Source of the DNA: Ruminococcus sp.
Lineage (GTDB): Bacteria; Bacillota; Clostridia; Oscillospirales; Ruminococcaceae
Reading direction: 5' to 3'
Assembly (NCBI GenBank): GCA_017525915.1
Contig: JAFXSC010000015.1
Location: 39,932-103,931 of the forward strand
Length of the DNA: 64,000 bases
The notes under the pieces were generated by a model. That model did no database searches. It worked only from the letters and a program-made list of their open reading frames with translations, and was not told where the DNA came from. Position 1 is the first letter of the stretch. Every line of letters starts with the position of its first letter. The translations under genes were made by a program, and so were the position numbers. Positions 1 through 64,000 of the stretch are shown here, in pieces.

Positions 1-1
1 C

Positions 2-1057
2 AAAATAAAGCTGGGCTCCGGAATCAAAAAGATCACGGAAAAAATGGCTCTCCGTTCAGCACCGAAGGGCTGGGTAAATGAGAAGAATCCCGGAATAATT
101 ATAGCTAACCCCGGTGTGAATGAAAATGCTGAGTTTGAAAACAGCGGCTGCAATACCTATATCAAGAATCCTGCATACGGCAAGATCAGCGGTATGGGCA
201 TAAATATCAATCAGGACGGCACCTTCGGCATTCGTGTCAGCGTTACTCTCCCCGACACTCTTTCCGCAAAGGAGAAGGAAAGTGCAACTATTTATGTCTA
301 TTCCAGAAACGGCTACTGCCATAGTGAACCAGAAATTCCTGTCAAGAGCGACGGAAAGGGCGGTTATTATGTCGATTTCCGTTTGTATGCAAAGGAAATG
401 ACTGCAAGGTTGGGTGTAAGGCTCAAAATTGACGGCGAACTCGTTGATGAGGCTGGCATTTCTGCAAGACAGTATGCAGACTATCTGCTTTCTGACCCGG
501 TAACATACGCGAAGGAACAGAATCTTGTAAAGGCAATGCTTTGCTTCTGCGGTGCAGCACAACGTAATTTCAACTATTATTACACTGATGACAACCAGTG
601 TGCTGACTACGGTATCAATTATTCCAGAGATAAGATAGGCACTGCAAATAGCTTTGCTGCTCCCGATGACCTTGATGACCTCAGCTATTACGGCTCCTCG
701 ATAGTTCTCGGTTCGGGAATTGTCCAGAGACACTATTTCAGACTCAATACCGGAGATATCGGTAACTATACATTCATAGTTGACAAAAAGCCGGCAGTAC
801 CCACCCAGAGCGAAAGCGATGAGTCGCTCTACTATGTTGACGCTACAAAGAACGGTGCTGCTATGAAGCTGTACGACGCGTCTGAGATCAAGGCATACAA
901 GACAAGCGAGCCTTCAAAGACTATCACATTCAATTACAGCGTTATGGATTATGTAGGTATCGCAAAGAACAAGGGGATTTCCGGTAAAGCATTTGAAGTT
1001 ATAAAGACTCTTAGCTGGCTTGCTGATGAGGCAAAGGCTTACTTTGAAACTAACTGA
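2..1057 (+). CDS. C-terminal part of a large secreted/surface protein (partial)
   Basis: The frame is open from the first complete codon of the window, so the start lies upstream; 351 residues are visible. No membrane segment, LPxTG motif or dockerin is seen. The middle carries a segment (ADYLLSDP...NLVKAMLCFCGAAQ) of a kind I associate with the C-termini of large Ruminococcus surface proteins, often after leucine-rich or Ig-like repeats. It ends 18 bases before a 36-residue peptide gene with its own AAAGGA ribosome site, and a terminator follows, so the two are probably cotranscribed. The same order, large exported protein then MEKY peptide, recurs at 34.7-37.8 kb. Precise function is unknown. 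Confidence 0.6.
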   Translation, partial: KIKLGSGIKKITEKMALRSAPKGWVNEKNPGIIIANPGVNENAEFENSGCNTYIKNPAYGKISGMGININQDGTFGIRVSVTLPDTLSAKEKESATIYVYSRNGYCHSEPEIPVKSDGKGGYYVDFRLYAKEMTARLGVRLKIDGELVDEAGISARQYADYLLSDPVTYAKEQNLVKAMLCFCGAAQRNFNYYYTDDNQCADYGINYSRDKIGTANSFAAPDDLDDLSYYGSSIVLGSGIVQRHYFRLNTGDIGNYTFIVDKKPAVPTQSESDESLYYVDATKNGAAMKLYDASEIKAYKTSEPSKTITFNYSVMDYVGIAKNKGISGKAFEVIKTLSWLADEAKAYFETN

Positions 1058-1075
1058 TCGAAAGGATAGCGTAAT

Positions 1076-1186
1076 ATGGAAAAGTACATGACACCTGAAC
1101 TTGAAGTAATCGAGTTCGACAATGAAGATGTTATCACTACAAGCCTGCTCACTGGCGATGATGAAATGGACATCGTAAAGCCCTGA
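1076..1186 (+). CDS. MEKY-family small peptide, copy 1 (36 aa)
   Basis: A 36-residue acidic peptide starting MEKYMTPELEVIEF and continuing with EDVITTS, preceded by AAAGGA and followed by a rho-independent terminator. Two other genes in the window (37657 and 48374) encode peptides with the same N-terminal pattern, MEKY..PE......F..EDVI.TS, and a variable tail. Conservation of the protein pattern with different synonymous bases and tails shows this is a real coding family. It has no cysteine and no signal peptide. The YxxP pattern recalls leader peptides bound by RiPP recognition domains, but no maturation enzyme is adjacent, so that link is speculation. Function unknown. Confidence 0.75.
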   Translation: MEKYMTPELEVIEFDNEDVITTSLLTGDDEMDIVKP

Positions 1187-1225
1187 CAAAGCAGCGTGCA
1201 GATTTCAAGTAATGGCATAGATACA

Positions 1226-1254
1226 ACCGGAAGTCGGACTGGCTTCCGGTTTTT
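1226..1254 (+). terminator. Rho-independent terminator after peptide copy 1
   Basis: ACCGGAAG and CTTCCGGT form an 8-bp stem around a short loop, followed by a T run. It closes the surface-protein/peptide unit. Confidence 0.8.
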
Positions 1255-1427
1255 GTTTCTCCGTTTCATCTTACTGTATCTTCACCGTTCTGTCACATAG
1301 CAGGAGCGAAATTCCACAAACCGCGCCTTATATTCCACGTTCACTCCATTTTCTTTACAAACTGCTGCTGTATAATACAATCATAGAAACAAAACCTCAA
1401 CCCAACGTATTAAAAAGGAGTGTTATT

Positions 1428-2672
1428 ATGAAAAAATTATATATGTATTCAGTTATGGCAGCAATGTTCGCAGCGGCAGTTACAGGCTGCGGGAGCAAGA
1501 CAGATTCAGACAGCACTGTTCCGGTTGAAAATGACGTGAGAACAGCCGTTGTATCAGAGGAGAAGGAGAGCGCTTCGTTAGCTCAGCTTTCAAATACAAA
1601 TATCGAAGAAACTGAGAAAACGACTTTCACAAAGCGCGATCTTGAGCAGACCGCAGATACAAGCGATGCTAAGTACATTACAGTGGGTGACGGCGCGACC
1701 GTTGACATCACAGCAGAGGGCGTGTACGTTATCTCCGGAACAGCCGAGGATTGCACTATCAGAGTTGAGACTGACGAAAACTCAAAGGTGCAGCTCGTGC
1801 TCGACGGCGTAAGCGTTACAAATGCAGATTTTCCGGCAATATATGTCGTATCAGCTGACAAGGTGTTCATAACAACGACCGACAGCGAGAATACACTCAC
1901 AGTCAGCGGAGAGTTCACATCTGACGGTGAAACAAATACAGATGCGGTTATCTTCTCTAAAGACGATCTTGTGTTCAACGGCACCGGCACTCTGGATGTC
2001 ACTTCTTATTACGGCAACGGCATTACTTCCAAAGACGATATGAAGATAACAGGCGGTACTTACAACGTGAAGTCAGCGCTGGACGCTTTTGAAGCAAACG
2101 ATTCGATCTCCATAAGCAGCGGAACATTCAATATCACTACCAACAAGGACGGCTTCCACTGCGAGAACGATGACGCTGATGGTACGATAACAATATCAGG
2201 CGGTACATTCAGCATCAACGGCAGAAGCGACGGTATTCAGGCTTGCGCTCTGCTCCGGATAGACGGCGGCACATTCGATATCACAGCAGCAGAAGGTTTT
2301 GAAGCAACATATATACTCATCAATGACGGAGACATAAATATCTATGCGACCGATGACGGAATTAATGCTTCAACAGGTACAGATGCCTGTGAAACTGCTA
2401 TCGAGATAAACGGCGGAAATATCAATGTTGAGGTCGGTCAGGGCGACACGGACGCTATCGACTCCAACGGCTCGATTTATGTGAACGGCGGCGCGATTAA
2501 TGTCACAGCTCAGATGTCATCATTCGACTATGACAGAACGGCAGAATTCAACGGCGGCACTATCATAATCAACGGTACAGAGGTCTCCGAGATACCTCAG
2601 AGCATGATGGGCGGCGGTATGCGCGGCGGAATGAATGGCGGAATGAATAGTGGCAGAGGCGGCAGGTTCTGA
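1428..2672 (+). CDS. Lipoprotein with Cthe_2159-like carbohydrate-binding beta-helix domain
   Basis: A 414-residue protein with a lipoprotein signal (lipobox VTGC near residue 21), a short Ser/Thr/Glu-rich spacer to about residue 65, and then a long right-handed beta-helix-like region with repeated GGT.. turns. The region resembles the carbohydrate-binding family founded by Clostridium thermocellum Cthe_2159, which binds cellulose and acidic sugars. The last 20 residues are Gly/Met-rich (GGGMRGGMNGGMN). AAGGAG lies 7 bases before the ATG. It is followed by a broken ApbE/FMN_bind gene; intact homologues of such lipoproteins are often found beside redox or two-component genes, as here. Predicted location: outer face of the membrane. 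Confidence 0.75.
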   Translation: MKKLYMYSVMAAMFAAAVTGCGSKTDSDSTVPVENDVRTAVVSEEKESASLAQLSNTNIEETEKTTFTKRDLEQTADTSDAKYITVGDGATVDITAEGVYVISGTAEDCTIRVETDENSKVQLVLDGVSVTNADFPAIYVVSADKVFITTTDSENTLTVSGEFTSDGETNTDAVIFSKDDLVFNGTGTLDVTSYYGNGITSKDDMKITGGTYNVKSALDAFEANDSISISSGTFNITTNKDGFHCENDDADGTITISGGTFSINGRSDGIQACALLRIDGGTFDITAAEGFEATYILINDGDINIYATDDGINASTGTDACETAIEINGGNINVEVGQGDTDAIDSNGSIYVNGGAINVTAQMSSFDYDRTAEFNGGTIIINGTEVSEIPQSMMGGGMRGGMNGGMNSGRGGRF

Positions 2673-2695
2673 ATATACTGAACGGAGGCGGTCTT

Positions 2696-3180
2696 ATGAC
2701 AAGTTTGGTACAGACTCTGAAAATGTTCTTTGCAAAGGGAACAGTCAATGCGATAACAGTTCTTGAATAAGCAGATGAGGCTCTTTCAGCGGCAAAGGAC
2801 TGAGTAAAGGAGATGGACCGCAGGCTGTCCGCCTACTCTCATGACAGCGAACTGAGCGCTGTAAAAAGAATGGCGGGCATTTCACCGGTGCCGGAAAAGG
2901 CTTCCGCGGTGACGTCAATGTCACTGTAATAGTAGAGAACGGAATTATATCGGATGTTACCGTTGATTCCTGCAAGGACGACAGACAGTATTTCAACCGC
3001 GCCAAAGGCAGTATCATATCTGCGGTCATAACTTCACAGAGCACGGAAGTTGACGCGGTGAGCGGCGCTGCGTTCAGCAGCAACGGCATAAAGGAAGCTG
3101 TTCCCGACGCTCTTGGCATCGAGTTCACGAACCCTAACAGTTCAGCTTCAAAATGTCATGGCAGAAGTCGTTCACGCTGA
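2696..3180 (+). pseudogene. Degenerate ApbE (flavin transferase) fused to an FMN-binding domain
   Basis: From an ATG with ribosome site GGAGG, the frame reads FFAKGTVNAITVLE, stop, ADEALSAAKD, stop, VKEMDRRLSAYSHDSELS, which matches the N-terminus of ApbE FAD:protein FMN transferases. A frame change at about 2870 leads into GGHFTGAGKGFRGDVNV and then VSGAAFSSNGI, the FMN_bind signature (normally SGAT, the flavin attachment motif). The central catalytic part of ApbE is missing. Two in-frame stops, one frameshift and a large deletion make it a clear pseudogene of a flavin-transfer/extracellular electron-transfer type protein. Confidence 0.75.
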
Positions 3181-3249
3181 AACATAAGCGCTCTTTACAA
3201 AGGAGCGCTTTTCGTGTATAATATCTACAGTAAACTTCGGAGGTGCGCT

Positions 3250-3924
3250 ATGCCAAAGATACTTATCGCTGATGATGAACCGAATATAGTTACCCTCATA
3301 AGCCGTTACGTTCAGCGTGAGGGATACGAGGCAGTTTCTGTCTCAAACGGCAGACAGGCTATTGAAGCCTGCAAAGCCAGTGATTTCGACCTGATCGTCA
3401 TGGACGTCATGATGCCCGACACAGATGGCTTTACCGCCTGCAAGAAGATCAAGGAGTTCAAGGACATTCCTGTCATTATGCTTTCCGCAAGAGGTACTGA
3501 GTTCGACAAGCTTTTCGGATTCGAGGTAGGCGTTGACGATTATGTTACGAAGCCTTTCTCGCCTATGGAGCTGATGGCGCGTATCAAGGTAATTCTCAGT
3601 CACAAAACTGTTCCGGCTGTATCAGACGGAACCGGTTCTGTCAGTGCCGGCGGTATAGTCATTGATACGCTCGGTATGACGGTGACGGTCGACGGTGAAA
3701 GAGCTGACCTCACCGCAAAGGAATATTCTTTGCTGCTTCTGCTTGTGCAGAATAAGGGCGTGGTGCTCTCCCGGGACAGGATACTAAATGAGGTCTGGGG
3801 ATACGACTGCTTCGGCGTTGACAGAACGGTCGACTGGCAGATAAAGCTGCTGCGGAGCAAGCTCGGAGAATACCGTGATTGTATCAGAACAGTGCGAGGG
3901 GTGGGATATAAATTTGAAACGTAA
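3250..3924 (+). CDS. OmpR/PhoB-family response regulator
   Basis: The receiver domain occupies residues 1-115: acidic pair D8/D9, phospho-acceptor D52 (VMDVMMPD), S79 and K101. A winged-helix DNA-binding domain follows at about 130-224 (LTAKEYSLLLLLVQNKG, RTVDWQIKLLRSKLG). I chose the ATG at 3250, preceded by GGAGGTG, over an in-frame ATG 12 codons upstream that lacks a good ribosome site. The next gene, a histidine kinase, overlaps its end, so the pair is translationally coupled. The stimulus is unknown; the adjacent cell-surface lipoprotein and flavin pseudogene suggest an envelope or redox signal, which is only a guess. Confidence 0.9.
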   Translation: MPKILIADDEPNIVTLISRYVQREGYEAVSVSNGRQAIEACKASDFDLIVMDVMMPDTDGFTACKKIKEFKDIPVIMLSARGTEFDKLFGFEVGVDDYVTKPFSPMELMARIKVILSHKTVPAVSDGTGSVSAGGIVIDTLGMTVTVDGERADLTAKEYSLLLLLVQNKGVVLSRDRILNEVWGYDCFGVDRTVDWQIKLLRSKLGEYRDCIRTVRGVGYKFET

Positions 3925-5359
3925 AACAAGATCTTTCCAGCGAAAGCTGTTAGGCTATTTTATGTTCTTCACCGCCGTTATTTTCGCTGTGCTGTGGCTT
4001 TTGCAGACAGTATTCCTTCAGCGCTTCTACAATGGCATGGTCATAAGGAATACCATCAAATCAGCCGATAAGATAGCTTCCCGGAGCGATTCGAGCGATA
4101 TTACTGAGTATATCGACGAGCTTACCCGTGATAATTCCGTTCTTGTATTTGTTACGGATACTGATGGGAATATTCTTTACACATCTGATGAATACAAGAA
4201 AGGTCACAGAATAAGTAATAGTGAGTTCGGCGGCATGAAAGCCGATCTCAAGGGCGAGCGCGGACGTTACAGGGAGCTCCCTGACAACTATGATGAGTTC
4301 CTGAGCAAGTTTGCCGCCTCTGGCGGCAGTGAAGCAGAATTGCAGACGGACGAGCTGTATGTTTACGGACGATATATCGACTTCTACGGCTGCGAAGACA
4401 AAGCCGTGCTGTATATCGGAACTACTCTCAATGCAGTAGGTTCAACGGCAAGGATAATCCGCCTTCAGCTCATATGGGTGACTTTGTTGTCGGTTGTTGT
4501 AGGCTTTGTACTTGCATGGTTCCTTTCAAGGAGCTTTTCACGTCCGGTGGCTCAGCTGACGGAAAAAGCCCATAAGCTTGCAGACAAGGACAGCGATATC
4601 ACTTTCCGGGAGGGCTTCTGTTCAGAGCTCGACGAACTGGACGCTACCCTTGACGAAACAGCGGAAAAGCTCAGAAGATCGCAGGAATTCCAGAACGAGC
4701 TCCTTGCGAATGTCTCCCATGATCTGCGGACGCCGCTCACTATGATAAAAGGCTATGCCGAAATGATAAGGGACATCTCAAGAGAAGATGAAAAACAGTG
4801 CGCGGAGGACGTTGCGGTAATTGTTGAAGAGGCGGACCGTCTCACTGCACTTGTCAATGAGATACTGGAATATTCGGAATTGCAGATGACCGATACAGAG
4901 CTTCCAATGAGTGATGCTGACCTCAGTGAGGTTGTAAGCACTGTTGCTGACAGCTTTGAAAACCTTTACGCAAAGGAAGACTATGTTTTTGAGCGAAACA
5001 TAGCTGAAAATATACATATCCGCGGGAACGCCCCGCGTTTGCAGAGAGCGGTATACAACCTTATGGACAATGCTGTGCGTCACGCAGGCGAAGACAAGTG
5101 GATAGGGATAACGCTCAAAATGGAGGACGGAACAGCTGCCGTTGAAATATCAGATCACGGTGAAGGGATAGCTCCTGAGGAGCTTGAACGCATATGGGAC
5201 AAATACTATACCAAGCGTCAGCGTCAGGGCAAGGGCGTTTCAGGACTCGGACTTGCTATCGTAAAACAGACTGTCGCTCTTCATAACGGTAAATGTGAAG
5301 CTGTATCCGAAAAAGGAAAAGGAAGTGTTTTCAGGATACTGCTCAGTGCCGCAGATTAA
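3914..5359 (+). CDS. Membrane sensor histidine kinase
   Basis: Partner of the preceding response regulator. A TM helix (about residues 15-34), an extracytoplasmic sensor of about 150 residues, a second TM (about 185-205), HAMP linker, HisKA with phospho-acceptor His269 (NVSHDLRTP), and HATPase with the N box (NLMDNAVRHAG), G1 (DHGEGIAPEE) and G2 (GLGLAIVK) motifs are visible. Start choice is ambiguous: TTG at 3914 follows a GAGGGGTGGG ribosome site and overlaps the regulator by 11 bases, whereas an ATG at 3875 would overlap it by 50. I prefer the TTG. A strong terminator follows the stop codon. Confidence 0.88.
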   Translation: MKRKTRSFQRKLLGYFMFFTAVIFAVLWLLQTVFLQRFYNGMVIRNTIKSADKIASRSDSSDITEYIDELTRDNSVLVFVTDTDGNILYTSDEYKKGHRISNSEFGGMKADLKGERGRYRELPDNYDEFLSKFAASGGSEAELQTDELYVYGRYIDFYGCEDKAVLYIGTTLNAVGSTARIIRLQLIWVTLLSVVVGFVLAWFLSRSFSRPVAQLTEKAHKLADKDSDITFREGFCSELDELDATLDETAEKLRRSQEFQNELLANVSHDLRTPLTMIKGYAEMIRDISREDEKQCAEDVAVIVEEADRLTALVNEILEYSELQMTDTELPMSDADLSEVVSTVADSFENLYAKEDYVFERNIAENIHIRGNAPRLQRAVYNLMDNAVRHAGEDKWIGITLKMEDGTAAVEISDHGEGIAPEELERIWDKYYTKRQRQGKGVSGLGLAIVKQTVALHNGKCEAVSEKGKGSVFRILLSAAD

Positions 5360-5377
5360 TTAGCTTTCAAAGATAAG

Positions 5378-5407
5378 GGCAGCCGTAATTGAATGGCTGC
5401 CTTTTTT
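5378..5407 (+). terminator. Terminator of the two-component operon
   Basis: GGCAGCC and GGCTGCC form a 7-bp stem with a 10-base loop, followed by six T residues. Confidence 0.85.
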
Positions 5408-5421
5408 CTGATAATCAGCAC

Positions 5422-5462
5422 TTGACATAAGTCAATAAACGTGCTATAATTGACATAAGTCA
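5422..5462 (+). promoter_or_regulatory. Sigma-A promoter with two palindromic operators
   Basis: TTGACA (5422-5427) and TATAAT (5445-5450) are separated by exactly 17 bases. The perfect palindrome TGACATAAGTCA occurs twice, at 5423-5434 over the -35 and at 5451-5462 directly after the -10; the copies are 28 bases apart. The ribosome site AAAGGAG of the DUF134 gene begins just downstream. The position of the operators suggests repression, most simply by the DUF134 helix-turn-helix protein itself. Confidence 0.8.
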
Positions 5463-5478
5463 GAAAGGAGATGCTAAT

Positions 5479-6207
5479 ATGCCAAGACCACAGAAGTTGC
5501 GCAGGATATGCTGTTATCCCGATTACTGGAGCTTTGCGCCCGATCAGGACAAGGCAAACGATACGATAGTAATGTCGCTTGACGAATTCGAGACCATACG
5601 TCTTATCGACTATCAGTCAAAAACTCAGGAGCAGTGCGCTGCTGAAATGAACGTGGCAAGAACTACTGTCACGGCGATATATGACACTGCAAGAAAAAAG
5701 CTTGCACAGGCTCTGGTAGAGGGCAGACGCATCGTCATTTCGGGCGGAAATTACACTCTCGATAACACTATCTCGGAGGAGATAACTCAGAAAGGAAGCA
5801 CTATTATGAGAATTGCAGTAACCTATGAGAACGGACAGATATTCCAGCACTTTGGCAGAACAGAGCAGTTCAAGCTCTACGATGTTGCTGACGGCAAGAT
5901 AATCAACGAGCAGGTAGTAGGAACAATGGGTGCAGGACACGGCGCTCTTGCAGGTTTCCTGAAAAATGCACAGGCCGACGTGCTCATCTGCGGAGGTATC
6001 GGCGGCGGAGCTCAGATGGCTATGCAGGAGGCGGGTATCGCTCTCTACGGCGGCAATATGGGAAGCGCAGATGAAGCTGTTGCAGCTTTTCTCGCACAGA
6101 CACTTGAGCAGAACTCCAATCCTACCTGCGATCACCACCATGAACACGGCGAGGGACATTCCTGCGGAGATCACGGCTGCGGCAAACACAGTTGTGGTAA
6201 TCACTGA
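5479..6207 (+). CDS. DUF134 helix-turn-helix protein fused to a NifX/MTH1175-like domain with His-rich tail
   Basis: Residues 1-95 are a DUF134 domain (MPRPQKLRRICCYPDYWSF; helix-turn-helix around QCAAEMNVARTTVTAIY). Residues 110-215 are a dinitrogenase iron-molybdenum-cofactor-type domain (MRIAVTYENGQIFQHFGRTEQFKLYDV, ICGGIGGGAQ). The tail is a His/Cys-rich metal-binding segment (CDHHHEHGEGHSCGDHGCG). The sigma-A promoter carries two palindromes consistent with autoregulation. An in-frame ATG at 5806, preceded by AAAGGAAG, could give a separate 133-residue NifX-like product. The next gene overlaps the stop. The family is usually tied to Fe-S or Mo metabolism; the specific role here is inferred. 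Confidence 0.85.
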   Translation: MPRPQKLRRICCYPDYWSFAPDQDKANDTIVMSLDEFETIRLIDYQSKTQEQCAAEMNVARTTVTAIYDTARKKLAQALVEGRRIVISGGNYTLDNTISEEITQKGSTIMRIAVTYENGQIFQHFGRTEQFKLYDVADGKIINEQVVGTMGAGHGALAGFLKNAQADVLICGGIGGGAQMAMQEAGIALYGGNMGSADEAVAAFLAQTLEQNSNPTCDHHHEHGEGHSCGDHGCGKHSCGNH

Positions 6208-6440
6208 TGAAAATTGTAACCCTTGTAGAGAATACCTGCGGACATCAGGATTGTATCTCTGAACACGGACTTTCGCTCTATATCGAGACTGAAAAGCACA
6301 AGCTTCTCATTGACACAGGACAGACCGACGCAGTTGTAAAGAATGCGGAAGTCCTCGGCATAGAACTCTCATCGGAAATGCTCCCGACCGCGTTATCACC
6401 GGCTTCCACATGATGAAGAAGGAAGGCGAGCATATGCACC
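6207..6440 (+). pseudogene. Internally deleted metallo-beta-lactamase-fold hydrolase
   Basis: The start overlaps the stop of the DUF134-NifX gene. The N-terminus (MKIVTLVENTCGHQD, SEHGLSLYIETEKHKLLIDTGQ) is typical of metallo-beta-lactamase-fold hydrolases encoded beside NifX-like genes. After about 55 codons the frame changes, and another frame gives [18 protein letters not shown], which resembles the C-terminus of the same family. The HxHxDH metal site and the whole middle are absent, so this is an internal deletion. Directly after it the sequence turns into a pectate lyase fragment on the other strand. Confidence 0.7.
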
Positions 6441-6756
6441 AAACGTGTAATTTATCAGCGTTATACCGTCATCGGGAGCAGTGTGACCGGCAACGTAGAC
6501 ATCGCCGCCGTCATCGGGAATACAAAGTACTCTTTCGAGGGGGATAACTCCGCAGACATCGAACACTATCGTCCTTGCACCCTTCATGGTCTCGAGACCG
6601 TAGCGGAGAGACTCCTCGCCGTCGTCGTTGAGGTTGGTAACGTGGTAGACATAACCGCGAATCCGGAATTGAAACGAACTGGGGCAGGCTTACAGCGTTA
6701 AGCATTACTGCGGTGGCAAAAAGAACTGCAAGCAGCCTGATTTTACCTGTACTTAT
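6438..6756 (-). pseudogene. Fragment of a PL1 pectate lyase gene with intact promoter region
   Basis: On the minus strand, a signal-peptide-like stretch ([20 protein letters not shown], starting at ATA where ATG is expected) is followed, after a deletion and frame change, by [15 protein letters not shown]-like sequence that matches the intact PL1 protein at 60-63 kb ([39 protein letters not shown]). The DNA upstream keeps a 20-base leader stretch and a promoter box shared with the intact gene. It is a paralogue reduced to signal peptide plus a small piece of the catalytic domain. Confidence 0.8.
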
Positions 6757-6823
6757 AACGATCTCTCCTGTAAAATAATAGTGAACGAAATTATCTGTAA
6801 CAATTATATTGCACTATTTAATC

Positions 6824-6862
6824 TCTCAATAGCATTTTGTGAACAGAACATGACATTTTTAG
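6824..6862 (-). promoter_or_regulatory. Relic of the CAZyme regulon promoter (box D)
   Basis: On the minus strand CTAAAAATGTCA (6851-6862) lies 21 bases upstream of TTGAGA (6824-6829). The intact xylanase, pectate lyase and metallopeptidase operons have CTAAAAATGCAA at the same 21-base distance from their -35. The box is two bases away from theirs and the promoter serves a broken gene. Confidence 0.6.
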
Positions 6863-6961
6863 CACAATGCCATTCTTGACAGTAACGGTTGACTTGCCGA
6901 CTTTGCAGTGTAATAATGTGAACGAGGTATGTTGGGCGAATACAGATAATGGAGTAATTGT

Positions 6962-7114
6962 ATGAAAATAGAATTTTGCGGCGGTGAACGTTTTCGTTAT
7001 CCTTTCGGGAAGTATCCTGTGAATACAGTGCAAATTTCAGCAAAACGGCCTGAAATTTATTGGCGAATAAACAGAAAAATACCGGAAATACTAACCTCAC
7101 AAAGTCAAGAATGA
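6962..7114 (+). CDS. Small hypothetical protein (50 aa)
   Basis: A 50-residue open frame (MKIEFCGGERFRYPFGKYPV...) with GGAG 8 bases before its ATG and a promoter-like TTGACT(17)AATAAT at 6889-6917. No known motif, signal peptide or membrane segment is seen. It stops 17 bases before the truncated AbrB gene. Coding status rests only on the ribosome site and promoter. Confidence 0.3.
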   Translation: MKIEFCGGERFRYPFGKYPVNTVQISAKRPEIYWRINRKIPEILTSQSQE

Positions 7115-7131
7115 TTTTGGGAGGTAATAAA

Positions 7132-7317
7132 ATGAAAGCAACAGGAATAGTCAGACGAATCGACGACCTCGGCAGGGTGGTCATACCCAAGGAAATACGC
7201 AGAACTATGCGTATCAGAGAAGGTGACCCCTTGCTGAGATCATTGACACCCGATATGGAGTTCTGCAAAGCTATGGATGAGATCGGTAAGAGGGTACATA
7301 TTCCAGGAAAAATCTGA
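7132..7317 (+). pseudogene. Truncated AbrB/SpoVT-type transition-state regulator
   Basis: The first 33 residues (MKATGIVRRIDDLGRVVIPK, EIRRTMRIREGDPL) are an excellent match to the SpoVT/AbrB swapped-hairpin DNA-binding domain. After DPL the sequence departs from the family (the usual EI.T...G.V..KKYS is missing) and ends at 61 residues. GGGAGG precedes the ATG. A DNA-binding dimer could still form from the N-terminal part, so a functional truncated regulator cannot be excluded. Confidence 0.6.
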
Positions 7318-7369
7318 GTATTTCCGTGTAGATAATGTTACGCTGTAATTAGAATCTGCAATGACGTTC

Positions 7370-7561
7370 ATCCACAGGTTACGGAAACAGACATTTTTGG
7401 TGTACCGGGTATTATGTAGATACAGTAGGAAAAACTCTCAGAAGATTGAGGAGTATATTAAAAATCAACTGCAAGAAGGTATTATGACAGACCAGTTAAG
7501 CTTGTTTGAAACAACAGACCCGTTAACGTATTTCCAAATCAAAGTCAATGACTATAAATAA
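7370..7561 (+). pseudogene. IS200/IS605-type TnpA transposase remnant, frameshifted
   Basis: One frame reads YGNRHFWCTGYYVDTVGK and the next continues KNSQKIEEYIKNQLQEGI, then TDQLSLFETTDPLT. Together these are the C-terminal third of IS200/IS605 TnpA, including the catalytic tyrosine region (GYYVDTVG). A single frameshift at the GK junction separates the two halves. The N-terminal HUH part and terminal hairpins are not seen. Confidence 0.7.
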
Positions 7562-7798
7562 TCTAACCTTATTCTTGTAAGAATTAACAATTTTTAATTT
7601 GATATCATCTTTTTTTAGAGTAATCCATCCCACAAAAAAGACAACCAGTTTATGATCGATGAATTATTACTCAATTCTGCGTAAGCTGAATGTTTATGCT
7701 GTCTGCGTAGTCGTGTTAAGAAAGCGACTCGACATAAGTCTTTTCCCGGACTTGATTTCTCGGTGCAGATTTCTGCCTTAGACGTCCTTAACAGAGAA
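7562..7798. other. Intergenic stretch without recognisable features
   Basis: Between the transposase remnant and the terminator at 7799 I see no supported gene or repeat; it is probably decayed sequence. Confidence 0.5.
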
Positions 7799-7828
7799 AA
7801 ACCGGTCTATCCGAAGACAGACCGGTTT
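7799..7828 (-). terminator. Terminator of the epimerase-SDR operon
   Basis: AAACCGGTCT and AGACCGGTTT form a perfect 10-bp stem with a 10-base loop. On the minus strand a T-rich run follows, so it serves the SDR gene ending at 7862. Confidence 0.8.
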
Positions 7829-7861
7829 CCCTTTGTATTATTGTGTATCATGAAGAATTCG

Positions 7862-8623
7862 TTATAAGCTTATAGTGCCTGTGTAAACAGGTATTTCTTT
7901 CTCGGCTCTTTCGACAGCTTCTTCAAGTGAAAGATCATAGAAATCGCTTGCACAGAAGCATCTTCCTGACTTTCTGTCGCTTATGAAAGCTCCGACCACA
8001 ACTCCGGGGAGCGAACTTTCCGGAGGATTGGGAGCACTTGGTCCGCCGAGATCGGTTCTGCACCAGCCGGGATCAGTAAGACTGATGCAAATATCCGAGC
8101 CGTTGTATTTTGACGCAAGATCCATAGTAACTTTATCAAGAGCAGCTTTGCTTGCAGAATAACCTGCCTGTTCCGGCTCGAGCCGTATACCGCTCGTTGT
8201 ATTGATGATCCGTCCGAAACCTGTTTCCTCCATTTTTTTCAGGAAATGATAGGTTATCATCATAGGGGCTATCGTGTTAATCCTGAAGCTCTCTTCATAG
8301 TCTACTGCGGGAGTTTCAAGAGGTTCTGTCCTGTAAGCGACCTGGACACCGGCATTGTTGAATACTATATCAACTCTTGTTCCCAGATCGTCTATCTCAG
8401 AAAGCAGATTCTCCACCTGCTCCGTATCAGATAATTCAGCACCGAAAGCCACAGCTTCAACGCCAAGAGCTCTTACTTCCTCAAGCACTTTTCCGCAGTG
8501 AGCAGCAGTTCTGCTCTGCAAAATGAGATTACAGCCGTGCTCGGCCATATATTTAGCAACACCGTATCCTATGCCTCTTGCAGCACCTGTCACAAGCGCC
8601 CATCGGCCTTTTACTTCAAGCAT
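7862..8623 (-). CDS. Short-chain dehydrogenase/reductase
   Basis: 253 residues of a classical SDR: Rossmann motif TGAARGIG near residue 12, NNAG near 90, and the catalytic YSASK near 155. It would oxidise or reduce an alcohol/carbonyl with NAD(P). Its start overlaps the preceding epimerase gene by 13 bases, so the two are a translationally coupled operon; a strong terminator follows. The substrate cannot be read from the sequence. An AraC-type regulator lies upstream on the same strand and may control the pair. Confidence 0.85.
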   Translation of the reverse strand: MLEVKGRWALVTGAARGIGYGVAKYMAEHGCNLILQSRTAAHCGKVLEEVRALGVEAVAFGAELSDTEQVENLLSEIDDLGTRVDIVFNNAGVQVAYRTEPLETPAVDYEESFRINTIAPMMITYHFLKKMEETGFGRIINTTSGIRLEPEQAGYSASKAALDKVTMDLASKYNGSDICISLTDPGWCRTDLGGPSAPNPPESSLPGVVVGAFISDRKSGRCFCASDFYDLSLEEAVERAEKEIPVYTGTISL

Positions 8624-9633
8624 TTAACAGCCTCCTTTGCACCTTCAAGAGCAGAGATGACCTTATCGCACCAGATGTCGAATTCAGGGTCATCTATCTG
8701 GAATTTACGGTGTCCGAGAATATATTCAACTGTCTTTTTTATGCCTTCTTCAGCACTGATCTCAGCTTTGAAATCAGGCACAAGTTGTCTGACCTTGCTG
8801 TTGTCAAATATCACTGAATTTGCCTTGTCTCCTATAAGACTGCCAGTCAGGTCGTAATCGCCCATGTCCGCCAATGTTTGCGAAGCGACATAATACGGCT
8901 TCAGCTCAACGCCAAGTGCGTCCGCAATAGCCTGATAGATCCTGTTCCAGCTCACGCTTTCACTCGAAGTGATATGGAAAGCTTCTCCGATAGCTTCCGG
9001 CTTGCCTATAAGACCTGCGTAAGCCTTCGCAAAGTCGCTGTTATGTGTTATCGTCCAGAGTGAAGTGCCGTCACCGTGGATGATCACCTTTTTCCCCTCT
9101 CTGATGCGTTTTACGACCTGCCAGCTTCCATTGCGCCCGTGTACTCCAAGCGGTACCGCCCTTTCATCATAGGTATGGCTTGGACGTACAATAGTCACGG
9201 GAAATCCGTCTTTATGGTATCTTTCCATAAGATAGTTCTCGCAGGCGATCTTGTTGCGTGAATACTCCCAGTATGGGTTTTCGAGGGGAGTATCCTCGGT
9301 GATAACATGGCTTTCAGGAGGCTTCTGATATGCAGAGGCGGAGCTGATATAGATGAACTGTTTCGTTCTGCCGTTGAAAAGCCGGAAGTCACGTTCAAGC
9401 TGCTCCGGAACAAATCCGATAAACTCACCGACACAGTCGAAGGTCATACCCTGAAGCGCTTTTGCCGCAGCTTCTTCATCGTTAATATCAGCGATTATCG
9501 TTTTAACATTTCCCGGCAGTTCTTTATTCCGGTTTCCGCGATTCAGGAGGAAAATCTCATCGCCTCTTGAAGCAATCAGTTTTGTTATGGCCATACTGAT
9601 AGTTCCTGTGCCGCCAATGAATAGTATTTTCAT
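8611..9633 (-). CDS. NAD-dependent epimerase/dehydratase (extended SDR)
   Basis: 340 residues. It begins MKILFIGGTGTISMAI, an extended-SDR Rossmann GxxGxxS/G motif, and has YISSASAYQKP and the YSRNKIACE catalytic-type YxxxK. Such proteins act on nucleotide sugars or isoflavone-like substrates. It ends inside the next gene, the SDR, with a 13-base overlap. The promoter probably lies in the AT-rich 150 bases before its start. Substrate unknown. Confidence 0.8.
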   Translation of the reverse strand: MKILFIGGTGTISMAITKLIASRGDEIFLLNRGNRNKELPGNVKTIIADINDEEAAAKALQGMTFDCVGEFIGFVPEQLERDFRLFNGRTKQFIYISSASAYQKPPESHVITEDTPLENPYWEYSRNKIACENYLMERYHKDGFPVTIVRPSHTYDERAVPLGVHGRNGSWQVVKRIREGKKVIIHGDGTSLWTITHNSDFAKAYAGLIGKPEAIGEAFHITSSESVSWNRIYQAIADALGVELKPYYVASQTLADMGDYDLTGSLIGDKANSVIFDNSKVRQLVPDFKAEISAEEGIKKTVEYILGHRKFQIDDPEFDIWCDKVISALEGAKEAVKCLK

Positions 9634-9772
9634 ATTATGATCACCATGCTTGACAAAATCTCAGAAATCGTTTACCATTGGAAATATCATATCATCATTG
9701 CATATAGAAATCAAGTGGCCAAAGCAATTATTATAGATTTATTCTATTTTTATGATAAAACGTTATACTGCA

Positions 9773-9797
9773 AAAAAAGACGGCCGCATTACTGCGG
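9773..9797 (-). terminator. Terminator overlapping the AraC gene stop
   Basis: On the minus strand CCGCA-GTAA-TGCGG is followed by CCGTC and seven T residues. The loop includes the stop codon of the AraC gene, so the hairpin begins within the coding sequence. Confidence 0.65.
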
Positions 9798-10679
9798 CTG
9801 GCTCCTCTGTAATCTGAATTGCTTGGGAGTTATCCCATGATACCTTTTGAATATCCGTATGAAATGGCTGCAATCCGAAAAACCTGTTTTGCTGCTTATA
9901 TACGAGAGATCGTGATCGGTGAACAGCAGGTATTCCTCCGCTTTGTACAAACGCATACGTTCGATATAGTCCTTGCAGCTCATGCCGTACATATCACGGA
10001 ATTTTACTGCAAACCCTGAATAGCTCATGTGGCACTTTTCCGCTATATCGCTCACTCGGATGTTATCTTCAAGGCTGCTGTCTATGTATTCGGCTATGTT
10101 TTCGATACCGTAACTGTCCGCCGCTTTTATAGGACATTCACTTATGTCAAGTCCGGCAGCGAGCCAATACCTTACGATGCCGAAAATCAGCCTGTATATC
10201 TGCGAACGCAGAATAACGTCCCTGCCGTACAGACAGCTTTTCATCTCATCAATACAGTTGAAAAAGATCTGGCGACTTTGAAATGAGCCGGTATCTTCGG
10301 AATCGAAATGGAACGGCATATTCTTTGAACGAGCGTAACTGAACAGACTCTGAACAGTAGGTGCATAGGGTGAAGTGTCGGGGAATTTCGCAGTATCAAA
10401 TTTGATACCGGCAAATTTTTTCAAGCCTCCGCTTGCAGAAAAGATAGAATGGACTGAATTGGGCGGAAAGATCATCAGTTCATTCTCATTTACTATGTAT
10501 GCCTTATTATCGCATATCGCTTCAGCGCTTCCTTCCAGAATAAGGATGAATTCGGCGAAATAGTGCCAGTGCGGCCTTACCGGAAAAGTGTTTTTGTCCG
10601 TTTCAAATATATACGCTTCGATTGGAGCGTTAAGGCTGTCCTGCTTTTCAAATAGTGAGTTCATAATTACAGTTCTCAT
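9789..10679 (-). CDS. AraC-family transcription regulator with cupin sensor
   Basis: 296 residues. The N-terminal 150 form an AraC_binding cupin (VRPHWHYFAEFILILEGSAE), the usual sugar or metabolite sensor. The C-terminal 100 carry two helix-turn-helix motifs (VSDIAEKCHMSYSGFAVKF and LSYISSKTGFSDCSHFIRIF, then GITPKQFR). It lies just upstream of, and on the same strand as, the epimerase-SDR operon, separated by a terminator, which makes those genes its likeliest target. Confidence 0.88.
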   Translation of the reverse strand: MRTVIMNSLFEKQDSLNAPIEAYIFETDKNTFPVRPHWHYFAEFILILEGSAEAICDNKAYIVNENELMIFPPNSVHSIFSASGGLKKFAGIKFDTAKFPDTSPYAPTVQSLFSYARSKNMPFHFDSEDTGSFQSRQIFFNCIDEMKSCLYGRDVILRSQIYRLIFGIVRYWLAAGLDISECPIKAADSYGIENIAEYIDSSLEDNIRVSDIAEKCHMSYSGFAVKFRDMYGMSCKDYIERMRLYKAEEYLLFTDHDLSYISSKTGFSDCSHFIRIFKRYHGITPKQFRLQRSQPQ

Positions 10680-11645
10680 TTCTTTTGCTGTGCGGTGAAT
10701 CCTTCAATCTTCATGTCAGGATCATCTGTGGCAGTTAGTTTAACGGAAAATATCTTTAATCCGTGGACTGTGAATATCAGCATTTATGCGCTGAGTGACA
10801 GCTTGTTCCTTGCCGTTAACATAGGATTCCTCCAGCATTATAATATAGGATTATTATACTATAATAAACTTTGTAATGCAATAGTTTATCGTGGATAAAT
10901 AATTCAATATGTGCTGTTTCTGATAATCATTCAGTCTGCAATGTAATTATAGCACGATTTTTAATACAGTAAATTGAAACTGCATTATTCTGCCGGACTA
11001 TGCTGATATGTAGCGTGAGCTGATGCGGAAACCCGATAACGAAGGGCCTTTCACAGATGAAATGATGACTGCTATATGGAAAAGCCAGTATATAGCGATA
11101 TTACTTGCATTTGTAAGAAATATGTGTTATAATAGCTGCAAAGAATTATTCTTGGAACGGAAGGTGATGTTATGAAACTAAAGAAAAGCACAGCTGCATT
11201 TATTCCAGCTATGCCCGCATTCACGCCCTTTTTTCTGAGCGCATCGGTGATATGTATGAGATTTGATCGACAATGCTCTCGGGACGTCACCTGCCAGCCT
11301 CCTTCGGATATTTATGGCGTATGTTCCGCTTGAAGATGCAGTGGATATTGAGCCTCAGCAGCTTGATGCTTTCGAGCGAAAAGGATTCGCAGTCGTTGAA
11401 TGGTGCAGCTGCGAGGTAAGATAACACATAAATACCGCTGTACACGCGTGAGATACATATACATTATTCTTGTGCTAATGCGAGCCGGCAAATAACTTCG
11501 GTTCTTTACTGTTTTGGAATACTGACACAACAGTCTGTAACCCAATGCCTTGCTAATGATATTATTCCGCATTTCATCAAGCAAAAGCAATTTGCTGTAC
11601 GGAATAAGAAGCACTAATCTTTCTTCCCGAAAAGAGGAATGACAT
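10680..11645. other. Long intergenic region with gene debris
   Basis: Nearly 1 kb without an intact gene. Short plus-strand fragments read like coding sequence (ELMRKPDNEGPFTDEMM near 11018-11070; MKLKKSTAAFIPAMPAF from 11172), but they are broken by stops and I recognise none of them. A promoter-like AT-rich stretch lies near 10840-10950. I see no RNA gene. Confidence 0.5.
11314..11424 (+). pseudogene. Fragment of an unrecognised protein C-terminus
   Basis: A 36-residue frame, MAYVPLEDAVDIEPQQLDAF then ERKGFAVVEWCSCEVR, has the composition of a protein C-terminal segment (a PL..AV.I....L.AFER.GF.VVEW pattern). It has no ribosome site and lies among broken sequence, so it is probably the tail of a lost gene. 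Confidence 0.35.
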
Positions 11646-12923
11646 ATGAACGAAATGGACTTTAGCCACACTAAGCGCTTTGACCCTGCGATGCCGTATA
11701 AAAGATTTGTACGGCAGATGTCGGATTGGTATAACGGGGGAGAGCTTCCCGGACTTGCAGGTCAGGATCTGAAATTTGTTTTAAAGCTGCAAAAAGATAA
11801 GATGCGATCGCTTGGACTTGATACAACGTGCAAACTCACAACGGCAGGTTCAGGCAATAGCGATACCGGCTGCTTTTCTTTCAGCGACAGAATATTTATA
11901 AACAGCATCACCGGTGGAAATATGGTCATGACAAGAAGTATTGTCGATACTGATAATCAACTCACCAAAAACACTGAGGATATCTGTCTGACTGCGATCA
12001 TACAGGATTTGAAGGACGGAACGAATCCGAGCAATGATATGGCATTATGCTGTCCGCACTGCGGTGCGCCTTCAACACTTGGTGAACTGCAAGCCGGTTG
12101 CAAGCATTGCGGTACGCATTTTCTTATGAGCGAGATGTATCCGACAGTCATGAACTGTTTTATCAACGAAAAATATGACAGAGACAAGAATGCGGCTAAA
12201 AACAAGCACGATCTGAAAGTTATTCTAACCGCGAGCATCATACCGATGATTGCAGTCGGGATAATAGGCAACCTGTTCACAAATCAAGGTCAGAACATAA
12301 TCATGAGTATTATCCTCGGTCTCCTTGGCGGTATCTTTGGAGGAGGGTATATCGGAATCATGATTTTCGTGTTCAAAAAGCTGTTCGAGGTTTTGGGACT
12401 GATGGGCAGGCAGATGAGGGGCGGAGGGCATACAGCCTCAACTCTGATCCGCGCGAATAAGATCAAACAGCATGATCCTGAGTTTTCATCCGAATACTTC
12501 CGTGATAAAGTGATGTCTCTGTTCAGAATGGCTGTTTACAGCCGAGATGCGACAGAACTTGCCTGCTGCAAGTGCCGGTGTCCTGAAAAAGCGGCTGATA
12601 TCATTGAAGCACAGCTGCACAATTTCAATATAAACAGCTGCAAAATAAAAGACATGGTATGCGATGCCGAAGTCACACTGTTTCTGGATTGTCTGCATTA
12701 CAAGGAAGGAAAAGTCGTAAGCAAAACGGACAAGTTCAGAATGCATATGAGGAAGCGTATCAAGAGTCCGACTGAACTTGGTTTCTCTTTCGCAGCCGTG
12801 AGCTGTCCCTCCTGCGGTGCAAGTTTTGACGCCCGCAATGTTAAAGCCTGTCCGTACTGCAACAATGCGTATTTGCATGAAGACCACGACTGGATCATGA
12901 CTGACCTGAAATGCATCGGCTAA
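11646..12923 (+). CDS. Zinc-ribbon membrane protein, Tim44-like
   Basis: 425 residues. An N-terminal cytoplasmic domain ends in a zinc ribbon (CPHCGAPS...CKHCGTHF, about residues 138-165). Two hydrophobic segments follow (about 195-215 and 220-245; the second is Gly-rich). A domain starting DPEFSSEYFRDKVMSLF resembles bacterial Tim44-like domains, and a second zinc ribbon (CPSCGASF...CPYCNNAY) sits near the C-terminus. GAGG precedes the start. The role is unknown; proteins of this type are thought to act at the membrane in transport or envelope homeostasis. Confidence 0.65.
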   Translation: MNEMDFSHTKRFDPAMPYKRFVRQMSDWYNGGELPGLAGQDLKFVLKLQKDKMRSLGLDTTCKLTTAGSGNSDTGCFSFSDRIFINSITGGNMVMTRSIVDTDNQLTKNTEDICLTAIIQDLKDGTNPSNDMALCCPHCGAPSTLGELQAGCKHCGTHFLMSEMYPTVMNCFINEKYDRDKNAAKNKHDLKVILTASIIPMIAVGIIGNLFTNQGQNIIMSIILGLLGGIFGGGYIGIMIFVFKKLFEVLGLMGRQMRGGGHTASTLIRANKIKQHDPEFSSEYFRDKVMSLFRMAVYSRDATELACCKCRCPEKAADIIEAQLHNFNINSCKIKDMVCDAEVTLFLDCLHYKEGKVVSKTDKFRMHMRKRIKSPTELGFSFAAVSCPSCGASFDARNVKACPYCNNAYLHEDHDWIMTDLKCIG

Positions 12924-13024
12924 TACACTCCGTCAGCCTGCAACAGCTCAATAAATCTCTGATAGACGAAATACTGTACTGGTGCAAACGACTGAACAAA
13001 TCACGCCTTTGGCTCAAAAAAGCA

Positions 13025-13058
13025 AAATCCTGACAAGCCGCAAGACCTGTCAGGATTT
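13025..13058. terminator. Bidirectional hairpin
   Basis: AAATCCTGACA and TGTCAGGATTT pair around a 12-base loop. T-rich runs occur on both sides, so it can end the zinc-ribbon gene from the left and the minus-strand gene remnant from the right. Confidence 0.7.
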
Positions 13059-13072
13059 CGTTATATTACGAT

Positions 13073-13168
13073 TTATAGCCGATTATGAATTGCTTCATAG
13101 CCTCTTCAACAGCAATTGCTGCATTAACCATCGGGTTGTTGCCGGCATTCTGAATCAGAAGCACTATT
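13073..13168 (-). pseudogene. C-terminal remnant of an unrecognised gene
   Basis: The minus strand reads LIQNAGNNPMVNAAIAVEEA then MKQFIIGYKS and a stop, directly before a terminator hairpin. No start codon or N-terminal part is present upstream, where the GGDEF gene ends. It looks like the tail of a lost gene; family unknown. Confidence 0.3.
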
Positions 13169-13202
13169 TGTGGTTAAGTCTATGATCTCATCGCCGCAGA
13201 GA

Positions 13203-14846
13203 TCATGCCTGATCCTTCATAGCACGCTTCTTTTCGTACATTCTTTCGTCTGCAAGTTTTTCAGCAGCATCCAGCGTATCCGCTTTAGGTTCACAATTGG
13301 CAAAGCCATATGCTATCTGTAACGGAACAGGCGGAGTCTCTTTCGAGTTATAGTCAGCGACCCGTTTCTCTAAATCGGCAAGAGCACTTTCGACCTCGCT
13401 GCTGCCGCATTTTTCAGCAACTACAATGAATTCGTCACCGCCTGTGCGGTAGCTTGTCCCGATATTGCTGAAGGAGTCGCGGATGATATGGGCTGCACTT
13501 ATGATATGGCGGTCACCCTCAGCGTGGCCGTAGACATCGTTGACCTTTTTCAGGAAGTTTATGTCGAGCTGAACTATTACGCAGGCCAGACGCTCACGGC
13601 GTATCTCAGCCTCCTTTTCGTGGAAGGCTGCTCTGTTGGCAAGTTCAGTGAGTACGTCAGTATAAGCTATTTTTACCATGAGTTCAGACTTTCCCTGCTC
13701 GACTGCAAGCCGTGTCCGCTCCCTCATAAGGTGGATATCCATGAGCACTACAAATATCAGCACTCCGACCCTTGTGAACAGGCTTGAACCGAATATGCTG
13801 TTCTTAATGAACTTGAACCTGATAAGATCCACTGCAACTCCGAGTACAGCGCAGGTCATGCCGATGATAACAGTTTGCAGGAAATTTCTGTCAATGGTTT
13901 TCTTTCGGAATGCAACAGCCATAAAATAGACCGTCATGCACATTGCGACCGCAATATTGATATGCGAGAACAGAAGCATCTGCCTTACGTCACGTATATC
14001 AAGGGCGGAAAGCGTCATAGTCAGTGCGAAATTCACGGTCACAAGTGCAAAAAGGATCGGCAGAAGAACACTTTTTCTGTTGTCCGTAACACTGGCCATA
14101 AACGATACAGGAAGATACGCAATAAATATCAGACAGAGATAGTTTATGAAGCGTATTATTTCCGGACGCTGGGTAAATACCTGCAAAATAAGCGTGTCGT
14201 TTGCTGACCATATCCCGACAAGTATCGCAAATGCACCGAGCGAGAAGAAGTTGACGTATTTTGCCGCAGATCTCGTAGTAAAGCCAAGTATGAGCATAAG
14301 CACACCGTAGAGGGCTATCAGCATACACAGCGCGAAATCAGGCAGCCCGCTGTGATATATATCCCCCATGAACATTCCCGCGTCCTCAACGGCTACATTT
14401 CTTAGCTTGGGAGTACGTCCGTTGTATATTGGGTGGAGGGTCAGCGTGACAGATTCGGCTCCAACGGGTATTGGGATCATATGGACGTACATACCGTAGG
14501 ATTTACCGAGTATATTTGCAAGCTTTGGAGCGTAGGAATAAGTGACTTCTCCGTCAAATGCTGCTGTTATATGCGTGTCTGTGCTCCGGAAGCAAATGCG
14601 CTTGCGGTTTGTGTCAACGTTTTTCAGGCTGTGCGTTATGGTAATATCACCACACGGCAGTTCTTCAATGGAATATGTCTTTCCGTCCTCAGCATCCCAG
14701 CCACTTGTAAGATCAGTTACTTTATCATCAAATACGCTTTTTTTCGGTGTGCAGCAGATTGACACAATGACTGTACACAGAACAACTGCTAATAGTGGCA
14801 GAAGGTCAGCCGAGAGCAATTTTCTGTATTTCTGAAATCTATCCAT
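13203..14846 (-). CDS. Membrane diguanylate cyclase (GGDEF) with extracytoplasmic sensor
   Basis: 547 residues: a membrane anchor at about 15-31, an extracytoplasmic beta-rich domain at about 35-165 (7TMR-DISM-like), seven hydrophobic segments between about 170 and 372, and a GGDEF domain at about 385-545. The active-site motif GGDEF is intact at 469-473, so cyclic di-GMP synthesis is expected. The usual inhibitory RxxD site five residues before it is absent (NIGT in place). Upstream on the same strand is a long leader with a foldable element at 15047-15151. Confidence 0.88.
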   Translation of the reverse strand: MDRFQKYRKLLSADLLPLLAVVLCTVIVSICCTPKKSVFDDKVTDLTSGWDAEDGKTYSIEELPCGDITITHSLKNVDTNRKRICFRSTDTHITAAFDGEVTYSYAPKLANILGKSYGMYVHMIPIPVGAESVTLTLHPIYNGRTPKLRNVAVEDAGMFMGDIYHSGLPDFALCMLIALYGVLMLILGFTTRSAAKYVNFFSLGAFAILVGIWSANDTLILQVFTQRPEIIRFINYLCLIFIAYLPVSFMASVTDNRKSVLLPILFALVTVNFALTMTLSALDIRDVRQMLLFSHINIAVAMCMTVYFMAVAFRKKTIDRNFLQTVIIGMTCAVLGVAVDLIRFKFIKNSIFGSSLFTRVGVLIFVVLMDIHLMRERTRLAVEQGKSELMVKIAYTDVLTELANRAAFHEKEAEIRRERLACVIVQLDINFLKKVNDVYGHAEGDRHIISAAHIIRDSFSNIGTSYRTGGDEFIVVAEKCGSSEVESALADLEKRVADYNSKETPPVPLQIAYGFANCEPKADTLDAAEKLADERMYEKKRAMKDQA

Positions 14847-15046
14847 AATGATATCACCTCGGATAATTCGCAGTTGAAAAGCAATATTGCCTGCTTTTGA
14901 TAATTAATGTCTGCTCAGCGACTTGAAAATGCCTTATTACAGATTTTAGAAGGCATTTTTAAGTTGTCAGAGTGCAAGAAAAATAAAAAATGAAAGATTA
15001 TAATTGCGCTTTGCTTTGCCTTTCCGGGCAAAATGAGCCTGATATC

Positions 15047-15151
15047 AATTAGTGTGCTGTGCCAAATTCCCCAATTATAAAGAATTTGCGCTCCCCGAAC
15101 AGAGTTCGGGGCAACAACCACCATAGGACGGTTATTGATGATACACTAATT
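15047..15151 (-). ncRNA. Candidate structured leader RNA upstream of the GGDEF gene
   Basis: AATTAGTGT (15047-15055) and ACACTAATT (15143-15151) close a 105-base element containing three further hairpins: CAAATTC/GAATTTG (15063-15069 with 15082-15088), CCCCGAAC/GTTCGGGG (15093-15100 with 15104-15111), and an 8-bp stem at about 15112-15137. The last stem has one C-A mismatch on the plus strand but a G-U wobble on the minus strand, which argues for transcription toward the GGDEF gene. It does not match the cyclic di-GMP riboswitch consensus that I know. A small inverted-repeat transposon is the alternative. Confidence 0.45.
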
Positions 15152-15475
15152 ATACACTTTACAAGCTGAAAAAGCAATAGACAGATTGTTAACAAATACA
15201 GCCAAAGATTATCAGGTGGGATATTAAAGTCAATTAACTGCACTTGATTTGTTCATGATTCAGTGGTGTAATGTGCATATATGCCTGTTTTTAGTCTGGA
15301 ATACGTCAACTGTGCCGGGAAGTTCCTCTTTCTTCTGAGCGCTATATGTTAAAGTCGTTTATAGCTGTTGTCATCTTACTATTTTCAACCATGCGAAGTT
15401 TGTTCTTTATCAATTTGCAGAAAAGCTCCGCAGATACAGTATTATCTTCTCGTTTTTCTTAAAGATAAATAAGGC

Positions 15476-15504
15476 TTGACAACCATAGATATTCCCAGTA
15501 TAAT
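15476..15504 (+). promoter_or_regulatory. Sigma-A promoter of the CotH-dockerin gene
   Basis: TTGACA (15476-15481), a 17-base spacer and TATAAT (15499-15504). No copy of the CTAAAAATGCAA box of the 50-63 kb locus is present upstream. Confidence 0.8.
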
Positions 15505-15561
15505 AGGCATATAAATCATTCGCTACAAATAATCATTTCACTTGAAAGAGAGGGGTTCATT

Positions 15562-18210
15562 GTGAAAATGAGACTTAGACTCAACGCAGCGGTACTTGCA
15601 GGGGCTTTGGCCGTGACAGCACTTCCGTCTGACAGCACCGATACCGTATGCGCTGCCGGTTCGGCTGTTGTTATCAACGAGATCTGCTCACAGAACAAAG
15701 CCTGCCTTGCTGACAGCTATGGTGTATATTCTGACTGGATAGAGCTGTACAATCCCGGAAGCACATCTGTTGACCTGTCCGGATACGGCTTATCAGACAA
15801 ACCCGATGCTCCGCTGCTGTTCACTTTTCCGAGCGGTACAACTATCAAAGCCGGAGAGCACAAGGTCGTATTTGCTTCAAAGCAGCAGTCAACTGCAAAC
15901 GAGTTCCATACCGGATTTGCGCTGAGCAAGAACGGCGATACCGTTGTGATGTCAAGTCCTGACGGAAAAGTGCTGCAACAGGTAGAGATCCCGACACTTG
16001 GAACGGATATGAGCTACGGAAGAACTCCGGACGGTGATGATACATTTGAGATAATGCCGCCCACGCCTGCAAAAGCAAATGCAATTGCTGTTTCTGCACC
16101 GGCTTTTTCCGCACCTTCCGGTTTTTACGGAACTGACTTTGCGTTGACACTTACAGCCGGCGATAATGATACTGTCTATTTCACGACAGACGGCAGTGAT
16201 CCGCTCACATCGTCAACTGCACAGGTCTATACCTCAGCCATTACTATCAAGGACCGCACCAGTGAGCCAAACCTATACAGCAATTATGCCGAGGATGATA
16301 ATTCGGCTGTTTCAATATCAAGAGGGACAGGCTACCAGAAGCCGACTTTCAATGTTGACAAAGCAACTGTTGTCCGTGCGGCTGCGAAAAATGCTGACGG
16401 AACTTTCAGCAAGGCAGTAAGCCAGACATACTTCGTTACAAGCAGCAATCTTGCTCAGTATAAGAATATGACGGTAGTATCCCTTGTAACTGATCCTGAT
16501 AATCTGTTTGACCCTGACAAGGGCATTTATGTCACGGGCAACCAGTACCTTGACTGGAAGAATAGTCCACGATACGATTCTCTGAAAAGCGTCTGGGATA
16601 CGGACAATGTTACCAATTATTTCTCGCACGGCAGAGAATGGGAGCGCGAGGCGGCTATCACTATTTTCCGTGACGGAGAGAATATCGTTGAGCAGAATAT
16701 GGGCATACGCATAAAGGGAGCTTCCACAAGGAATACCTCGCAGAAGAGCTTCCACCTGTACGCAAGAAGTGACTACGGTGCTTCAAAAGTCAATTATCCG
16801 ATAATCCCGGACAATTATGACTGGCAGGGAAATCTCATAGACGAATACGATTCCTTTTCCCTCAGAGCCATAGGTGAGGAAGGACGTCTCCGTGACGGTT
16901 TTGCACAGAAGCTTCTTGCCGCCAGGGAAAACATTACAACTCAGGATATGCAGAGCTGTGTGGTATTCCTCAACGGTGAATACTGGGGACTGTATGAGAT
17001 AGTCGAGAAGTTGTCCGATGACTTCATTGAGTCCAACTATGGCATTGAAAAGAAAAATGTTGCAATGATAAAGAACGGAGAGCTTGAAGAAGGCACTCAG
17101 GAAGAATATGACAGCTTTATGAGCTTTGCTGAAAAATATGCCAGGCTTGATCTCACCGATGAAGCAAACTATAAGGCTGTCTGTGACGCAATTGACATTG
17201 ACAGCTTAATTGAACATTATGCGGCAGGAATATACCTTGGCACCTATGACTGGCCAAACTACAACTACGCTATGTGGCGGAATACCGGTGATGCCATTGC
17301 CGGCAACCAGTACAGTGACGGAAAATGGCGCTTCATTTCTTTCGATTACGATTTTTCAATGGGCAAGACTTATGACGATTTCGGTGGAGTTGAGGGCTAT
17401 GCCTATGATAATTTCCGCCATATGGAATCATGGGACAATGCAGGAAAAAACTCTCCTACCGACCTGTTTATCAATATGCTGAATAATAAGGATTTCCGCA
17501 GCAGGTTCGTGAATGTTTACTGCGATTATGCAAATGAAGTCCTCACCCCTGAAAAAGCAAATGCAATGGCGGAGATTTACAGCAGAGATTATACAGAACC
17601 GCTTGCAAATACGACTGTCCGCTGGTGGGGATTCTTTGGCGGTTCTAAGGAGAGCAATCTCAGTTACAACCGCACTCAGTACAGGAATACCACTCTGCCG
17701 CAGATACAGACTTTTTTCCGTGAGCGAAAGAAATACACAATTGAGGATATGCAGAATTATCTCGGACTTTTATCTTCAATGAATACAATAACGCTGAAAA
17801 CCTCCGGCACCGGAAAAATCCGGATAAACTCCATTACTCCAGATTCGTCAGGCGGCTGGAGCGGTGATTACTCGGCTGACTGCCCCGTAACTCTGACTGC
17901 GATACCGGACAGGGGAGCGCAGTTCGTCGGCTGGGGAGGGGATATTTCCGGCAGCGAAAAAACTGTGACCGTTACGCTCAGAGAGGCTATGACTATTACT
18001 GCAAGCTTCGGAGAAAAGAAGCTGATCCGCGGTGATGTGAACGCTGACGGCGAGTTTGATATTGCAGATGTTGTGCTGCTCCAGAACTGGCTTCTTGGCA
18101 GAAACAATGCAGAACTTGCAGACTGGGAAGCTGCTGACCTTTCCAATGACCGAAAGCTCAATGTCTTTGACCTTTGTCTTATGAAAAGAGAGCTTTTCGG
18201 CTCGGTGTGA
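15562..18210 (+). CDS. CotH-kinase-like protein with lamin-tail and dockerin domains
   Basis: 882 residues, secreted (signal peptide to about residue 32). In order: a lamin-tail domain ([22 protein letters not shown]), a chitobiase-C-like domain ([12 protein letters not shown]), a CotH domain ([27 protein letters not shown]), an InlB-type repeat ([18 protein letters not shown]) and a C-terminal type I dockerin with two Ca-binding loops ([20 protein letters not shown]). The dockerin implies attachment to a cohesin-bearing scaffold; CotH-dockerin proteins are known from Ruminococcus cellulosomes. GTG at 15562 follows GAGAGG; an ATG two codons later is an alternative start. Confidence 0.9.
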
Positions 18211-18215
18211 ATATA

Positions 18216-18404
18216 AACTGTAACCGTCTGCTCTATCTGCCGTACCTTATGGGCGAAAGGACTCCGCACCTTGACCCATTCGCAAGAGAAGTTTTCTTCG
18301 GATGTTCTGCAATTCATAAATAAGCCGACCTTATCCGTGTCGTTATGGAGGGAGTGACCTGTTCGCTCCGTGACTGCATAGAGATATTCCAAATCCACAT
18401 ATAA
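18216..18404 (+). pseudogene. xylB: Xylulokinase (XylB) C-terminal remnant
   Basis: The frame reads [20 protein letters not shown], then [10 protein letters not shown], a TAA stop, and ADLIRVVMEGVTCSLRDC. This is the signature of FGGY-family xylulose kinases (normally AIHTKADLIRAVMEG). About 55 codons survive; the N-terminal two thirds are gone and the gene is interrupted by a stop. It lies directly behind the CotH gene. Confidence 0.8.
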
Positions 18405-18431
18405 AAAAGTCCAGTGAATAACTGGACTTTT
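18405..18431. terminator. Terminator hairpin
   Basis: AAAAGTCCAG and CTGGACTTTT form a 10-bp stem with a 7-base loop and a following T run on the plus strand; A residues on the left make it potentially bidirectional. Confidence 0.8.
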
Positions 18432-18547
18432 TTAGTTTGTCAACAAACCTCATTATAATACGAATGATAGTGGGCAGCGGAACGCTGCCTGTGCATAATA
18501 TTTTAATATTACGTCAAAACTAAGTGGCGGCGTTCTGCAGCCTGAAC

Positions 18548-19438
18548 TCAATTACTGTTGTTCATTGTATTGGCTGACGGGATATCTGCGAACTCACCGC
18601 AAGTCTCTGTACTTATCCAATCAAAAGCATTTGAATCGTAGGATATTTTTAACAGAAAAGCTGCAATACCGGGATTGTTATCGAAGTAAACATAATAATC
18701 GACAGTTTCGCCGGGCTGTGCTGAAATCTTGTCAGCGTATATGGAAGGGGCGTTATCATTTGCAATGCCGTTGGAGTCTGTACTGTTTTTCCCAACGGCA
18801 ATCTCACCGTCAGAGACGTTTATTTCCCGGTTCAGACATTTGCCCATAACCGTGGAAACATCAGGGACTACATGAACAGGGTAATTTCCCGAAGGGGTAC
18901 TGTCTTTTACTTTTAAGCTGATTTTTATGAATTTACCGTTAAATACATAGTCGATCTCCTTTTTAACATCAAGCCAAATAAAATGTTTTGACTTGTAGTC
19001 GCTGACGTAGCCGGCATCATCGGAAACAGCGCTGGGGAGCTGTGAACCGTCTATATCAGCCAAATAATAACCTTCGTCTTCGGGGGAGAATTCCTGAAAT
19101 ACTCTGATTATATAATTTTCAGTTGTCGTTATTGCAGTGGTCACATTAGTCGTGGTAGTCTCCTCATTCTCAGCCGTTGTCAATTCTTCGGATTCAGTAG
19201 TTCCTTCGGTAGTCAGATCTTCTTCTGTCTTGCATTCTTCTGTGGTTTCAGCGGATATCTGTTCCGCTGACGGTTCTTCTGTGGATGCGTTTTCATCTTC
19301 AACATCTGGACTTGAAGCTCCAGTATTTGCCGGACTCTTTGACGATGAGCTTTCATAATCTATGTTTCCGCAGGCTACACAGAATACTCCTATTGTAAGC
19401 GCTGCCATGATCTCTGCAAGTATTTTTCTGAATTTCAT
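18548..19438 (-). CDS. Lipoprotein with partial cohesin-like segments
   Basis: 296 residues. A lipoprotein signal (lipobox VACG near residue 23) is followed by a Glu/Thr-rich linker to about residue 105. Then comes a segment whose end (FIKISLKVKDSTPSGNYPVHV ... NVSDGEIAVG) resembles the C-terminal half of a cohesin. The last 60 residues (IYADKISAQPGETVDYYVYF ... FLLKISYDSNAF) resemble the first strands of a cohesin, cut off at about one third of its length. It could be a degenerate cell-surface anchor for dockerin enzymes. Cohesin assignment is from pattern only. Confidence 0.6.
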   Translation of the reverse strand: MKFRKILAEIMAALTIGVFCVACGNIDYESSSSKSPANTGASSPDVEDENASTEEPSAEQISAETTEECKTEEDLTTEGTTESEELTTAENEETTTTNVTTAITTTENYIIRVFQEFSPEDEGYYLADIDGSQLPSAVSDDAGYVSDYKSKHFIWLDVKKEIDYVFNGKFIKISLKVKDSTPSGNYPVHVVPDVSTVMGKCLNREINVSDGEIAVGKNSTDSNGIANDNAPSIYADKISAQPGETVDYYVYFDNNPGIAAFLLKISYDSNAFDWISTETCGEFADIPSANTMNNSN

Positions 19439-19506
19439 ACTTATCCCTCCTGATAAAAAAATAATTACACAAATATTATACTACACCATGAGGGGAATGT
19501 CAAGAA

Positions 19507-19840
19507 TTATGAGGTCGCCAGCTGACCTGTTATGAGCTGCGGAGATGTGAACGCTGACCGTGTGGTTGCTATACTGCCCAGGTAAATGAAACAGGTATTT
19601 ATCGCACTGAGTTCGCTACAAGGCGGTACAAGCCTGCTGTATTCCTCAGAGAAATACTTAGCACTGCCAAGCTCCTCGAATCTGCAAAAAAGCAGTTCGT
19701 TGTATATCACCTTCAGCTTAGAGGAGAAAAGGTGGTCTATTTCCGCAAACAGTCCGTCGGAGCGGAAGCTCTCGCTCAGCTTGCCAAGCTTTATGACGTT
19801 CGCACGATAGTTTTGTATCTCCTGACTCAGCGCACTGCGG
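19507..19840 (-). pseudogene. Remnant of an unrecognised minus-strand gene
   Basis: About 110 codons stay open on the minus strand (SALSQEIQNYRANVIKLGKL, LFAEIDHLFSSKLKVIYNEL, RFEELGSAKYFSEEYSRL) with protein-like composition, but there is no start codon with a ribosome site, and the C-terminal 20 codons look non-coding. On the plus strand at about 19533 a few bases match the dockerin start GDVNAD. It is probably debris; family unknown. Confidence 0.35.
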
Positions 19841-20065
19841 TATAATTATGTACACTGCATATTCAACAAATCACCGGATTTGATTCTGTGCATTGCTACA
19901 AAAAGCAGTGATAAATCAACGTTATTCACAAATTATTCTCAAACGGCTTCGGGTTGAATGTTATAATTGTAATATAAACAGGTGCCGTGAATCAGTTGTA
20001 TCTGCGACAGATATTTGATCCTGTACTGACAGCGACACGGTGCTGACATAAGGAGTTGAAAGATC

Positions 20066-20983
20066 ATGAAATCAAGCAAATCAACAATCATCAAGCTCAT
20101 TATCTGTCTTGCAGCAATGGCGATAATGATTCCTGTCGGTGCGGCAACGAAGCTCCTCAGCTTCAAGGAACTGAAATCCATCAATTTCGATGCTTCAAAT
20201 ATCTGGAAGATCATCATTATGGTGTTCGCGGTAATTTTTGTTGAGACGGTCGTTGTGATGCTTCTTGGTCTGCCAAAGCTCAAAAGCCACAGAGCGCGTT
20301 CAATAATCTCAATAATAGGCAGCCTTGTGAGGTCACTGTGCATTATCGTCATGATCTGCTGGGCACTCACGATACTCGGAGTCAACATCAGCACTATCAT
20401 AGCAAGCCTTGGTATCATGGCTCTTATCGTCGGCTTCAGTGCCGAGAGCCTCATAGCTGATATCGTTACCGGTGCGTTCATAATCATCGAAAATCAATAC
20501 AACATCGGCGATATCATCGAGGTAGACGGCTTCCGCGGAACTGTTACCTCAATAGGCATCCGCACGACCTGTCTCACCGATACCGGTGAGAACGTGAAGA
20601 TAGTGAATAACAGCTCAATGAAGAACATTCTCAACCGCTCCGATAAGATTTCACGCAGCATAAGCGATATCGGCATCCCCTACGAGACAGACCTCGAGGA
20701 GCTTGAGTCACATTTTCCGGCGCTCATGCAGGATATTTTCAGCAGGCACAGCGATATCATGAAGACTCCTCCACGCTATCTCGGAGTCCAGAAGCTTGAT
20801 GACAGTGCAGTTGTACTGAGATTCGTTGCGGACGTCGAGGATAAGGACATATTCATGGGCGTGAGAGCCCTCAACCGCGAGCTCTTCCTCGGATTCAGGA
20901 AGCTCGGCGTGGAGGTTCCTTTCTCGCAGCTAGATGTCCATATGGACAACAAGTCATCGACCGCTCCCAAGAATAAGCAGTAA
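20066..20983 (+). CDS. MscS-family mechanosensitive channel
   Basis: 305 residues. Three membrane helices are visible (about 8-30, 50-72 and 92-135), the last one Gly/Ala-rich and pore-lining (SIIASLGIMALIVGFSAESL). The MscS beta domain follows (IENQYNIGDIIEVDGFRGTV) and then the C-terminal alpha/beta domain. The family opens under membrane tension and releases solutes on osmotic downshock. AAGGAG precedes the start. The next gene begins 24 bases after the stop, so cotranscription is likely. Confidence 0.9.
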   Translation: MKSSKSTIIKLIICLAAMAIMIPVGAATKLLSFKELKSINFDASNIWKIIIMVFAVIFVETVVVMLLGLPKLKSHRARSIISIIGSLVRSLCIIVMICWALTILGVNISTIIASLGIMALIVGFSAESLIADIVTGAFIIIENQYNIGDIIEVDGFRGTVTSIGIRTTCLTDTGENVKIVNNSSMKNILNRSDKISRSISDIGIPYETDLEELESHFPALMQDIFSRHSDIMKTPPRYLGVQKLDDSAVVLRFVADVEDKDIFMGVRALNRELFLGFRKLGVEVPFSQLDVHMDNKSSTAPKNKQ

Positions 20984-21007
20984 GCTTGACCGAAGGGGGG
21001 CTGCCCT

Positions 21008-23425
21008 ATGATTAACAAAGAATACAATATACCTGAGGAATACAGCTTCCCTGCGGATAGTTCCGTTGATATGGACGCTGAATTCAACACCTCTCCGCGA
21101 AGAAGGAACGCTCTGCCCGAAAAAAAGGGCACTCAGCGGAGGTTTCTCAGGCATAAGGCTGCAATGCTCCTTGCGGCATTCACATCGGTATACGTCTTTA
21201 TGCCGATGTACGACATACCTATGTTCCAGGAAAGCGGCGAAGCTGCCGTCAGTATTCCGCCGCCGATGGCTGAAGTCCAGACATCGTATGAAGGCACGGC
21301 AACATTCGACTATGAGTATGAGCTGGCCGGTACTGCAAGGCATCAGGTTTACCATTTCAGCAATCATATTACCTACTACTATCACACTCCTGACGGCGAA
21401 AAAGAGGAAGTCTATCTCGGAAGCTTCGGTTTAGGCACGGACATCGACGGCGAGAAGCTCGGTCCGTTCTTTGAGGAGCGCGGGCTTGATGTTACTCAGG
21501 CACGCAAGTACTTCTCGTCCGGAGATAACTATATGTCCTATACAATCGAGGATAAGAGCGGAAAAGTGATACAGCCCGATGAACTTCCGGACGGATATTC
21601 CATAAGGGAATACGCTCCTTCCATACTTGCAGGCTGGGCGGAGGAACGCTCAGGACAGCAGGATGCTCACGAGAATGCAAGTCACCTTTATTATATGAAC
21701 CTCCTCGTTGACGACGAGGACCAGAGCATCTATCAGCTTATAGACACACCGTATGAGCTGCATATATACGATAACCGTCAGATGTATTATATCCTTCCGA
21801 GAACGGGAGAGCGGTATGAGCATCCTGATACAAGCGACTGGTGCAGCGAATACGATGACAGCTACGGCAGCGAGGAAAACGGCTATGCAGGCCTTGAATC
21901 AGTTGACCGGAACAGCGTTGACCTCGACAAGAAACAGTTCGGCATAAAGGTCACTCCGTCGCCTATGGTCAGGGACTTCGGAAACGGCGCGGAATGTCTG
22001 TACGACCTTTCATACGAGATACATTTCGACCGCAGCGAGGTTCCCGGACTGAAATTCCCGGACAATCCTGCCTCGATCGACCCGAAGCTCCCGATGAAGG
22101 AGCAGCTCGCAAAGATGGCGGAGACTTACGGCATTGAGCCCGGCAGACTGAGACTGCACAGTGACACTACCCTTTCGGACGCATATACCGTACTTGAGGG
22201 CTCGGTCTACACCGGTGACCCTCTCGGCGATGACCTTAACGTTGAAAAGGGAAAGATAACATTCTACCGCGCCGGAACGATACACCTCGTTCTTGCTCCG
22301 GAGGGAAGCACCGACAGCGCGGAGGTCTCCGACTATGAGGGCAGGCTTGAATTCCAGATGAATTACGGCGGCTCTCAATACGCGGTCTATGACAGCACGA
22401 TGAACGAGCCGTTCAGGCACTTCGTATACTACTACCACACTCCTGACGGACAGCCGGAAAATATTGATCTCGGAGCGCTTGGAACAGACTGGGATAATGT
22501 AGTTGAGTATCACCTGAAGTCGTTCTTTGATGAGCGCGGACTTGATGTGAATGATGCATATCAGTTCTTCTTCAACGGCGATAACTACATGAGCTGTCTG
22601 GCAGCGAAAGAGGACGGATTTGGATTTGATGAAATAAAATTCAGCGAACTGCCGGACGGATATTACGTCACGGATTCGCTTCCGGAGAATGTCAGATTTG
22701 ACAGGGACAGAACAGAAGCCGACTACGGTGACCGCTCTGCTGATGATAAGTCGTACTATATGTCACTTCGTATCGACAATAACGAGATTTTTGACGATAA
22801 CGTAACAGAGGGCGAGGACGGCTGGGCTTACCGACCGTATCTGCTCGGAGCTGTAACGACAACGTACAGCTATTATGTAGTGCCCAATCCCGGTGAGGAG
22901 CCGGTGCGTCCGGATCCTCCCGGCTCGTGGAATGAATATGACCCGAACTGCGGCGGTGCAGAGGCAGGCTATGCAGAACTGCAATCCGCTGCAAATGACG
23001 GCATTGATCTCGACAGCAAATTCTTCACGCTGACCCTTCGCCCTTCTACCATGGTCGAGAAAATCAGCGACACAGAAGAAACGCTCCACTACATAGTATA
23101 TTATGTTTACTTTGACCGCAGCGAGGTTCCCGGACTTAAGCTGCCGTACCGCGAAAGGGAAAATGCTTCATCGGTACTTATCAAGGTCAATCCCTCGCTC
23201 TCATTGAAGGAGCAGCTTGAGAAAATGGCACAGGCTTACGGCATAGACCCTTCAAGGCTGAGATTCCACAGTGAGAAGTTAGGTACTATGACCGCAGGCT
23301 TCCTTGACGGTGCATCGTACATAACCAATACTACTGACAGACTTCTTGAATATGACGCAGAGACCGGAAAGAAAATCAACTACCGTATGCATAAAATAAG
23401 GCTTGTGCTTGCTCCGGCCGGCTGA
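21008..23425 (+). CDS. Membrane-anchored protein with two large tandem modules, unknown function
   Basis: 805 residues. One membrane segment (about 51-66) follows a 50-residue cytoplasmic N-terminus, so the rest is extracellular. Two homologous modules of about 340 residues make up the remainder (about 97-435 and 452-805). Each contains YYYHTPDG, ERGLDV...F..GDNYMS, LPDGY, HFDRSEVPGLK or YFDRSEVPGLK, KEQL.KMA..YGI.P.RLR and IHLVLAP or IRLVLAP. I recognise no family. The gene follows MscS with GGGGGG as ribosome site and probably shares its transcript. Confidence 0.7.
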   Translation: MINKEYNIPEEYSFPADSSVDMDAEFNTSPRRRNALPEKKGTQRRFLRHKAAMLLAAFTSVYVFMPMYDIPMFQESGEAAVSIPPPMAEVQTSYEGTATFDYEYELAGTARHQVYHFSNHITYYYHTPDGEKEEVYLGSFGLGTDIDGEKLGPFFEERGLDVTQARKYFSSGDNYMSYTIEDKSGKVIQPDELPDGYSIREYAPSILAGWAEERSGQQDAHENASHLYYMNLLVDDEDQSIYQLIDTPYELHIYDNRQMYYILPRTGERYEHPDTSDWCSEYDDSYGSEENGYAGLESVDRNSVDLDKKQFGIKVTPSPMVRDFGNGAECLYDLSYEIHFDRSEVPGLKFPDNPASIDPKLPMKEQLAKMAETYGIEPGRLRLHSDTTLSDAYTVLEGSVYTGDPLGDDLNVEKGKITFYRAGTIHLVLAPEGSTDSAEVSDYEGRLEFQMNYGGSQYAVYDSTMNEPFRHFVYYYHTPDGQPENIDLGALGTDWDNVVEYHLKSFFDERGLDVNDAYQFFFNGDNYMSCLAAKEDGFGFDEIKFSELPDGYYVTDSLPENVRFDRDRTEADYGDRSADDKSYYMSLRIDNNEIFDDNVTEGEDGWAYRPYLLGAVTTTYSYYVVPNPGEEPVRPDPPGSWNEYDPNCGGAEAGYAELQSAANDGIDLDSKFFTLTLRPSTMVEKISDTEETLHYIVYYVYFDRSEVPGLKLPYRERENASSVLIKVNPSLSLKEQLEKMAQAYGIDPSRLRFHSEKLGTMTAGFLDGASYITNTTDRLLEYDAETGKKINYRMHKIRLVLAPAG

Positions 23426-23551
23426 TGGAGAATACCTCCGGCTGCGGAACTGAATACCGCAAGGGAAGACCGATCTTCAGCGGTTCAGATGAGAACTGCG
23501 AGGATATGGAGACTCTTGCATGAACAAAAAGACGCCCTCTGCATAAGATAG

Positions 23552-23702
23552 TGTCATTAAGCTAAGAAAACGTAAATAGTCACAGGAATCATCCCGATCT
23601 GTCTTTTTGTCATGCCATTTTGGATAAAATAATAGCAGGAGTATGTTTGCTTCTCTCATACATACTCCTGATTATTTTTCGTATTCGGTTAGCTTAATGA
23701 CA
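23552..23702. mobile_element. MITE-like element with 14-bp terminal inverted repeats
   Basis: TGTCATTAAGCTAA (23552-23565) and TTAGCTTAATGACA (23689-23702) are perfect inverted repeats 151 bases apart end to end. Inside, CAGGAGTATG and CATACTCCTG form another hairpin. No transposase is present. It may be an internally deleted insertion sequence; the internal hairpin could also act as a terminator for the 805-residue gene. Confidence 0.55.
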
Positions 23703-23778
23703 TTAGTCCATGAAGAACGGATATTTTTCTGTATATCGTTGTATTACAGTCATAGCATATTTGAATTCAACGGCGTTC

Positions 23779-24522
23779 TCATGATGCTTGCGAAGCAGAG
23801 ACGTTGCTGATTCGGAATCCGTTTTCTGTCATGACTATATCAAAGGACTGTGTGATGACTGTATCGGCGATGTGGATATACTTTCCGGTTACAGTAAAGC
23901 TGTTCGCAGTTACATTTGTGAACTGTAGCTCATCCCAGAGCCATGAATCAGAATATGCAGAACCTCTTCCCACCGAAAGAACATATATCTTCCCGTCCTG
24001 TTCCAGATAGATCGGGACTGTATCCTCAAACATGATCTGAATCATTTTGTCGTATTCCGGGCCGCTCAGTGTGTTTTCAACAATAGCCTTGATATCGGCA
24101 ATGCTCTGACATTTTGAATCTGTCACACGGAAATACTGACGCTCGGGATCAGGATTATAACTATCACTTTCATCAACACTTACGCTGCCGCAGCAAACTC
24201 CGTCATAAAGGGGGACATATTCCTGAATGAGCTTCTTGGATGTCTCTTTCATCTGTGCTTCACTCAAAGCATCTGATGCCTCGGTTGGCACCTCAGTTGT
24301 CTCAGCCTGAGTGGTCGTTGTCTGTTCAGCTTTAGCGGTGGTAGTCTGTATTGCTTCAGTAGATGCATCTGTTGTCTCATTAACTGGCTCTGATACAGCT
24401 TCGGTCGTAGCCGCAGTTGTCTCAGCAGTTTTGGATGAAGAACTGTTATCCTGACCACATCCGGTCATTGACACAGCAAGCAATACACTAAGTATCATAA
24501 CAGTTATTCTTCTTCTTTTCAT
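23779..24522 (-). CDS. Lipoprotein of unknown function with Thr-rich linker
   Basis: 247 residues from the ATG at 24522, which has AAAGGAG in front; a longer frame starting 20 codons upstream lacks a ribosome site. The lipobox is MTGC (about residue 18-21), followed by a Ser/Thr/Glu-rich spacer to about residue 100 and a globular C-terminal domain of about 140 residues. That domain has no motif I can assign with confidence. An inhibitor-like or NTF2-like cell-wall-associated fold would fit but is a guess. Confidence 0.65.
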   Translation of the reverse strand: MKRRRITVMILSVLLAVSMTGCGQDNSSSSKTAETTAATTEAVSEPVNETTDASTEAIQTTTAKAEQTTTTQAETTEVPTEASDALSEAQMKETSKKLIQEYVPLYDGVCCGSVSVDESDSYNPDPERQYFRVTDSKCQSIADIKAIVENTLSGPEYDKMIQIMFEDTVPIYLEQDGKIYVLSVGRGSAYSDSWLWDELQFTNVTANSFTVTGKYIHIADTVITQSFDIVMTENGFRISNVSASQAS

Positions 24523-24654
24523 GGTAATTACTCCTTTTTTTAACCAGAATATGATTATCAGTGAATCATGGATCGCTGACAATTATATTATAGCACACTT
24601 TTATGCAGTTTGGGCAAAATTACAAATTTGTAATTCAGAAGATTTTCAGGCAGC

Positions 24655-24897
24655 TCATAGCTGATTGCTTTTGATAGTGGACTGCTCTTTGCTGATGCGT
24701 AGATTATTTAACATCAAGCCTTCTATGCAATTGAACAGGTCGTCGTTTCCGGATAAGAAGTATACGACCTTGCATTTGCGGTCAGATGCATTTTCCAAGA
24801 GCCGAGCAGTAAGCGCCTTTCGGTCGCAGTGTTTTTGTTCGTCATTAGAAAGCCATACGGATATGTATCCTTTATCCTGATCTGTGTGTATTTCCAT
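24655..24897 (-). CDS. Small protein common in clostridial mobile elements (80 aa)
   Basis: MEIHTDQDKGYISVWLSNDE is followed by a basic middle and KVVYFLSGNDDLFNCIEGLM. Similar small proteins of unknown function occur in clostridial integrative elements. It has GAGAGG before its start and lies just outside the left inverted repeat, on the same strand as the recombinase. No catalytic motif is visible. Confidence 0.55.
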   Translation of the reverse strand: MEIHTDQDKGYISVWLSNDEQKHCDRKALTARLLENASDRKCKVVYFLSGNDDLFNCIEGLMLNNLRISKEQSTIKSNQL

Positions 24898-24929
24898 ACT
24901 ATAATTCCTCTCTTAAAGATTATGCAATA

Positions 24930-25044
24930 TGTCAATAGCCCTTAGTCTATTGACACACGCAAAAACCGTGTCATATAAGTTGTTTTTAGGCTTTTGAAAT
25001 ATGTCAGATAAAACTGCCACCCAATTGAAAGAGTTTGAGCCGGC
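24930..25044. repeat. Left 115-bp inverted repeat with 26-bp recombinase-type dyad
   Basis: The outermost 26 bases (24930-24955) are a dyad with 9-bp arms, TGTCAATAG and CTATTGACA, around 8 bases. Inside follow conserved TGTCATATAAGTTG and ATATGTCAGATAAAA, which look like accessory half-sites. An inverted copy lies at 42775-42890 and differs at relatively few positions. A serine recombinase gene starts 20 bases inside. The arrangement fits a res/hix-type recombination site. Confidence 0.75.
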
Positions 25045-25064
25045 AAATGCCGGCTCGCTCATGT

Positions 25065-25637
25065 TTATGTGATCTTTCTTTTGTACTCTCTGAGTCGGCG
25101 GTAGAATGTGTTCGCTTGCAGTCCCATCTGTTTCTGAAATTCCACGGCTGTGATATTCCCGGACTTCCACTGTTCATACAGATGGCCGAATTTTACCCAG
25201 TCGATAGGAAGAGGTGGTCTGCCTTTAAATTTTCCCTGAGCCTTGGCAATAGAGATACCTTCACGCTGACGCTGTAAGGTCTGCTCACGTTCAAGCTCTG
25301 ATAACGCTGCGAAGATAGACAGCACAAAGCGTCCTTGCGGAGTGTTGGTATCGATATTCTCTTTGGCGCTGACAAGCGTAACCTGTTTCCGCTGAAGCAC
25401 ATCTATAATATTGAGTAGGTCTCGCGTTGAACGTCCAAGCCTGCTGATGCTCTCTATGTACAGGGTATCGCCCTCACGGACATATTCAAGCATAGCCTTC
25501 AGTTCAGGACGGTCAGCGTTCTTGCCTGACATCTTCTCAGCAAAGATACGCTCTACTTGGTACTGCTTCATCAGCGCTTCCTGACGGGCGGTCTCCTGAT
25601 GCTCCGTCGATACACGTATATATCCGATCTTGCCCAT
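25065..25637 (-). CDS. Serine recombinase (resolvase/invertase family)
   Basis: 190 residues, the usual length of small resolvase/invertases. Catalytic Ser10 is in YIRVST; the conserved region SISRLGRSTRDLLN, the long E helix and a C-terminal helix-turn-helix (WKSGNITAVEFQKQMGLQAN) follow. It catalyses strand exchange at short dyad sites, and two such dyads flank the 18-kb region. Its ATG overlaps the stop of the amidotransferase gene by one base, so it is translated as the last gene of that operon. It is probably active: no substitution of key residues is seen. Confidence 0.9.
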   Translation of the reverse strand: MGKIGYIRVSTEHQETARQEALMKQYQVERIFAEKMSGKNADRPELKAMLEYVREGDTLYIESISRLGRSTRDLLNIIDVLQRKQVTLVSAKENIDTNTPQGRFVLSIFAALSELEREQTLQRQREGISIAKAQGKFKGRPPLPIDWVKFGHLYEQWKSGNITAVEFQKQMGLQANTFYRRLREYKRKIT

Positions 25638-26614
25638 CAGTACACCCCGCAGTATTCTTCGTACAGACTTTCGCCGGCGCCGAACTTGATATCGTTGAGT
25701 GCTTCTTGGAGCAGGCTTGGCTCCATGAGCATCTCCTCAATCTCATCGCAGGTATACCCATACTCCAGAAGCAGTTCAACGTCTTCGCTGTCAACGCCGT
25801 AGCAGCCACAATACGCAAGCAGGATCTCTTCGTGCATATTACAATAGGAAGGATCGTCGTAATCGTACCATGCGGCGTACTTGGAACGATAGACCTTAGG
25901 CTCAAACTCTGATCTGGTGATATTACCGTTACGGTCAATGCAGAGAATATCCCCCTCCTCAGTGCTTATTCGCTCTGAAGCGAACTTATACAGACCTATC
26001 TTACCGAGCGCATTCTTCATGATGGATTCCGTACTTGCATATACATACAATCCGAGAACAGGGAAGTGAAGCAGGCACATAGGATTGCTTCCCTTTATAA
26101 TGGATAGGCAGTTGCGGTCATCAAGAACGGTGAATGTGAAGTTGCCCTCCACAGTCTCAGCCATATATTTCAGACTCTCGAAGTCGAGCATCCCCTGCTT
26201 TTCAATTAGCTGTACCCCGATATAGCTGTCGGTTTCAATATAGCTGTCTGGAATAAGCTTATCTCTGCGGAGTTCCTTGTCATTCCAGAGCACTCCGTTA
26301 TGAGCAAATGCAAAGGAAGTATCCCCGGCAGTACCGGGAAACGGATGATTATTGTAGTTGAGCTTGCCGTCACCCTGTGTAGTCATTCTTGTGTGACCCA
26401 TAACAGCAGTAGTGCCTTCCGGCGGACTGAAATGCAGCTTGTGAGCAGGCTTAGGGCGCTTGTATATAACGACCTTACCATTATTGATGTAGCTGATACC
26501 GGCAGCATCAGTTCCTCTCTCCTCGGCTGCATTGCCGAGAGCCTGAGTGAGCTTCTTCAATACCCTGTACGGGACAATCTTCTTGTAGTCGAGCCAGCCA
26601 AACAATGCACACAT
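25637..26614 (-). CDS. Class II glutamine amidotransferase-like protein
   Basis: 325 residues. The start at 26614 places the nucleophile Cys2 directly after Met (MCALFGWLDY) and has AAGGAGG in front. GMTRMTTQG-like GHTRMTTQGDG, NNHPF and FAHNG are the Ntn-type glutamine-binding motifs of GlmS/PurF N-domains. There is no synthase domain, only an extra 100-residue C-terminus ending YEEYCGVY. It would release ammonia from glutamine, or act on a glutamyl linkage. It lies between an amidoligase and a recombinase, and a tail of a second copy is next to another recombinase at 63.3 kb. Confidence 0.85.
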   Translation of the reverse strand: MCALFGWLDYKKIVPYRVLKKLTQALGNAAEERGTDAAGISYINNGKVVIYKRPKPAHKLHFSPPEGTTAVMGHTRMTTQGDGKLNYNNHPFPGTAGDTSFAFAHNGVLWNDKELRRDKLIPDSYIETDSYIGVQLIEKQGMLDFESLKYMAETVEGNFTFTVLDDRNCLSIIKGSNPMCLLHFPVLGLYVYASTESIMKNALGKIGLYKFASERISTEEGDILCIDRNGNITRSEFEPKVYRSKYAAWYDYDDPSYCNMHEEILLAYCGCYGVDSEDVELLLEYGYTCDEIEEMLMEPSLLQEALNDIKFGAGESLYEEYCGVY

Positions 26615-26615
26615 C

Positions 26616-26786
26616 TTATCTTCCCTCCTTGAATTTGGCATCTACAAACGGCGATTTCTCAGAGACTTCCCTGAACAGTTCACTCATCTTTTCAACAAGG
26701 ACTGTTGCAACGATCATCCCAATAATTTTGAGTATCTCACCGACCGGACTGCCGGCGGGTATTTTTGTGATAAAATTTCCTTTCAT
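26616..26786 (-). CDS. Small membrane-associated protein (56 aa) in the amidoligase operon
   Basis: MKGNFITKIPAGSPVGEILK is followed by a hydrophobic helix (IIGMIVATVLV) and a charged C-terminus (EKMSELFREVSEKSPF). It starts one base after the amidoligase stop and ends one base before the amidotransferase ATG, so it is part of the translated operon. No family recognised. The single helix suggests membrane association or a bridging role between its neighbours. Confidence 0.65.
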   Translation of the reverse strand: MKGNFITKIPAGSPVGEILKIIGMIVATVLVEKMSELFREVSEKSPFVDAKFKEGR

Positions 26787-26787
26787 T

Positions 26788-27897
26788 TTAAACTTCCTCC
26801 TTTGTTTCGATTGGTTCGTTTATGTAGAGCTTTCGCTCTTTCAGATAGCTTATGAGTTCCGGTTCAGTCAGCGTCTCAACGAACTCAGACCAGCTCATCT
26901 TAGCGATTCCCTCATCGGTCAGATTTATTGCAAGGTCACAGACAGCATCGACCAGCTCCAGTGCGGCAATCAAAGTGTTGTATTTGAGCGTACCCCTGAA
27001 CAGCCGGAACTCGATAGTCGCATAGTTCATAAGGTTCACTGCTGCATACCTGCCGTTGTTGCCCTTTTTAGCCTTGTCGAGTATTTCTTTGCCGGTCTTC
27101 TCAAAACCGTACCTTGCAGCCCAGCGGTTCATTGAGTATTCCGAACGGCGTGAGAATTTCAGGAGTTCATTCCAGTGATGCTCCACGAAATACAGTATCC
27201 GGCTGATGATGACGTCCTGCTCATCACGGTTATCGCCAAAGCAGGAACGGTTGACGTGGATATGCAAACCACAAGTCGAAGTCTGATGACTTCGATATCC
27301 CAGAGATATAGCCTTTTTCATTATCTCTTCCCACTGGTAATTCTTGTGGTAGTCAAGGCTCATAGGGTGAGTTACCAGTTCCATACCGTCATCTAATGAG
27401 CCGTCGCCCTTGATGTAGATATGCTCCTCATCCCGGTTTGCAATAGCAAGCAGATCATCTGCGTTATCACTGTCTTTACCTGCTCCGTCAATCTCGAGTT
27501 CGGCACCGAAATATCTGGAACTGTCACCGTAGAATATGGGCTCGGGCTTGTAGCCGTAGTCGTGAATGCTGCGGTTCTTATCTACCTCATCGTGATAGCA
27601 CTCAGAGCAATAGTCGTAGCCATCCAAATGGTAGGCATCGTCTTCGTGAAGTAGCGTGTCGCAGCAGGAGCAGCGAGTGTAATGGTTGTGATAGCAGTGC
27701 GAGCAGAGGGTGGTGTATTCATCACCGTAGCTGTCATCTGTCCATATCGTTTCTCCGCATCGGTCACAGGTTGAAGTGTAACGCTCAATACAGTCATTGC
27801 AGACTATCTCACCATTGACTTCGCCGTAGTCATCGTCTTCATCAATGAGTGCTCCACAGTGGGAGCAATACAGTGCATTTGTGTTCTTGTTTTCCAT
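26788..27897 (-). CDS. Putative amidoligase with N-terminal zinc clusters
   Basis: 369 residues. The N-terminal 110 contain at least four CxxC pairs (YCSHCG, CNDC, CDRCG, CSHC, CSCC, CSEC), giving LIM-like zinc units. From about residue 118 a domain of the amidoligase-2 type follows: FGAELEIDGAGKD, IKGDGSLDDGMELVTHP, and CGLHIHVN with its metal-binding histidines. The family is predicted to join amino and carboxyl groups with ATP, and is often beside amidotransferases. GGAGG precedes the start. A fragment of a second copy lies at 42095-42490. Substrate unknown. Confidence 0.8.
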   Translation of the reverse strand: MENKNTNALYCSHCGALIDEDDDYGEVNGEIVCNDCIERYTSTCDRCGETIWTDDSYGDEYTTLCSHCYHNHYTRCSCCDTLLHEDDAYHLDGYDYCSECYHDEVDKNRSIHDYGYKPEPIFYGDSSRYFGAELEIDGAGKDSDNADDLLAIANRDEEHIYIKGDGSLDDGMELVTHPMSLDYHKNYQWEEIMKKAISLGYRSHQTSTCGLHIHVNRSCFGDNRDEQDVIISRILYFVEHHWNELLKFSRRSEYSMNRWAARYGFEKTGKEILDKAKKGNNGRYAAVNLMNYATIEFRLFRGTLKYNTLIAALELVDAVCDLAINLTDEGIAKMSWSEFVETLTEPELISYLKERKLYINEPIETKEEV

Positions 27898-27923
27898 CGT
27901 AAAAAACCTCCATAAATAGCGTA

Positions 27924-27947
27924 AGCCAGCCCATTATGGGCTGGCTT
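27924..27947 (-). promoter_or_regulatory. Hairpin between DUF960 and amidoligase genes
   Basis: AGCCAGCCCAT pairs with ATGGGCTGGCT with almost no loop beyond TT/AA. No T run follows on the minus strand, so attenuation or processing is more likely than full termination. Confidence 0.5.
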
Positions 27948-27952
27948 TAGTT

Positions 27953-28234
27953 TTAATATTCGCTTGCAAGCAGCATGGTTGAGTGGTCGTTATCGTCGAT
28001 AACATAGAGCTTTTCCGTTATTGGGCTATCAGACGGTAGCAGGTAGACCTTGCGGTATTCCGGTTCTTCTGACCTGTGGGTTATAGACTGCATACAGCCG
28101 ACCTGCTCCAAGTCAAAGACCTGAAGGTAGTCCTTTGGAGCCGGCATTCGCTCCACGCATTCCCAAAGGAATAACTGCAATTCCAATGGGATAGCGGAAT
28201 CTACGCCGCAGGTCAGATAGCGTTTCTCTGACAT
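27953..28234 (-). CDS. DUF960 family protein
   Basis: 93 residues from the ATG at 28234, preceded by AAGGAGGT. A longer frame upstream is not supported. IPLELQLFLWECVERM, KDYLQVFDL and ITHRSEEPEYRKVY are hallmarks of DUF960, small proteins of unknown function common on plasmids and mobile elements of Firmicutes. It is the first gene of the amidoligase operon. Confidence 0.75.
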   Translation of the reverse strand: MSEKRYLTCGVDSAIPLELQLFLWECVERMPAPKDYLQVFDLEQVGCMQSITHRSEEPEYRKVYLLPSDSPITEKLYVIDDNDHSTMLLASEY

Positions 28235-28709
28235 TGGTTGACCTCCTTGAATAAATAGTATACCGGTAATGGTATCCGATAAAATAATATATCTATGGAG
28301 ATCAGGAAAAATAGGAACAGGCGGCATTAAGCCGCCCAAAATCAGTGTTTCAGGCTCATTTTACCCGTTTTAGCCTGCTATTTACGCACTTTTCTTGTTG
28401 TTTTCGGCCTTACCGCTGCCGAAGTTGAGATATCTGACTTTAATTAAGCATATAACGGATACCGTATATCAGGAAATCCTGTACTGTTGTTATTATAGCA
28501 TAGTTCATTTCCGAATCTTTCAGTATATTAATTTCACGTTGTATGTCAGTGTGAAATAATATTTTCTGAAATGCTACTTCTATGTAATTCTGTAAGACAT
28601 TCTCTCTTATACAATTATCCTGCAATATATATTATTTAAACTTAAACAAGTGAATGAAAAGAGAATACCATACAGAATCAATACTAATCCATAGATAGGA
28701 GCAGATACC
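28235..28709. other. Divergent intergenic region, possible transfer origin
   Basis: It separates the leftward amidoligase operon from the rightward RHH-relaxase pair. A TATACT-type -10 for the leftward operon lies near 28258. The hairpin GGCGGC-ATTAA-GCCGCC is at 28320-28336. GGTATCCGATAA near 28271 and its inverted relative GGTATCCGTTAT (minus strand, near 28450-28465) bracket this region. Position next to a relaxase makes it the natural place for an oriT, but no nick site can be named. Confidence 0.4.
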
Positions 28710-28985
28710 ATGAAAACAAGAAGAACATCCACAGTACAGAAGTCTATACGGATACCAAAACGTGTAGCAGATTCGATCGAGAAAGAAGCTGCCGACAAGA
28801 ACAGAAGCTTCTCTGACATTGCCAACTATAGACTGAAGCAGTCGGGAAATTCTCTTACGCCCGCAATGCTCGTTAAGCTCCAGAATATAGCTAATCTCGC
28901 TGTTGAAGCGGTGGAAGAGAAATCGACCACAAAGGCTAAAGAAGCACAGAAGGAGGTTGCAAAATTATGGAACTGCTTAAAGTGA
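28710..28985 (+). CDS. Ribbon-helix-helix protein, MobC-like relaxosome accessory
   Basis: 91 residues. VQKSIRIPKRVADSIEKEAA and NRSFSDIANYRLKQ form a ribbon-helix-helix DNA-binding fold. It overlaps the start of the relaxase gene by 19 bases, the typical arrangement of an accessory nick-region binding protein with its relaxase. TAGGAG precedes the start. Confidence 0.75.
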   Translation: MKTRRTSTVQKSIRIPKRVADSIEKEAADKNRSFSDIANYRLKQSGNSLTPAMLVKLQNIANLAVEAVEEKSTTKAKEAQKEVAKLWNCLK

Positions 28986-29491
28986 TAACGCACGCTGCAG
29001 GCGGCAAGGATTACGTCAGGAACGCAGTAAACTATGTGCTTGACGAACGCAGTACCATCGTAAAAGGTAACGGCGTAAATCCTGACGATGCTTCGGCTGC
29101 AATAACGGCTTTTGATAAAAACGCTGAATTCTGGAATAACCAGGATAAGAACCAGTTATTGCATACCGTATTATCGTTCACTAAAAAAACAGCTCCTACT
29201 GTCGAAAGAGCAATGAAACTGTGTGAGGAAGTATTAGAGCCCTATACGACAGAACACCTTTCTTTGGGGACTGCACACGAAGAAGAACACGCGGATTCGT
29301 TATTCCACGTCCACGAACTGATAGGGACGACCAACTATAACACCGGAGCTATGCTTTACGCTGATAACAGAACGACCTTTGCTATGGCTCAGCGGATGGC
29401 GGATGTTACGAACCAGCCGGTAAGATTGGTCGTAAAATCCGACAATGATAAGGAATGGGAGTGTAAGAGGATTTTTACTCCTGAGGATTAA
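28967..29491 (+). CDS. Short relaxase/mobilization nuclease
   Basis: 174 residues. The N-terminal nuclease-like part is recognisable: AVNYVLDERST, LSFTKKTAPTVERAMKL, and the histidine motif EEEHADSLFHVHELIGTTN with an HxH. The C-terminal helicase/primase-like regions of longer relaxases are missing, and it ends KRIFTPED before a terminator, so it is either a compact relaxase or truncated. Together with the upstream RHH protein it marks this segment as a mobilizable element. Confidence 0.7.
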   Translation: MELLKVITHAAGGKDYVRNAVNYVLDERSTIVKGNGVNPDDASAAITAFDKNAEFWNNQDKNQLLHTVLSFTKKTAPTVERAMKLCEEVLEPYTTEHLSLGTAHEEEHADSLFHVHELIGTTNYNTGAMLYADNRTTFAMAQRMADVTNQPVRLVVKSDNDKEWECKRIFTPED

Positions 29492-29500
29492 AGCAGAATA

Positions 29501-29530
29501 AAGACCGGCTGTAAATATTCAGCCGGTCTT
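29501..29530 (+). terminator. Terminator of the relaxase unit
   Basis: AAGACCGGCTG and CAGCCGGTCTT form an 11-bp stem with an 8-base loop, followed by TTATT. Confidence 0.85.
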
Positions 29531-29581
29531 TATTAAATCAATTAGGGGGATCGGAAGATAGATATATTTTTCACTATTATA

Positions 29582-32002
29582 TCAGCTTATGAGCTGATAC
29601 TTCATGTTGTACTGAATAGCATAGCTTTCTGCATATGAACCTGAATGGCATAATATTGTTATATTCTTACATGCACAAAAAGAGAATATAGAATCTCCGA
29701 ATGATTTGACACTGTCAGGTATTGTAATACTTGTAAGGTTTGTACAATTAGAAAAGGCATAATCGTCAATACTTTCAAGACTATCTGGCAGTGTTATGCT
29801 TGTTAGACTTGTGCATTCGCTAAAAGCGGACTCACCGATGTTTTTAACTCCGTCTGAAATGATGATAGAAGCTAAACTGCTGCAACGACCGAAAGCACTA
29901 TATTCAATACTTGTAACACCGCCTGGAATAACGATAGAAGTTAGACTGTTGCAATCAGAAAAAGCAAGACCTCCGATACTCGTTACGCTGTCTGGAATAG
30001 TGATATCAGTTAAACTGTGGCAATTTACAAAAGCTTTATATCCAATACTTGTAAGGCTATCAGGTAATGTTACACTTGTAAGTTTCAAACAACCGTAAAA
30101 TGCCAATCCACCAATGCTTGTTACTCCGTTTTCGATAACTATACTTGAAATCTGTATAAACGGTGCGCGTTCTGTGTAATAATACCATGGTGGTTTAGAT
30201 AAAATATAGTTATGCATTTCGCCTGTACCGGTAATAGTAAGCGTGCCATCACGAGCAAGTTCCCACTCAATGTTCTCCCCACATTTTCCAGATCCGGCTA
30301 TCGGTGATGTTGTAGTTGTTGTGGTGGTCGATGTGGTAGTTGTGGTTGTAGAAGTAGTGCTTGTGGTTGTCGTTGATGTTGTAGTTGTAGTTGATGTAGT
30401 AGTTGATGTAGTAGTTGTTGCTGTTGTTGTTGAAGTCGTGGTAGTTGTAGTGGTTGTCGAAGTAGCGCTTGTGGTTGTCGTTGATGTTGTTGTACTTGTG
30501 GAAGCCATTGTTGTCGTGGTAGACGTTGTAGTATTAGAGAATTTATCAGCGATATATTTTTCAAGCGTAAGATTCGGATCTTCTGCAAGCTTGGCTGAAT
30601 ATGTCAGCAGCATGGAAGCGTCAACAGCGGTAATGAGCTTATCCTTATTGATATCGCATAGCGCAAAATCTTTTTCAGTTGCGCTTGTACCGTCGGAAAG
30701 CTTTGCACATAGCACAAGTATACTTGATGCGTCAACAGCGTTGATCTTGCCGTCTGCATTAACATCGCCAAGTTGCGGATTATCAGCAGGAGGTCTTGTG
30801 GTTGTGGTTGTACTTAGTGATGAAGTTGTAGTTGCTTTTGTGGTAGTTGAGGTAGTCGAAGTAGTTGAAGTAGTTGAAGTAGTTGAAGCAGTTGATGTTG
30901 TCGTTGGCTTCGGCGTTGTAGTTGTAGTCTTTGTTGCGGTTGTAGTAGTTGTTGTTGTTGTAGTAGTGGTTATAGTGCCCGTTGACGTTGTATAACCGCT
31001 TCCTGAACTTCGTCTGAATATCATGCGCGTGCCGTTCTCTAACCAACTCAGTTCATCATCAGCATATGAAAGAGATACGATATCTTTTCCTTTGTCATTA
31101 TATAAAGTGATCGAAGAGTTTTTGTAAGACCATGAACAGTCAAGAGTCTCATCAACTGTTCCGTTCTCGTTTATGGATTTGAATTGAGCAGAGAAGCCAT
31201 CATTCAAGATAATACAAAGATATCCTTCATCATTTGTATTTAATACTACTTTGCCGCTGGCTTCGATGACTTTATAACTATCCCATTCTCCAATAAAATA
31301 CTCCGGATCATAGTCAACATGTGTTGTTGTAACGGTTGTTGTTGTAGCACTGGTACTTATAACCTGACCATCTATAACAGAAAAATAATATCCGCACTTT
31401 TCGGCATATTCCTGTGCTGTTGAGTTAGCATATCCGTATATAGTGCCGGTGAAACCATCAGATGAATTGGATATAGTATTTCCGTCCTTAAATAGAGAAT
31501 GATCAACAATTTCACAATCTGGATTAAGTATATATATGGATTCCAGATTCGGGCAGGAATGGAAAGCTAATGCTCCGATGTAGCTTACGCTTTTAGGAAC
31601 TATAACTTCTTTAAAATCACAACCAGCAAAAGCTCCACCCATGAGGCCCGTGATGCCGTCGCTATCGTCAATCCACAGTATTGTTTCAGGGATAACTAAA
31701 TTTTGTATTTTTTTATGACTGAAAGCATCGCTGGCTATTTCGTCAACTGGGTAGCCGTCAACGTAAGAACGGATTCCTTTAAACGATAAAGAATTCCAGA
31801 TACCTGAGAAGCTATCGTTTCCGTATCCTAATAATTTCACATACTCCTTTTGTGGATGAACTTCATATTTCAAGCCGTCAAGTGTAACAATGTAAAAATC
31901 ATCATCTTCTGAATATGCAATTCTGGGCTGGATCTCAACGATGATGCCTCCTAAAAATAAGCATACGACCAATAATACTGATATAAAACGTCTGCATTTC
32001 AT
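29582..32002 (-). CDS. BspA-like leucine-rich-repeat protein with internal dockerin and Thr linkers
   Basis: 806 residues, secreted (signal peptide to about 28). In order: LRR_5-type repeats (about 60-200), a lipocalin-like domain (EWDSYKVIEASGKVVLNTND), a Thr-rich linker, a dockerin-like domain with two loops (GDVNADGKINAVDASSIL, CDINKDKLITAVDASMLL), a second long Thr-rich linker, and about eight LRR_5 repeats (LTSITIPDSV type) to the end. The dockerin belongs to a different subgroup from the GEFS.ADLV type in the CAZymes. GGAGG precedes the ATG. Probable role: surface adhesion or scaffold binding. Confidence 0.88.
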   Translation of the reverse strand: MKCRRFISVLLVVCLFLGGIIVEIQPRIAYSEDDDFYIVTLDGLKYEVHPQKEYVKLLGYGNDSFSGIWNSLSFKGIRSYVDGYPVDEIASDAFSHKKIQNLVIPETILWIDDSDGITGLMGGAFAGCDFKEVIVPKSVSYIGALAFHSCPNLESIYILNPDCEIVDHSLFKDGNTISNSSDGFTGTIYGYANSTAQEYAEKCGYYFSVIDGQVISTSATTTTVTTTHVDYDPEYFIGEWDSYKVIEASGKVVLNTNDEGYLCIILNDGFSAQFKSINENGTVDETLDCSWSYKNSSITLYNDKGKDIVSLSYADDELSWLENGTRMIFRRSSGSGYTTSTGTITTTTTTTTTTTATKTTTTTPKPTTTSTASTTSTTSTTSTTSTTTKATTTSSLSTTTTTRPPADNPQLGDVNADGKINAVDASSILVLCAKLSDGTSATEKDFALCDINKDKLITAVDASMLLTYSAKLAEDPNLTLEKYIADKFSNTTTSTTTTMASTSTTTSTTTTSATSTTTTTTTTSTTTATTTTSTTTSTTTTTSTTTTSTTSTTTTTTSTTTTTTTSPIAGSGKCGENIEWELARDGTLTITGTGEMHNYILSKPPWYYYTERAPFIQISSIVIENGVTSIGGLAFYGCLKLTSVTLPDSLTSIGYKAFVNCHSLTDITIPDSVTSIGGLAFSDCNSLTSIVIPGGVTSIEYSAFGRCSSLASIIISDGVKNIGESAFSECTSLTSITLPDSLESIDDYAFSNCTNLTSITIPDSVKSFGDSIFSFCACKNITILCHSGSYAESYAIQYNMKYQLIS
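30305..30525. repeat. Low-complexity Thr-codon repeat
   Basis: Degenerate GTNGTNGTN (ACN codons on the minus strand) repeats encode the second Thr-rich linker of the BspA-like protein. Such tracts can slip during replication, but length changes in multiples of three keep the frame. Confidence 0.8.
30795..30985. repeat. Low-complexity Thr/Ser-codon repeat with 9-bp units
   Basis: It includes several tandem copies of GTAGTTGAA (minus strand TTCAACTAC, encoding Thr/Ser triplets) and encodes the first Thr-rich linker of the same protein. Confidence 0.8.
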
Positions 32003-32651
32003 ATGCTCTTCCTCCTTACTAACGTTAAATAGAAACGCTATACGCTTTCAATAGCAGTGTTTAACTGATTGCTGGGATTTGCAATATATATGATAATTAT
32101 AGCACAAATAGAGGAGCAACTTGTGTAATTTTTGTTAATAATGTACTGGATAAAGTGATTTTGTAAGCCTATACAAGTGAAAGGCTATGGTTTTGGTAAT
32201 AGTGCAGTAGTACTTGTTATTCCAGCATACAAGGTTCTGTTTAACGGTGAATATACCATAAAAGAGGTGGACTGCATCAGCGGTCTTCTAACAATGGTAA
32301 ACTGTATCACAGCGGCAAATCTGAACTCAGACAGTTTGCTATGCACGTACATGAGATTACCGGCAACTATTGTAAACCGGAGATCAAGAAATAATTCCAG
32401 GTTGATCCATATATACAACGAGCAATTTCCAAATAAATATAGTTGAACAGCTTGCGTAATGCTTTACTCCCGGCTTTGTGCCGGGGGAACTGTTCTTATT
32501 TTACTGATCGTTACAATATAGCTTTATGGTGGAACTATTATTACATTCTCACAATATTCGTGTTAATTTATGTGAAAACATTTTAAAAGCATATTGATTT
32601 TTACACGAATATATGCTATAATAATACTGATAATAACGTGGAGGTGCTGGT
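32003..32651. other. Divergent intergenic region with hairpin and promoter
   Basis: No convincing gene is present; a short plus-strand frame at 32177-32446 has no ribosome site. CCCGGC-TTTGT-GCCGGG (32469-32485) is a hairpin possibly ending an unseen transcript. The promoter of the AAA gene lies at 32594-32622. Confidence 0.55.
32554..32622 (+). promoter_or_regulatory. Promoter and dyad operator of the AAA/DUF4143 gene
   Basis: TTGATT (32594-32599), 17 bases, TATAAT (32617-32622). The inverted repeat ATATTCGTGT (32554-32563) and ACACGAATAT (32603-32612) places its right arm inside the promoter spacer, suggesting a looped or cooperative operator. Confidence 0.6.
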
Positions 32652-33947
32652 ATGTACCGAAAGATATCTGAATATTTGTCAGAATGGAAGAAAAGTCCTA
32701 ACAGGAAACCGCTTATTCTTCAGGGAGCAAGACAGGTCGGAAAGACCTATGCTCTGCTTGAATTCGGTCGCAAGAACTACGACAACGTAGCGTATTTCAA
32801 TTTTGAAACAAACCCGAAACTAGCTGATACATTTGCCGAGAAAATCAGTCCTGCATATCTGCTGCCTATACTTTCGCATATTGCAGGAACAACCATAGTG
32901 TCAGAAAAAACGCTTATCATATTAGATGAAGTCCAGCTCTGTGAACGTGCGCTGACTTCCCTCAAATACTTCTGCGAGGAAGTACCTCAGTATCATATAA
33001 TCGTTGCAGGCAGCTTGTTGGGAGTGGCTGTAAACCGTAAGCAGTTCTCTTTCCCTGTTGGTAAGGTCGATATAAAGACGATGTATCCAATGGATATGGA
33101 GGAGTTCCTGCTTGCTTTAGGCGAGGAGGCTCTTGTCAAGGAAATACGAAAGCACTTTGATGATAACACGCCTATGCCAAGTGCATTACATGACTCTGCG
33201 ATGCAGTTATACCGCCAATACCTCATAGTAGGCGGAATGCCTGAGTGCGTTCAGCAGTTCGCACAAACCAAGGACTACCTGCTTGTGCGTCATACCCAAG
33301 ACACCATTCTGCTCGGTTATCTCGACGATATGAGCAAGTACAATACTACCAATGAGATCAAGAAAACTCGTCTTTGCTATGATAATATCACTGTTCAGCT
33401 GTCCAAGAAGAATACACGATTCCTGTATAAGCTTATAAAGAAAGGCGCGAGAGCTTCTGAATTCGAGAACGCCATTGAATGGCTGAGCTTGTCGGGTATC
33501 GTATCTCAGGTATATCGGGCAGAGCAGATAAAGAAGCCTCTTGAGAATTATAAGGACATCGACTCCTTCAAGATATATGTCTCCGATCTGGGACTGCTTT
33601 GCGCTAAGAAGGATCTGACCGCTAATGATGTGCTGTATATGGTCGAGGATATAAACGAGTTCAAGGGCGGCATGACTGAGAATTACGCCAACAATCAGCT
33701 TATGATGAACGGATACCGTACCTATTACTGGGAGTCAGACCGTGGTGCTGAGGTCGATTTCATCATTCAGCGTGATGGAAAGCTGATCCCCATTGAGGTC
33801 AAAAGCGCTGATAATACTAAAGCTAAAAGCCTACGTGTTTATATGGATACCTACAAACCGGAGTACGCTATTAAGCTTTCCGCCAAGAACTTCGCATTCG
33901 AGGATAACAAGAAAATAGTTCCGCTATATGCGGCGTTCTGTATATGA
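32652..33947 (+). CDS. AAA ATPase with DUF4143 domain (PD-(D/E)XK-like)
   Basis: 431 residues. Walker A GARQVGKT (about 25-32) and Walker B LIILDEVQ (about 90) are intact; IIVAGSLLGVAV follows as sensor region. The C-terminal DUF4143 carries GAEVDFIIQRDGKLIPIEVK, the D...ExK arrangement of restriction-nuclease folds. Many genomes carry variable numbers of these ATPases, often on mobile DNA; substrates are unknown. Its promoter carries a dyad. It is followed 24 bases later by a YgjP-like peptidase gene. Confidence 0.88.
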   Translation: MYRKISEYLSEWKKSPNRKPLILQGARQVGKTYALLEFGRKNYDNVAYFNFETNPKLADTFAEKISPAYLLPILSHIAGTTIVSEKTLIILDEVQLCERALTSLKYFCEEVPQYHIIVAGSLLGVAVNRKQFSFPVGKVDIKTMYPMDMEEFLLALGEEALVKEIRKHFDDNTPMPSALHDSAMQLYRQYLIVGGMPECVQQFAQTKDYLLVRHTQDTILLGYLDDMSKYNTTNEIKKTRLCYDNITVQLSKKNTRFLYKLIKKGARASEFENAIEWLSLSGIVSQVYRAEQIKKPLENYKDIDSFKIYVSDLGLLCAKKDLTANDVLYMVEDINEFKGGMTENYANNQLMMNGYRTYYWESDRGAEVDFIIQRDGKLIPIEVKSADNTKAKSLRVYMDTYKPEYAIKLSAKNFAFEDNKKIVPLYAAFCI

Positions 33948-33971
33948 CTCACATATGCCTAAGGAGATAAT

Positions 33972-34562
33972 ATGTCTGATATCAATAGTATAATTACCAA
34001 CGCAGAGATATTCCGGAGCAGGCGTAAAACTGTTGCGTTGCAGATAGCAGAGGATGGGCATCTCATTGTGAGAGCACCTCTGCGCTGTTCCAATAAGGAT
34101 ATTATAGGTTTCATCGAAAAGAGCGAGAAATGGATACAAACTCACACTGCCAGAGTCTTAGAACATAACCGTGAACTGGAACAGCTCGAACCATTCACTG
34201 GGCAGGATATACGCGATATGGCTCAGAGGGCACTTGAAGTTATTCCTGAACGTGTGAAGTATTATGCTGATATGCTCGGCGTAACATACGGCAGGATCAC
34301 TATCCGCAACCAACGTACAAAATGGGGAAGCTGTACTTCCAATGGCAACCTCAACTTCAACTGCCTGCTTATGGCTACACCTGCTGAGGTAATGGATTCT
34401 GTCATTGTACATGAACTATGCCACCGACTGCATATGAATCACTCTAATGGGTTCTACGCTTCAATATACCGCGTATTTCCCGACTATGACAAGTGGAATA
34501 AATGGCTCAAGGATAATGGTGGACTACTCATCAAGCGTATGACCGCCGGCTCAAATAAATGA
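33972..34562 (+). CDS. YgjP/SprT-like zinc metallopeptidase
   Basis: 196 residues. It starts with a beta-rich domain (RRKTVALQIAEDGHLIVRAP), then YGRITIRNQRTKWGSCTSNG, the DUF45/YgjP signature, and zinc ligands in VIVHELCHRLHMNHS (HExxH with a third His). AAGGAG precedes the ATG. The last 190 bases are duplicated at 42491-42690. The family acts as an intracellular or nucleic-acid-linked peptidase; substrate unknown. Confidence 0.88.
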   Translation: MSDINSIITNAEIFRSRRKTVALQIAEDGHLIVRAPLRCSNKDIIGFIEKSEKWIQTHTARVLEHNRELEQLEPFTGQDIRDMAQRALEVIPERVKYYADMLGVTYGRITIRNQRTKWGSCTSNGNLNFNCLLMATPAEVMDSVIVHELCHRLHMNHSNGFYASIYRVFPDYDKWNKWLKDNGGLLIKRMTAGSNK

Positions 34563-34584
34563 CATTTTTGAATTATGATATATC

Positions 34585-34607
34585 GGTGCCGCCCACTGGG
34601 CGGCACC
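34585..34607 (+). terminator. Terminator after the peptidase gene
   Basis: GGTGCCGCCC and GGGCGGCACC form a 10-bp stem with a 3-base loop, followed by TCTGTTTTG. Confidence 0.7.
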
Positions 34608-34619
34608 TCTGTTTTGCTG

Positions 34620-34648
34620 TTGACTTCAAGTCCTGAAAGTGGTATAAT
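34620..34648 (+). promoter_or_regulatory. Sigma-A promoter of the BspA-like/peptide operon
   Basis: TTGACT (34620-34625), 17 bases, TATAAT (34643-34648), directly after the terminator. Confidence 0.75.
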
Positions 34649-34711
34649 TTTAGGTGACATTTTGAATAGGCGTTAGTAAGAGCAAAACTTACTGAAAAAG
34701 GAGGATTTTGA

Positions 34712-37642
34712 ATGAAGAAAAATTTTTGGAAAAAGACCGCGGCTGGACTAATGGCGCTGCTGATAGTTGCCGGAGCATCGCCTGTTGCGCCGTTCTCGCA
34801 GACGTTTGAGAGGACTGCTATCACGGCGAGCGCTGCCCCCGGAGATGTAGTTGATTCGGGAAACTGCGGCAAGACCGCAGAAGATAATGTCACTTGGGAA
34901 CTGACAAAGAATGCTGATGATGAAACAAAATACACCCTCACTATCAGCGGAACGGGTGCTATGGCGGATTATTCTCATGATACTCAGCCGTGGACGAATT
35001 ATAAGGGCAGTATCACCTATGTTGAAATAGAGAGCGGTATCACATCTATCGGCGAATGGGCGTTCCAATTCTGTACAGGTCTTACATCAATAACGATACC
35101 TGACAGCGTTACAAGCATAAGCGATAATGCTTTCTATGGCTGCGAAGGTCTTCCGTCAATAACGATACCTGACAGCGTTAAAAGTATAGGCATAAAGGCA
35201 TTTGAAAGCTGCAAAAGTCTTACATCAATAACTATCCCCGGCAGTGTTACAAGCATTGGCGATTATGCATTCGATAACTGTAGAAACCTTACATCAGTAG
35301 AGATATCTGACGGCGTTACTAACATAGGTAAGTGTGCCTTCTATTACTGCTCATCTCTTAAATCAGTAGCGCTCCCTGACAGCGTTACAAGCATAAGCGA
35401 TAAGGCTTTCTCTGGCTGCGATGGTCTTACATCAATAACGATACCTGACAGCGTTACAAGCATAGGCGATAAGGCTTTCTCTGGCTGCGTAAAACTGGAA
35501 TCAATAACAATTCCTGACAGCGTTACAAGTATAGGTGCTTCTGCGTTCAAAGGCTGCCAAGGTCTTACATCAATAACGATCCCGGAAGGCGTTGAAAGCA
35601 TAGGCGATAATGCGTTCGATGGCAGCTTTATGCTTACATCAGTAACTATCCCGGCAAGCCTTAAAAGTATGGGGAATACCGTCTTTAACACCTATTCTAT
35701 GATTACCAGCCTGACCTACGGCGGAAGTGCATTACAGTGGGCTGCTCTGACAGACGGTTTAGATCCTTTTCTCCCTGATAGATGCACGATCACCTGCCTG
35801 AAAAAAGATGTTGTGATAGCCGAGAGCATAAACGGCACAGTCACGGCGGATAAAATGATCGTTGCCCCGGACGAGACTGTCACCCTGACCGTCACCCCCG
35901 ATGAGGGCTATTCATTTGGCAGCGTTTCCGTCAAGGACACAGATGACGAAGATGTTGAGCTGACGGATAATCATGACGGTACTTATTCGTTCACAATGCC
36001 TGCGGAAGATGTTACTGTAAGCGCGACATTCATGCAAAACGTTATTCCCGTATACAGGGAGGTGGAGCTGACTTTTGATTCAAACGGGGGCTCCGGTTCA
36101 ATGGATCCTATCGTAAACAATGAAGGAACTGCAATAATGCTCCCAGAGTGCGGATTTACAGCTCCTGAAGGAAAAGTTTTCAAGTGTTGGAGCATACGCG
36201 GTGCTGAGTATAACGCCGGTGCTTCATTCAATATGAAAATAGCCACTGCAACAGCTATTTGGCAAAACGTTCCTGTCACCTACCTCGATGAAAACGGCGT
36301 GGAGCAGACGATCACGGATTATACGGTTCTCACCGGCAATGAACCGCTGGATGAATGGGGCAACATAAGTTTAGCCGGCGGCACCTATATTGTGGACGGT
36401 ACATTGAATTATGGAGTTCCACTCTGGTTCACAGGCCGTAATACTGTGCTTATCTTAAAGGATAATGCACAGCTGAATATCTTAGGCGCTATCTCTGGTA
36501 TTGTATCTGATGATTTGTATATTTACGGACAGAGCGGCGGCACAGGGGAAATCATCATCGATTCACGCATGAACTGCTTTGAGAGCGATTGTTTATACCT
36601 CTACGGCGGTAGCATTACTGCAAAAAGCGAATATCCAGAATGGTATGATGTAATAAATGCAAATATTTATCTCGGCGGTGCAAAAGTTACGTCAGACAAG
36701 TACGAAGGCGCTGTTCAGGTCAAGGACGGTCTTATCTACGAAGACGAGGACGGAAATGTTTACGATAGCGCCAATAATCTTGATACAGCAGCTATCGCAG
36801 GCAAAACGCTCACTTCCTTCAAGCCAGAATCGCTTGCTCCCGCCAGCGATGAGATTCATCTCGACAACAACGTAAGCTTCCTTACAGTTTCCCAAACCTA
36901 CCTCGACGGCTATGATTTCAGCGGATTTATGGTTGGCGAAACTCCCTGCGCTGATATGGCTGCCGTTGTCACCGCAGTAAAAGCTCTCCGTGAAAGCGAT
37001 TCTAATGCTGTTATCACTATCACCCCTGTATTTACTCAGAAGACTGACGAGTACGCCCTGACTATCGAGAACGGTCATCTCAAAGGCAGCACTGAAACAA
37101 ACGGCAGCTTCAAGGCATCCACGCAGCTCTACGCAGTCGCAGATGCACCGGAAGAAGGTTACAAGTTCAGCCATTGGGAAGTTGACGGCATGACAGTCGG
37201 CTACGAGACAACCTACGCATTCCGTATGCCGTCCAAGGCTATGACGCTGACTGCGGTTTATGTTCCTGATACTGCCATGAGTCTCTTTAAGGTAGGCATT
37301 GGCTACATCGAGAACGTATACAAGCCCGAAGCCGGTAGGATGTCGTTCGTTTCGATACTGTCCATTCCGGACGGATGCCAGATGCTCAAGGCAGGTATAG
37401 TGGCGCAGAAGACTGACGTTCTGAACGGTGCCCCCCTGAAAGAGGCGAATGCAAGGTTCGTGAGATTTACTGACACATCGGCAAATCAGTACACTTCGTT
37501 CAAGTACACATGGACGCTGACTCCGAGCGATGCGGATACCGAGTGGGCCGTCCGCCCGTATCTTGTGTACAAGGATGCACAGAATGTGGAACACACTGTT
37601 TACGGCGATCGTGTTACAAAAAAACTAAGTGATTTTGAATAA
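34712..37642 (+). CDS. BspA-like leucine-rich-repeat surface protein
   Basis: 976 residues. A signal peptide (about 1-42) is followed by a short introductory domain (NCGKTAEDNVTWELTKNADD) and about 11 LRR_5 repeats of 23 residues (LTSITIPDSVTSIGDKAF type, about 100-340). Then come InlB/Big-type repeats (YSFGSVSVKDTDDEDVEL, YKFSHWEVDGM), a beta-helix-like segment and a C-terminal domain of unknown type ending TKKLSDFE. AAGGAGG precedes the ATG. No LPxTG, SLH or dockerin anchor is visible. A 37-residue MEKY peptide gene follows after 14 bases, in the same transcript. Confidence 0.9.
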   Translation: MKKNFWKKTAAGLMALLIVAGASPVAPFSQTFERTAITASAAPGDVVDSGNCGKTAEDNVTWELTKNADDETKYTLTISGTGAMADYSHDTQPWTNYKGSITYVEIESGITSIGEWAFQFCTGLTSITIPDSVTSISDNAFYGCEGLPSITIPDSVKSIGIKAFESCKSLTSITIPGSVTSIGDYAFDNCRNLTSVEISDGVTNIGKCAFYYCSSLKSVALPDSVTSISDKAFSGCDGLTSITIPDSVTSIGDKAFSGCVKLESITIPDSVTSIGASAFKGCQGLTSITIPEGVESIGDNAFDGSFMLTSVTIPASLKSMGNTVFNTYSMITSLTYGGSALQWAALTDGLDPFLPDRCTITCLKKDVVIAESINGTVTADKMIVAPDETVTLTVTPDEGYSFGSVSVKDTDDEDVELTDNHDGTYSFTMPAEDVTVSATFMQNVIPVYREVELTFDSNGGSGSMDPIVNNEGTAIMLPECGFTAPEGKVFKCWSIRGAEYNAGASFNMKIATATAIWQNVPVTYLDENGVEQTITDYTVLTGNEPLDEWGNISLAGGTYIVDGTLNYGVPLWFTGRNTVLILKDNAQLNILGAISGIVSDDLYIYGQSGGTGEIIIDSRMNCFESDCLYLYGGSITAKSEYPEWYDVINANIYLGGAKVTSDKYEGAVQVKDGLIYEDEDGNVYDSANNLDTAAIAGKTLTSFKPESLAPASDEIHLDNNVSFLTVSQTYLDGYDFSGFMVGETPCADMAAVVTAVKALRESDSNAVITITPVFTQKTDEYALTIENGHLKGSTETNGSFKASTQLYAVADAPEEGYKFSHWEVDGMTVGYETTYAFRMPSKAMTLTAVYVPDTAMSLFKVGIGYIENVYKPEAGRMSFVSILSIPDGCQMLKAGIVAQKTDVLNGAPLKEANARFVRFTDTSANQYTSFKYTWTLTPSDADTEWAVRPYLVYKDAQNVEHTVYGDRVTKKLSDFE
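35070..35700 (+). repeat. 69-bp tandem repeats encoding LRR units
   Basis: The 23-residue LRR units are encoded by near-identical 69-base repeats (CTTACATCAATAACGATACC and GACAGCGTTACAAGCATA recur). High DNA identity among several units indicates recent expansion or conversion. Confidence 0.75.
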
Positions 37643-37656
37643 GAGAGGTGCTAACA

Positions 37657-37770
37657 ATGGAAAAATATGAAACTCCCGAAATGGAGATAATCGAGTTCGA
37701 GACCGAGGACGTTATCACTACAAGCGGCGGTGACGGCACCGGTCAGGGCGGCAGCGGCGACGTTGGCTGA
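37657..37770 (+). CDS. MEKY-family small peptide, copy 2 (37 aa)
   Basis: MEKYETPEMEIIEFETEDVI then TTS and a Gly-rich tail (GGDGTGQGGSGDVG). It has AGAGGTG before the ATG, lies 14 bases after the BspA-like gene and is closed by a terminator. The N-terminal 23 residues match copies 1 and 3. The tail here is Gly-rich and begins at the position of a possible T-S/G processing point, but that is only a pattern remark. Function unknown. Confidence 0.75.
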   Translation: MEKYETPEMEIIEFETEDVITTSGGDGTGQGGSGDVG

Positions 37771-37785
37771 TATATAGTATGGACA

Positions 37786-37812
37786 GGGCGGCTTCGTGCC
37801 GCCCTTGATTTT
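37786..37812 (+). terminator. Terminator after peptide copy 2
   Basis: GGGCGGC-TTCGT-GCCGCCC, followed by TTGA and a T run. Confidence 0.85.
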
Positions 37813-37885
37813 TTTGTATTTACTTATGATGAGTGGTATGATATAATATACATAGAATGGAATAGCTTCTTCTTTAATCGGCAGA

Positions 37886-37951
37886 ATATTTCACATTGAG
37901 TCGCATATAAGCGACCCTGACTTCAAGTCGTGTGAGCTGATAGAACTATAA
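37886..37951 (+). pseudogene. Remnant of the M24-peptidase C-terminus
   Basis: TATTTCACATTGAG.CGCATATAAGCG and TTCAAGTCG.GTGAGCTGATAGAACTATAA match two pieces of the intact M24 gene near 39556 and 39627 (the latter encoding YYFKSGNLIEL), with about 45 bases deleted between them. It is the trace of a former duplicate or of unequal recombination, just upstream of the flavodoxin-like gene. Confidence 0.65.
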
Positions 37952-37967
37952 ACGGGAGGAAAAGAAA

Positions 37968-38501
37968 ATGAATGTCTTAGTAATTACAGGAAGCCCTCAC
38001 AAGAACGGTACAACTGCATATCTGACCGAGCAGTTCATTAAGGGAGCAGAAGAAGCCGGACATGAGATATTCCGCTTTGATGCTGCAAGCAAGGACGTTC
38101 ACCCTTGTATAGCCTGCGAAAAATGTCACGGAAGTACTCCTGCTTGCGTGTTCAAGGACGATATGCAGGAACTCAATCCGCACCTGATAGAAGCTGACGT
38201 TATCGCATTTGTGTCTCCGATCTATTATTACGACATAAATGCTCAGCTCAAGGCAGTCATCGATCGTTTCTACGCCAACGATGCTGTTCTGCACGGAGGC
38301 AAGAAGACAGTGCTTATGGTCGCAATGGCTGATAATAGCACTGAAACTGCAAAGGGAGCGCTGGAAACATTCAAGGGCATGGCAAGGTATCTTGAATGGG
38401 AGATAGCAGGTACAGTAGTTGGAGTGAACTGTATGACTCCCGAAATGATAAAAAATACTGATTACCCGAAACAGGCTTATGAGCTTGGAAAGTCATTGTA
38501 A
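37968..38501 (+). CDS. NAD(P)H-dependent flavodoxin-fold oxidoreductase
   Basis: 177 residues. VLVITGSPHKNGTTAYL is the FMN phosphate-binding loop; CIACEKCHGSTPACVFKDDM and PIYYYDINAQLKAVIDRFY are typical of the flavodoxin-fold NADPH-dependent FMN reductase family. It could reduce quinones, iron or other acceptors. GGGAGG precedes the ATG. It is followed by the foldable repeat at 38573, so it probably forms its own unit. Confidence 0.85.
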   Translation: MNVLVITGSPHKNGTTAYLTEQFIKGAEEAGHEIFRFDAASKDVHPCIACEKCHGSTPACVFKDDMQELNPHLIEADVIAFVSPIYYYDINAQLKAVIDRFYANDAVLHGGKKTVLMVAMADNSTETAKGALETFKGMARYLEWEIAGTVVGVNCMTPEMIKNTDYPKQAYELGKSL

Positions 38502-38572
38502 TTCCTATCAAGGTACATAAAGTTTAAGCATTCACGGAGAAGTCCGCAGAATAATTTAAGCGGCAAAATCTA

Positions 38573-38727
38573 TTTAAGTTCGTCCCCGCGGAAGCGGGGG
38601 AGTAGAGATAAAAACGAAAAAATTATAGGCGATTACGTTTTCTTGAAAAAATGAATCTGCCATTTCGTCAAAAAGCGGCGTTTTTTGAGATAAATGCAAA
38701 ATGAATTTTCTGTAAAAACGTAATTTC
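38573..38727 (+). repeat. Foldable repeat, copy 1 (candidate structured RNA or MITE)
   Basis: About 155 bases. Hairpin 1 is CCCCGC-GGAA-GCGGGG (38584-38599), followed by GTAGAGATAAAAA. A long stem ATTACGTTTT (38632-38641) with AAAACGTAAT (38715-38724) encloses TCAAAAA-GCGGCG-TTTTTTGA (38668-38688). Copy 2 at 41904-42060 keeps the same helices with compensating changes. It lies between the flavodoxin-like gene and the five-gene operon. Confidence 0.65.
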
Positions 38728-38788
38728 TTAGAAAAAGTGTGTTTTTTATCGAGGTGATAGTCTACGTATCAATCAAGGAGGGCTGACT

Positions 38789-38935
38789 ATGGCACGATAT
38801 AACAACTTAAAGGATTACTTTCAGGGCGAACACCTTGACTATATCAGAAGTATTATCAAGGAGCATCTTGAGCAGGAGTTGAATAGCGAGTGTCAGGTTG
38901 ATATTCCTTTAGTCCACTCACTTGTATGTACCTAA
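38789..38935 (+). CDS. Short, probably truncated protein (48 aa)
   Basis: MARYNNLKDYFQGEHLDYIR begins with an excellent AAGGAGGG ribosome site and continues IIKEHLEQELNSECQVDIPL. It ends VHSLVCT, where the sequence no longer looks protein-like, so the 3' part has probably been lost to rearrangement. Family unknown. It sits between the foldable repeat and the M24 gene, overlapping none of them. Confidence 0.45.
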   Translation: MARYNNLKDYFQGEHLDYIRSIIKEHLEQELNSECQVDIPLVHSLVCT

Positions 38936-38966
38936 ACTGATGAATGACAGAAAGGAGGCTCTTGTT

Positions 38967-39656
38967 ATGGAATACTCGGAAGTGCAGAAAATTGCGAAAG
39001 ATACCATAGAGCACATAAAATCAAAGATAACCGTAGGTATGAAGCTCACAGATATCAGAAAGCTCTGTGAAAACAAAATGCTTGCATCAGGAGCCGATTC
39101 GTTCTGGTACTGGGATATAGGAGCTTTTGTTTTCTCTGGCGATGAGACTACCATTTCTGTTTCGGGCAGAGACTATGTCACATCCGACAGAATTATCGCT
39201 CCCGATGACATTATAACCATCGACCTCAGCCCTCAGAACAATAACATCTGGGGAGACTATGCACGGACGATAATCCTTGAAAACGACAAAGTGGTCGATG
39301 ATATAAACAGTATTCGCAATGATGAATGGCGCAGAGGTCTGCTTATGGAGGAAGCACTGCACAAAGAGCTCATAGCATTTGCGGCTCCGCAGACCACATT
39401 TGAGGAACTCTATTACCATATCAATCAGCTTATAACAGAATGTGGTTTTATAAATCTTGATTTTCTCGGCAACCTCGGACATTCTATCGTAAAGGATAAG
39501 AATAATCGTATCTATACTGAGAAAGATAACAAAGCTCTTCTTTCATCAGTGGACTATTTCACGTTTGAGCCGCATATAAGCGTTCCAGCTTCGAAATACG
39601 GATACAAGAAGGAGAACATCTATTATTTCAAGTCGGGTAATCTGATAGAACTATAG
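38967..39656 (+). CDS. M24-family metallopeptidase (Xaa-Pro aminopeptidase-like)
   Basis: 229 residues from the ATG at 38967 (AGGAGG in front; an upstream in-frame ATG is not supported). The five metal ligands of the pita-bread fold can be placed: D in TIDLSP, D in GDYART, H in NLGHSI, E in FTFEPH and E near KKENIYYF. The N-terminal creatinase domain is absent. It would cleave an N-terminal residue or a related amide. It opens a five-gene operon with 9-base spacing or overlaps. Confidence 0.85.
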   Translation: MEYSEVQKIAKDTIEHIKSKITVGMKLTDIRKLCENKMLASGADSFWYWDIGAFVFSGDETTISVSGRDYVTSDRIIAPDDIITIDLSPQNNNIWGDYARTIILENDKVVDDINSIRNDEWRRGLLMEEALHKELIAFAAPQTTFEELYYHINQLITECGFINLDFLGNLGHSIVKDKNNRIYTEKDNKALLSSVDYFTFEPHISVPASKYGYKKENIYYFKSGNLIEL

Positions 39657-39665
39657 GAGCCTAAT

Positions 39666-40121
39666 ATGATACTCAAAGCAAACAGAAACGACCTGCAAGA
39701 AATATTACAGCTTCAATATCTTGCATATCAAAGTGAGGCTGACCTGTTCGGAAGTCGTGACATTCCTCCGCTGAAACAGACTCTTGATGAAGTCGTTGAA
39801 GAGTTCAACAGTGGCGTGATACTGAAAATTGTCGATGATAAAAATGCCATTATCGGTTCTGTCCGCGCAATAGAACGTGACGGAACGGTTTATATCGGCA
39901 AGCTTATGGTACACCCTGACCACCGCCACAAAGGCTATGGTACTATGCTCCTGTGCGAGATAGAGAAATGCTTTTCCGATAAGCGGTACGAGCTTTTTAC
40001 AAGTACACGAAGTATTGATAATATCCGTCTTTATCAGAAACTGGGCTATACGATATTTGCTCGAAAAGCTGTAAATGATGAACTTGAATTTGTGTATATG
40101 GAGAAAAATGAAAACTATTGA
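39666..40121 (+). CDS. GNAT N-acetyltransferase
   Basis: 151 residues. Motif A is VYIGKLMVHPDHRHKGYGTML, with the R/Q-x-x-G-x-G/A acetyl-CoA loop, and the end IRLYQKLGYTIFARK is typical for the family. TAGGAG precedes the ATG and the gene begins 9 bases after the M24 stop. Its 3' end overlaps the next gene by 14 bases. The acceptor substrate is unknown. Confidence 0.87.
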   Translation: MILKANRNDLQEILQLQYLAYQSEADLFGSRDIPPLKQTLDEVVEEFNSGVILKIVDDKNAIIGSVRAIERDGTVYIGKLMVHPDHRHKGYGTMLLCEIEKCFSDKRYELFTSTRSIDNIRLYQKLGYTIFARKAVNDELEFVYMEKNENY

Positions 40122-40788
40122 GATCAACGGCAGGACCTGTCATATCAGAATAAACGGCACTGACTTTCCTACGATATACTGGGGCGAGATGAAGAACAGC
40201 TCCGAGACGATTGAAAAAGTCCTCGCGCTGTGCGAGGACTTGAAGTGCAACTATATCGTTTATGAGGTCGAGGACTGGAACGCCGACTTCTCGCCGTGGG
40301 AGTTTACGCTCAACAAGAAGATGTCCTTCTCTGGCGGAGGATGGAAAACTCTGGACTGGCTTCTGAACGAGTGCGTTTCATATTGCGAGGAAGAGTACAG
40401 TCTGACGAGAGAGCGTATCCTCTGCGGCTATTCTCTCGCAGGACTTTTCAGTCTGTGGGCGTTTTATGAAAGTCAGGCGTTCAGCGGAGTTATCAGCTGT
40501 TCAGGCTCGCTGTGGTTCGGGAACTGGATAAGCTACGCCGAGAGCCATTCCGCTCAGCAGAACAGCTCAGTATATCTCAGCCTCGGCGACCGTGAAGAAA
40601 AGGCTCGTGACCGCATTATGGCGACTGTGGGCGACTGTACTCGCAGACAGTATGAGCTTGTGTGCGGCGATATAAACGTGTCCCGTCATATCCTTGAATG
40701 GAACGACGGCGGACACTTTAACGAGCCTGAGAAGCGCATAGCTAAAGGCATAAAATGGATAACTGGTGAGGTTGGATATGGAATTTGA
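40108..40788 (+). CDS. Alpha/beta-hydrolase (esterase-like)
   Basis: 226 residues from the ATG at 40108, inside the end of the GNAT gene. RERILCGYSLAGLFSLWAFY has the GxSxxG nucleophile elbow (Ser in GYSLAG) and HFNEPEKRIAKGI supplies the C-terminal His. It resembles the enterochelin-esterase/YbbA-like group. Its stop overlaps the next gene by 11 bases. It probably hydrolyses an ester or amide made or modified by the neighbouring enzymes; this is inferred. Confidence 0.75.
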   Translation: MKTIEINGRTCHIRINGTDFPTIYWGEMKNSSETIEKVLALCEDLKCNYIVYEVEDWNADFSPWEFTLNKKMSFSGGGWKTLDWLLNECVSYCEEEYSLTRERILCGYSLAGLFSLWAFYESQAFSGVISCSGSLWFGNWISYAESHSAQQNSSVYLSLGDREEKARDRIMATVGDCTRRQYELVCGDINVSRHILEWNDGGHFNEPEKRIAKGIKWITGEVGYGI

Positions 40789-41155
40789 ATACTATAATCC
40801 AAGCGATGAAAGCAGAAGCTGCGTTGTGAGAACAATGACGAAGCTAACAGGTAAGGAATACAGCACTGTCAAGGCAGAACTTACCGCTCTTGCACAAGAA
40901 CTTGGATATGAAACATATAATGACGAAGCTGTTTTCGGGCAATACATGGCAGAACACGGCATCTATAAAATAAAAGAATATGTTGATACGACAGTTGGAG
41001 AGCTTGAACTGAATGACGGCTCTTACTGTGTTTACAGCACAAATCATAAAGGCTTTTTTCACTTGATACCGATTGTGGATAATGTGATATATGATAGAAG
41101 AAACGATAGCCATGGGCTTTATGTGATAGCTGTTTATAAAAAGGAGAGCATATGA
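40778..41155 (+). CDS. Papain/C39-like fold small protein
   Basis: 125 residues from the ATG at 40778. The N-terminus NPSDESRSCVVRTMTKLTGK has the Cys of a papain-like peptidase helix and GFFHLIPIVDNVIYDRRN has the matching His and following Asp/Asn. This arrangement is common in small clostridial cysteine-peptidase-like proteins. Its start overlaps the esterase gene and its stop shares ATGA with the SDR start. It could be a peptidase, transglutaminase-like or inactive protein. Confidence 0.6.
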   Translation: MEFEYYNPSDESRSCVVRTMTKLTGKEYSTVKAELTALAQELGYETYNDEAVFGQYMAEHGIYKIKEYVDTTVGELELNDGSYCVYSTNHKGFFHLIPIVDNVIYDRRNDSHGLYVIAVYKKESI

Positions 41156-41862
41156 GCGAAGAATTCAAAAACAAAGTAGCAGTAGTAACAGGCGGTGCAA
41201 ATGGTATCGGTAAGTGCATAGCCGAGGATTTCCGCAGAAACGGTGCTACGGTGTGTGTTATTGACAAGGTCGAGGGAGATCACTTTGTTGGTGACATCTC
41301 CGACAAGTCCGTGCTTGAAAAATTTGCGGAGCAGGTCATATCAAAGTACGGACACATTGACTATCTCATCAATAACGCTTTGCCGCTGATGAAAGGAATC
41401 GACGAGTGCAGCTATGAGGAGTTTCAGTACGCTCTGTCAGTGGGAGTGACTGCGCCTTTCTATCTATCGAAGTTGTTCGCATCGCACTTCAATAAGGGTG
41501 GCAGTATCATCAATATCTCATCTTCCCGCGACCGTATGAGTCAGCCTCAGACCGAGAGTTATACTGCGGCTAAAGGCGGTATAGCTGCGCTCACTCATGC
41601 TCTGGCGGTGAGCCTTGCAGGAAAGGTGCGTGTGAACTCTATATCTCCGGGCTGGATAGATGCGTCCTATAAGGTATACGAAGGTCCCGATGCCTATCAG
41701 CAGCCCTGCGGTCGTGTAGGAAATCCTCTTGACGTTGCTAATATGGTGCTGTTCCTATGCTCCGACAAGGCAGGCTTCATCACAGGCGAGAACATCTGCA
41801 TCGACGGTGGTATGACCAAGCAGATGATATACCACGGTGATAATGGCTGGAATCTTGAGTGA
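41152..41862 (+). CDS. Short-chain dehydrogenase/reductase
   Basis: 236 residues. TGGANGIGKC is the nucleotide-binding loop, NNAL replaces NNAG, and SYTAAKGGIAA contains the catalytic YxxxK. NICIDGGMTKQMIYHG is the usual SDR C-terminus. It is the last gene of the five-gene operon, joined to its neighbour by a 4-base ATGA overlap. Copy 2 of the foldable repeat lies 40 bases downstream. Confidence 0.87.
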   Translation: MSEEFKNKVAVVTGGANGIGKCIAEDFRRNGATVCVIDKVEGDHFVGDISDKSVLEKFAEQVISKYGHIDYLINNALPLMKGIDECSYEEFQYALSVGVTAPFYLSKLFASHFNKGGSIINISSSRDRMSQPQTESYTAAKGGIAALTHALAVSLAGKVRVNSISPGWIDASYKVYEGPDAYQQPCGRVGNPLDVANMVLFLCSDKAGFITGENICIDGGMTKQMIYHGDNGWNLE

Positions 41863-41903
41863 GCTGATGAATCATCAAGGCATAAATTAAGTAACAAAGT
41901 ATG

Positions 41904-42060
41904 TTTAAGCTCGTCCCCGCAGAAGCGGGGGCGTAGAGATAAAAAATTCAACATGGTGTGTTGATTACGAAATAATGAAAAAATGAAGTCCATAAATTTC
42001 GGAAAAGTGGCACTTTTTGAAAATAATGTGGCATAGTTTTTTTTGAGTATTCGTAATTTG
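41904..42060 (+). repeat. Foldable repeat, copy 2
   Basis: Same order as copy 1: CCCCGC-AGAA-GCGGGG (41915-41930), GTAGAGATAAAAA, ATTACGAAATA (41964-41974) paired with TATTCGTAAT (42048-42057, one bulged A), enclosing AAAAG-TGGCA-CTTTT (42003-42017). The long stem differs in sequence from copy 1 but remains paired, which supports a conserved fold. Confidence 0.65.
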
Positions 42061-42094
42061 TACTCCATTAGCGTTTATCATTTGAAAATAGCTT

Positions 42095-42490
42095 TCATAT
42101 CAGATGTATAAGCAAATCAACGGCGTTATCCGAATCTTTACCCGCTCCGTATATCTCGAGTTCGACGCCGAAATATCTGGAACTGTCTCCGCAGAATATG
42201 GGCTCAGGCTTGTAGCCATAGTCGTGGATTGAGCGGTTCTTGTCAACTTCATCGTGGTAACACTCGCTGCAATAATCGTATCCGTCAAGGTGATATGCGT
42301 CGTCCTCGTGAACCAAAGCATCACAGCAGGAGCAGCGAGTATAGTGGTTCTCATAACAGTGACGGCAAAGTGTGGTATATTCATCACCGTATGAATCATC
42401 CGTCCAAATCGTCTCACCGCATCGGTCGCAGGTGCTTGTGTAACGCTCAATACAGTCATTGCAGACGATTTCTCCGTTCACCTCACCGTA
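42095..42490 (-). pseudogene. Fragment of a second amidoligase gene
   Basis: The minus strand reads YGEVNGEIVCNDCIERYTST, CDRCGETIWTDDSYGDEYTT, then SRYFGVELEIYGAGKDSDNA, matching residues of about 24-145 of the intact amidoligase with a few changes. Both ends are broken: upstream it runs into a peptidase fragment on the other strand, and downstream it ends DLLIHLI. Only the zinc clusters and the start of the catalytic domain survive. Confidence 0.85.
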
Positions 42491-42690
42491 TGGCTGCACC
42501 TGCCGAGGTGCTGGATTCTGTTGTTGTACACGAACTTTGTCACCGCTTGCATATGAACCACTCCAAGGAGTTTTATGCTTCAATATACCGCGTATTTCCT
42601 GACTATGACAAGTGGAATAAATGGCTCAAGGATAATGGTGGACTACTCATCAAGCGTATGAACGCCGGCTCAAAAACTGAGGAGGTTTAA
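42491..42690 (+). pseudogene. Fragment of a second YgjP-like peptidase gene
   Basis: AAPAEVLDSVVVHELCHRLH then MNHSKEFYASIYRVFPDYDK and KWLKDNGGLLIKRMNAGSKT match the last 63 residues of the peptidase at 33972-34562, with high DNA identity. The N-terminal two thirds are gone; the fragment abuts the amidoligase fragment head to head at about 42490. It ends AGSKTEEV and is followed by GGAGG and a further very short frame. Confidence 0.85.
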
Positions 42691-42774
42691 ATGAAACAAT
42701 ACCGCTTGCTGCATACAAGGATATAAATATATCAATATCGTTGTCATTAAGCACCGAAAGGCTATGCTCAAACT

Positions 42775-42890
42775 GCCGGCTCAAATCTCTTTCAATAGGG
42801 GGTCGTTTTTATCTGACATATTTCAAAAGCCGAAAAACAACTTATATGACACAGTTTTCAGGTATGTCATTAGACTATGGGCTATTGACA
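42775..42890. repeat. Right inverted repeat with 26-bp dyad
   Basis: The reverse complement of this segment aligns with 24930-25044 along its full length. The outermost 26 bases (42865-42890) have arms TGTCATTAG and CTATTGACA. Compared with the left dyad one arm base and one of the two central bases differ, so the presumed crossover dinucleotides are not identical. Confidence 0.75.
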
Positions 42891-42988
42891 TAGTTATGAT
42901 ACCATCGGTTGACAAATGCATATCGCTCTGATATTATAATAAAATAAAAATAATAAACTCAGAAATGATACAGAAAGGAACTCATATC

Positions 42989-43198
42989 ATGTTTGAGAGC
43001 GAATTTGCCAAAACCGAATTCATAGCGAATGATAATACTGTTTTTCACGTCTGGAAGAAAGAAGCACATTTTGATGATTATAAACAGCCTGTGACCGCCT
43101 TGCTTGAAATGCTTCGTGAGCATATCAAAGCACTTCTTCCATTATCTAGCTTAAGTAACAGGTGTGTGTATACCACGGCTGGTTTGTCGTGGTATTAA
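42989..43198 (+). pseudogene. Truncated unrecognised gene
   Basis: MFESEFAKTEFIANDNTVFH and VWKKEAHFDDYKQPVTALLE look like a genuine N-terminus with AAAGGA before the ATG (42989). After LREHIKALL the sequence becomes unlike protein, and it ends at 69 residues. It lies just outside the right inverted repeat and may have been broken by rearrangement. The WKKE.HFDDYKQPVTALLE pattern hints at a STAS-like domain of clostridial proteins; not certain. Confidence 0.5.
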
Positions 43199-43234
43199 TG
43201 ACAGTATATATATAGTAGAGGGTGAAAAGAAAAT

Positions 43235-44800
43235 ATGGTTACTATCGTTTTACTATTGGTGGCTTCCATCGTATTCAGCTATGCAGGTTTAGTTTTGAAA
43301 GATTTTTACAGACCTGTCAGGATATTTGAGAATCTTCTGTTGACAGCGTTTTTGCTGCTCACATTGACAACGCAGCTGGCAATGATTTTTTTTACCGCCA
43401 GAAGAACGGCGTTTTTCTCTATGATAGAAATAATGGCATTTGACTACTACTGGTTTAATTTTGCGCCATATTATCCGCACAGCGATCCTGCGGGAAACGG
43501 TATGGCGCGGGCTTTCCGAAGTATTTTTAATACTCTGGCATCTTTTCTTTTTGGAGTGATATCTTTTTTCCTTATAAAGTTCTGGGTGTCCGGCAGCTGG
43601 CTCAACGGTCTGAATATAGTTTTGTTTCTGGCGGCATACATCGGGCTTCGTAATCTGTTTTGTAACGGGAAGTCGTTAGTGTCAGGCGATTCTTTTGAAG
43701 AAGCTGCAAGATGGGTAAAAATGCGTGAGGAGGATTACAGAAAAACCCTGTTCAGAGAAAGTATGCCTGAAAAACCAGACTCATGGGAAGCAAAGGAACT
43801 TGATTCAAGCCCTAAAGAGTTAGAGCACTGGGATGTCTATGGATGTAAGTGTATCGATGTCAGAACTCATGGAAAGTATAAATGTCTGTTACTGGAGGGG
43901 GTGTTTGAATTTCCCAAAGAAACAGAAAAAATACGCCTGACCGGATTACTTTGCGGCTGCCTCGGATATACAAATGAAGGAGATGCAAATGACACCTCAT
44001 ATTTTGTTCCCAAATATATGAAACTGGCTTGGTATGATTTTTCTGACGGAAAGACTTACAGGATATATACTTCATTACCAAAGGAACTTGACCACTATTT
44101 CGATGATACAGACCGTTTCTGGCTTGATGATATAGAATTCCGTATCATACCGCACGGCAAGGTTCTGATGTTTCATAACAGGCATAATCAGATACATAAC
44201 ATTATGATCGACTACCCCTTACAAGGTGAAGTGACAAACGATTACGAGCAGAAAATTTCTGATCTCATTTCAGAATATAAAATAGATGTAAACAAGTACA
44301 GATCAACAAGAATACCGTCTCCTGATACGATCAACGATTATCTGAAGCGTTTCAGATATCGCCCTGTATTCTGCACTGAAGACAACAGTTCAAAAATCAC
44401 CAAGACTATCTGCAACTTCTTCAACGGAGAAAAAATCTTATCCGACGGCGAGTGGAAAGAAGATATGGAACCTGCACGGATAAAGGATGTCTTCATTAGG
44501 TTTGAGAGTGGACAGAGCAAATATTCAGCCTTTATTTACTTTAACGAGGATGAGGTTTTGGAGACTTTTTATGAGGCGTTTGAGAACTGCGATGAATCCT
44601 TGCAAGGAGAATTCATTATCAAAGCCGGAACGCTGCAAAGCGATTTTTCATTCGCATTAAAGCTGGGCGATAAATGCTTTCATCTGAAAAGAACTGAGAT
44701 TAGGCTTTATAAAAACAATGACAACGATGCTGGTAAGCTCTTATTCAAAAGCTATAAAGGAAATCATAAAAACCTGTTAAATGGCATTGAGGTTCAGTAA
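43235..44800 (+). CDS. Membrane protein of unknown function (521 aa)
   Basis: At least four hydrophobic helices in the first 145 residues (about 3-20, 32-53, 95-115 and 122-145) are followed by a cytoplasmic or external domain of about 375 residues. That part includes WYDFSDGKTYRIYTSLPKEL and FRIIPHGKVLMFHNRHNQIH, resembling single-domain immunity-type or DUF proteins, but I cannot name a family. GGGTG precedes the start. Base composition is somewhat more AT-rich than that of the CAZyme genes. The next gene is 89 bases downstream. Confidence 0.6.
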   Translation: MVTIVLLLVASIVFSYAGLVLKDFYRPVRIFENLLLTAFLLLTLTTQLAMIFFTARRTAFFSMIEIMAFDYYWFNFAPYYPHSDPAGNGMARAFRSIFNTLASFLFGVISFFLIKFWVSGSWLNGLNIVLFLAAYIGLRNLFCNGKSLVSGDSFEEAARWVKMREEDYRKTLFRESMPEKPDSWEAKELDSSPKELEHWDVYGCKCIDVRTHGKYKCLLLEGVFEFPKETEKIRLTGLLCGCLGYTNEGDANDTSYFVPKYMKLAWYDFSDGKTYRIYTSLPKELDHYFDDTDRFWLDDIEFRIIPHGKVLMFHNRHNQIHNIMIDYPLQGEVTNDYEQKISDLISEYKIDVNKYRSTRIPSPDTINDYLKRFRYRPVFCTEDNSSKITKTICNFFNGEKILSDGEWKEDMEPARIKDVFIRFESGQSKYSAFIYFNEDEVLETFYEAFENCDESLQGEFIIKAGTLQSDFSFALKLGDKCFHLKRTEIRLYKNNDNDAGKLLFKSYKGNHKNLLNGIEVQ

Positions 44801-44889
44801 GCTTATTTGCATTGATTGGATTTATCGCAATCTTGCTATAATTCTGGCGCAGCTGAAGCTTACTGTGCCTATGTGTTAAAGGGGAAAAT

Positions 44890-45993
44890 ATGGCAAACTT
44901 TTTTAAACTGGCAGGTTATGATTATGACGAACCCCGTGGTGAAGTATCAATTGATTACGAGGGCTGCGGCATACGTTTGTTTGTAAATGTGTATACAAGA
45001 ACGAACAATGAAAATGTAGACTACGAGTGTCAGGAAGTTTCTTTAGAGCAAGTTGAGGGTATATTTATAAAGGTTCAAAGCCTTCTGGAACTTGTGGGCA
45101 GAAAATTAGTCTGGGAACAAGCTGAAAATGAGTATGGCTATGCAGGAGTCCTCAATGTGGTCGAGTACGAACTGATCAACAAAGCTGAATTCATAATTGA
45201 GAGCATCAATGACAGTATCATGACAGTATATTGGAAGGGCTTCGGAGATATCTGCTGGAGTTCACCATTCAATGTTAATGTTCCCTTTGAAACAAGAGTA
45301 ACTATCCCGCTGCCCGAATCTGCTCTTTCGTCAAGCACAAGAGACGATTACCTGAAGATTTATCTTGAAGACGGAGAGATAAAAATACAGGGGGGCATTA
45401 ATCTTGGCTATATAGGTTTATTTAAGGATGCCCAGATTGAAATTGAAGACTCTTTAGAAGATATCAGGAAATGGAATATAGTAGAGAACCAGCTTGATCC
45501 GGATTGCTCGGAAGATGATCTTTTTGATTTCTTAAATACTTACTATAATAGATTTATTCAAAAAATAAAAGAGAATCTTGATAATATAAATGGAACATTT
45601 TTACTTCAAGTTCTTACAGATATGGATAACTGTGAAACTAATTTCATGGTGATAGATGGATTATTTAATAAAGATAAGCTTATTTATGGCAATGAAGAAG
45701 ATATTGCCGAGATTTACAATCCCGTAAGGACAGGATTGCAAAGCCTTTCTGCGTACCTTGATACACCAAATGACGGTTGCATACCTAAAGGACATATAGA
45801 GAGTGTTCTCAGATCCTTTTATCCGATGTTTGATTTTGATTGTTTCCTTGAAAATATAGTTCCCGAGCATCTCGGATTAAGTGACGGAAAGATATCTTTT
45901 CAATGCTCGGATAAGTTTGATTGTGCAATTTTGTGTGGCGCATATGCAGTTTTGGATGAAGAACTGTCTTTCTCAGATTGGCATAATAATTAA
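44890..45993 (+). CDS. Soluble acidic protein of unknown function (367 aa)
   Basis: No signal peptide or membrane segment. The first 130 residues are beta-rich (VSIDYEGCGIRLFVNVYTRT); the last 200 are helical and acidic. No catalytic motif is visible. It begins with AAGGGG before the ATG and follows the membrane protein on the same strand. Together they could be a membrane/cytoplasmic pair such as an immunity or signalling module, but nothing proves it. Confidence 0.6.
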   Translation: MANFFKLAGYDYDEPRGEVSIDYEGCGIRLFVNVYTRTNNENVDYECQEVSLEQVEGIFIKVQSLLELVGRKLVWEQAENEYGYAGVLNVVEYELINKAEFIIESINDSIMTVYWKGFGDICWSSPFNVNVPFETRVTIPLPESALSSSTRDDYLKIYLEDGEIKIQGGINLGYIGLFKDAQIEIEDSLEDIRKWNIVENQLDPDCSEDDLFDFLNTYYNRFIQKIKENLDNINGTFLLQVLTDMDNCETNFMVIDGLFNKDKLIYGNEEDIAEIYNPVRTGLQSLSAYLDTPNDGCIPKGHIESVLRSFYPMFDFDCFLENIVPEHLGLSDGKISFQCSDKFDCAILCGAYAVLDEELSFSDWHNN

Positions 45994-46124
45994 GCAGATG
46001 TCTATTCTCATTTTCAATGATGATCGTCACGATCGATCTGAAGTTAAACTCCAGGTTGTTATCGTGGATGGTTACCTTTTCCAGCAGTTACTTAATTAGA
46101 ACTACTATTCTATTTATAAAAGCT

Positions 46125-46146
46125 ACCGCCTCCTGTTGGAGGCGGT
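46125..46146. terminator. Terminator hairpin
   Basis: ACCGCCTCC-TGTT-GGAGGCGGT followed by TTTCGTT. It ends the unit of the two unknown proteins. Confidence 0.85.
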
Positions 46147-46218
46147 TTTCGTTACTCAGTTGGCAGATTTATAAAAGTTGGTTCATGCTTAGACGCACGT
46201 ACATATCTGAGCATATCT

Positions 46219-46419
46219 TCATGGAGCAGGCGTACTACGGAACTGTCCGTTCAGCCCTGTGACAAGCGCGTCAACAGTGCCCTCACCGCCGTCTGCAACA
46301 GGTCTGATTACTGTTTCAGCATCGGGAAATACCCGAAGTATTCCCTCTGCGGCGGCTTTACCGGCATCAAGTGACGAAAGGCTGCCTTTGAATGAATCTA
46401 TTGCGATAACTGCTCTCAT
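46219..46419 (-). pseudogene. Glycerate kinase N-terminal remnant
   Basis: MRAVIAIDSFKGSLSSLDAG, then GILRVFPDAETVIRPVADGG and EGTVDALVTGLNG is the N-terminus of GlxK-type glycerate 2-kinases, which are normally about 375 residues. After 60 codons the sequence is unrelated. GGAGGGG and a TATAAT-type promoter remain in front, so the fragment may still be transcribed. Confidence 0.85.
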
Positions 46420-46469
46420 TTTGCCCCTCCGTAGATTTGTTAGCTTTATTATAACATTTTTTCGAGGTG

Positions 46470-46498
46470 TTGTAAATGCCTTTGCGATGTGCTATAAT
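46470..46498 (+). promoter_or_regulatory. Sigma-A promoter of crcB
   Basis: TTGTAA (46470-46475), 17 bases, TATAAT (46493-46498). A minus-strand promoter (TTTACA-17-TATAAT) for the glycerate kinase remnant overlaps it. The leader to the crcB start is short and shows no fluoride riboswitch. Confidence 0.7.
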
Positions 46499-46527
46499 GA
46501 GAATAATAAATATGATGAGGTGAGAGT

Positions 46528-46902
46528 ATGACAGATTGCCTTATAGTTGCTGCCGGCGGTGCGATAGGCGCTGTTTGCAGATTTCTGATAGGAAAGCTCC
46601 AGATAGGCAGCAGTGACGGATTTCCAATAAAGACGTTTATTGTCAATATACTTGGCTGCTTCATGATCGGTCTTGTGGCTGCACTTGCAGTGAAACAGCT
46701 TTCGGATTCGCCTAAGATAGTTCTTTTCCTGAAAGTTGGCATTTGCGGCGGTTTTACCACATTCTCGTCCTTTGCACTTGAAACGGGCGGACTGTTAGAA
46801 AAGGGCTCATATATTACAGCTGCCTCGTATGTCATATTGAGTGTTACGGTAGGTGTTGCAGCAATGTTTTCAGCGCAATTCTTAGCTGATAAATTATTCT
46901 GA
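46528..46902 (+). CDS. crcB: Fluoride ion exporter CrcB/FluC
   Basis: 124 residues with four hydrophobic helices. GGAIGAVCRFLIGK at the start, TFIVNILGCFMIGL with the central Asn, and GGFTTFSSFALE are the hallmarks of the Fluc dual-topology fluoride channel. It forms a homodimer; a single gene is present here. GAGGTGAG precedes the ATG. No fluoride riboswitch is seen. The next gene starts 10 bases downstream and is likely cotranscribed. Confidence 0.93.
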   Translation: MTDCLIVAAGGAIGAVCRFLIGKLQIGSSDGFPIKTFIVNILGCFMIGLVAALAVKQLSDSPKIVLFLKVGICGGFTTFSSFALETGGLLEKGSYITAASYVILSVTVGVAAMFSAQFLADKLF

Positions 46903-46912
46903 GAGGTCAGGA

Positions 46913-48139
46913 ATGAAAATTATGAAAATACTGAATTTACACGGCTTCATGGGCGAAGCCGATAACAAGAACTACAAGGCTTTATATGAAATTATACCTC
47001 CTGAGGATATTATTTCTCCGCAGTTAAATTATAAGGGAACTGCACCGGCTGAGCTGCTTGAACAGCTTTCGGATATGGTAGATTCCGACGATTTTATATT
47101 TGTGGGACAGAGCCTCGGAGGCTGGTACGCGGACAAGCTGAGCCGCAGGTTCAGGCGACCGTGCATACTTACAAATCCCTGCTATTTTCCGCATGAGCTG
47201 GAGCTTATCACAAGCTCCGGAATATCTGCTGAGTTTGTGGAGCAATACCGTGAAATGTCCGTAAGCACGCAAAACGAGCGGGCTTATACTCTGTGCAGTG
47301 ACGGCGATAATGTTCTTCCCGACAACTATGCTGATTGTGTGAGATTGTCCGGAACTGTTAAGGCAGTTCACGGCAGCCACAGCACTATTGAGAACGTCGG
47401 AGAGCATATCTCAGAGCTGCTGACTGAGATACAAAATGACCGTATGCTTCTGTTTTTAGGCAGAGGATCGGCGTTTGCAGACGAGCATAATTCCGCGTTC
47501 TTTGTTGAGGACAATGAGCTCGTTCTCATTGACTGCCCGGCAACTTCATATCAGAAGGTTAAGAAGATGAACTGGGAGCAGTACGACAATTTCTATATCC
47601 TCGTCACCCACACTCACGGCGACCATAGCGGCGGTATCGGAACTATGCTGCAATACGTTTGGTTTGCAAGCTATATGAAGAAAAAAGTAACTATCGTTGC
47701 ACCGTCTGCAGAGGTCAGGGAGGACTTGCTTCTGCTGCTTATAAGGATAGAGGGGTGTGAGGAGGAGTGGTTCGATATCATTATATCTGATGAACTGAAA
47801 AAGAAATGGTTCATCTCATCTGTGCCAACTACTCACGTAAAGCCGCTTGAGGGCAGATGTTTCGGTTATCACCTGTATATTCAACGAAATAACGTCGTTT
47901 ACACAGGAGATACCGCCACCCTTGAACCGTTCACACCGCTGCTTAAAAGCGGTTCGTTTTTGTATACCGAAGCATCTTACTACCAAAGTGCAGTTCATCT
48001 GCATCTGAAAGAAGTGCTGCCCGAATTCATTAAGCTTTCGGACAGCGGAGTTCATGTATACCTCATGCATCTTGATGTTGAAGATGAGCTCAATAAGCTT
48101 ATAACTGATACACCTTTGAAGTTTGTTCAGGTCATATAG
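46913..48139 (+). CDS. Alpha/beta-hydrolase fused to a metallo-beta-lactamase-fold hydrolase
   Basis: 408 residues. The first 180 are a YqiA-like esterase fold: LNLHGFMGEADNKNYKALYE, FVGQSLGGWYADKLS with Ser in GQSLGG, and VKAVHGSHSTIENV with the His. From about 182 a metallo-beta-lactamase domain follows: LGRGSAFADEHNSAF, the zinc motif VTHTHGDHSGG and later TTHVKPL, VVYTGDTA and VYLMHLD. Fusion of these two domains in one chain is unusual. The substrate is unknown. GAGAGG precedes the ATG, and crcB is the upstream neighbour in the same operon. Confidence 0.85.
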   Translation: MKIMKILNLHGFMGEADNKNYKALYEIIPPEDIISPQLNYKGTAPAELLEQLSDMVDSDDFIFVGQSLGGWYADKLSRRFRRPCILTNPCYFPHELELITSSGISAEFVEQYREMSVSTQNERAYTLCSDGDNVLPDNYADCVRLSGTVKAVHGSHSTIENVGEHISELLTEIQNDRMLLFLGRGSAFADEHNSAFFVEDNELVLIDCPATSYQKVKKMNWEQYDNFYILVTHTHGDHSGGIGTMLQYVWFASYMKKKVTIVAPSAEVREDLLLLLIRIEGCEEEWFDIIISDELKKKWFISSVPTTHVKPLEGRCFGYHLYIQRNNVVYTGDTATLEPFTPLLKSGSFLYTEASYYQSAVHLHLKEVLPEFIKLSDSGVHVYLMHLDVEDELNKLITDTPLKFVQVI

Positions 48140-48160
48140 TTGAAGCAAAGCATTTAGTCA

Positions 48161-48181
48161 GGCAGCCTCGGCTGCCTTTTT
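48161..48181 (+). terminator. Terminator of the crcB operon
   Basis: GGCAGCC-TC-GGCTGCC followed by TTTTT. Confidence 0.85.
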
Positions 48182-48373
48182 GTTATACATTATTTTTCAA
48201 TTACAAAATAGATTTCGTCAAGTGCAGCGATATCATCTTTATTGGTTTTTTGATGCGGGAATATTCAACGAAATGATTGACAACGTAAAAACGACGTGAT
48301 AAGTTGAAGATCTCCGCATTATTCTGCGGACACAGTAAGTTTAATTGAACCTGTCAAGAAAGGAATACCAACA

Positions 48374-48466
48374 ATGGAAAAGTATACTTCACCGGAAATA
48401 CAGAACATCGCATTTGATACAGAAGATGTGATAGTGACTTCCACTATTCTAGATGATGATAAATAA
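48374..48466 (+). CDS. MEKY-family small peptide, copy 3 (30 aa)
   Basis: MEKYTSPEIQNIAFDTEDVI is followed by VTSTILDDDK. AAAGGA lies in front and a strong terminator behind. Unlike copies 1 and 2 no large surface protein gene precedes it; the 230 bases after the crcB-operon terminator contain only weak promoter-like sequence. Here the tail is short and acidic. Its persistence as an independent unit argues that the peptide has its own function. Confidence 0.7.
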   Translation: MEKYTSPEIQNIAFDTEDVIVTSTILDDDK

Positions 48467-48485
48467 AAAAATCGATACGAAAGGA

Positions 48486-48517
48486 GCCGGTGGACTGTAA
48501 AAAGTCCGCCGGCTTTT
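48486..48517 (+). terminator. Terminator after peptide copy 3
   Basis: GCCGGTGGACT and AGTCCGCCGGC form an 11-bp stem (one G-T) followed by TTTTTG. Confidence 0.85.
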
Positions 48518-48727
48518 TGAGTATTGCTGAGTAAAGTAAATCGAACCTCTGGAAAATTGTCTATGAAAAATATTTCAGAAAAGTGTTACATCCTGATGTT
48601 GCTTTGCGTTTATATAAGTGAAAGGCAGATCTGAACCTAAAAAATTAACGCTGAATAAGCAAATATCGACCAGTCCGGATACATATACAATGTAAACGGC
48701 GTTTAAAAGTTCGAGAGGAGAATTATT

Positions 48728-49645
48728 ATGACAAGAATGATCAGCATAGCAGCAGCAGTACTTATGACAGGATTTGTAGGCGGAGGAGCTTACCTTACAA
48801 ACAATAACAAGGAGTCCAAGCGTCCTGAGAACGTAACACTGCAGTCTTTAACGGAAACAACTGCCGCAAGCACAGAAGAGACAACAGAAGCGACTACTAA
48901 AGAGCAGAATAATAAGATCAGCATGACAAAGGAAGAACTCATCGAAAAGACCAAAGACAATAACAATCTGTATTGTTTTGACAAGCTTTCAGCTGATTAT
49001 ACTATCACCTGGAACAAGTTCAGAGAACATCATACAGCGCCCGAGACTTACACAGGTAAGGTATACCTTGATGAGGTAAATATGACGGCTTCCGGAATGG
49101 AGCAGCTTACTGTAGGCGATGATCTTATACACAGATTCCTCTACTCTGTCGAGGACAAGCAGATGCTCACCGGCGAAGAATACTGGGGTGAATTCGACAC
49201 AACTACCGGCGGTTACAATTTATTCCAGGAATCTTACAGATTCAAGGATGTGACTGATGAGTCAGACGTCCTTGCAGACAGAGTTTATATCCCGGGTATC
49301 ACCTGCGGCAGAAGTGTAATCTGGTACGGCACTGAGGCTGACGAATGGGACATTACAGGCGAAAGAACTGAGAACGGCAGAAGAATAGTATCTATATCAG
49401 GCGTTCATAAGGGCGATAATAACTATGAAGGCGTTTACCGCGAGGAAACTTATACAGTAGAGATAGACGCTGCAACAGGTATGACAATTTCCTATGTAAC
49501 TTATGATGAAAGCGGAAAAATGACTTATTCATATGAGGTTACAAACTACAAGTTTGATGATGAAGCCGAAGCATTCAAGACAGCTGAAGATGTAACGAAC
49601 GAGATCGAAAACGGCGGATATATTCAGAGACATATAGGATATTGA
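48728..49645 (+). CDS. Exported LolA/RseB-like protein
   Basis: 305 residues. A short hydrophobic N-terminus (ISIAAAVLMTGFVGGGAYL) is followed by a Thr/Glu-rich spacer to about 60 and a beta-rich domain of about 240 residues (VDEVNMTASGM, YTVEIDAATGMTISYVTYDE, YEVTNYKFDDE). The layout resembles LolA/RseB-type folds that follow extracytoplasmic sigma factor or anti-sigma genes, but none is adjacent. GAGAGG precedes the ATG. Cell-envelope location is likely; function is unknown. Confidence 0.6.
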   Translation: MTRMISIAAAVLMTGFVGGGAYLTNNNKESKRPENVTLQSLTETTAASTEETTEATTKEQNNKISMTKEELIEKTKDNNNLYCFDKLSADYTITWNKFREHHTAPETYTGKVYLDEVNMTASGMEQLTVGDDLIHRFLYSVEDKQMLTGEEYWGEFDTTTGGYNLFQESYRFKDVTDESDVLADRVYIPGITCGRSVIWYGTEADEWDITGERTENGRRIVSISGVHKGDNNYEGVYREETYTVEIDAATGMTISYVTYDESGKMTYSYEVTNYKFDDEAEAFKTAEDVTNEIENGGYIQRHIGY

Positions 49646-49755
49646 TTCGTACTCTGACTTTAAAAATGTTTTAAAATAGGCTATACAAAAGAATATAGGA
49701 GGCAATCCCCAATTCTGTGTAAACGGCAAATAGTGTAATAAAAGAGTATATGATG

Positions 49756-49781
49756 AGACCGATTGTAAAAGCAGTCGGTCT
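49756..49781 (+). terminator. Terminator after the LolA-like gene
   Basis: AGACCGA and TCGGTCT pair around a 12-base loop; a weak T-rich tail follows. Confidence 0.55.
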
Positions 49782-49897
49782 TATCTGCATATTAGCAAAT
49801 AATTATTTGATTGTCAAGATGAAATGTTATTCTGGTACTGGAAGGATCTTTACATCAGTATTCCATTCACAAATAGACAATCCTCATTATCTCCCTT

Positions 49898-49928
49898 AAC
49901 GCCTGGGAGTGTTTTCTCAGGCGTTTTT
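49898..49928. terminator. Terminator-like hairpin
   Basis: AACGCCTG and CAGGCGTT pair around a 12-base loop and a T run follows on the plus strand. No gene precedes it directly, so it may mark a lost gene. Confidence 0.6.
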
Positions 49929-50003
49929 ACAAAACTTGTTCAAAGCACATATCAGTCCTTTCACTATATAGATTACGTTAAGAATCAAATAAACAAATAC
50001 ACT

Positions 50004-50037
50004 GAAAATGGCAGCTCACGGAGGAACTGCCATTTTC
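50004..50037 (-). terminator. Terminator downstream of the metallopeptidase/dockerin remnant
   Basis: GAAAATGGCAG and CTGCCATTTTC pair over 11 bp. It lies just after the minus-strand dockerin remnant and probably ends transcription from the metallopeptidase gene. Confidence 0.7.
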
Positions 50038-50042
50038 ATTCT

Positions 50043-50174
50043 TCAATTGCTCAGTTTTTCAAGAAGCCCGAGCTTGAATTATTGGATAACAAGTGCGTCC
50101 ATATTTGTTACATCGACGCTGCCGTCAACGTCAGCGTTTATAGCAACTTTTTCGTCAAGAGCATATTTGTCATG
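50043..50174 (-). pseudogene. Dockerin remnant of a second subgroup
   Basis: The minus strand reads DKYALDEKVAINADVDGSVD, VTNMDALVIQ, a stop, then FKLGLLEKLSN. This is the second half of a dockerin related to the one at 63145-63324 but different from the GEF.ADLV dockerins. An in-frame stop interrupts it. The metallopeptidase gene ends at its border, so the present 3' end of that gene may have been created by fusion to this sequence. Confidence 0.7.
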
Positions 50175-52881
50175 ACAGCTGCATACACTCACGTTTCATC
50201 AGTATAAGGTCAAATACATCAAGTTTGCCGTTCTCTTGTAGGTCGCCGGCTTTCCAGTCAGCAAGCTCTGAATCCGGCTTTGAGAGCAGCCATTTCTGGA
50301 ATAATACCAAGTCAGCAACATTAAACTCACCGTCTGCGTTAACATCTCCGCGAATTCTTTCGCTTATGTTTTCGCTCTCAGTGTAATAGTATTCCGGTTC
50401 GGTGACCTCCTTGAAATTGACTCTGAAATAGTCCATTGAGCCATTCATTCCGTCGGCAATGAGATATTTTGCATTGCCACTGATTATATCAACAGGGTCT
50501 GCGTTCACTGTCCCCTTTGAGGTCTTTGTACCGCTTCCGTCATTGACAACAAGCTTTGCAGTATCACCGTCAAGAATAACGCTGACAGTTGTCCATTTTC
50601 CAGCAGTATAGGCATTTTCAGCAGTTACAGACTGCACTCCGCTGCCGTTGTCGATTGCAAATGTCAGGCTGCCATTTTCAGCGGTGAGTGACATAAACTT
50701 TTCATCATTACCGAAGCGGAAAATGGTGTTTTTCCTGTTGTCACGGAGAAGTATTGCGGTCTGATAATCAGCATCATGTAGAGCTGCATAAGAACTGTCG
50801 CCAACGAGATAGCTGCTGCCGTCAAATGTCAGTACGCCGTTTCCGCTGGTCAGTTTATCGTTCCAGGTGGGACTGCCGAATGCTGTACCGTAAGTCGAAG
50901 TGAATGTGTCTGCGGCGATGTGAGAACTGTCTGTATCGAATTCAAGAGCGGCATACTGTCCGTCAATAAACGGACGCTTCAGTGCATAGTCTTCAAAGCT
51001 CGCCCAGCCGTATATTGAACCCTTCTGAAGCTTTCTGCCGGTATCGTCATAATAGTCGCCGTCAGGCATTGCCTGACCTGATGCAGCGCCGTTTGCAAGT
51101 CCGTATGCTACGCCCTTGACAGTTGCATTTCCGCTGACACTATAAGTGTTGAATACAAGTCCGCTTTCTATCACACGGGCATTGTCAGAAACAACAGAAT
51201 CGCCCATAACGCCTGCATAGTCAGCTACGATAGCATTATCCCTGACCTGCGCCCTCTCAGCTACGACAGCGTGTCCAGTCACAATTGCATTTCCGGATAC
51301 CTTTGCACTTCCGGAAACGATCGCGTGTCCGTCTATCCTTGCATTTCCGGTCACTGTGGCATATCCGAGGACTTTTGCGTCCCTGCCGACATAAACTGAA
51401 TCATCAACAGTTGCGGTATTGGCTACAAATCCGCCGCCGTTGGAGTGTCTTCTGCCGGATGATTCATTAATGCTGTAAAATGACTGCTTGATGTCCGCAC
51501 CTTCAATAGTAACGCCGTAAGGATAACGGTTTTTACCGAGAAACGGAGCGTGGTTCTCGTCAAACTCGCCTTCACTGAACATATACTGCACGCCGTACTT
51601 CTGCCATGTATCGCTGTCGGGAGTAGCTGTAACTGTCAGATATGCAGCGGTATCATTTCCGCCGAAGGTCATCGTTGCTGTCTCGCCGGATTTGAAAAGG
51701 TCAGAGTATCTGGTAGTGCCGTCACGCTGTTCAACAGCTATGCAAGCCCGCCAGTCTGCTCCCTTGATATTTGTCAGTCCGTCAAGCTTTACGGTAATTA
51801 TGCTGCCGGTAACTTCAAGCGGAACTATATTCACGCCGAACTGCTGCGGCGCACGTTCAGTCGGGACAGTGTAGTAGTTCTCAGCCTTTGTGCTTTTTTC
51901 GAGGAGAGTATATATCTCGCCCCAGTTCCATTCGCCCCGGTTCAACAGCTCTGCTTGTCGAGCCTGATAGTCGCTCTTGTGTGCAAAATCGAGAGTTGCG
52001 AGACGCTTAGCATAATTGCCGAGCGTTTCCTTCATATCTGCACCGGAGAGCCTCTCGATCTCAAGGTACGGATACTCATCGACCTTGCCCTGCTGCATAA
52101 GGTCTTTCACGAAACTGCTGCCATAGCCGGGGAGATCGTCCGGATTCTCGGTGATATACTGCAAAAACGCCCACGCAGCATAGTTATCGCGTCCGAGAAT
52201 AGGAGTGAAGCAGAGATTCTTCATATAGGTCTCGAAGTAGTCCGTTACTCCCGAAACATCTGCCCACTGCTTGTAATAGTCCGAGTACAGGAACTGCTCA
52301 CGGTACCAGTTTGCGATTGCCTCCCACAGGGACTGCACATACTTGTTATTGTTCCAGCCAAGCTGATGTGCTGTTACAACGTGTCCGAATTCGTGGGGCA
52401 GTACCCAAGATGGATTCGGTGAATTCTGCATTGCTCCGACACAGCAGAACATAAACGCATAGCCCTGATTATCATAGCCCATATATGCCCAATCATCGGC
52501 AAAAGGTGACAGTCCTGTGCCGGAGATATAGAAATTCACCTTGTACTGCTTTCCGTCACGGAGACTAAGATTTGTCGATTGCGTAGGCGGCTCCATATGC
52601 AGGTCATTCATATAGACGTCCCAGCAAGCCTCAAGATTCTTTGCATTTTCCTCCAGGAAAGCCTGTGTGACCTTTGCAGAGTCGGCACCGCTCTTGCCCC
52701 AGATGAACTGGAAATGCTCAGATTCCCAGCGGTTTACGTCCTCGTTTGCACACCATATATCCCGTGTGGCAAGGAAATCGGCAGCAACTGCCACATAGCT
52801 GTATGGCACTACCGGAAGTGCGACTGCTGTAACTGCACCTGCACTCACAAATGCAACGAGCTTTCTGAACCATTTTGACAT
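50170..52881 (-). CDS. Secreted metallopeptidase-like protein (DUF6055/Svx-like) with beta-helix, LamG and dockerin
   Basis: 903 residues. Signal peptide to about 34; a peptidase-like domain to about 430 with HEFGH at 163-167 (VLPHEFGHVVTAHQLGW); left-handed beta-helix repeats at about 510-590 (VSGNAIVTGHAVVAERAQVR); a LamG/concanavalin-like domain at about 680-830; and a dockerin at 843-900 ([20 protein letters not shown]). The catalytic domain resembles Svx/AvrXca-type proteins of plant-associated bacteria, so a plant cell-wall glycoprotein target is plausible. It has the regulon box in its promoter. The end ECMQLS is unusual and abuts a dockerin remnant. Confidence 0.82.
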   Translation of the reverse strand: MSKWFRKLVAFVSAGAVTAVALPVVPYSYVAVAADFLATRDIWCANEDVNRWESEHFQFIWGKSGADSAKVTQAFLEENAKNLEACWDVYMNDLHMEPPTQSTNLSLRDGKQYKVNFYISGTGLSPFADDWAYMGYDNQGYAFMFCCVGAMQNSPNPSWVLPHEFGHVVTAHQLGWNNNKYVQSLWEAIANWYREQFLYSDYYKQWADVSGVTDYFETYMKNLCFTPILGRDNYAAWAFLQYITENPDDLPGYGSSFVKDLMQQGKVDEYPYLEIERLSGADMKETLGNYAKRLATLDFAHKSDYQARQAELLNRGEWNWGEIYTLLEKSTKAENYYTVPTERAPQQFGVNIVPLEVTGSIITVKLDGLTNIKGADWRACIAVEQRDGTTRYSDLFKSGETATMTFGGNDTAAYLTVTATPDSDTWQKYGVQYMFSEGEFDENHAPFLGKNRYPYGVTIEGADIKQSFYSINESSGRRHSNGGGFVANTATVDDSVYVGRDAKVLGYATVTGNARIDGHAIVSGSAKVSGNAIVTGHAVVAERAQVRDNAIVADYAGVMGDSVVSDNARVIESGLVFNTYSVSGNATVKGVAYGLANGAASGQAMPDGDYYDDTGRKLQKGSIYGWASFEDYALKRPFIDGQYAALEFDTDSSHIAADTFTSTYGTAFGSPTWNDKLTSGNGVLTFDGSSYLVGDSSYAALHDADYQTAILLRDNRKNTIFRFGNDEKFMSLTAENGSLTFAIDNGSGVQSVTAENAYTAGKWTTVSVILDGDTAKLVVNDGSGTKTSKGTVNADPVDIISGNAKYLIADGMNGSMDYFRVNFKEVTEPEYYYTESENISERIRGDVNADGEFNVADLVLFQKWLLSKPDSELADWKAGDLQENGKLDVFDLILMKRECMQLS

Positions 52882-52923
52882 TGTATCCCTCCAGTCATAA
52901 TCTTCACGTTCATTGTGATTTTA

Positions 52924-52985
52924 AGTATACCACGCCTGCTGTGTGAGGTCAATGGCAGTTCCTATTGAAAACATTGCATTTTTAG
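52924..52985 (-). promoter_or_regulatory. Promoter and regulon box C (metallopeptidase gene)
   Basis: On the minus strand CTAAAAATGCAA (52974-52985) lies 21 bases before TTGACC (52947-52952), then 17 bases and TATACT (52924-52929). Box, spacing and promoter match those of the xylanase and pectate lyase operons. Confidence 0.8.
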
Positions 52986-52992
52986 TACAAAA

Positions 52993-53018
52993 CCGGCAGG
53001 GTATTTTACCTCTGCCGG
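52993..53018 (-). terminator. Terminator of the xylanase gene
   Basis: CCGGCAG and CTGCCGG pair, with a T-rich stretch following on the minus strand. It sits between the xylanase stop and regulon box C. Confidence 0.75.
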
Positions 53019-53024
53019 AATGAT

Positions 53025-54821
53025 TTACTGTTCAAATAATGCTCGTCTCATAATCATAAGGTCGAAAACATCAAGCCTGCTGTTTTTGCTAAGATCGCCG
53101 GCTTTCCAGTCAACAAGTTCGGCATTTTCAGTTCCAAGCAGCCATTTCTGCATCAGTACAAGATCTGCGACACTGAATTCACCGTCGCTGTTGATGTCTC
53201 CGGTCCTGGATGTTGAATCTGCCGGTCCAATGCCGTCAATGATCGAATAGAAGCATGGTTTTGCGGTGTAATCCTCATTGAATAAGAGCGGATACTTGCT
53301 TGCACGCCAGCTCATATCATCGGTAGTGCCCCAGAATACAACAGCTGAAACACTGTCCTTATATTTGACGATGACGTCCATAATATCCGAATAATACTGT
53401 GCCTGTTCCTCGAATTTATCTGCGCTGCTTATCATCTGGTCGAGCTCGGTTATCTGCACATCAAGACCTGTTGCTGCAAACATACTGAGCGCCTTCTCAT
53501 ATACGTTAGCAGTCGGGAATACGTCCGTGCCTAAATGGGACTGCATACCGATACCGTCAATGTAGTGAGAGTCAGAATTGATCTCCTCAGTCAGCGCAAC
53601 AATCGCCTCACGCTTTCCGGGCATATACTCATTGAAGTCGTTGTAATAGAGCTTGCAGCCCTCTGGAGCGTACTTCTTTGCAAATTCAAATGCGGGCTTG
53701 ATAAAGGAATTATCGCCGAAAACCTTTACCCACGGAGACTTCGAACTGCCATCCTCCTGAGAACCGGGCTGACGTGCAGAACCGTCATCGAGCAGACACT
53801 CATTTACAACGTCCCAGGCATAGAATTCAACGTCAGGATATTCCTCCTTGACTGCCGCAAAGACGTTTTTGATGTAGTTCTCCATACGCACAAGCATTTT
53901 CTCTTTTGATACCCACTCGCCATCAGGATCGTAGTTCTCCTTGAAGAACCATGTCGGAGTCTGCTGGTGCCAGATAAGAACGTGTCCGCGTACCGGAATT
54001 CTATTTGCACGAGCAAAATTTAGGATCGAACTTGCGCTTGCAAGGCTTATCTGCGGATTTTCGTCATCTCCTGCTTCAGCAAGAGCAAGGCAGGCTTTCT
54101 GGTCGAGAAGTGCATCGGGCTTCATTTCGTTTCCGGCTGTGATAGAATTGAAATGCTTCAGAATAAGCTCCTTAGTAGAAGCCGGTGCAAGTTCCTTTGT
54201 CGTACAGGCTGTACCTATTTTGAAATAGTCTGAGTAAACATCCCTGAGGGAAGGAATGTCACTCTCCGGGTGATATACTGGTGCAGTTTTCAGTGTGAAA
54301 TCGTCAATATAGATATTGTCCGAGCCGCCTTCAAAATAGACGAATACATCTGTCCATTCTTCAGTGAAGCTCACTTTCAGGTTAGAGACTTCCTGCCAGC
54401 CGTTGCCGTTGAGATTTGCAAGATTCTCATAATGCTGCTCGCCTGCTGCATCGGTGTACTGAAAGCTGACAGTCACGCTTGTGTACCACTGTCCCATTGC
54501 TGAACAGCTCACAAGATATGCAATTCCCGGCTCGCACTTGTCATCAAGTCGGAAAGCAGGACCGTTCCACGACTTTGAGCGTTCGCTTGCACAAAGGCAG
54601 TGAGTACCGGAAACTGCATTTTCCTCGCTTGCTGTTATAACGGTAGTATCCCTGTCGCCGCGGTTTGTCCACGCTGATACATCACCGTCCTCAAAGTCAG
54701 AGGAATAGATGATAACCGTTTCGTCGGTTTCTTCAGCATTGGTAACTACTGACGGCAGCGATGATACCGACAGACTCAGTGCCACTAATCCGGCAGCAAA
54801 ATATGTTGCCTTTTTCTTCAT
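53025..54821 (-). CDS. GH10 endo-beta-1,4-xylanase with CBM22 and dockerin
   Basis: 598 residues. Signal peptide (about 1-29), a CBM22-type xylan-binding domain (about 36-180: SDFEDGDVSAWTNRGD), the GH10 barrel (about 190-530) with acid/base Glu341 in AWDVVNECL and nucleophile Glu459 in QITELDQ, and a dockerin (539-595: GDINSDGEFSVADLVLMQKW). It cuts xylan chains outside the cell, probably bound to a scaffoldin or surface cohesin. It has the regulon box 21 bases upstream of its -35, and the LacI/AraC regulator is the next gene upstream on the same strand. Confidence 0.95.
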   Translation of the reverse strand: MKKKATYFAAGLVALSLSVSSLPSVVTNAEETDETVIIYSSDFEDGDVSAWTNRGDRDTTVITASEENAVSGTHCLCASERSKSWNGPAFRLDDKCEPGIAYLVSCSAMGQWYTSVTVSFQYTDAAGEQHYENLANLNGNGWQEVSNLKVSFTEEWTDVFVYFEGGSDNIYIDDFTLKTAPVYHPESDIPSLRDVYSDYFKIGTACTTKELAPASTKELILKHFNSITAGNEMKPDALLDQKACLALAEAGDDENPQISLASASSILNFARANRIPVRGHVLIWHQQTPTWFFKENYDPDGEWVSKEKMLVRMENYIKNVFAAVKEEYPDVEFYAWDVVNECLLDDGSARQPGSQEDGSSKSPWVKVFGDNSFIKPAFEFAKKYAPEGCKLYYNDFNEYMPGKREAIVALTEEINSDSHYIDGIGMQSHLGTDVFPTANVYEKALSMFAATGLDVQITELDQMISSADKFEEQAQYYSDIMDVIVKYKDSVSAVVFWGTTDDMSWRASKYPLLFNEDYTAKPCFYSIIDGIGPADSTSRTGDINSDGEFSVADLVLMQKWLLGTENAELVDWKAGDLSKNSRLDVFDLMIMRRALFEQ

Positions 54822-54915
54822 AATTAAAATATCCCCTTTGCAGTGCTAATCAGAGCCGCCTAAAGCTCTGAACTGCTGCTTATGAATGTGGATCTCTGAT
54901 CAGGATTCCATAATG

Positions 54916-54977
54916 AATATATCACATTATTCCTTTGACATCAATAGCAATTCGTGTTCTAAATATTGCATTTTTAG
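54916..54977 (-). promoter_or_regulatory. Promoter and regulon box A (xylanase gene)
   Basis: On the minus strand CTAAAAATGCAA (54966-54977) lies 21 bases before TTGATG (54939-54944), then 17 bases and TATATT (54916-54921). A terminator for the regulator gene lies immediately before the box. Confidence 0.82.
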
Positions 54978-54981
54978 CATC

Positions 54982-55010
54982 AAAAAAGGCAGAGGTATTT
55001 CACCTCTGCC
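54982..55010 (-). terminator. Terminator of the regulator gene
   Basis: GGCAGAGGT-GAAAT-ACCTCTGCC on the minus strand, followed by six T residues. Confidence 0.85.
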
Positions 55011-55018
55011 GAAATTTT

Positions 55019-57229
55019 TTATTGTTTGTTTTTGCGGTACTGTGTCGGAGTAAAGCCGGTTTCCTTTTTGAATACACGCATAAAGTTGTAATAGTCATAA
55101 CCGCATTTCTCAGCTATATCAGGCAGCAGCATCGAAGTAGTGGCAAGCAGTTTTTTTGCGCTGTTCAGGCGGCTTTTCTGAAGGTCCTGCATAAAACTGA
55201 TATTGAACACTTTTGCATACAGCTTATGGAAATATGACTTGCTGATGTTTAGCCTTCCACTGCACATTTCGCCGTTCCAGTCGGTTTCAGGGTGCAGGAA
55301 TATTTCTCTTCTGAGTTCAAACAGTTCTGAATAGTGTATGTGCTCGGAGAGCTGATCGTTCATATCGCTTGCCAGCTTGTCGGTCATCGCTTTTACGGTC
55401 TCAGCTGCATCATCGGGACTGAGATAAGTTTCAGCCGGCAAAACCTTAGTCTCAGTTCTGGCATAGACCATATACTTTTCTTCCGTAGAAATGCTGTTCC
55501 TCCATACGCTTTCCTCGACCTGTTTAAGATAAGCAGATATGCGTTTCTCAGGAGAATGCCCTGAACCTATTATGACAAAGCTCTTGTCTCTGTATTTGAA
55601 TACACGCTCACGGCTGTTGCAGCACTTTGAAAGAATATCAGCAAATGATGCAAGGTACTTGTCGCTTTCCACATATCCGCTGTCGTTCTCGATATGCCGC
55701 AGTCCGCCTGCTGTGACAGCGATAATGTACATCTGGTCGCCGTTTGATCTGGCAGCATCCTGCATTTCCGTCCAAATACCCCGGCAGTTTTCAAAGATGT
55801 ACAGACCTGTCAGTTCATCTCTTGACTGAGAAAGCTTTTGACGGTAAAGCAGCCGTTTAAGCTCATTCTGGGTACTCAGGAATTTCAGCGCATTGTTGAC
55901 CTCCCGGCAATAGCGGATATAGTCCATATTGAAATCATCTATGCTTTCGTTCACCTCAAGGGCGATATAGCCGTAGCACTGATCCTGAAAATGCACCGGC
56001 AGTAAAAATGTCGATGTGATGCTCTCTTTATCGAGGGGAACGGGGAGTATCTGTTCAAGCGGAAAGCTCATTCTGCTGCCCTCAGAGCCGATAAGGTACA
56101 TCGTGTCCGAATATCCGTCAGTGCGGTAGCCTCTGCCGGTCTCAGTCTGAAAAACGGTGTCCCAGTCAGAGCAAAGACAAAGGAACAGTCGCTCCTTATT
56201 AAAATTGTCCCTGTCCATAAACTTATACTGCAATTCAAACATTTTCAGCACAAGGTCATTGAGCGTTTCGGTCTCGTAAAGAGCAGCCGAAACAGTGCAG
56301 TCGAGTATGCCCTCGTCTGCCATTACCTCATCATATACAATGAATCTGTCATTTTCATTCTGTGAATTGCAACCGCAGCTTTCACGGCACAAAAGTATGC
56401 CCTTTTCGAGCTTAGTTGGAACTGCTGTTTCGCCAGTCATAGCTTCATATAGCCTGCATACAGCATTTCTTCCAAGATCTTCCTGCGAGGTCTGATAAGT
56501 CGTGATCGCGGGGACGTGCAGACGCGCCTCGGTGAAACCGTCATAGCCGGTCACACGGATATTGTCGGGAACAGAAATGTTCCTCTCGGCAAGAGCGTCG
56601 CAGAGTGCAATTGCCATTGTGTCATTGGCGCAGACAACTGCGTCCGGCATTTCTCTTGTGCCGTCAGCTATTTCGTCCGCAAGCTTTTTTGCCGCCCATA
56701 TCCAGAAGTCTCCGTAGATAATATCATTATCGCCGACCGGAATCCCGGCTGACTTCATAGCATTGACGAAGCCCTCAGCCCGGTTATGAGCGACTTGCGT
56801 TGTGTCAGGTCCGGTAAGACAGATTAGCTTCCGGCAGCCGTGACCGTATATGAGATGGAGCGTTATCTCGGACATCTCGCTGCTGTCGTCATACCAGACA
56901 GGTATGCCCATATCGCTTTCCATTCCTATCCGGACTACCGGCTTATTGAAATTCTCTTTCAGGTAGCTGTCGATGTATTCGTAGAAATATTCAGATGCAA
57001 AGGTGTATGGAGCATAGACTATGCCGTCAAGCTGCGAGGAGCTTATGGCGCAGAAAAGGTTCTTCTCACCGGACCGTACCTTATCGTTGTAGCATTCCTC
57101 ATTGAGAGTGTAAATGAAGGTGCTGTATCCGAGCTGTCGTGCCTGTTCAAGTATGCCGGAAAGCAGCCGCTTGTTGGTCTTTTTGTATATCCTGCCCATA
57201 ATTATGCCGATGTGCTTTTTTCGTTCCAT
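55019..57229 (-). CDS. Hybrid regulator: LacI-type sugar sensor, GGDEF-like linker, AraC-type DNA-binding domain
   Basis: 736 residues. Residues 1-285 form a LacI/GalR-type periplasmic-binding-protein fold (HIGIIMGRIYKKTNKRLLSG, VVCANDTMAIALCDALAERN, IRVTGYDGF) without a LacI helix-turn-helix in front. About 300-480 is a GAF-like region, about 490-610 a degenerate GGDEF-like domain (no GGDEF motif), and 640-736 an AraC-type pair of helix-turn-helices (LPDIAEKCGYDYYNFMRVFK, TGFTPTQYRK). It is encoded among the CAZyme operons, and its own promoter carries their box in reverse over the -35. I infer that it activates these operons on sensing a sugar and represses itself. Confidence 0.88.
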   Translation of the reverse strand: MERKKHIGIIMGRIYKKTNKRLLSGILEQARQLGYSTFIYTLNEECYNDKVRSGEKNLFCAISSSQLDGIVYAPYTFASEYFYEYIDSYLKENFNKPVVRIGMESDMGIPVWYDDSSEMSEITLHLIYGHGCRKLICLTGPDTTQVAHNRAEGFVNAMKSAGIPVGDNDIIYGDFWIWAAKKLADEIADGTREMPDAVVCANDTMAIALCDALAERNISVPDNIRVTGYDGFTEARLHVPAITTYQTSQEDLGRNAVCRLYEAMTGETAVPTKLEKGILLCRESCGCNSQNENDRFIVYDEVMADEGILDCTVSAALYETETLNDLVLKMFELQYKFMDRDNFNKERLFLCLCSDWDTVFQTETGRGYRTDGYSDTMYLIGSEGSRMSFPLEQILPVPLDKESITSTFLLPVHFQDQCYGYIALEVNESIDDFNMDYIRYCREVNNALKFLSTQNELKRLLYRQKLSQSRDELTGLYIFENCRGIWTEMQDAARSNGDQMYIIAVTAGGLRHIENDSGYVESDKYLASFADILSKCCNSRERVFKYRDKSFVIIGSGHSPEKRISAYLKQVEESVWRNSISTEEKYMVYARTETKVLPAETYLSPDDAAETVKAMTDKLASDMNDQLSEHIHYSELFELRREIFLHPETDWNGEMCSGRLNISKSYFHKLYAKVFNISFMQDLQKSRLNSAKKLLATTSMLLPDIAEKCGYDYYNFMRVFKKETGFTPTQYRKNKQ

Positions 57230-57252
57230 AATGCTCCACCTCGCTTTTTTTC

Positions 57253-57281
57253 AGTATATCATACAATGACTAAAATTGCAA
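57253..57281 (-). promoter_or_regulatory. Regulator promoter with reversed box E over the -35
   Basis: On the minus strand the -35 is TTGCAA (57276-57281), then 17 bases and TATACT (57253-57258). The bases TTGCAATTTTAG (minus strand) are the reverse complement of CTAAAATTGCAA, one base different from the CTAAAAATGCAA box of the operons. A bound regulator would cover the -35, consistent with autorepression. Confidence 0.7.
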
Positions 57282-57315
57282 GGTTTTGTTCACCATTTTC
57301 AATATCTGAAACGAC

Positions 57316-57346
57316 AAATGCCGCAGCACTCAAAGCTGCGGCATTT
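57316..57346 (-). terminator. Terminator of the PL1-PL11 operon
   Basis: AAATGCCGCAGC and GCTGCGGCATTT form a 12-bp stem with a 7-base loop. The T run on the minus strand is weak, so some readthrough into the regulator gene is possible. Confidence 0.7.
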
Positions 57347-57409
57347 CTGATCTGTCCCACTTTTGCTAATTACCCATTATGAAATCTCCGGATGTGCAGT
57401 CGGAGAATA

Positions 57410-59962
57410 TCACCTGTTTAAAAGTTCACGCCTCATCAATACAAGGTCGAACACGTTAAGTCTGTCATCTTCGCAGAGGTCACCGGCTTTCCAGTCAGCA
57501 AGGTCTGAGTCCGGCTTTGAGAGCAGCCATTTCTGCAATATTACAAGGTCTGCAATGCTGAATTCTCCGTCCGCATTTACATCTCCTCGCACCGTCAATT
57601 CACCGGCATTTGATGCGATAACAATGTAATTCATACAGTATGCAGACTGCCCATTAGCGCCGAGAGTGAACTTGTCACCGGCTTTGAGCGGAATCGAGTA
57701 CAGCTCAAACGTAACGTCATTTGAAGTCCTGATAACTGCGTCTGATTTTACTGCACTGTCAAGCCATTCAGGGACTTTCTCCACACGGCTGTCAAGTCCA
57801 ACATAAAGCGTTATATACTCCGCAGCGGTAAGCTCCGCCTGAGTCTGTGAGGAAGCCTTTGCATCGCATGGAGTGAGTACGATCTCAGCGCCTTTCAGCT
57901 TTGCAGGCAGCTCGGTAACCGCACAGCGTTCAGCATTTCTGTCGCCGAAGAGCACATCACCTGTATCGAGTGAGCTGTCGGTTCCCCACGAATTATAATA
58001 TGTTGTATCTATGACATCAATATTTACAAACCTGCCCTCTATCGGGTCATAGGTTATCGGCTCAACATTTCCGCCGAGAACGGTACACTTCGGACGTGTA
58101 GGCATATCGTAGCCTGTTCCGAGGAAGAAGCTTGTGTGCGGCGGCTGATTGTATGCCGTATTCTGCGCTGACACCTGAACGCGGTACTGCGGGTCGTGCA
58201 TAAGGCACTGAACACGGTAATCGGTATCGTAGGTGGTGGCGTAGATTCGTATGCCTGTACCGTCAGCCTTGCGGACAATCAGCTCCTCGCGCCAGTCACC
58301 GAAAATGTCAGCGCTGAGGCAAGGCGTCCCCTTGGTCGTATTGCAGGTGTAATATCCGTCAGTCGAGAGCAAAGTTGTTATAGTAGTCTTGCCTGCGTCG
58401 CCTGTCAGCTTCGAGATGGTTGCAGGCGAATCGGTATAGCCGTCGAGGATCTCACGCTCGAGGTCGCCGTCCCAGTAGGAGAGGAAGTTTATTGCAGGGC
58501 GGCGGCAGTTCAGCGTTGAACTGTCAACACCCTTGACCTCATTGCCGTTGCCCCATAATTCAGCACCTGGATTGCCAGCCCATACGTTATCGGCACAGCA
58601 GCGTCCGGTATCGCCTGAACCGTTGTTGCGGAAGATTGTTTTTCCGGTATCCGCATCAATGAGTGAAACGCCATAGGGTTTATCTTCGTGGCAGGTCCAG
58701 ACCTCGATACCGGGATTTGTCGGGTCAAGGTCGCCAACGTGCAGAGCATCGCCGTGACCGGTATTCGTGTTCCATTTGAGCGTGCCGTCGTGGTCTATGC
58801 AGGTCGAACCTGTGATTATCTCGTGCTTGCCGTCGTTGTCAACATCAGCGACCATTGAGTTGTGGTTGCCGTCACCGTAGCCGGGAGTTGACGAGCTTGT
58901 ACCTGTGTCAAAAGTCCAGAGCTTTTTCAGCTTCTTGTTCTCGACAGAGTACGCAGTTGCGGTCAGTCTGCCGTAATAGCCGCGTCCTGTGATAACGCTC
59001 GGGTGAACGCCGTCAAGGTACGCAACGCTTCCCCAGTAGCGCTCAACGCGGTTGAACTTGTCGGAGGTCTTGCCCCATTTTGTAGGGTCACCTCTGCCCG
59101 GCTCGTAGTTTACGGTATCAAGTGCCGCGCCTGTTGCTCCGTCAAAAAGCGTGTAAAACTCATTGCCCGAATAGATAAGACCGCTGCTGTCGCGGTACAC
59201 CTTTGAAGCATCACCGATGACCTTGCCGGTGCCGTCAACAGTGCCGTCCGAGGTCTTGCAGGTCATCTCGCACTTGCCGTCAAGGTCGAAATCGGCAACG
59301 TAAAACTGCGTATAATGTGCGCCTGCACGGATATTCACGCCGAGGTCGATGCGCCAGAGCTTCTGACCGTTCAGACGATAACAGTCGATATATACCTTGT
59401 CGGTCTTGCCCTTCTGGGAGTTGTCCTTGGAGGTGGAAGGATCCCACTTCACGAAAAGCTCATACACGCCGTCGCCGTCCACGTCTCCGACGCTCATATC
59501 GTTCGGGGAGTATGTACCGCCGTCCGAGCCCTTTGCAGGCTGATCGAGCTTTATGTCAAAATACGCATTATTCGATGTGAGCGAGCAATTGTCGCTTGTG
59601 AGCAGCTTTCCGCTCAATGTCAGGCACTCGACTTTGTACACGGACGACGAATTGCCGCCCTTATCGAGGAAACAGGTCGCACCGTTTGCTTTTTCAGTTG
59701 ATGTGTATATCAGTGTATTGTCGCGGTAAAGCTTGTATACTGCATCATCGGGGTCATTCGCAAGGAATCTCCAGTTGACAAGCATTCCCGCATCTGTTTT
59801 CACAGCACATATTCCTCGGTCGAGGTATTCGACTACCATATTGTCGGTATTGTTGAATGCAGTGTTATTTGCCGCCGCATCTGCGTACAACGATATGCCG
59901 TTCCACGATGAAAGACACATTGAAGCGGTAAGGCAAGCGGCAAGAATCCTATTGCAGTCCAT
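57410..59962 (-). CDS. PL11 rhamnogalacturonan lyase with shared module and dockerin
   Basis: 850 residues. Signal peptide (about 1-30), then the eight-bladed propeller typical of PL11 (VEYLDRGICAVKTDAGMLVNW, SVGDVDGDGVYELFVKWDPS, CLSADIFGDWREELIVRKAD). A 130-residue module at about 650-780 is nearly identical to one in the upstream PL1 protein, and a dockerin ends the protein ([20 protein letters not shown]). It cleaves the rhamnogalacturonan I backbone by beta-elimination. It starts 19 bases after the PL1 stop with GGGGG in front, so it is the second gene of a pectinolytic operon. Confidence 0.93.
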   Translation of the reverse strand: MDCNRILAACLTASMCLSSWNGISLYADAAANNTAFNNTDNMVVEYLDRGICAVKTDAGMLVNWRFLANDPDDAVYKLYRDNTLIYTSTEKANGATCFLDKGGNSSSVYKVECLTLSGKLLTSDNCSLTSNNAYFDIKLDQPAKGSDGGTYSPNDMSVGDVDGDGVYELFVKWDPSTSKDNSQKGKTDKVYIDCYRLNGQKLWRIDLGVNIRAGAHYTQFYVADFDLDGKCEMTCKTSDGTVDGTGKVIGDASKVYRDSSGLIYSGNEFYTLFDGATGAALDTVNYEPGRGDPTKWGKTSDKFNRVERYWGSVAYLDGVHPSVITGRGYYGRLTATAYSVENKKLKKLWTFDTGTSSSTPGYGDGNHNSMVADVDNDGKHEIITGSTCIDHDGTLKWNTNTGHGDALHVGDLDPTNPGIEVWTCHEDKPYGVSLIDADTGKTIFRNNGSGDTGRCCADNVWAGNPGAELWGNGNEVKGVDSSTLNCRRPAINFLSYWDGDLEREILDGYTDSPATISKLTGDAGKTTITTLLSTDGYYTCNTTKGTPCLSADIFGDWREELIVRKADGTGIRIYATTYDTDYRVQCLMHDPQYRVQVSAQNTAYNQPPHTSFFLGTGYDMPTRPKCTVLGGNVEPITYDPIEGRFVNIDVIDTTYYNSWGTDSSLDTGDVLFGDRNAERCAVTELPAKLKGAEIVLTPCDAKASSQTQAELTAAEYITLYVGLDSRVEKVPEWLDSAVKSDAVIRTSNDVTFELYSIPLKAGDKFTLGANGQSAYCMNYIVIASNAGELTVRGDVNADGEFSIADLVILQKWLLSKPDSDLADWKAGDLCEDDRLNVFDLVLMRRELLNR

Positions 59963-59981
59963 TCTAATATCCCCCTAAAAA

Positions 59982-62975
59982 TCAATTCTTTTCAAACAGT
60001 TCACGTCTCAATATCACAAGGTCGAACACATCAAGCCTGTCGTTTTCACTTAGGTCACCGGCTTTCCAGTCAGCAAGCTCTGAATCCGGTTTTGAGAGCA
60101 GCCACCTCTGCAAGAGTACAAGGTCTGCAATGCTGAATTCTCCGTCCGTATTTACGTCGCCGCGCACTGTCAGCTCATCGGTATTTGAAGCGATAATGAT
60201 GTAGTTCATACAGTATGCGGACTGTCCGTTTGCGCCGAGAGTGAACTTCTCACCGGCTTTGAGCGGAAGTGAGTACAGCTCAAATAATACGTCATTAGTA
60301 GTCCGGACTACTGCACCTGTTTTCACAGCGCAATTAAGCCATTCCGGAACTTTTTCCACACGGCTGTCAAGTCCAACATAAAGCGTTATATCCTCCTCAG
60401 CGGTAAGCTCCGCCTGAGTCTGTGAGGAAGCCTTTGCATCGCAGGGAGTGAGTACGATCTCAGCGCCTTTCAGCTTTGCAGGCAGCTCCGAAATTGCACA
60501 CCTGTCAGCAGTTCTGTCACCGAAAACAGTGTCTCCGACTTCAAGCGAAGTATCGACTGCCCAAGCGCTGTAATACGTTGTATCAAGCACTTCAACGCTG
60601 CTGATAAGCTTGCCTGTTATCGGTTCTCTTGTGACAGTGCCGTTGAACTCGACCGGATCACCTGCAAGCTCGTTGAGATACATTTCAAGGTTAGTGTAGT
60701 CATCGGCGGAAAGCGATACAATTGCACTGTCCTTTGCGTCATTCGGGTTCAGACCGTGCTCACTCTCCCACGCATCTGGCATACCGTCGCCGTCAGTATC
60801 GATCGGAGCAGTGCCGCCCTTGAAATTCTTTGCAGACGGATAGCCGCCAACATCGTTCTGGCTGTCGATTATGCCCTTGAGACCGTCACGGCTACCGGTG
60901 TATGTGTATGTGCCGTTCTTGACCTCATTTATGTAGCGCGAGTCGATATAGTCCCACTGAGGATAGTTGGCACCTGCACCTGCAATGACAGATTTATAGG
61001 CACTATCAGCCGTCTCAGTGATGACGTAGGACTCAAAGAACGGCTTGTCACTCTTGACGTCATTGCTGGTGGAATTCTTGCCGCCCGACTTTGCCTTGCC
61101 GCTCGACCACTCGTCAGCGCCCGCGTCAATGAGGATACTTCCGTTTTGAGCAGCCTTGACATTTCCGGACGCATAGAGTTTCTGCATATCGCCTGTGTTC
61201 AGCTCATTTCCGTCAACCGAAACAAGGTGCAGAGAGGTGTTTGACACCGAGCCTGCCTTGTAATAATTGTTCACGAACTGCACACGCCTTGCACCGCCGT
61301 CAGTCGTTCTGTCACGCCAGTTATAGACTACATTGTTGCGTATATCAAGCTGTCCGCCGTAGGTCACGCCGTCCTGTTCCATAGCGCCTGCCAGCGACCA
61401 GTTTCGACCGGTATTGTCGATGAGGAGATTGTGGTGGAACGAGCCGGTGTATCCACCGATCGAAGCCGCAAAAGCGTGGCGCTCCACATTGGAGCGGTCG
61501 TTGGCATCGTAGTGAACGGAGTTATTCAGCGATTCGCCGATGATGTTCCACTGGAAGGTCAGATTTGCCGCACTTCTGGAGCTGAATCCCTCATCGGTCG
61601 CCCACGAGATAGAGCAGTGGTCAACGATTGAATTATCGCAGCTGCTCATACCCATACCGCCCATTGATTTGCCCGAAACATCGCCAACTCTGGTGCGAAT
61701 GTCACGGATGATCACATCGCTTGACCCCATAGCGCCAAATGTATAATTGATGAGCGTGATACCGTCGCCGGGAGCGGTCTGTCCGGCAACATACACATCG
61801 CCGCCGTCCTCAGGAATACAAAGAACGCTTTCAAGCGGGATAACTCCACCCACATCGAAAACGATCGTCCTTGCGCCTTTAAGAGTTTCAAGACCGTAGC
61901 GGAGAGAGCCCTCACCGCTGTCATTGAGGTTTGTGACGTGATAGACATAGCCTCCGCGTCCGCCTCTGGCAAAACGACCGTAGCCCTCGGCAGTCGGGAA
62001 GGAAAGACGGTTTATCTGGAATGAATAAACAGTGCCTTTGACTGTGCCGTTTGCGTTGACCTCATCCACGCGCCAGTAATAGGTGGGAATTGAGGAATAT
62101 GTATCATCAAGGGCGTACTTTGTGCCGGTCTGATTGCCCTTGAATTCGGGTGAATTGCGGTCTGCACTGAACACCGAATCGTAGCTTGTGCCGATATACA
62201 CATCGTGGGACTGAGCGTTCTTGCCGGCATTCCACGAAAGTCCGTCAGCAATGTCGAGGTGAGCTTCCTGATCGGCAGGGTACATCTTAGATACGCCGTT
62301 CACAGGATCGCTGCCATCCAGTTCAAAGCCATTCAGCCACGCTACGTCCTGTCTGCCGCCGCCTTCAGGAGTGATAAGGATAGTCACGCTGCTTCCTGAC
62401 CAGGTGACATAGGAAATGCCTGCGTCGTTCTCGTCATTGACATTGGTGGGGCACTCAACTCCGGTCAGGACTTTCTTGCCGTTCACAGAAATGCTGAGCT
62501 TGCTGTTTGTGTAGCCGTCAGTGTTGCAGTGCCACATCTGCAAGGAGTGTTCGCCGTCAGTAAGACCGGATATTTCGAGCTTGAGTACACCGCCGTTGTC
62601 ACCGTCCTTGATCTTTGCGCCGTCCATAGTGAGACGCGGGTATATGCCGCTTTGGAGCTGCAATTTCTTGTTGTTTGCACCAGTGACATTGCTGCCGGCA
62701 CTTCCGCCGTTGGACAGTCTGAAATTGACATTGCCTACTGAATATTCAGCGGTACTGCCCTCTGCGAGCAGCCAGTTATTGGCATTTTTCGAGTACGAAG
62801 CCTTGCGCCCGTCATTCTTGTTTATGTCAACTCTTATGCGTGAGCCGGTGGTGAACGAAGCTGCATCTGCTGTGATTATATTTGAATCCTGAACATTTTG
62901 CGTCAGACTTACAGCGTTCAGCATCAAAGCGGCAGCTGAAAGAGCTGCAAGCATCTTTGTTCTTCCTGAACCCAT
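59982..62975 (-). CDS. PL1-type pectate lyase, modular, with dockerin
   Basis: 997 residues from the ATG at 62975 (GGGAGG in front; a frame 45 codons longer has no signal peptide at its start). Signal peptide, a carbohydrate-binding-like domain (VDINKNDGRKASYSKNANNW), an FN3-like segment, the parallel beta-helix lyase ([35 protein letters not shown]), a Ca-binding-like DTDGDGMPDAWE spacer, the 130-residue module shared with PL11, and a dockerin (GDVNTDGEFSIADLVLLQRW). It depolymerises polygalacturonate by beta-elimination. It is first in an operon with PL11 and has the regulon box. A broken paralogue lies at 6438-6756. Confidence 0.9.
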   Translation of the reverse strand: MGSGRTKMLAALSAAALMLNAVSLTQNVQDSNIITADAASFTTGSRIRVDINKNDGRKASYSKNANNWLLAEGSTAEYSVGNVNFRLSNGGSAGSNVTGANNKKLQLQSGIYPRLTMDGAKIKDGDNGGVLKLEISGLTDGEHSLQMWHCNTDGYTNSKLSISVNGKKVLTGVECPTNVNDENDAGISYVTWSGSSVTILITPEGGGRQDVAWLNGFELDGSDPVNGVSKMYPADQEAHLDIADGLSWNAGKNAQSHDVYIGTSYDSVFSADRNSPEFKGNQTGTKYALDDTYSSIPTYYWRVDEVNANGTVKGTVYSFQINRLSFPTAEGYGRFARGGRGGYVYHVTNLNDSGEGSLRYGLETLKGARTIVFDVGGVIPLESVLCIPEDGGDVYVAGQTAPGDGITLINYTFGAMGSSDVIIRDIRTRVGDVSGKSMGGMGMSSCDNSIVDHCSISWATDEGFSSRSAANLTFQWNIIGESLNNSVHYDANDRSNVERHAFAASIGGYTGSFHHNLLIDNTGRNWSLAGAMEQDGVTYGGQLDIRNNVVYNWRDRTTDGGARRVQFVNNYYKAGSVSNTSLHLVSVDGNELNTGDMQKLYASGNVKAAQNGSILIDAGADEWSSGKAKSGGKNSTSNDVKSDKPFFESYVITETADSAYKSVIAGAGANYPQWDYIDSRYINEVKNGTYTYTGSRDGLKGIIDSQNDVGGYPSAKNFKGGTAPIDTDGDGMPDAWESEHGLNPNDAKDSAIVSLSADDYTNLEMYLNELAGDPVEFNGTVTREPITGKLISSVEVLDTTYYSAWAVDTSLEVGDTVFGDRTADRCAISELPAKLKGAEIVLTPCDAKASSQTQAELTAEEDITLYVGLDSRVEKVPEWLNCAVKTGAVVRTTNDVLFELYSLPLKAGEKFTLGANGQSAYCMNYIIIASNTDELTVRGDVNTDGEFSIADLVLLQRWLLSKPDSELADWKAGDLSENDRLDVFDLVILRRELFEKN

Positions 62976-63021
62976 ATTGATACCTCCCGTTAACAAATTA
63001 TGAACGAAATTATCTATAACA

Positions 63022-63083
63022 AATATATCACACTGTATAACCACTATCAATAGCATTTTATATCCAAAAGCTTGCATTTTTAG
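63022..63083 (-). promoter_or_regulatory. Promoter and regulon box B (PL1-PL11 operon)
   Basis: On the minus strand CTAAAAATGCAA (63072-63083) lies 21 bases before TTGATA (63045-63050), then 17 bases and TATATT (63022-63027). It is identical in box and spacing to boxes A and C. Confidence 0.82.
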
Positions 63084-63104
63084 TTGTCTTACCGGTCGAT
63101 AGAA

Positions 63105-63138
63105 AATCACCTGCGGTTGAATTTAACCGCAGGTGATT
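63105..63138 (-). terminator. Terminator upstream of the PL1 promoter
   Basis: AATCACCTGCGGTT and AACCGCAGGTGATT form a perfect 14-bp stem with a 6-base loop; TTTTCT follows on the minus strand. It ended the gene now reduced to a dockerin remnant. Confidence 0.85.
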
Positions 63139-63144
63139 CTGAAT

Positions 63145-63324
63145 TTATGTGGATGATACGGAGAGCAAATTAATCAAACCAAGCTTGAACTGCTGTATTA
63201 TAAGTGCGTCCATATTTGTTACATCATCGCTACCGTCAACGTCAGCGTTTTTAGCACCCTTTTCATCAAGCGCATATTTGTCCGGATTTGAGATTGCCTG
63301 CATAATGCGTACTGCATCAGCCAT
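63145..63324 (-). pseudogene. Dockerin remnant of a lost gene
   Basis: 59 residues: MADAVRIMQAISNPDKYALD, EKGAKNADVDGSDDVTNMDA, LIIQQFKLGL, then a tail. It is the larger part of a dockerin of the subgroup also seen at 50043-50174. Upstream the sequence changes at about 63324 into an amidotransferase fragment on the other strand, so the enzyme it belonged to has been removed by a rearrangement. Confidence 0.75.
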
Positions 63325-63418
63325 GCTTATGGAGCCAAGCCTGCTCCATGAAGCTCTCAGGGACGTGAAGTATATGTGCGGTGAAGATGTTTATGAGAGC
63401 TATTGCGGCGCTTTTTAA
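63323..63418 (+). pseudogene. C-terminal fragment of a second class II amidotransferase
   Basis: 31 residues, MLMEPSLLHEALRDVKYMCG then EDVYESYCGAF, match the C-terminus of the amidotransferase at 25637-26614 (MLMEPSLLQEALNDIKFGAG ... YEEYCGVY). As there, a serine recombinase gene lies downstream on the same strand. The remainder of the gene is missing. Confidence 0.85.
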
Positions 63419-63428
63419 GTCCACAAAA

Positions 63429-63471
63429 GTACACTTTTATGCACACCTTGAAAACAAGCAAAAAAGTGTAC
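63429..63471. other. Dyad upstream of the right-edge recombinase
   Basis: GTACACTTTT (63429-63438) and AAAAGTGTAC (63462-63471) form a 10-bp inverted repeat 73 bases before the recombinase ATG, with another related ACATAAAAGT next to it. It may be the recombinase's own recombination or operator site. It does not resemble the 24.9/42.9 kb dyads. Confidence 0.5.
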
Positions 63472-63544
63472 ATAAAAGTCCTGTTTTGACTTTTGAGACG
63501 TTCCGAAAGTCGCCACCACTTTTTGAGACGGAAAGGAACTGAAT

Positions 63545-64000
63545 ATGGATAACAGGATCTATGGGTATGCTCGTGTTTCTACCAGAGAGCAGAATGAAGA
63601 TCGTCAGCTTGAAGCTCTCACCAAGTTCGGTGTGCCCGAGCAGAACATTATCATCGATAAGGCTTCCGGTAAGGATACAGAGCGTGAAGGCTATCAGTAC
63701 CTTAAGCGTCAGATACTCCGTAAGGGAGATACGCTCGTTATCAAGGAGCTTGACAGACTCAGTCGTAATAAAGCTGATATCAAGAGAGAACTGGAAGAGT
63801 TCAAAGCAGCAGGAGTACGTGTAAAGATACTCGACATTCCGACTACTCTTACGGACTTTCCACCAGATCAGGCTTGGATCTTAGAAATGATAAACTCGAT
63901 CCTTATAGAGGTTCTCGGCAGCATTGCTGAAAACGAGCGTAATAAGATACGTTCTCGTCAACGTGAGGGAATAGAGGCTGCAAAGAAGCGGGACGTTAAA
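63545..64000 (+). CDS. Serine recombinase (resolvase family), partial
   Basis: 152 residues to the window edge. Catalytic Ser12 is in GYARVST; KELDRLSRNKADIKREL and SIAENERNKIRSRQREGIEA are typical of the catalytic domain and E helix. GGAAAGGA precedes the ATG. It differs markedly from the recombinase at 25 kb, yet both follow an amidotransferase C-terminus. The C-terminal DNA-binding part lies outside the window. Confidence 0.88.
   Translation, partial: MDNRIYGYARVSTREQNEDRQLEALTKFGVPEQNIIIDKASGKDTEREGYQYLKRQILRKGDTLVIKELDRLSRNKADIKRELEEFKAAGVRVKILDIPTTLTDFPPDQAWILEMINSILIEVLGSIAENERNKIRSRQREGIEAAKKRDVK

Follow-up and report, generated by a model that had tools for sequence, protein, structure and literature searches.

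The window, a stretch of 64,000 nucleotides of a Ruminococcus sp. contig, carries a cluster of genes for dockerin-bearing proteins around the gene of a regulator, together with a remnant locus near its start. Positions are those of the window; half-sites are those of a putative operator.

6435..6756, minus strand, remnant of a second pectate-lyase-like gene copy (tblastn: residues 1-33 and 342-415, the latter part 89% identical)
6796..6867, minus strand, decayed promoter with an intact proximal half-site
50170..52881, minus strand, DUF6055 - laminin-G-like - dockerin protein (DUF6055 E 7.9e-40)
52924..52952, minus strand, promoter of the DUF6055 gene: -35 TTGACC, 17-bp spacer, extended -10 TATACT
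52949..52961, minus strand, its proximal half-site, GAACTGCCATTGA
52974..52985, minus strand, its distal half-site, an exact 12-mer
53025..54821, minus strand, CBM4_9-GH10 xylanase with dockerin (GH10 E 4e-85)
54916..54944, minus strand, GH10 promoter: -35 TTGATG, 17-bp spacer, extended -10 TATATT
54941..54953, minus strand, its proximal half-site, GAATTGCTATTGA
54966..54977, minus strand, its distal half-site, an exact 12-mer
54988..55010, minus strand, hairpin resembling an intrinsic terminator, after the regulator gene and before the next operator
55019..57229, minus strand, regulator: LacI-type periplasmic-binding-protein domain, middle region, degenerate GGDEF, AraC HTH
57270..57281, plus strand, single reversed half-site at the regulator promoter (-35 TTGCAA at 57281-57276, -10 at 57258-57253)
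57410..59962, minus strand, rhamnogalacturonan lyase family 11 (RGL11) with dockerin (RGL11_C E 8.9e-186)
59982..62975, minus strand, dockerin-bearing pectate-lyase-like protein, encoded by the first gene of its operon (Pfam dockerin; PDB 9buj pectate lyase, E 1.8e-33)
63022..63050, minus strand, promoter of the pectate-lyase-RGL11 operon: -35 TTGATA, 17-bp spacer, extended -10 TATATT
63047..63059, minus strand, its proximal half-site, AAAATGCTATTGA, one 21-bp period downstream of the distal one and reaching into the -35
63072..63083, minus strand, its distal half-site, an exact 12-mer

The RGL11 gene starts 19 bp after the pectate-lyase-like gene, whose product gave no Pfam lyase match and scored 93 bits with NCBIfam PelZ, under the cut-off of 840. 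Terminator-like sites are no commoner in the region than in shuffles (12 vs a mean of 11.4).

We analyzed the domains of the regulator, described in an earlier note on this DNA as a LacI/AraC hybrid. Pfam bears this out, with a LacI-type sensor (Peripla_BP_3, E 1.6e-25, residues 128-284) lying N-terminal to the C-terminal double HTH that defines the AraC/XylS family (HTH_18 E 2.1e-15, HTH_AraC E 6.1e-15). Over the HTH, the protein also has a profile match with E. coli XylR (PDB 4fe4, 4fe7). About 370 residues separate sensor and HTH, with a GGDEF match at 471-570. The AraC HTH and a LacI/GalR-type sensor domain are both present in 20/20 regulator orthologs, and a GGDEF match in 17/20. Active diguanylate cyclases carry the GG(D/E)EF catalytic motif; by eye, neither GGDEF nor GGEEF stands at the motif position in any of the 20 aligned rows, the window protein having RDKSF. 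As E. coli XylR has no such extra domain between sensor and HTH, the regulator is considered XylR-like and not a XylR ortholog. No LacI HTH was matched in the regulator, whose sensor-domain matches begin near residue 2-5, and because this N-terminal HTH is absent the protein does not belong to the LacI/GalR repressors. Nor did it match a receiver domain, and it is thus not a XydR-type two-component response regulator. Its fold, predicted from a three-row alignment with a mean pLDDT of 50.3 and a pTM of 0.27, was set aside.

We then considered the promoters. The three minus-strand copies of a 12-bp box, CTAAAAATGCAA, that had been reported before the enzyme genes were all found again. In each case 21 bases separate the box from a TTGA-- hexamer, and after 17 more comes TATACT (DUF6055 gene) or TATATT (the other two). 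The box is real, but the 12-mer alone is only the upstream half of the putative operator, a direct repeat with a 21-bp period. Results showed that a second half-site, TGC-Y-ATTGA, lies one period downstream of CTAAAAATGCAA and reaches into the -35, while the distal half-site consists of the 12-mer with a T-rich tail. Being exactly two helix turns apart, the two form, judging from their sequence, an AraC-type direct repeat of about 21 bp period that lies upstream of and touches the -35, as expected of a candidate operator of this class. Self-identity of the core peaks at offset 21 (70%, next best 46%) in the three window sites and six sites of relatives, all nine of which can be selected by the 12-mer alone; taken by themselves, the three window sites peak there too. 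For 26 further near-copies of the 12-mer from the same genome, the value at that offset is only 31%. A TG precedes the -10 in 4 of the 18 promoter-like pairs found in a scan of 50000-63400, namely those of the three enzyme promoters and of the regulator itself. As for the relic at 6851-6862, it keeps the 21-base distance to the -35, with 2 mismatches in the box, but its -35/-10 spacer measures 15 bases and not 17.

At araI1-I2, E. coli AraC occupies two direct-repeat half-sites spaced at a 21-bp period, and the second of them touches the -35; E. coli XylR also activates from direct repeats. The regulator matches the AraC HTH in the PDB and differs from AraC in its sensor domain; the half-site core presumably resembles the AraC I1 core read on the opposite strand.

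How the box is distributed in its own genome was examined in several ways. Exact CTAAAAATGCAA occurs four times in 3.09 Mb, at the three window enzyme promoters and, in reverse orientation, on the promoter of a regulator paralog (71% identical) on contig C42. The worry attached to the original proposal, a frequent box with no CAZyme link, is thus answered favourably. Allowing up to one mismatch, the 12-mer comes near chance (30 genome matches vs 20 for a control): three are the enzyme promoters, two are reversed on regulator promoters, and the other 25 show, by eye, no -35/-10 pair at the fixed distance. The strict composite pattern without mismatch matched in 3 of 396 family genomes; in its own genome it gave three matches, all of them the window promoters, and none in the control.

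We also searched genomes with R1, a sequence-only model of 9 promoters of relatives, themselves located using a window-derived pattern. In each genome 150 candidates were scored, and R1 may miss weaker sites because scoring was limited to these. Among the 150 of 621 candidates scored in the own genome, the first three matches were the promoters of the pectate-lyase-RGL11 operon (E 8.0e-13, over G000:C31:102949-103014), the GH10 gene (E 2.5e-10) and the DUF6055 gene (E 1.2e-8). In the same 150, the fourth (E 2.5e-7) is the promoter of a GH5-dockerin gene that runs divergently from the 71% paralog, newly found here and not findable with the 12-mer alone; the relic at 6851 came fifth (E 1.8e-4), and the two regulator promoters, as half-site matches, seventh and ninth (E 0.004 for the window regulator and 0.011). 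With four enzyme promoters among the 150 of 621 candidates scored vs 97 dockerin matches in the genome, the regulon looks small and local, and a genome-wide cellulosome regulon is unsupported. A weaker R1 match at C42:234559 (E 0.0035) precedes a short dockerin frame.

Ten sites of relatives, also located with the window-derived pattern, served to train a weight matrix. It gave the three window sites 63.3, 53.7 and 43.3 bits and the relic 12.6 bits, while the highest score in 60 simulated windows was 5.0. In the six close loci of relatives (84,890 bases), the composite pattern matched 10 times at up to 3 mismatches vs once in the reversed control. Chance as the origin of the sites was ruled out by the R1 genome ranking, by the matrix against simulated windows and by the controls of the composite pattern.

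The arrangement recurs in other genomes beside regulators 60-79% identical, before pectin enzymes. Sites precede pectate-lyase-like genes in six loci (L124, L125, L126, L127, L128 and L193), RGL11 in L125, and additional lyase genes in L125, L127 and L128. Among regulators 35-50% identical, 6 of 14 loci have a best or near-regulator matrix match with two recognisable half-sites; the L138 match ties with its null maximum, and L134 has no good -35/-10 at the expected place. Matches without two half-sites in L130 and L131 also exceed the null, so that the matrix partly scores promoters. In genome G430, an R1 match (E 6.6e-5) precedes a gene with no visible pectin link. The proposal of a pectin/xylan regulon of dockerin enzymes is supported, with amendments. 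Pectin enzymes are the conserved targets, but the xylanase link appears only here among the examined loci, several of which are cut by contig ends; the non-pectin enzymes among the targets are the C42 GH5 and the window GH10. Dockerins mark the targets in the window but not in one relative genus, where the lyase-like proteins had no dockerin match.

Considering the sites, their geometry, their recurrence beside regulator orthologs and their near-confinement to regulator loci, we infer binding by the regulator, a ligand, activation and autorepression, and we think it probable that a local, pectin-oligosaccharide-sensing XylR-like activator of the enzyme promoters also represses itself. The protein encoded at 55019-57229 would act as a one-component local activator, whose LacI-type N-terminal domain would bind a pectin breakdown product, most likely a galacturonate- or rhamnogalacturonan-derived oligosaccharide. 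The two C-terminal AraC domains of a dimer would occupy the 21-bp-period direct repeat and, as the proximal half-site reaches into the -35, they would bring RNA polymerase to a promoter that is weak and has an extended -10. Activation would switch on the pectate-lyase-RGL11 operon, the GH10 xylanase gene and the DUF6055 gene. This suggests a switch ordinary in kind, a small sugar-triggered control of pectin-degrading enzymes.

At the regulator's own promoter, the earlier note had placed a reversed copy of the box with one mismatch (57270-57281), and this copy indeed covers the -35, TTGCAA. Binding there, with the -35 TTGCA- inside the half-site, would block polymerase and so limit the regulator level. 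A reversed half-site holding the -35 is found in 6/6 regulators at least 70% identical (window, C42 paralog, L124, L125, L126 and L193; the promoters of C42 and L193 were assigned by eye) and in only 4/16 more distant ones, with 1 to 3 mismatches. The second half-site is poorly conserved at the regulator's own promoter, and the way in which a lone half-site is bound is a guess.

We asked which other proteins could control these promoters. The 71% paralog on C42 might be their main regulator, or both proteins might act everywhere: its HTH region is nearly identical to that of the window regulator, suggesting that it may share the same sites, and the fourth exact box sits on its promoter. We regard this cross-regulation as unlikely, since each regulator adjoins its own targets, the GH5 target of the paralog has a diverged distal half-site, GACAAACTGCAA, and in relatives a regulator adjoins the lyase gene. 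A local regulator that mainly represses the enzyme operons without sugar, in the LacI fashion, would agree with the LacI-type sensor and with a proximal half-site reaching into the -35; the HTH is nevertheless AraC-type, without a LacI HTH match, and a fixed 21+17 geometry that puts the sites upstream of weak promoters suits activation, which makes repression improbable. We give still less weight to a site of an unrelated transcription factor, or a conserved promoter element such as an A-tract UP element, with regulator proximity being incidental. In its favour, the box is rich in A and sits immediately upstream of the -35, and one strong site, in L194, stands outside any regulator locus seen; yet what is conserved is TGC-A, recurring at 21 bp, and not A-tracts, the other strong sites adjoin orthologs of the window regulator, and no R1 match better than 1e-4 was found among the 150 candidates scored in each of 8 same-genus genomes with regulators that reach no more than 42% identity or are not close. 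That the copies represent what is left of a single promoter after recent duplication, and not a maintained operator, is scarcely credible: the relic at 6851 indeed goes back to a second pectate-lyase-like gene copy, but duplication was ruled out for the three intact sites because they show no long flanking similarity (flanks 22-30% identical, -35/-10 spacers 21-36%, boxes 82-100%).

The preferred reading, a self-repressing local activator, recalls several known systems. Like E. coli XylR, the regulator joins a LacI-type sensor to an AraC HTH of recognisable homology; it differs in length (392 residues in the 4fe4 chain vs 736 here, including the degenerate GGDEF domain), and XylR targets xylose catabolism, whereas extracellular pectin and xylan enzymes are the predicted targets here. 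In the cellulosome producer Clostridium cellulolyticum, the AraC-family regulator XydR controls clustered dockerin-enzyme genes. Binding of its effector domain to upstream DNA was seen by EMSA, and the two regions that it targets have direct and inverted repeats in common close to the predicted -35 (PMC3572039). AraC-family control of clustered dockerin-enzyme genes is what XydS/XydR has in common with the control predicted here; XydR, however, has a receiver domain and works as a response regulator together with a partner kinase, unlike the window regulator, and the available text of that paper places its binding regions 237-599 bp before start codons and defines no consensus operator (PMC3572039). 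In Caldicellulosiruptor bescii, PecR, PecR2 and HemR are local AraC-family proteins with predicted control of pectate lyases or pectin-oligosaccharide transporters (PMC8579813); they resemble the window regulator in family and predicted role.

A literature search found no description of this operator or switch, and the exact 12-mer returned only papers that by title concern C. elegans, dogs and RNA-RNA interaction software. The switching of ruminococcal fibre-enzyme genes appears little described in the searchable literature: as far as their available text goes, a transcriptome paper on Ruminococcus albus 7 leaves regulon definition to future work (PMC4300822), and the word Ruminococcus is absent from the main text of a 2024 review on how hemicellulase genes are regulated (PMC10766802).

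The regulator could also belong to a large unnamed one-component family (LacI-type sensor, degenerate GGDEF, AraC HTH) of fibre-degrading Ruminococcus-like bacteria, each member with its own 21-bp repeat, an idea that we put forward tentatively and with some doubt. If true, each member would read one plant-polysaccharide fragment and switch a handful of extracellular enzyme operons, and the members would jointly set enzyme and cellulosome composition, as the hybrid two-component systems of Bacteroides do for polysaccharide loci. The degenerate GGDEF insert prompts one to ask what role a dead cyclase domain has within a sugar sensor; in such a family, it could be a dimer frame or a nucleotide sensor. 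The putative operator, the regulator and the list of promoters make fibre-enzyme switching directly testable, and the operator model can be reused for predicting targets of the regulator's relatives.

Inspection of the window confirmed the 12-base box at every position where the earlier note had placed it. As claimed there, the three exact copies all stand 21 bases ahead of a -35 hexamer, and 17 further bases separate this from a -10. The hexamer has the form TTGA--, the -10 reads TATACT or TATATT with a TG one base ahead, and translation starts 92, 144 and 96 bp downstream of the respective boxes. The order on the minus strand is the following, each operator being placed by its box:

63072-63083 (-), operator, then a pectate-lyase-like-dockerin gene and an RGL11-dockerin gene
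55019-57229 (-), regulator gene, separated from the second operator by a terminator-like hairpin
54966-54977 (-), operator, then a GH10-dockerin gene
52974-52985 (-), operator, then a DUF6055-dockerin gene

The earlier note was right in the main, and the box it describes is one half of the operator. Alignment of the sites revealed another conserved block, TGC-Y-ATTGA, which follows the box at a period of 21 bp and runs into the -35. In the three window sites, the 9-base core of the box matched the sequence 21 bases downstream at 74%, the best value, against 56% at the next offset. For 9 sites that can be picked out with just the 12-mer (at most 1 mismatch), the self-match at offset 21 was 70%, with 46% as next best; 26 further near-copies of the 12-mer from the same genome gave 31% at this offset. 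A test on 14 sites gave 64% versus 46%, a partly circular result because most of these sites were chosen with a pattern containing both halves; the 21+6+17 geometry, found in 14/14, is partly built in for the same reason.

We then looked at the whole genome. The earlier note had tied the box to this enzyme locus and its regulator, and a genome search for the exact 12-mer agreed with this, as the sole copy besides the window, on contig C42, stands reversed before a regulator paralog of 71% identity. The strict composite pattern likewise returned 3 matches, the three promoters, against 0 for the reversed control; with zero mismatch it occurred in 3/396 genomes of the family, the other two giving 1 match and 2 identical matches. 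A sequence-only operator model (R1), for which 9 promoters from relatives (L124-L128) served as input, was also run on this genome (3,091,626 bases, 67 contigs), with the following matches among the best 150 of 621 first-look candidates scored:

1-3, the window promoters, E 8.0e-13, 2.5e-10 and 1.2e-8
4, C42:169446-169511, E 2.5e-7
5, the decayed lyase promoter (distal half-site 6851-6862), E 1.8e-4
6, C42:234559, E 0.0035, only the proximal half good
7, the regulator's own site, E 0.0041
8, C34:156249, E 0.0050, promoter part only
9, the site ahead of the C42 paralog, E 0.011

At least 70 matches reached E ≤10 among these best 150 of 621. Weight-matrix scoring, trained on 10 sites from relatives, gave the window sites 63.3, 53.7 and 43.3 bits and the decayed promoter 12.6, the null maximum being 5.0 bits across 60 simulated windows. 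Since the relatives' sites were found with a window-derived pattern, finding the window sites again is only partly independent; the independent evidence is that sites exist in relatives at all, their locations, and the new C42 promoter. With 97 dockerin matches in the genome, some sharing one frame, the regulon appears to be small and local. At C42:234559-234610 (L148), the proximal half-site, -35 and -10 are good and the distal half-site is poor; a 314-aa dockerin reading frame, a candidate target, lies about 350-400 bp downstream.

Match 4 drives a GH5-dockerin gene divergent from the regulator paralog (C42:167850-171874, equal to L142:7351-11375). In this promoter, the distal half-site has diverged to GACAAACTGCAA, while repeat and geometry are preserved. 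The locus duplicates the switch for a different target, with a tandem operator and a reversed box of its own.

The operator is also conserved in relatives. A regulator search matched 32 of 60 relatives at E ≤1e-60 and at least 21 of 396 family genomes at E ≤1e-95 (best two candidates per genome), and gave 3 loci in genome contigs. In six close loci (84,890 bases), the composite pattern gave 10 matches versus 1 reversed control with up to 3 mismatches, and 5 versus 0 with none. A site precedes a pectate-lyase-like gene in all loci whose regulator is 60-79% identical (L124-L128 and L193), with further sites ahead of RGL11 and a Pectate_lyase_4-dockerin gene in L125, and a divergent pair serving two lyase-like genes in L127 and L128. 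Neither regulated product of L127 (778-7225) matched the Pfam dockerin, both ending in a below-threshold fn3-like stretch; therefore, the site there tracks the pectin enzyme rather than the dockerin, and the switch may serve non-cellulosomal enzymes. L126 and L193 lie on contigs C27 and C26 of one sheep-rumen metagenome-assembled genome (G452), whose doubled lyase-regulator locus reflects either duplication or strain mixture.

In 14 loci with less similar regulators (L129-L141 and L096; 35-50% identical; 219,440 bases), the composite pattern with up to 3 mismatches gave 12 matches versus 2 in the control, and 6/14 had a matrix match with two TGC-type half-sites:

L132, L133, ahead of lyase-like genes
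L138, ahead of an RGL11-dockerin gene, the score only equalling the null maximum
L096, ahead of a DUF6055 gene
L134, L136, beside the regulator, target not clear; L134 without a good promoter

The matrix scan gave no convincing site in the other 8/14, L130 and L131 having matches above the null without two half-sites. In G437, a strong site precedes a dockerin GDSL esterase gene (L194:4429-7392; R1 E 2.7e-5; matrix 38.4 vs null maximum 10.4) on another contig than the regulator ortholog (~41%); this esterase is a candidate for regulon membership beyond the regulator's own locus. A match in G430 (R1 E 6.6e-5) lies before a gene without visible pectin link.

Concerning the regulator's own promoter, the reversed box (0-1 mismatch; 57270-57281 in the window) contains the -35 in 6/6 close members (window, C42 paralog, L124, L125, L126, L193), reading TTGCAA or TTGCAT, followed by 17 bases and TATACT or TACACT. 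It was found on the -35 in 4/16 more distant upstream regions (L129, L130, L138, L096; 1-3 mismatches) and was absent from the -35 in 12/16. The half-site 21 bp further is weak; therefore, what is conserved is one strong half-site that overlaps the -35.

The regulator's domain make-up is unusual: Pfam finds a sugar-binding domain of the LacI type, a weak GGDEF and an AraC HTH. Both ends were matched in 20/20 aligned orthologs and GGDEF in 17/20, while the cyclase catalytic motif was missing by eye from 20/20 rows. The fold prediction was of insufficient quality for use. The family profile matches the HTH of E. coli XylR (E 4e-16). AraC and XylR are the models for the mechanism that we propose by analogy, in which a dimer with bound sugar would activate from the tandem repeat beside the -35, and the regulator bound over its own -35 would repress. 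We infer a pectin-type ligand because genes for pectate-lyase-like proteins and rhamnogalacturonan lyases make up most of the recurring targets; the xylanase and GH5 enzyme appeared as targets in this genome only, several relatives' loci ending at contig ends.

The operator is real, conserved and of a known kind. No description of box or regulator was found in the literature searched, which under-represents subscription journals. Among the closest reports are those on XydR of C. cellulolyticum (PMC3572039) and on the PecR-type regulators predicted in C. bescii (PMC8579813); the main text of a review (PMC10766802) does not mention Ruminococcus, and the R. albus 7 transcriptome paper (PMC4300822) leaves regulons for future work.

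The DUF6055-dockerin protein (50170-52881) also matched models of hexapeptide-repeat acyltransferases and, at 140.9 bits and so far under the cut-off of 625, NCBIfam Svx/AvrXca. In L096 and L124, the regulator ortholog has a DUF6055 gene or a related dockerin gene as its neighbour. Elsewhere in the window, a BspA-type leucine-rich-repeat protein (29582-32002) has its dockerin match mid-protein (residues 411-465) rather than terminally, and the decayed lyase promoter has another AraC-type HTH (9813-10037; 31% to the regulator across 75 residues) about 3 kb away. A frame resembling, by eye, a serine recombinase (63545-64000) runs off the contig end 0.5 kb from the first operator.
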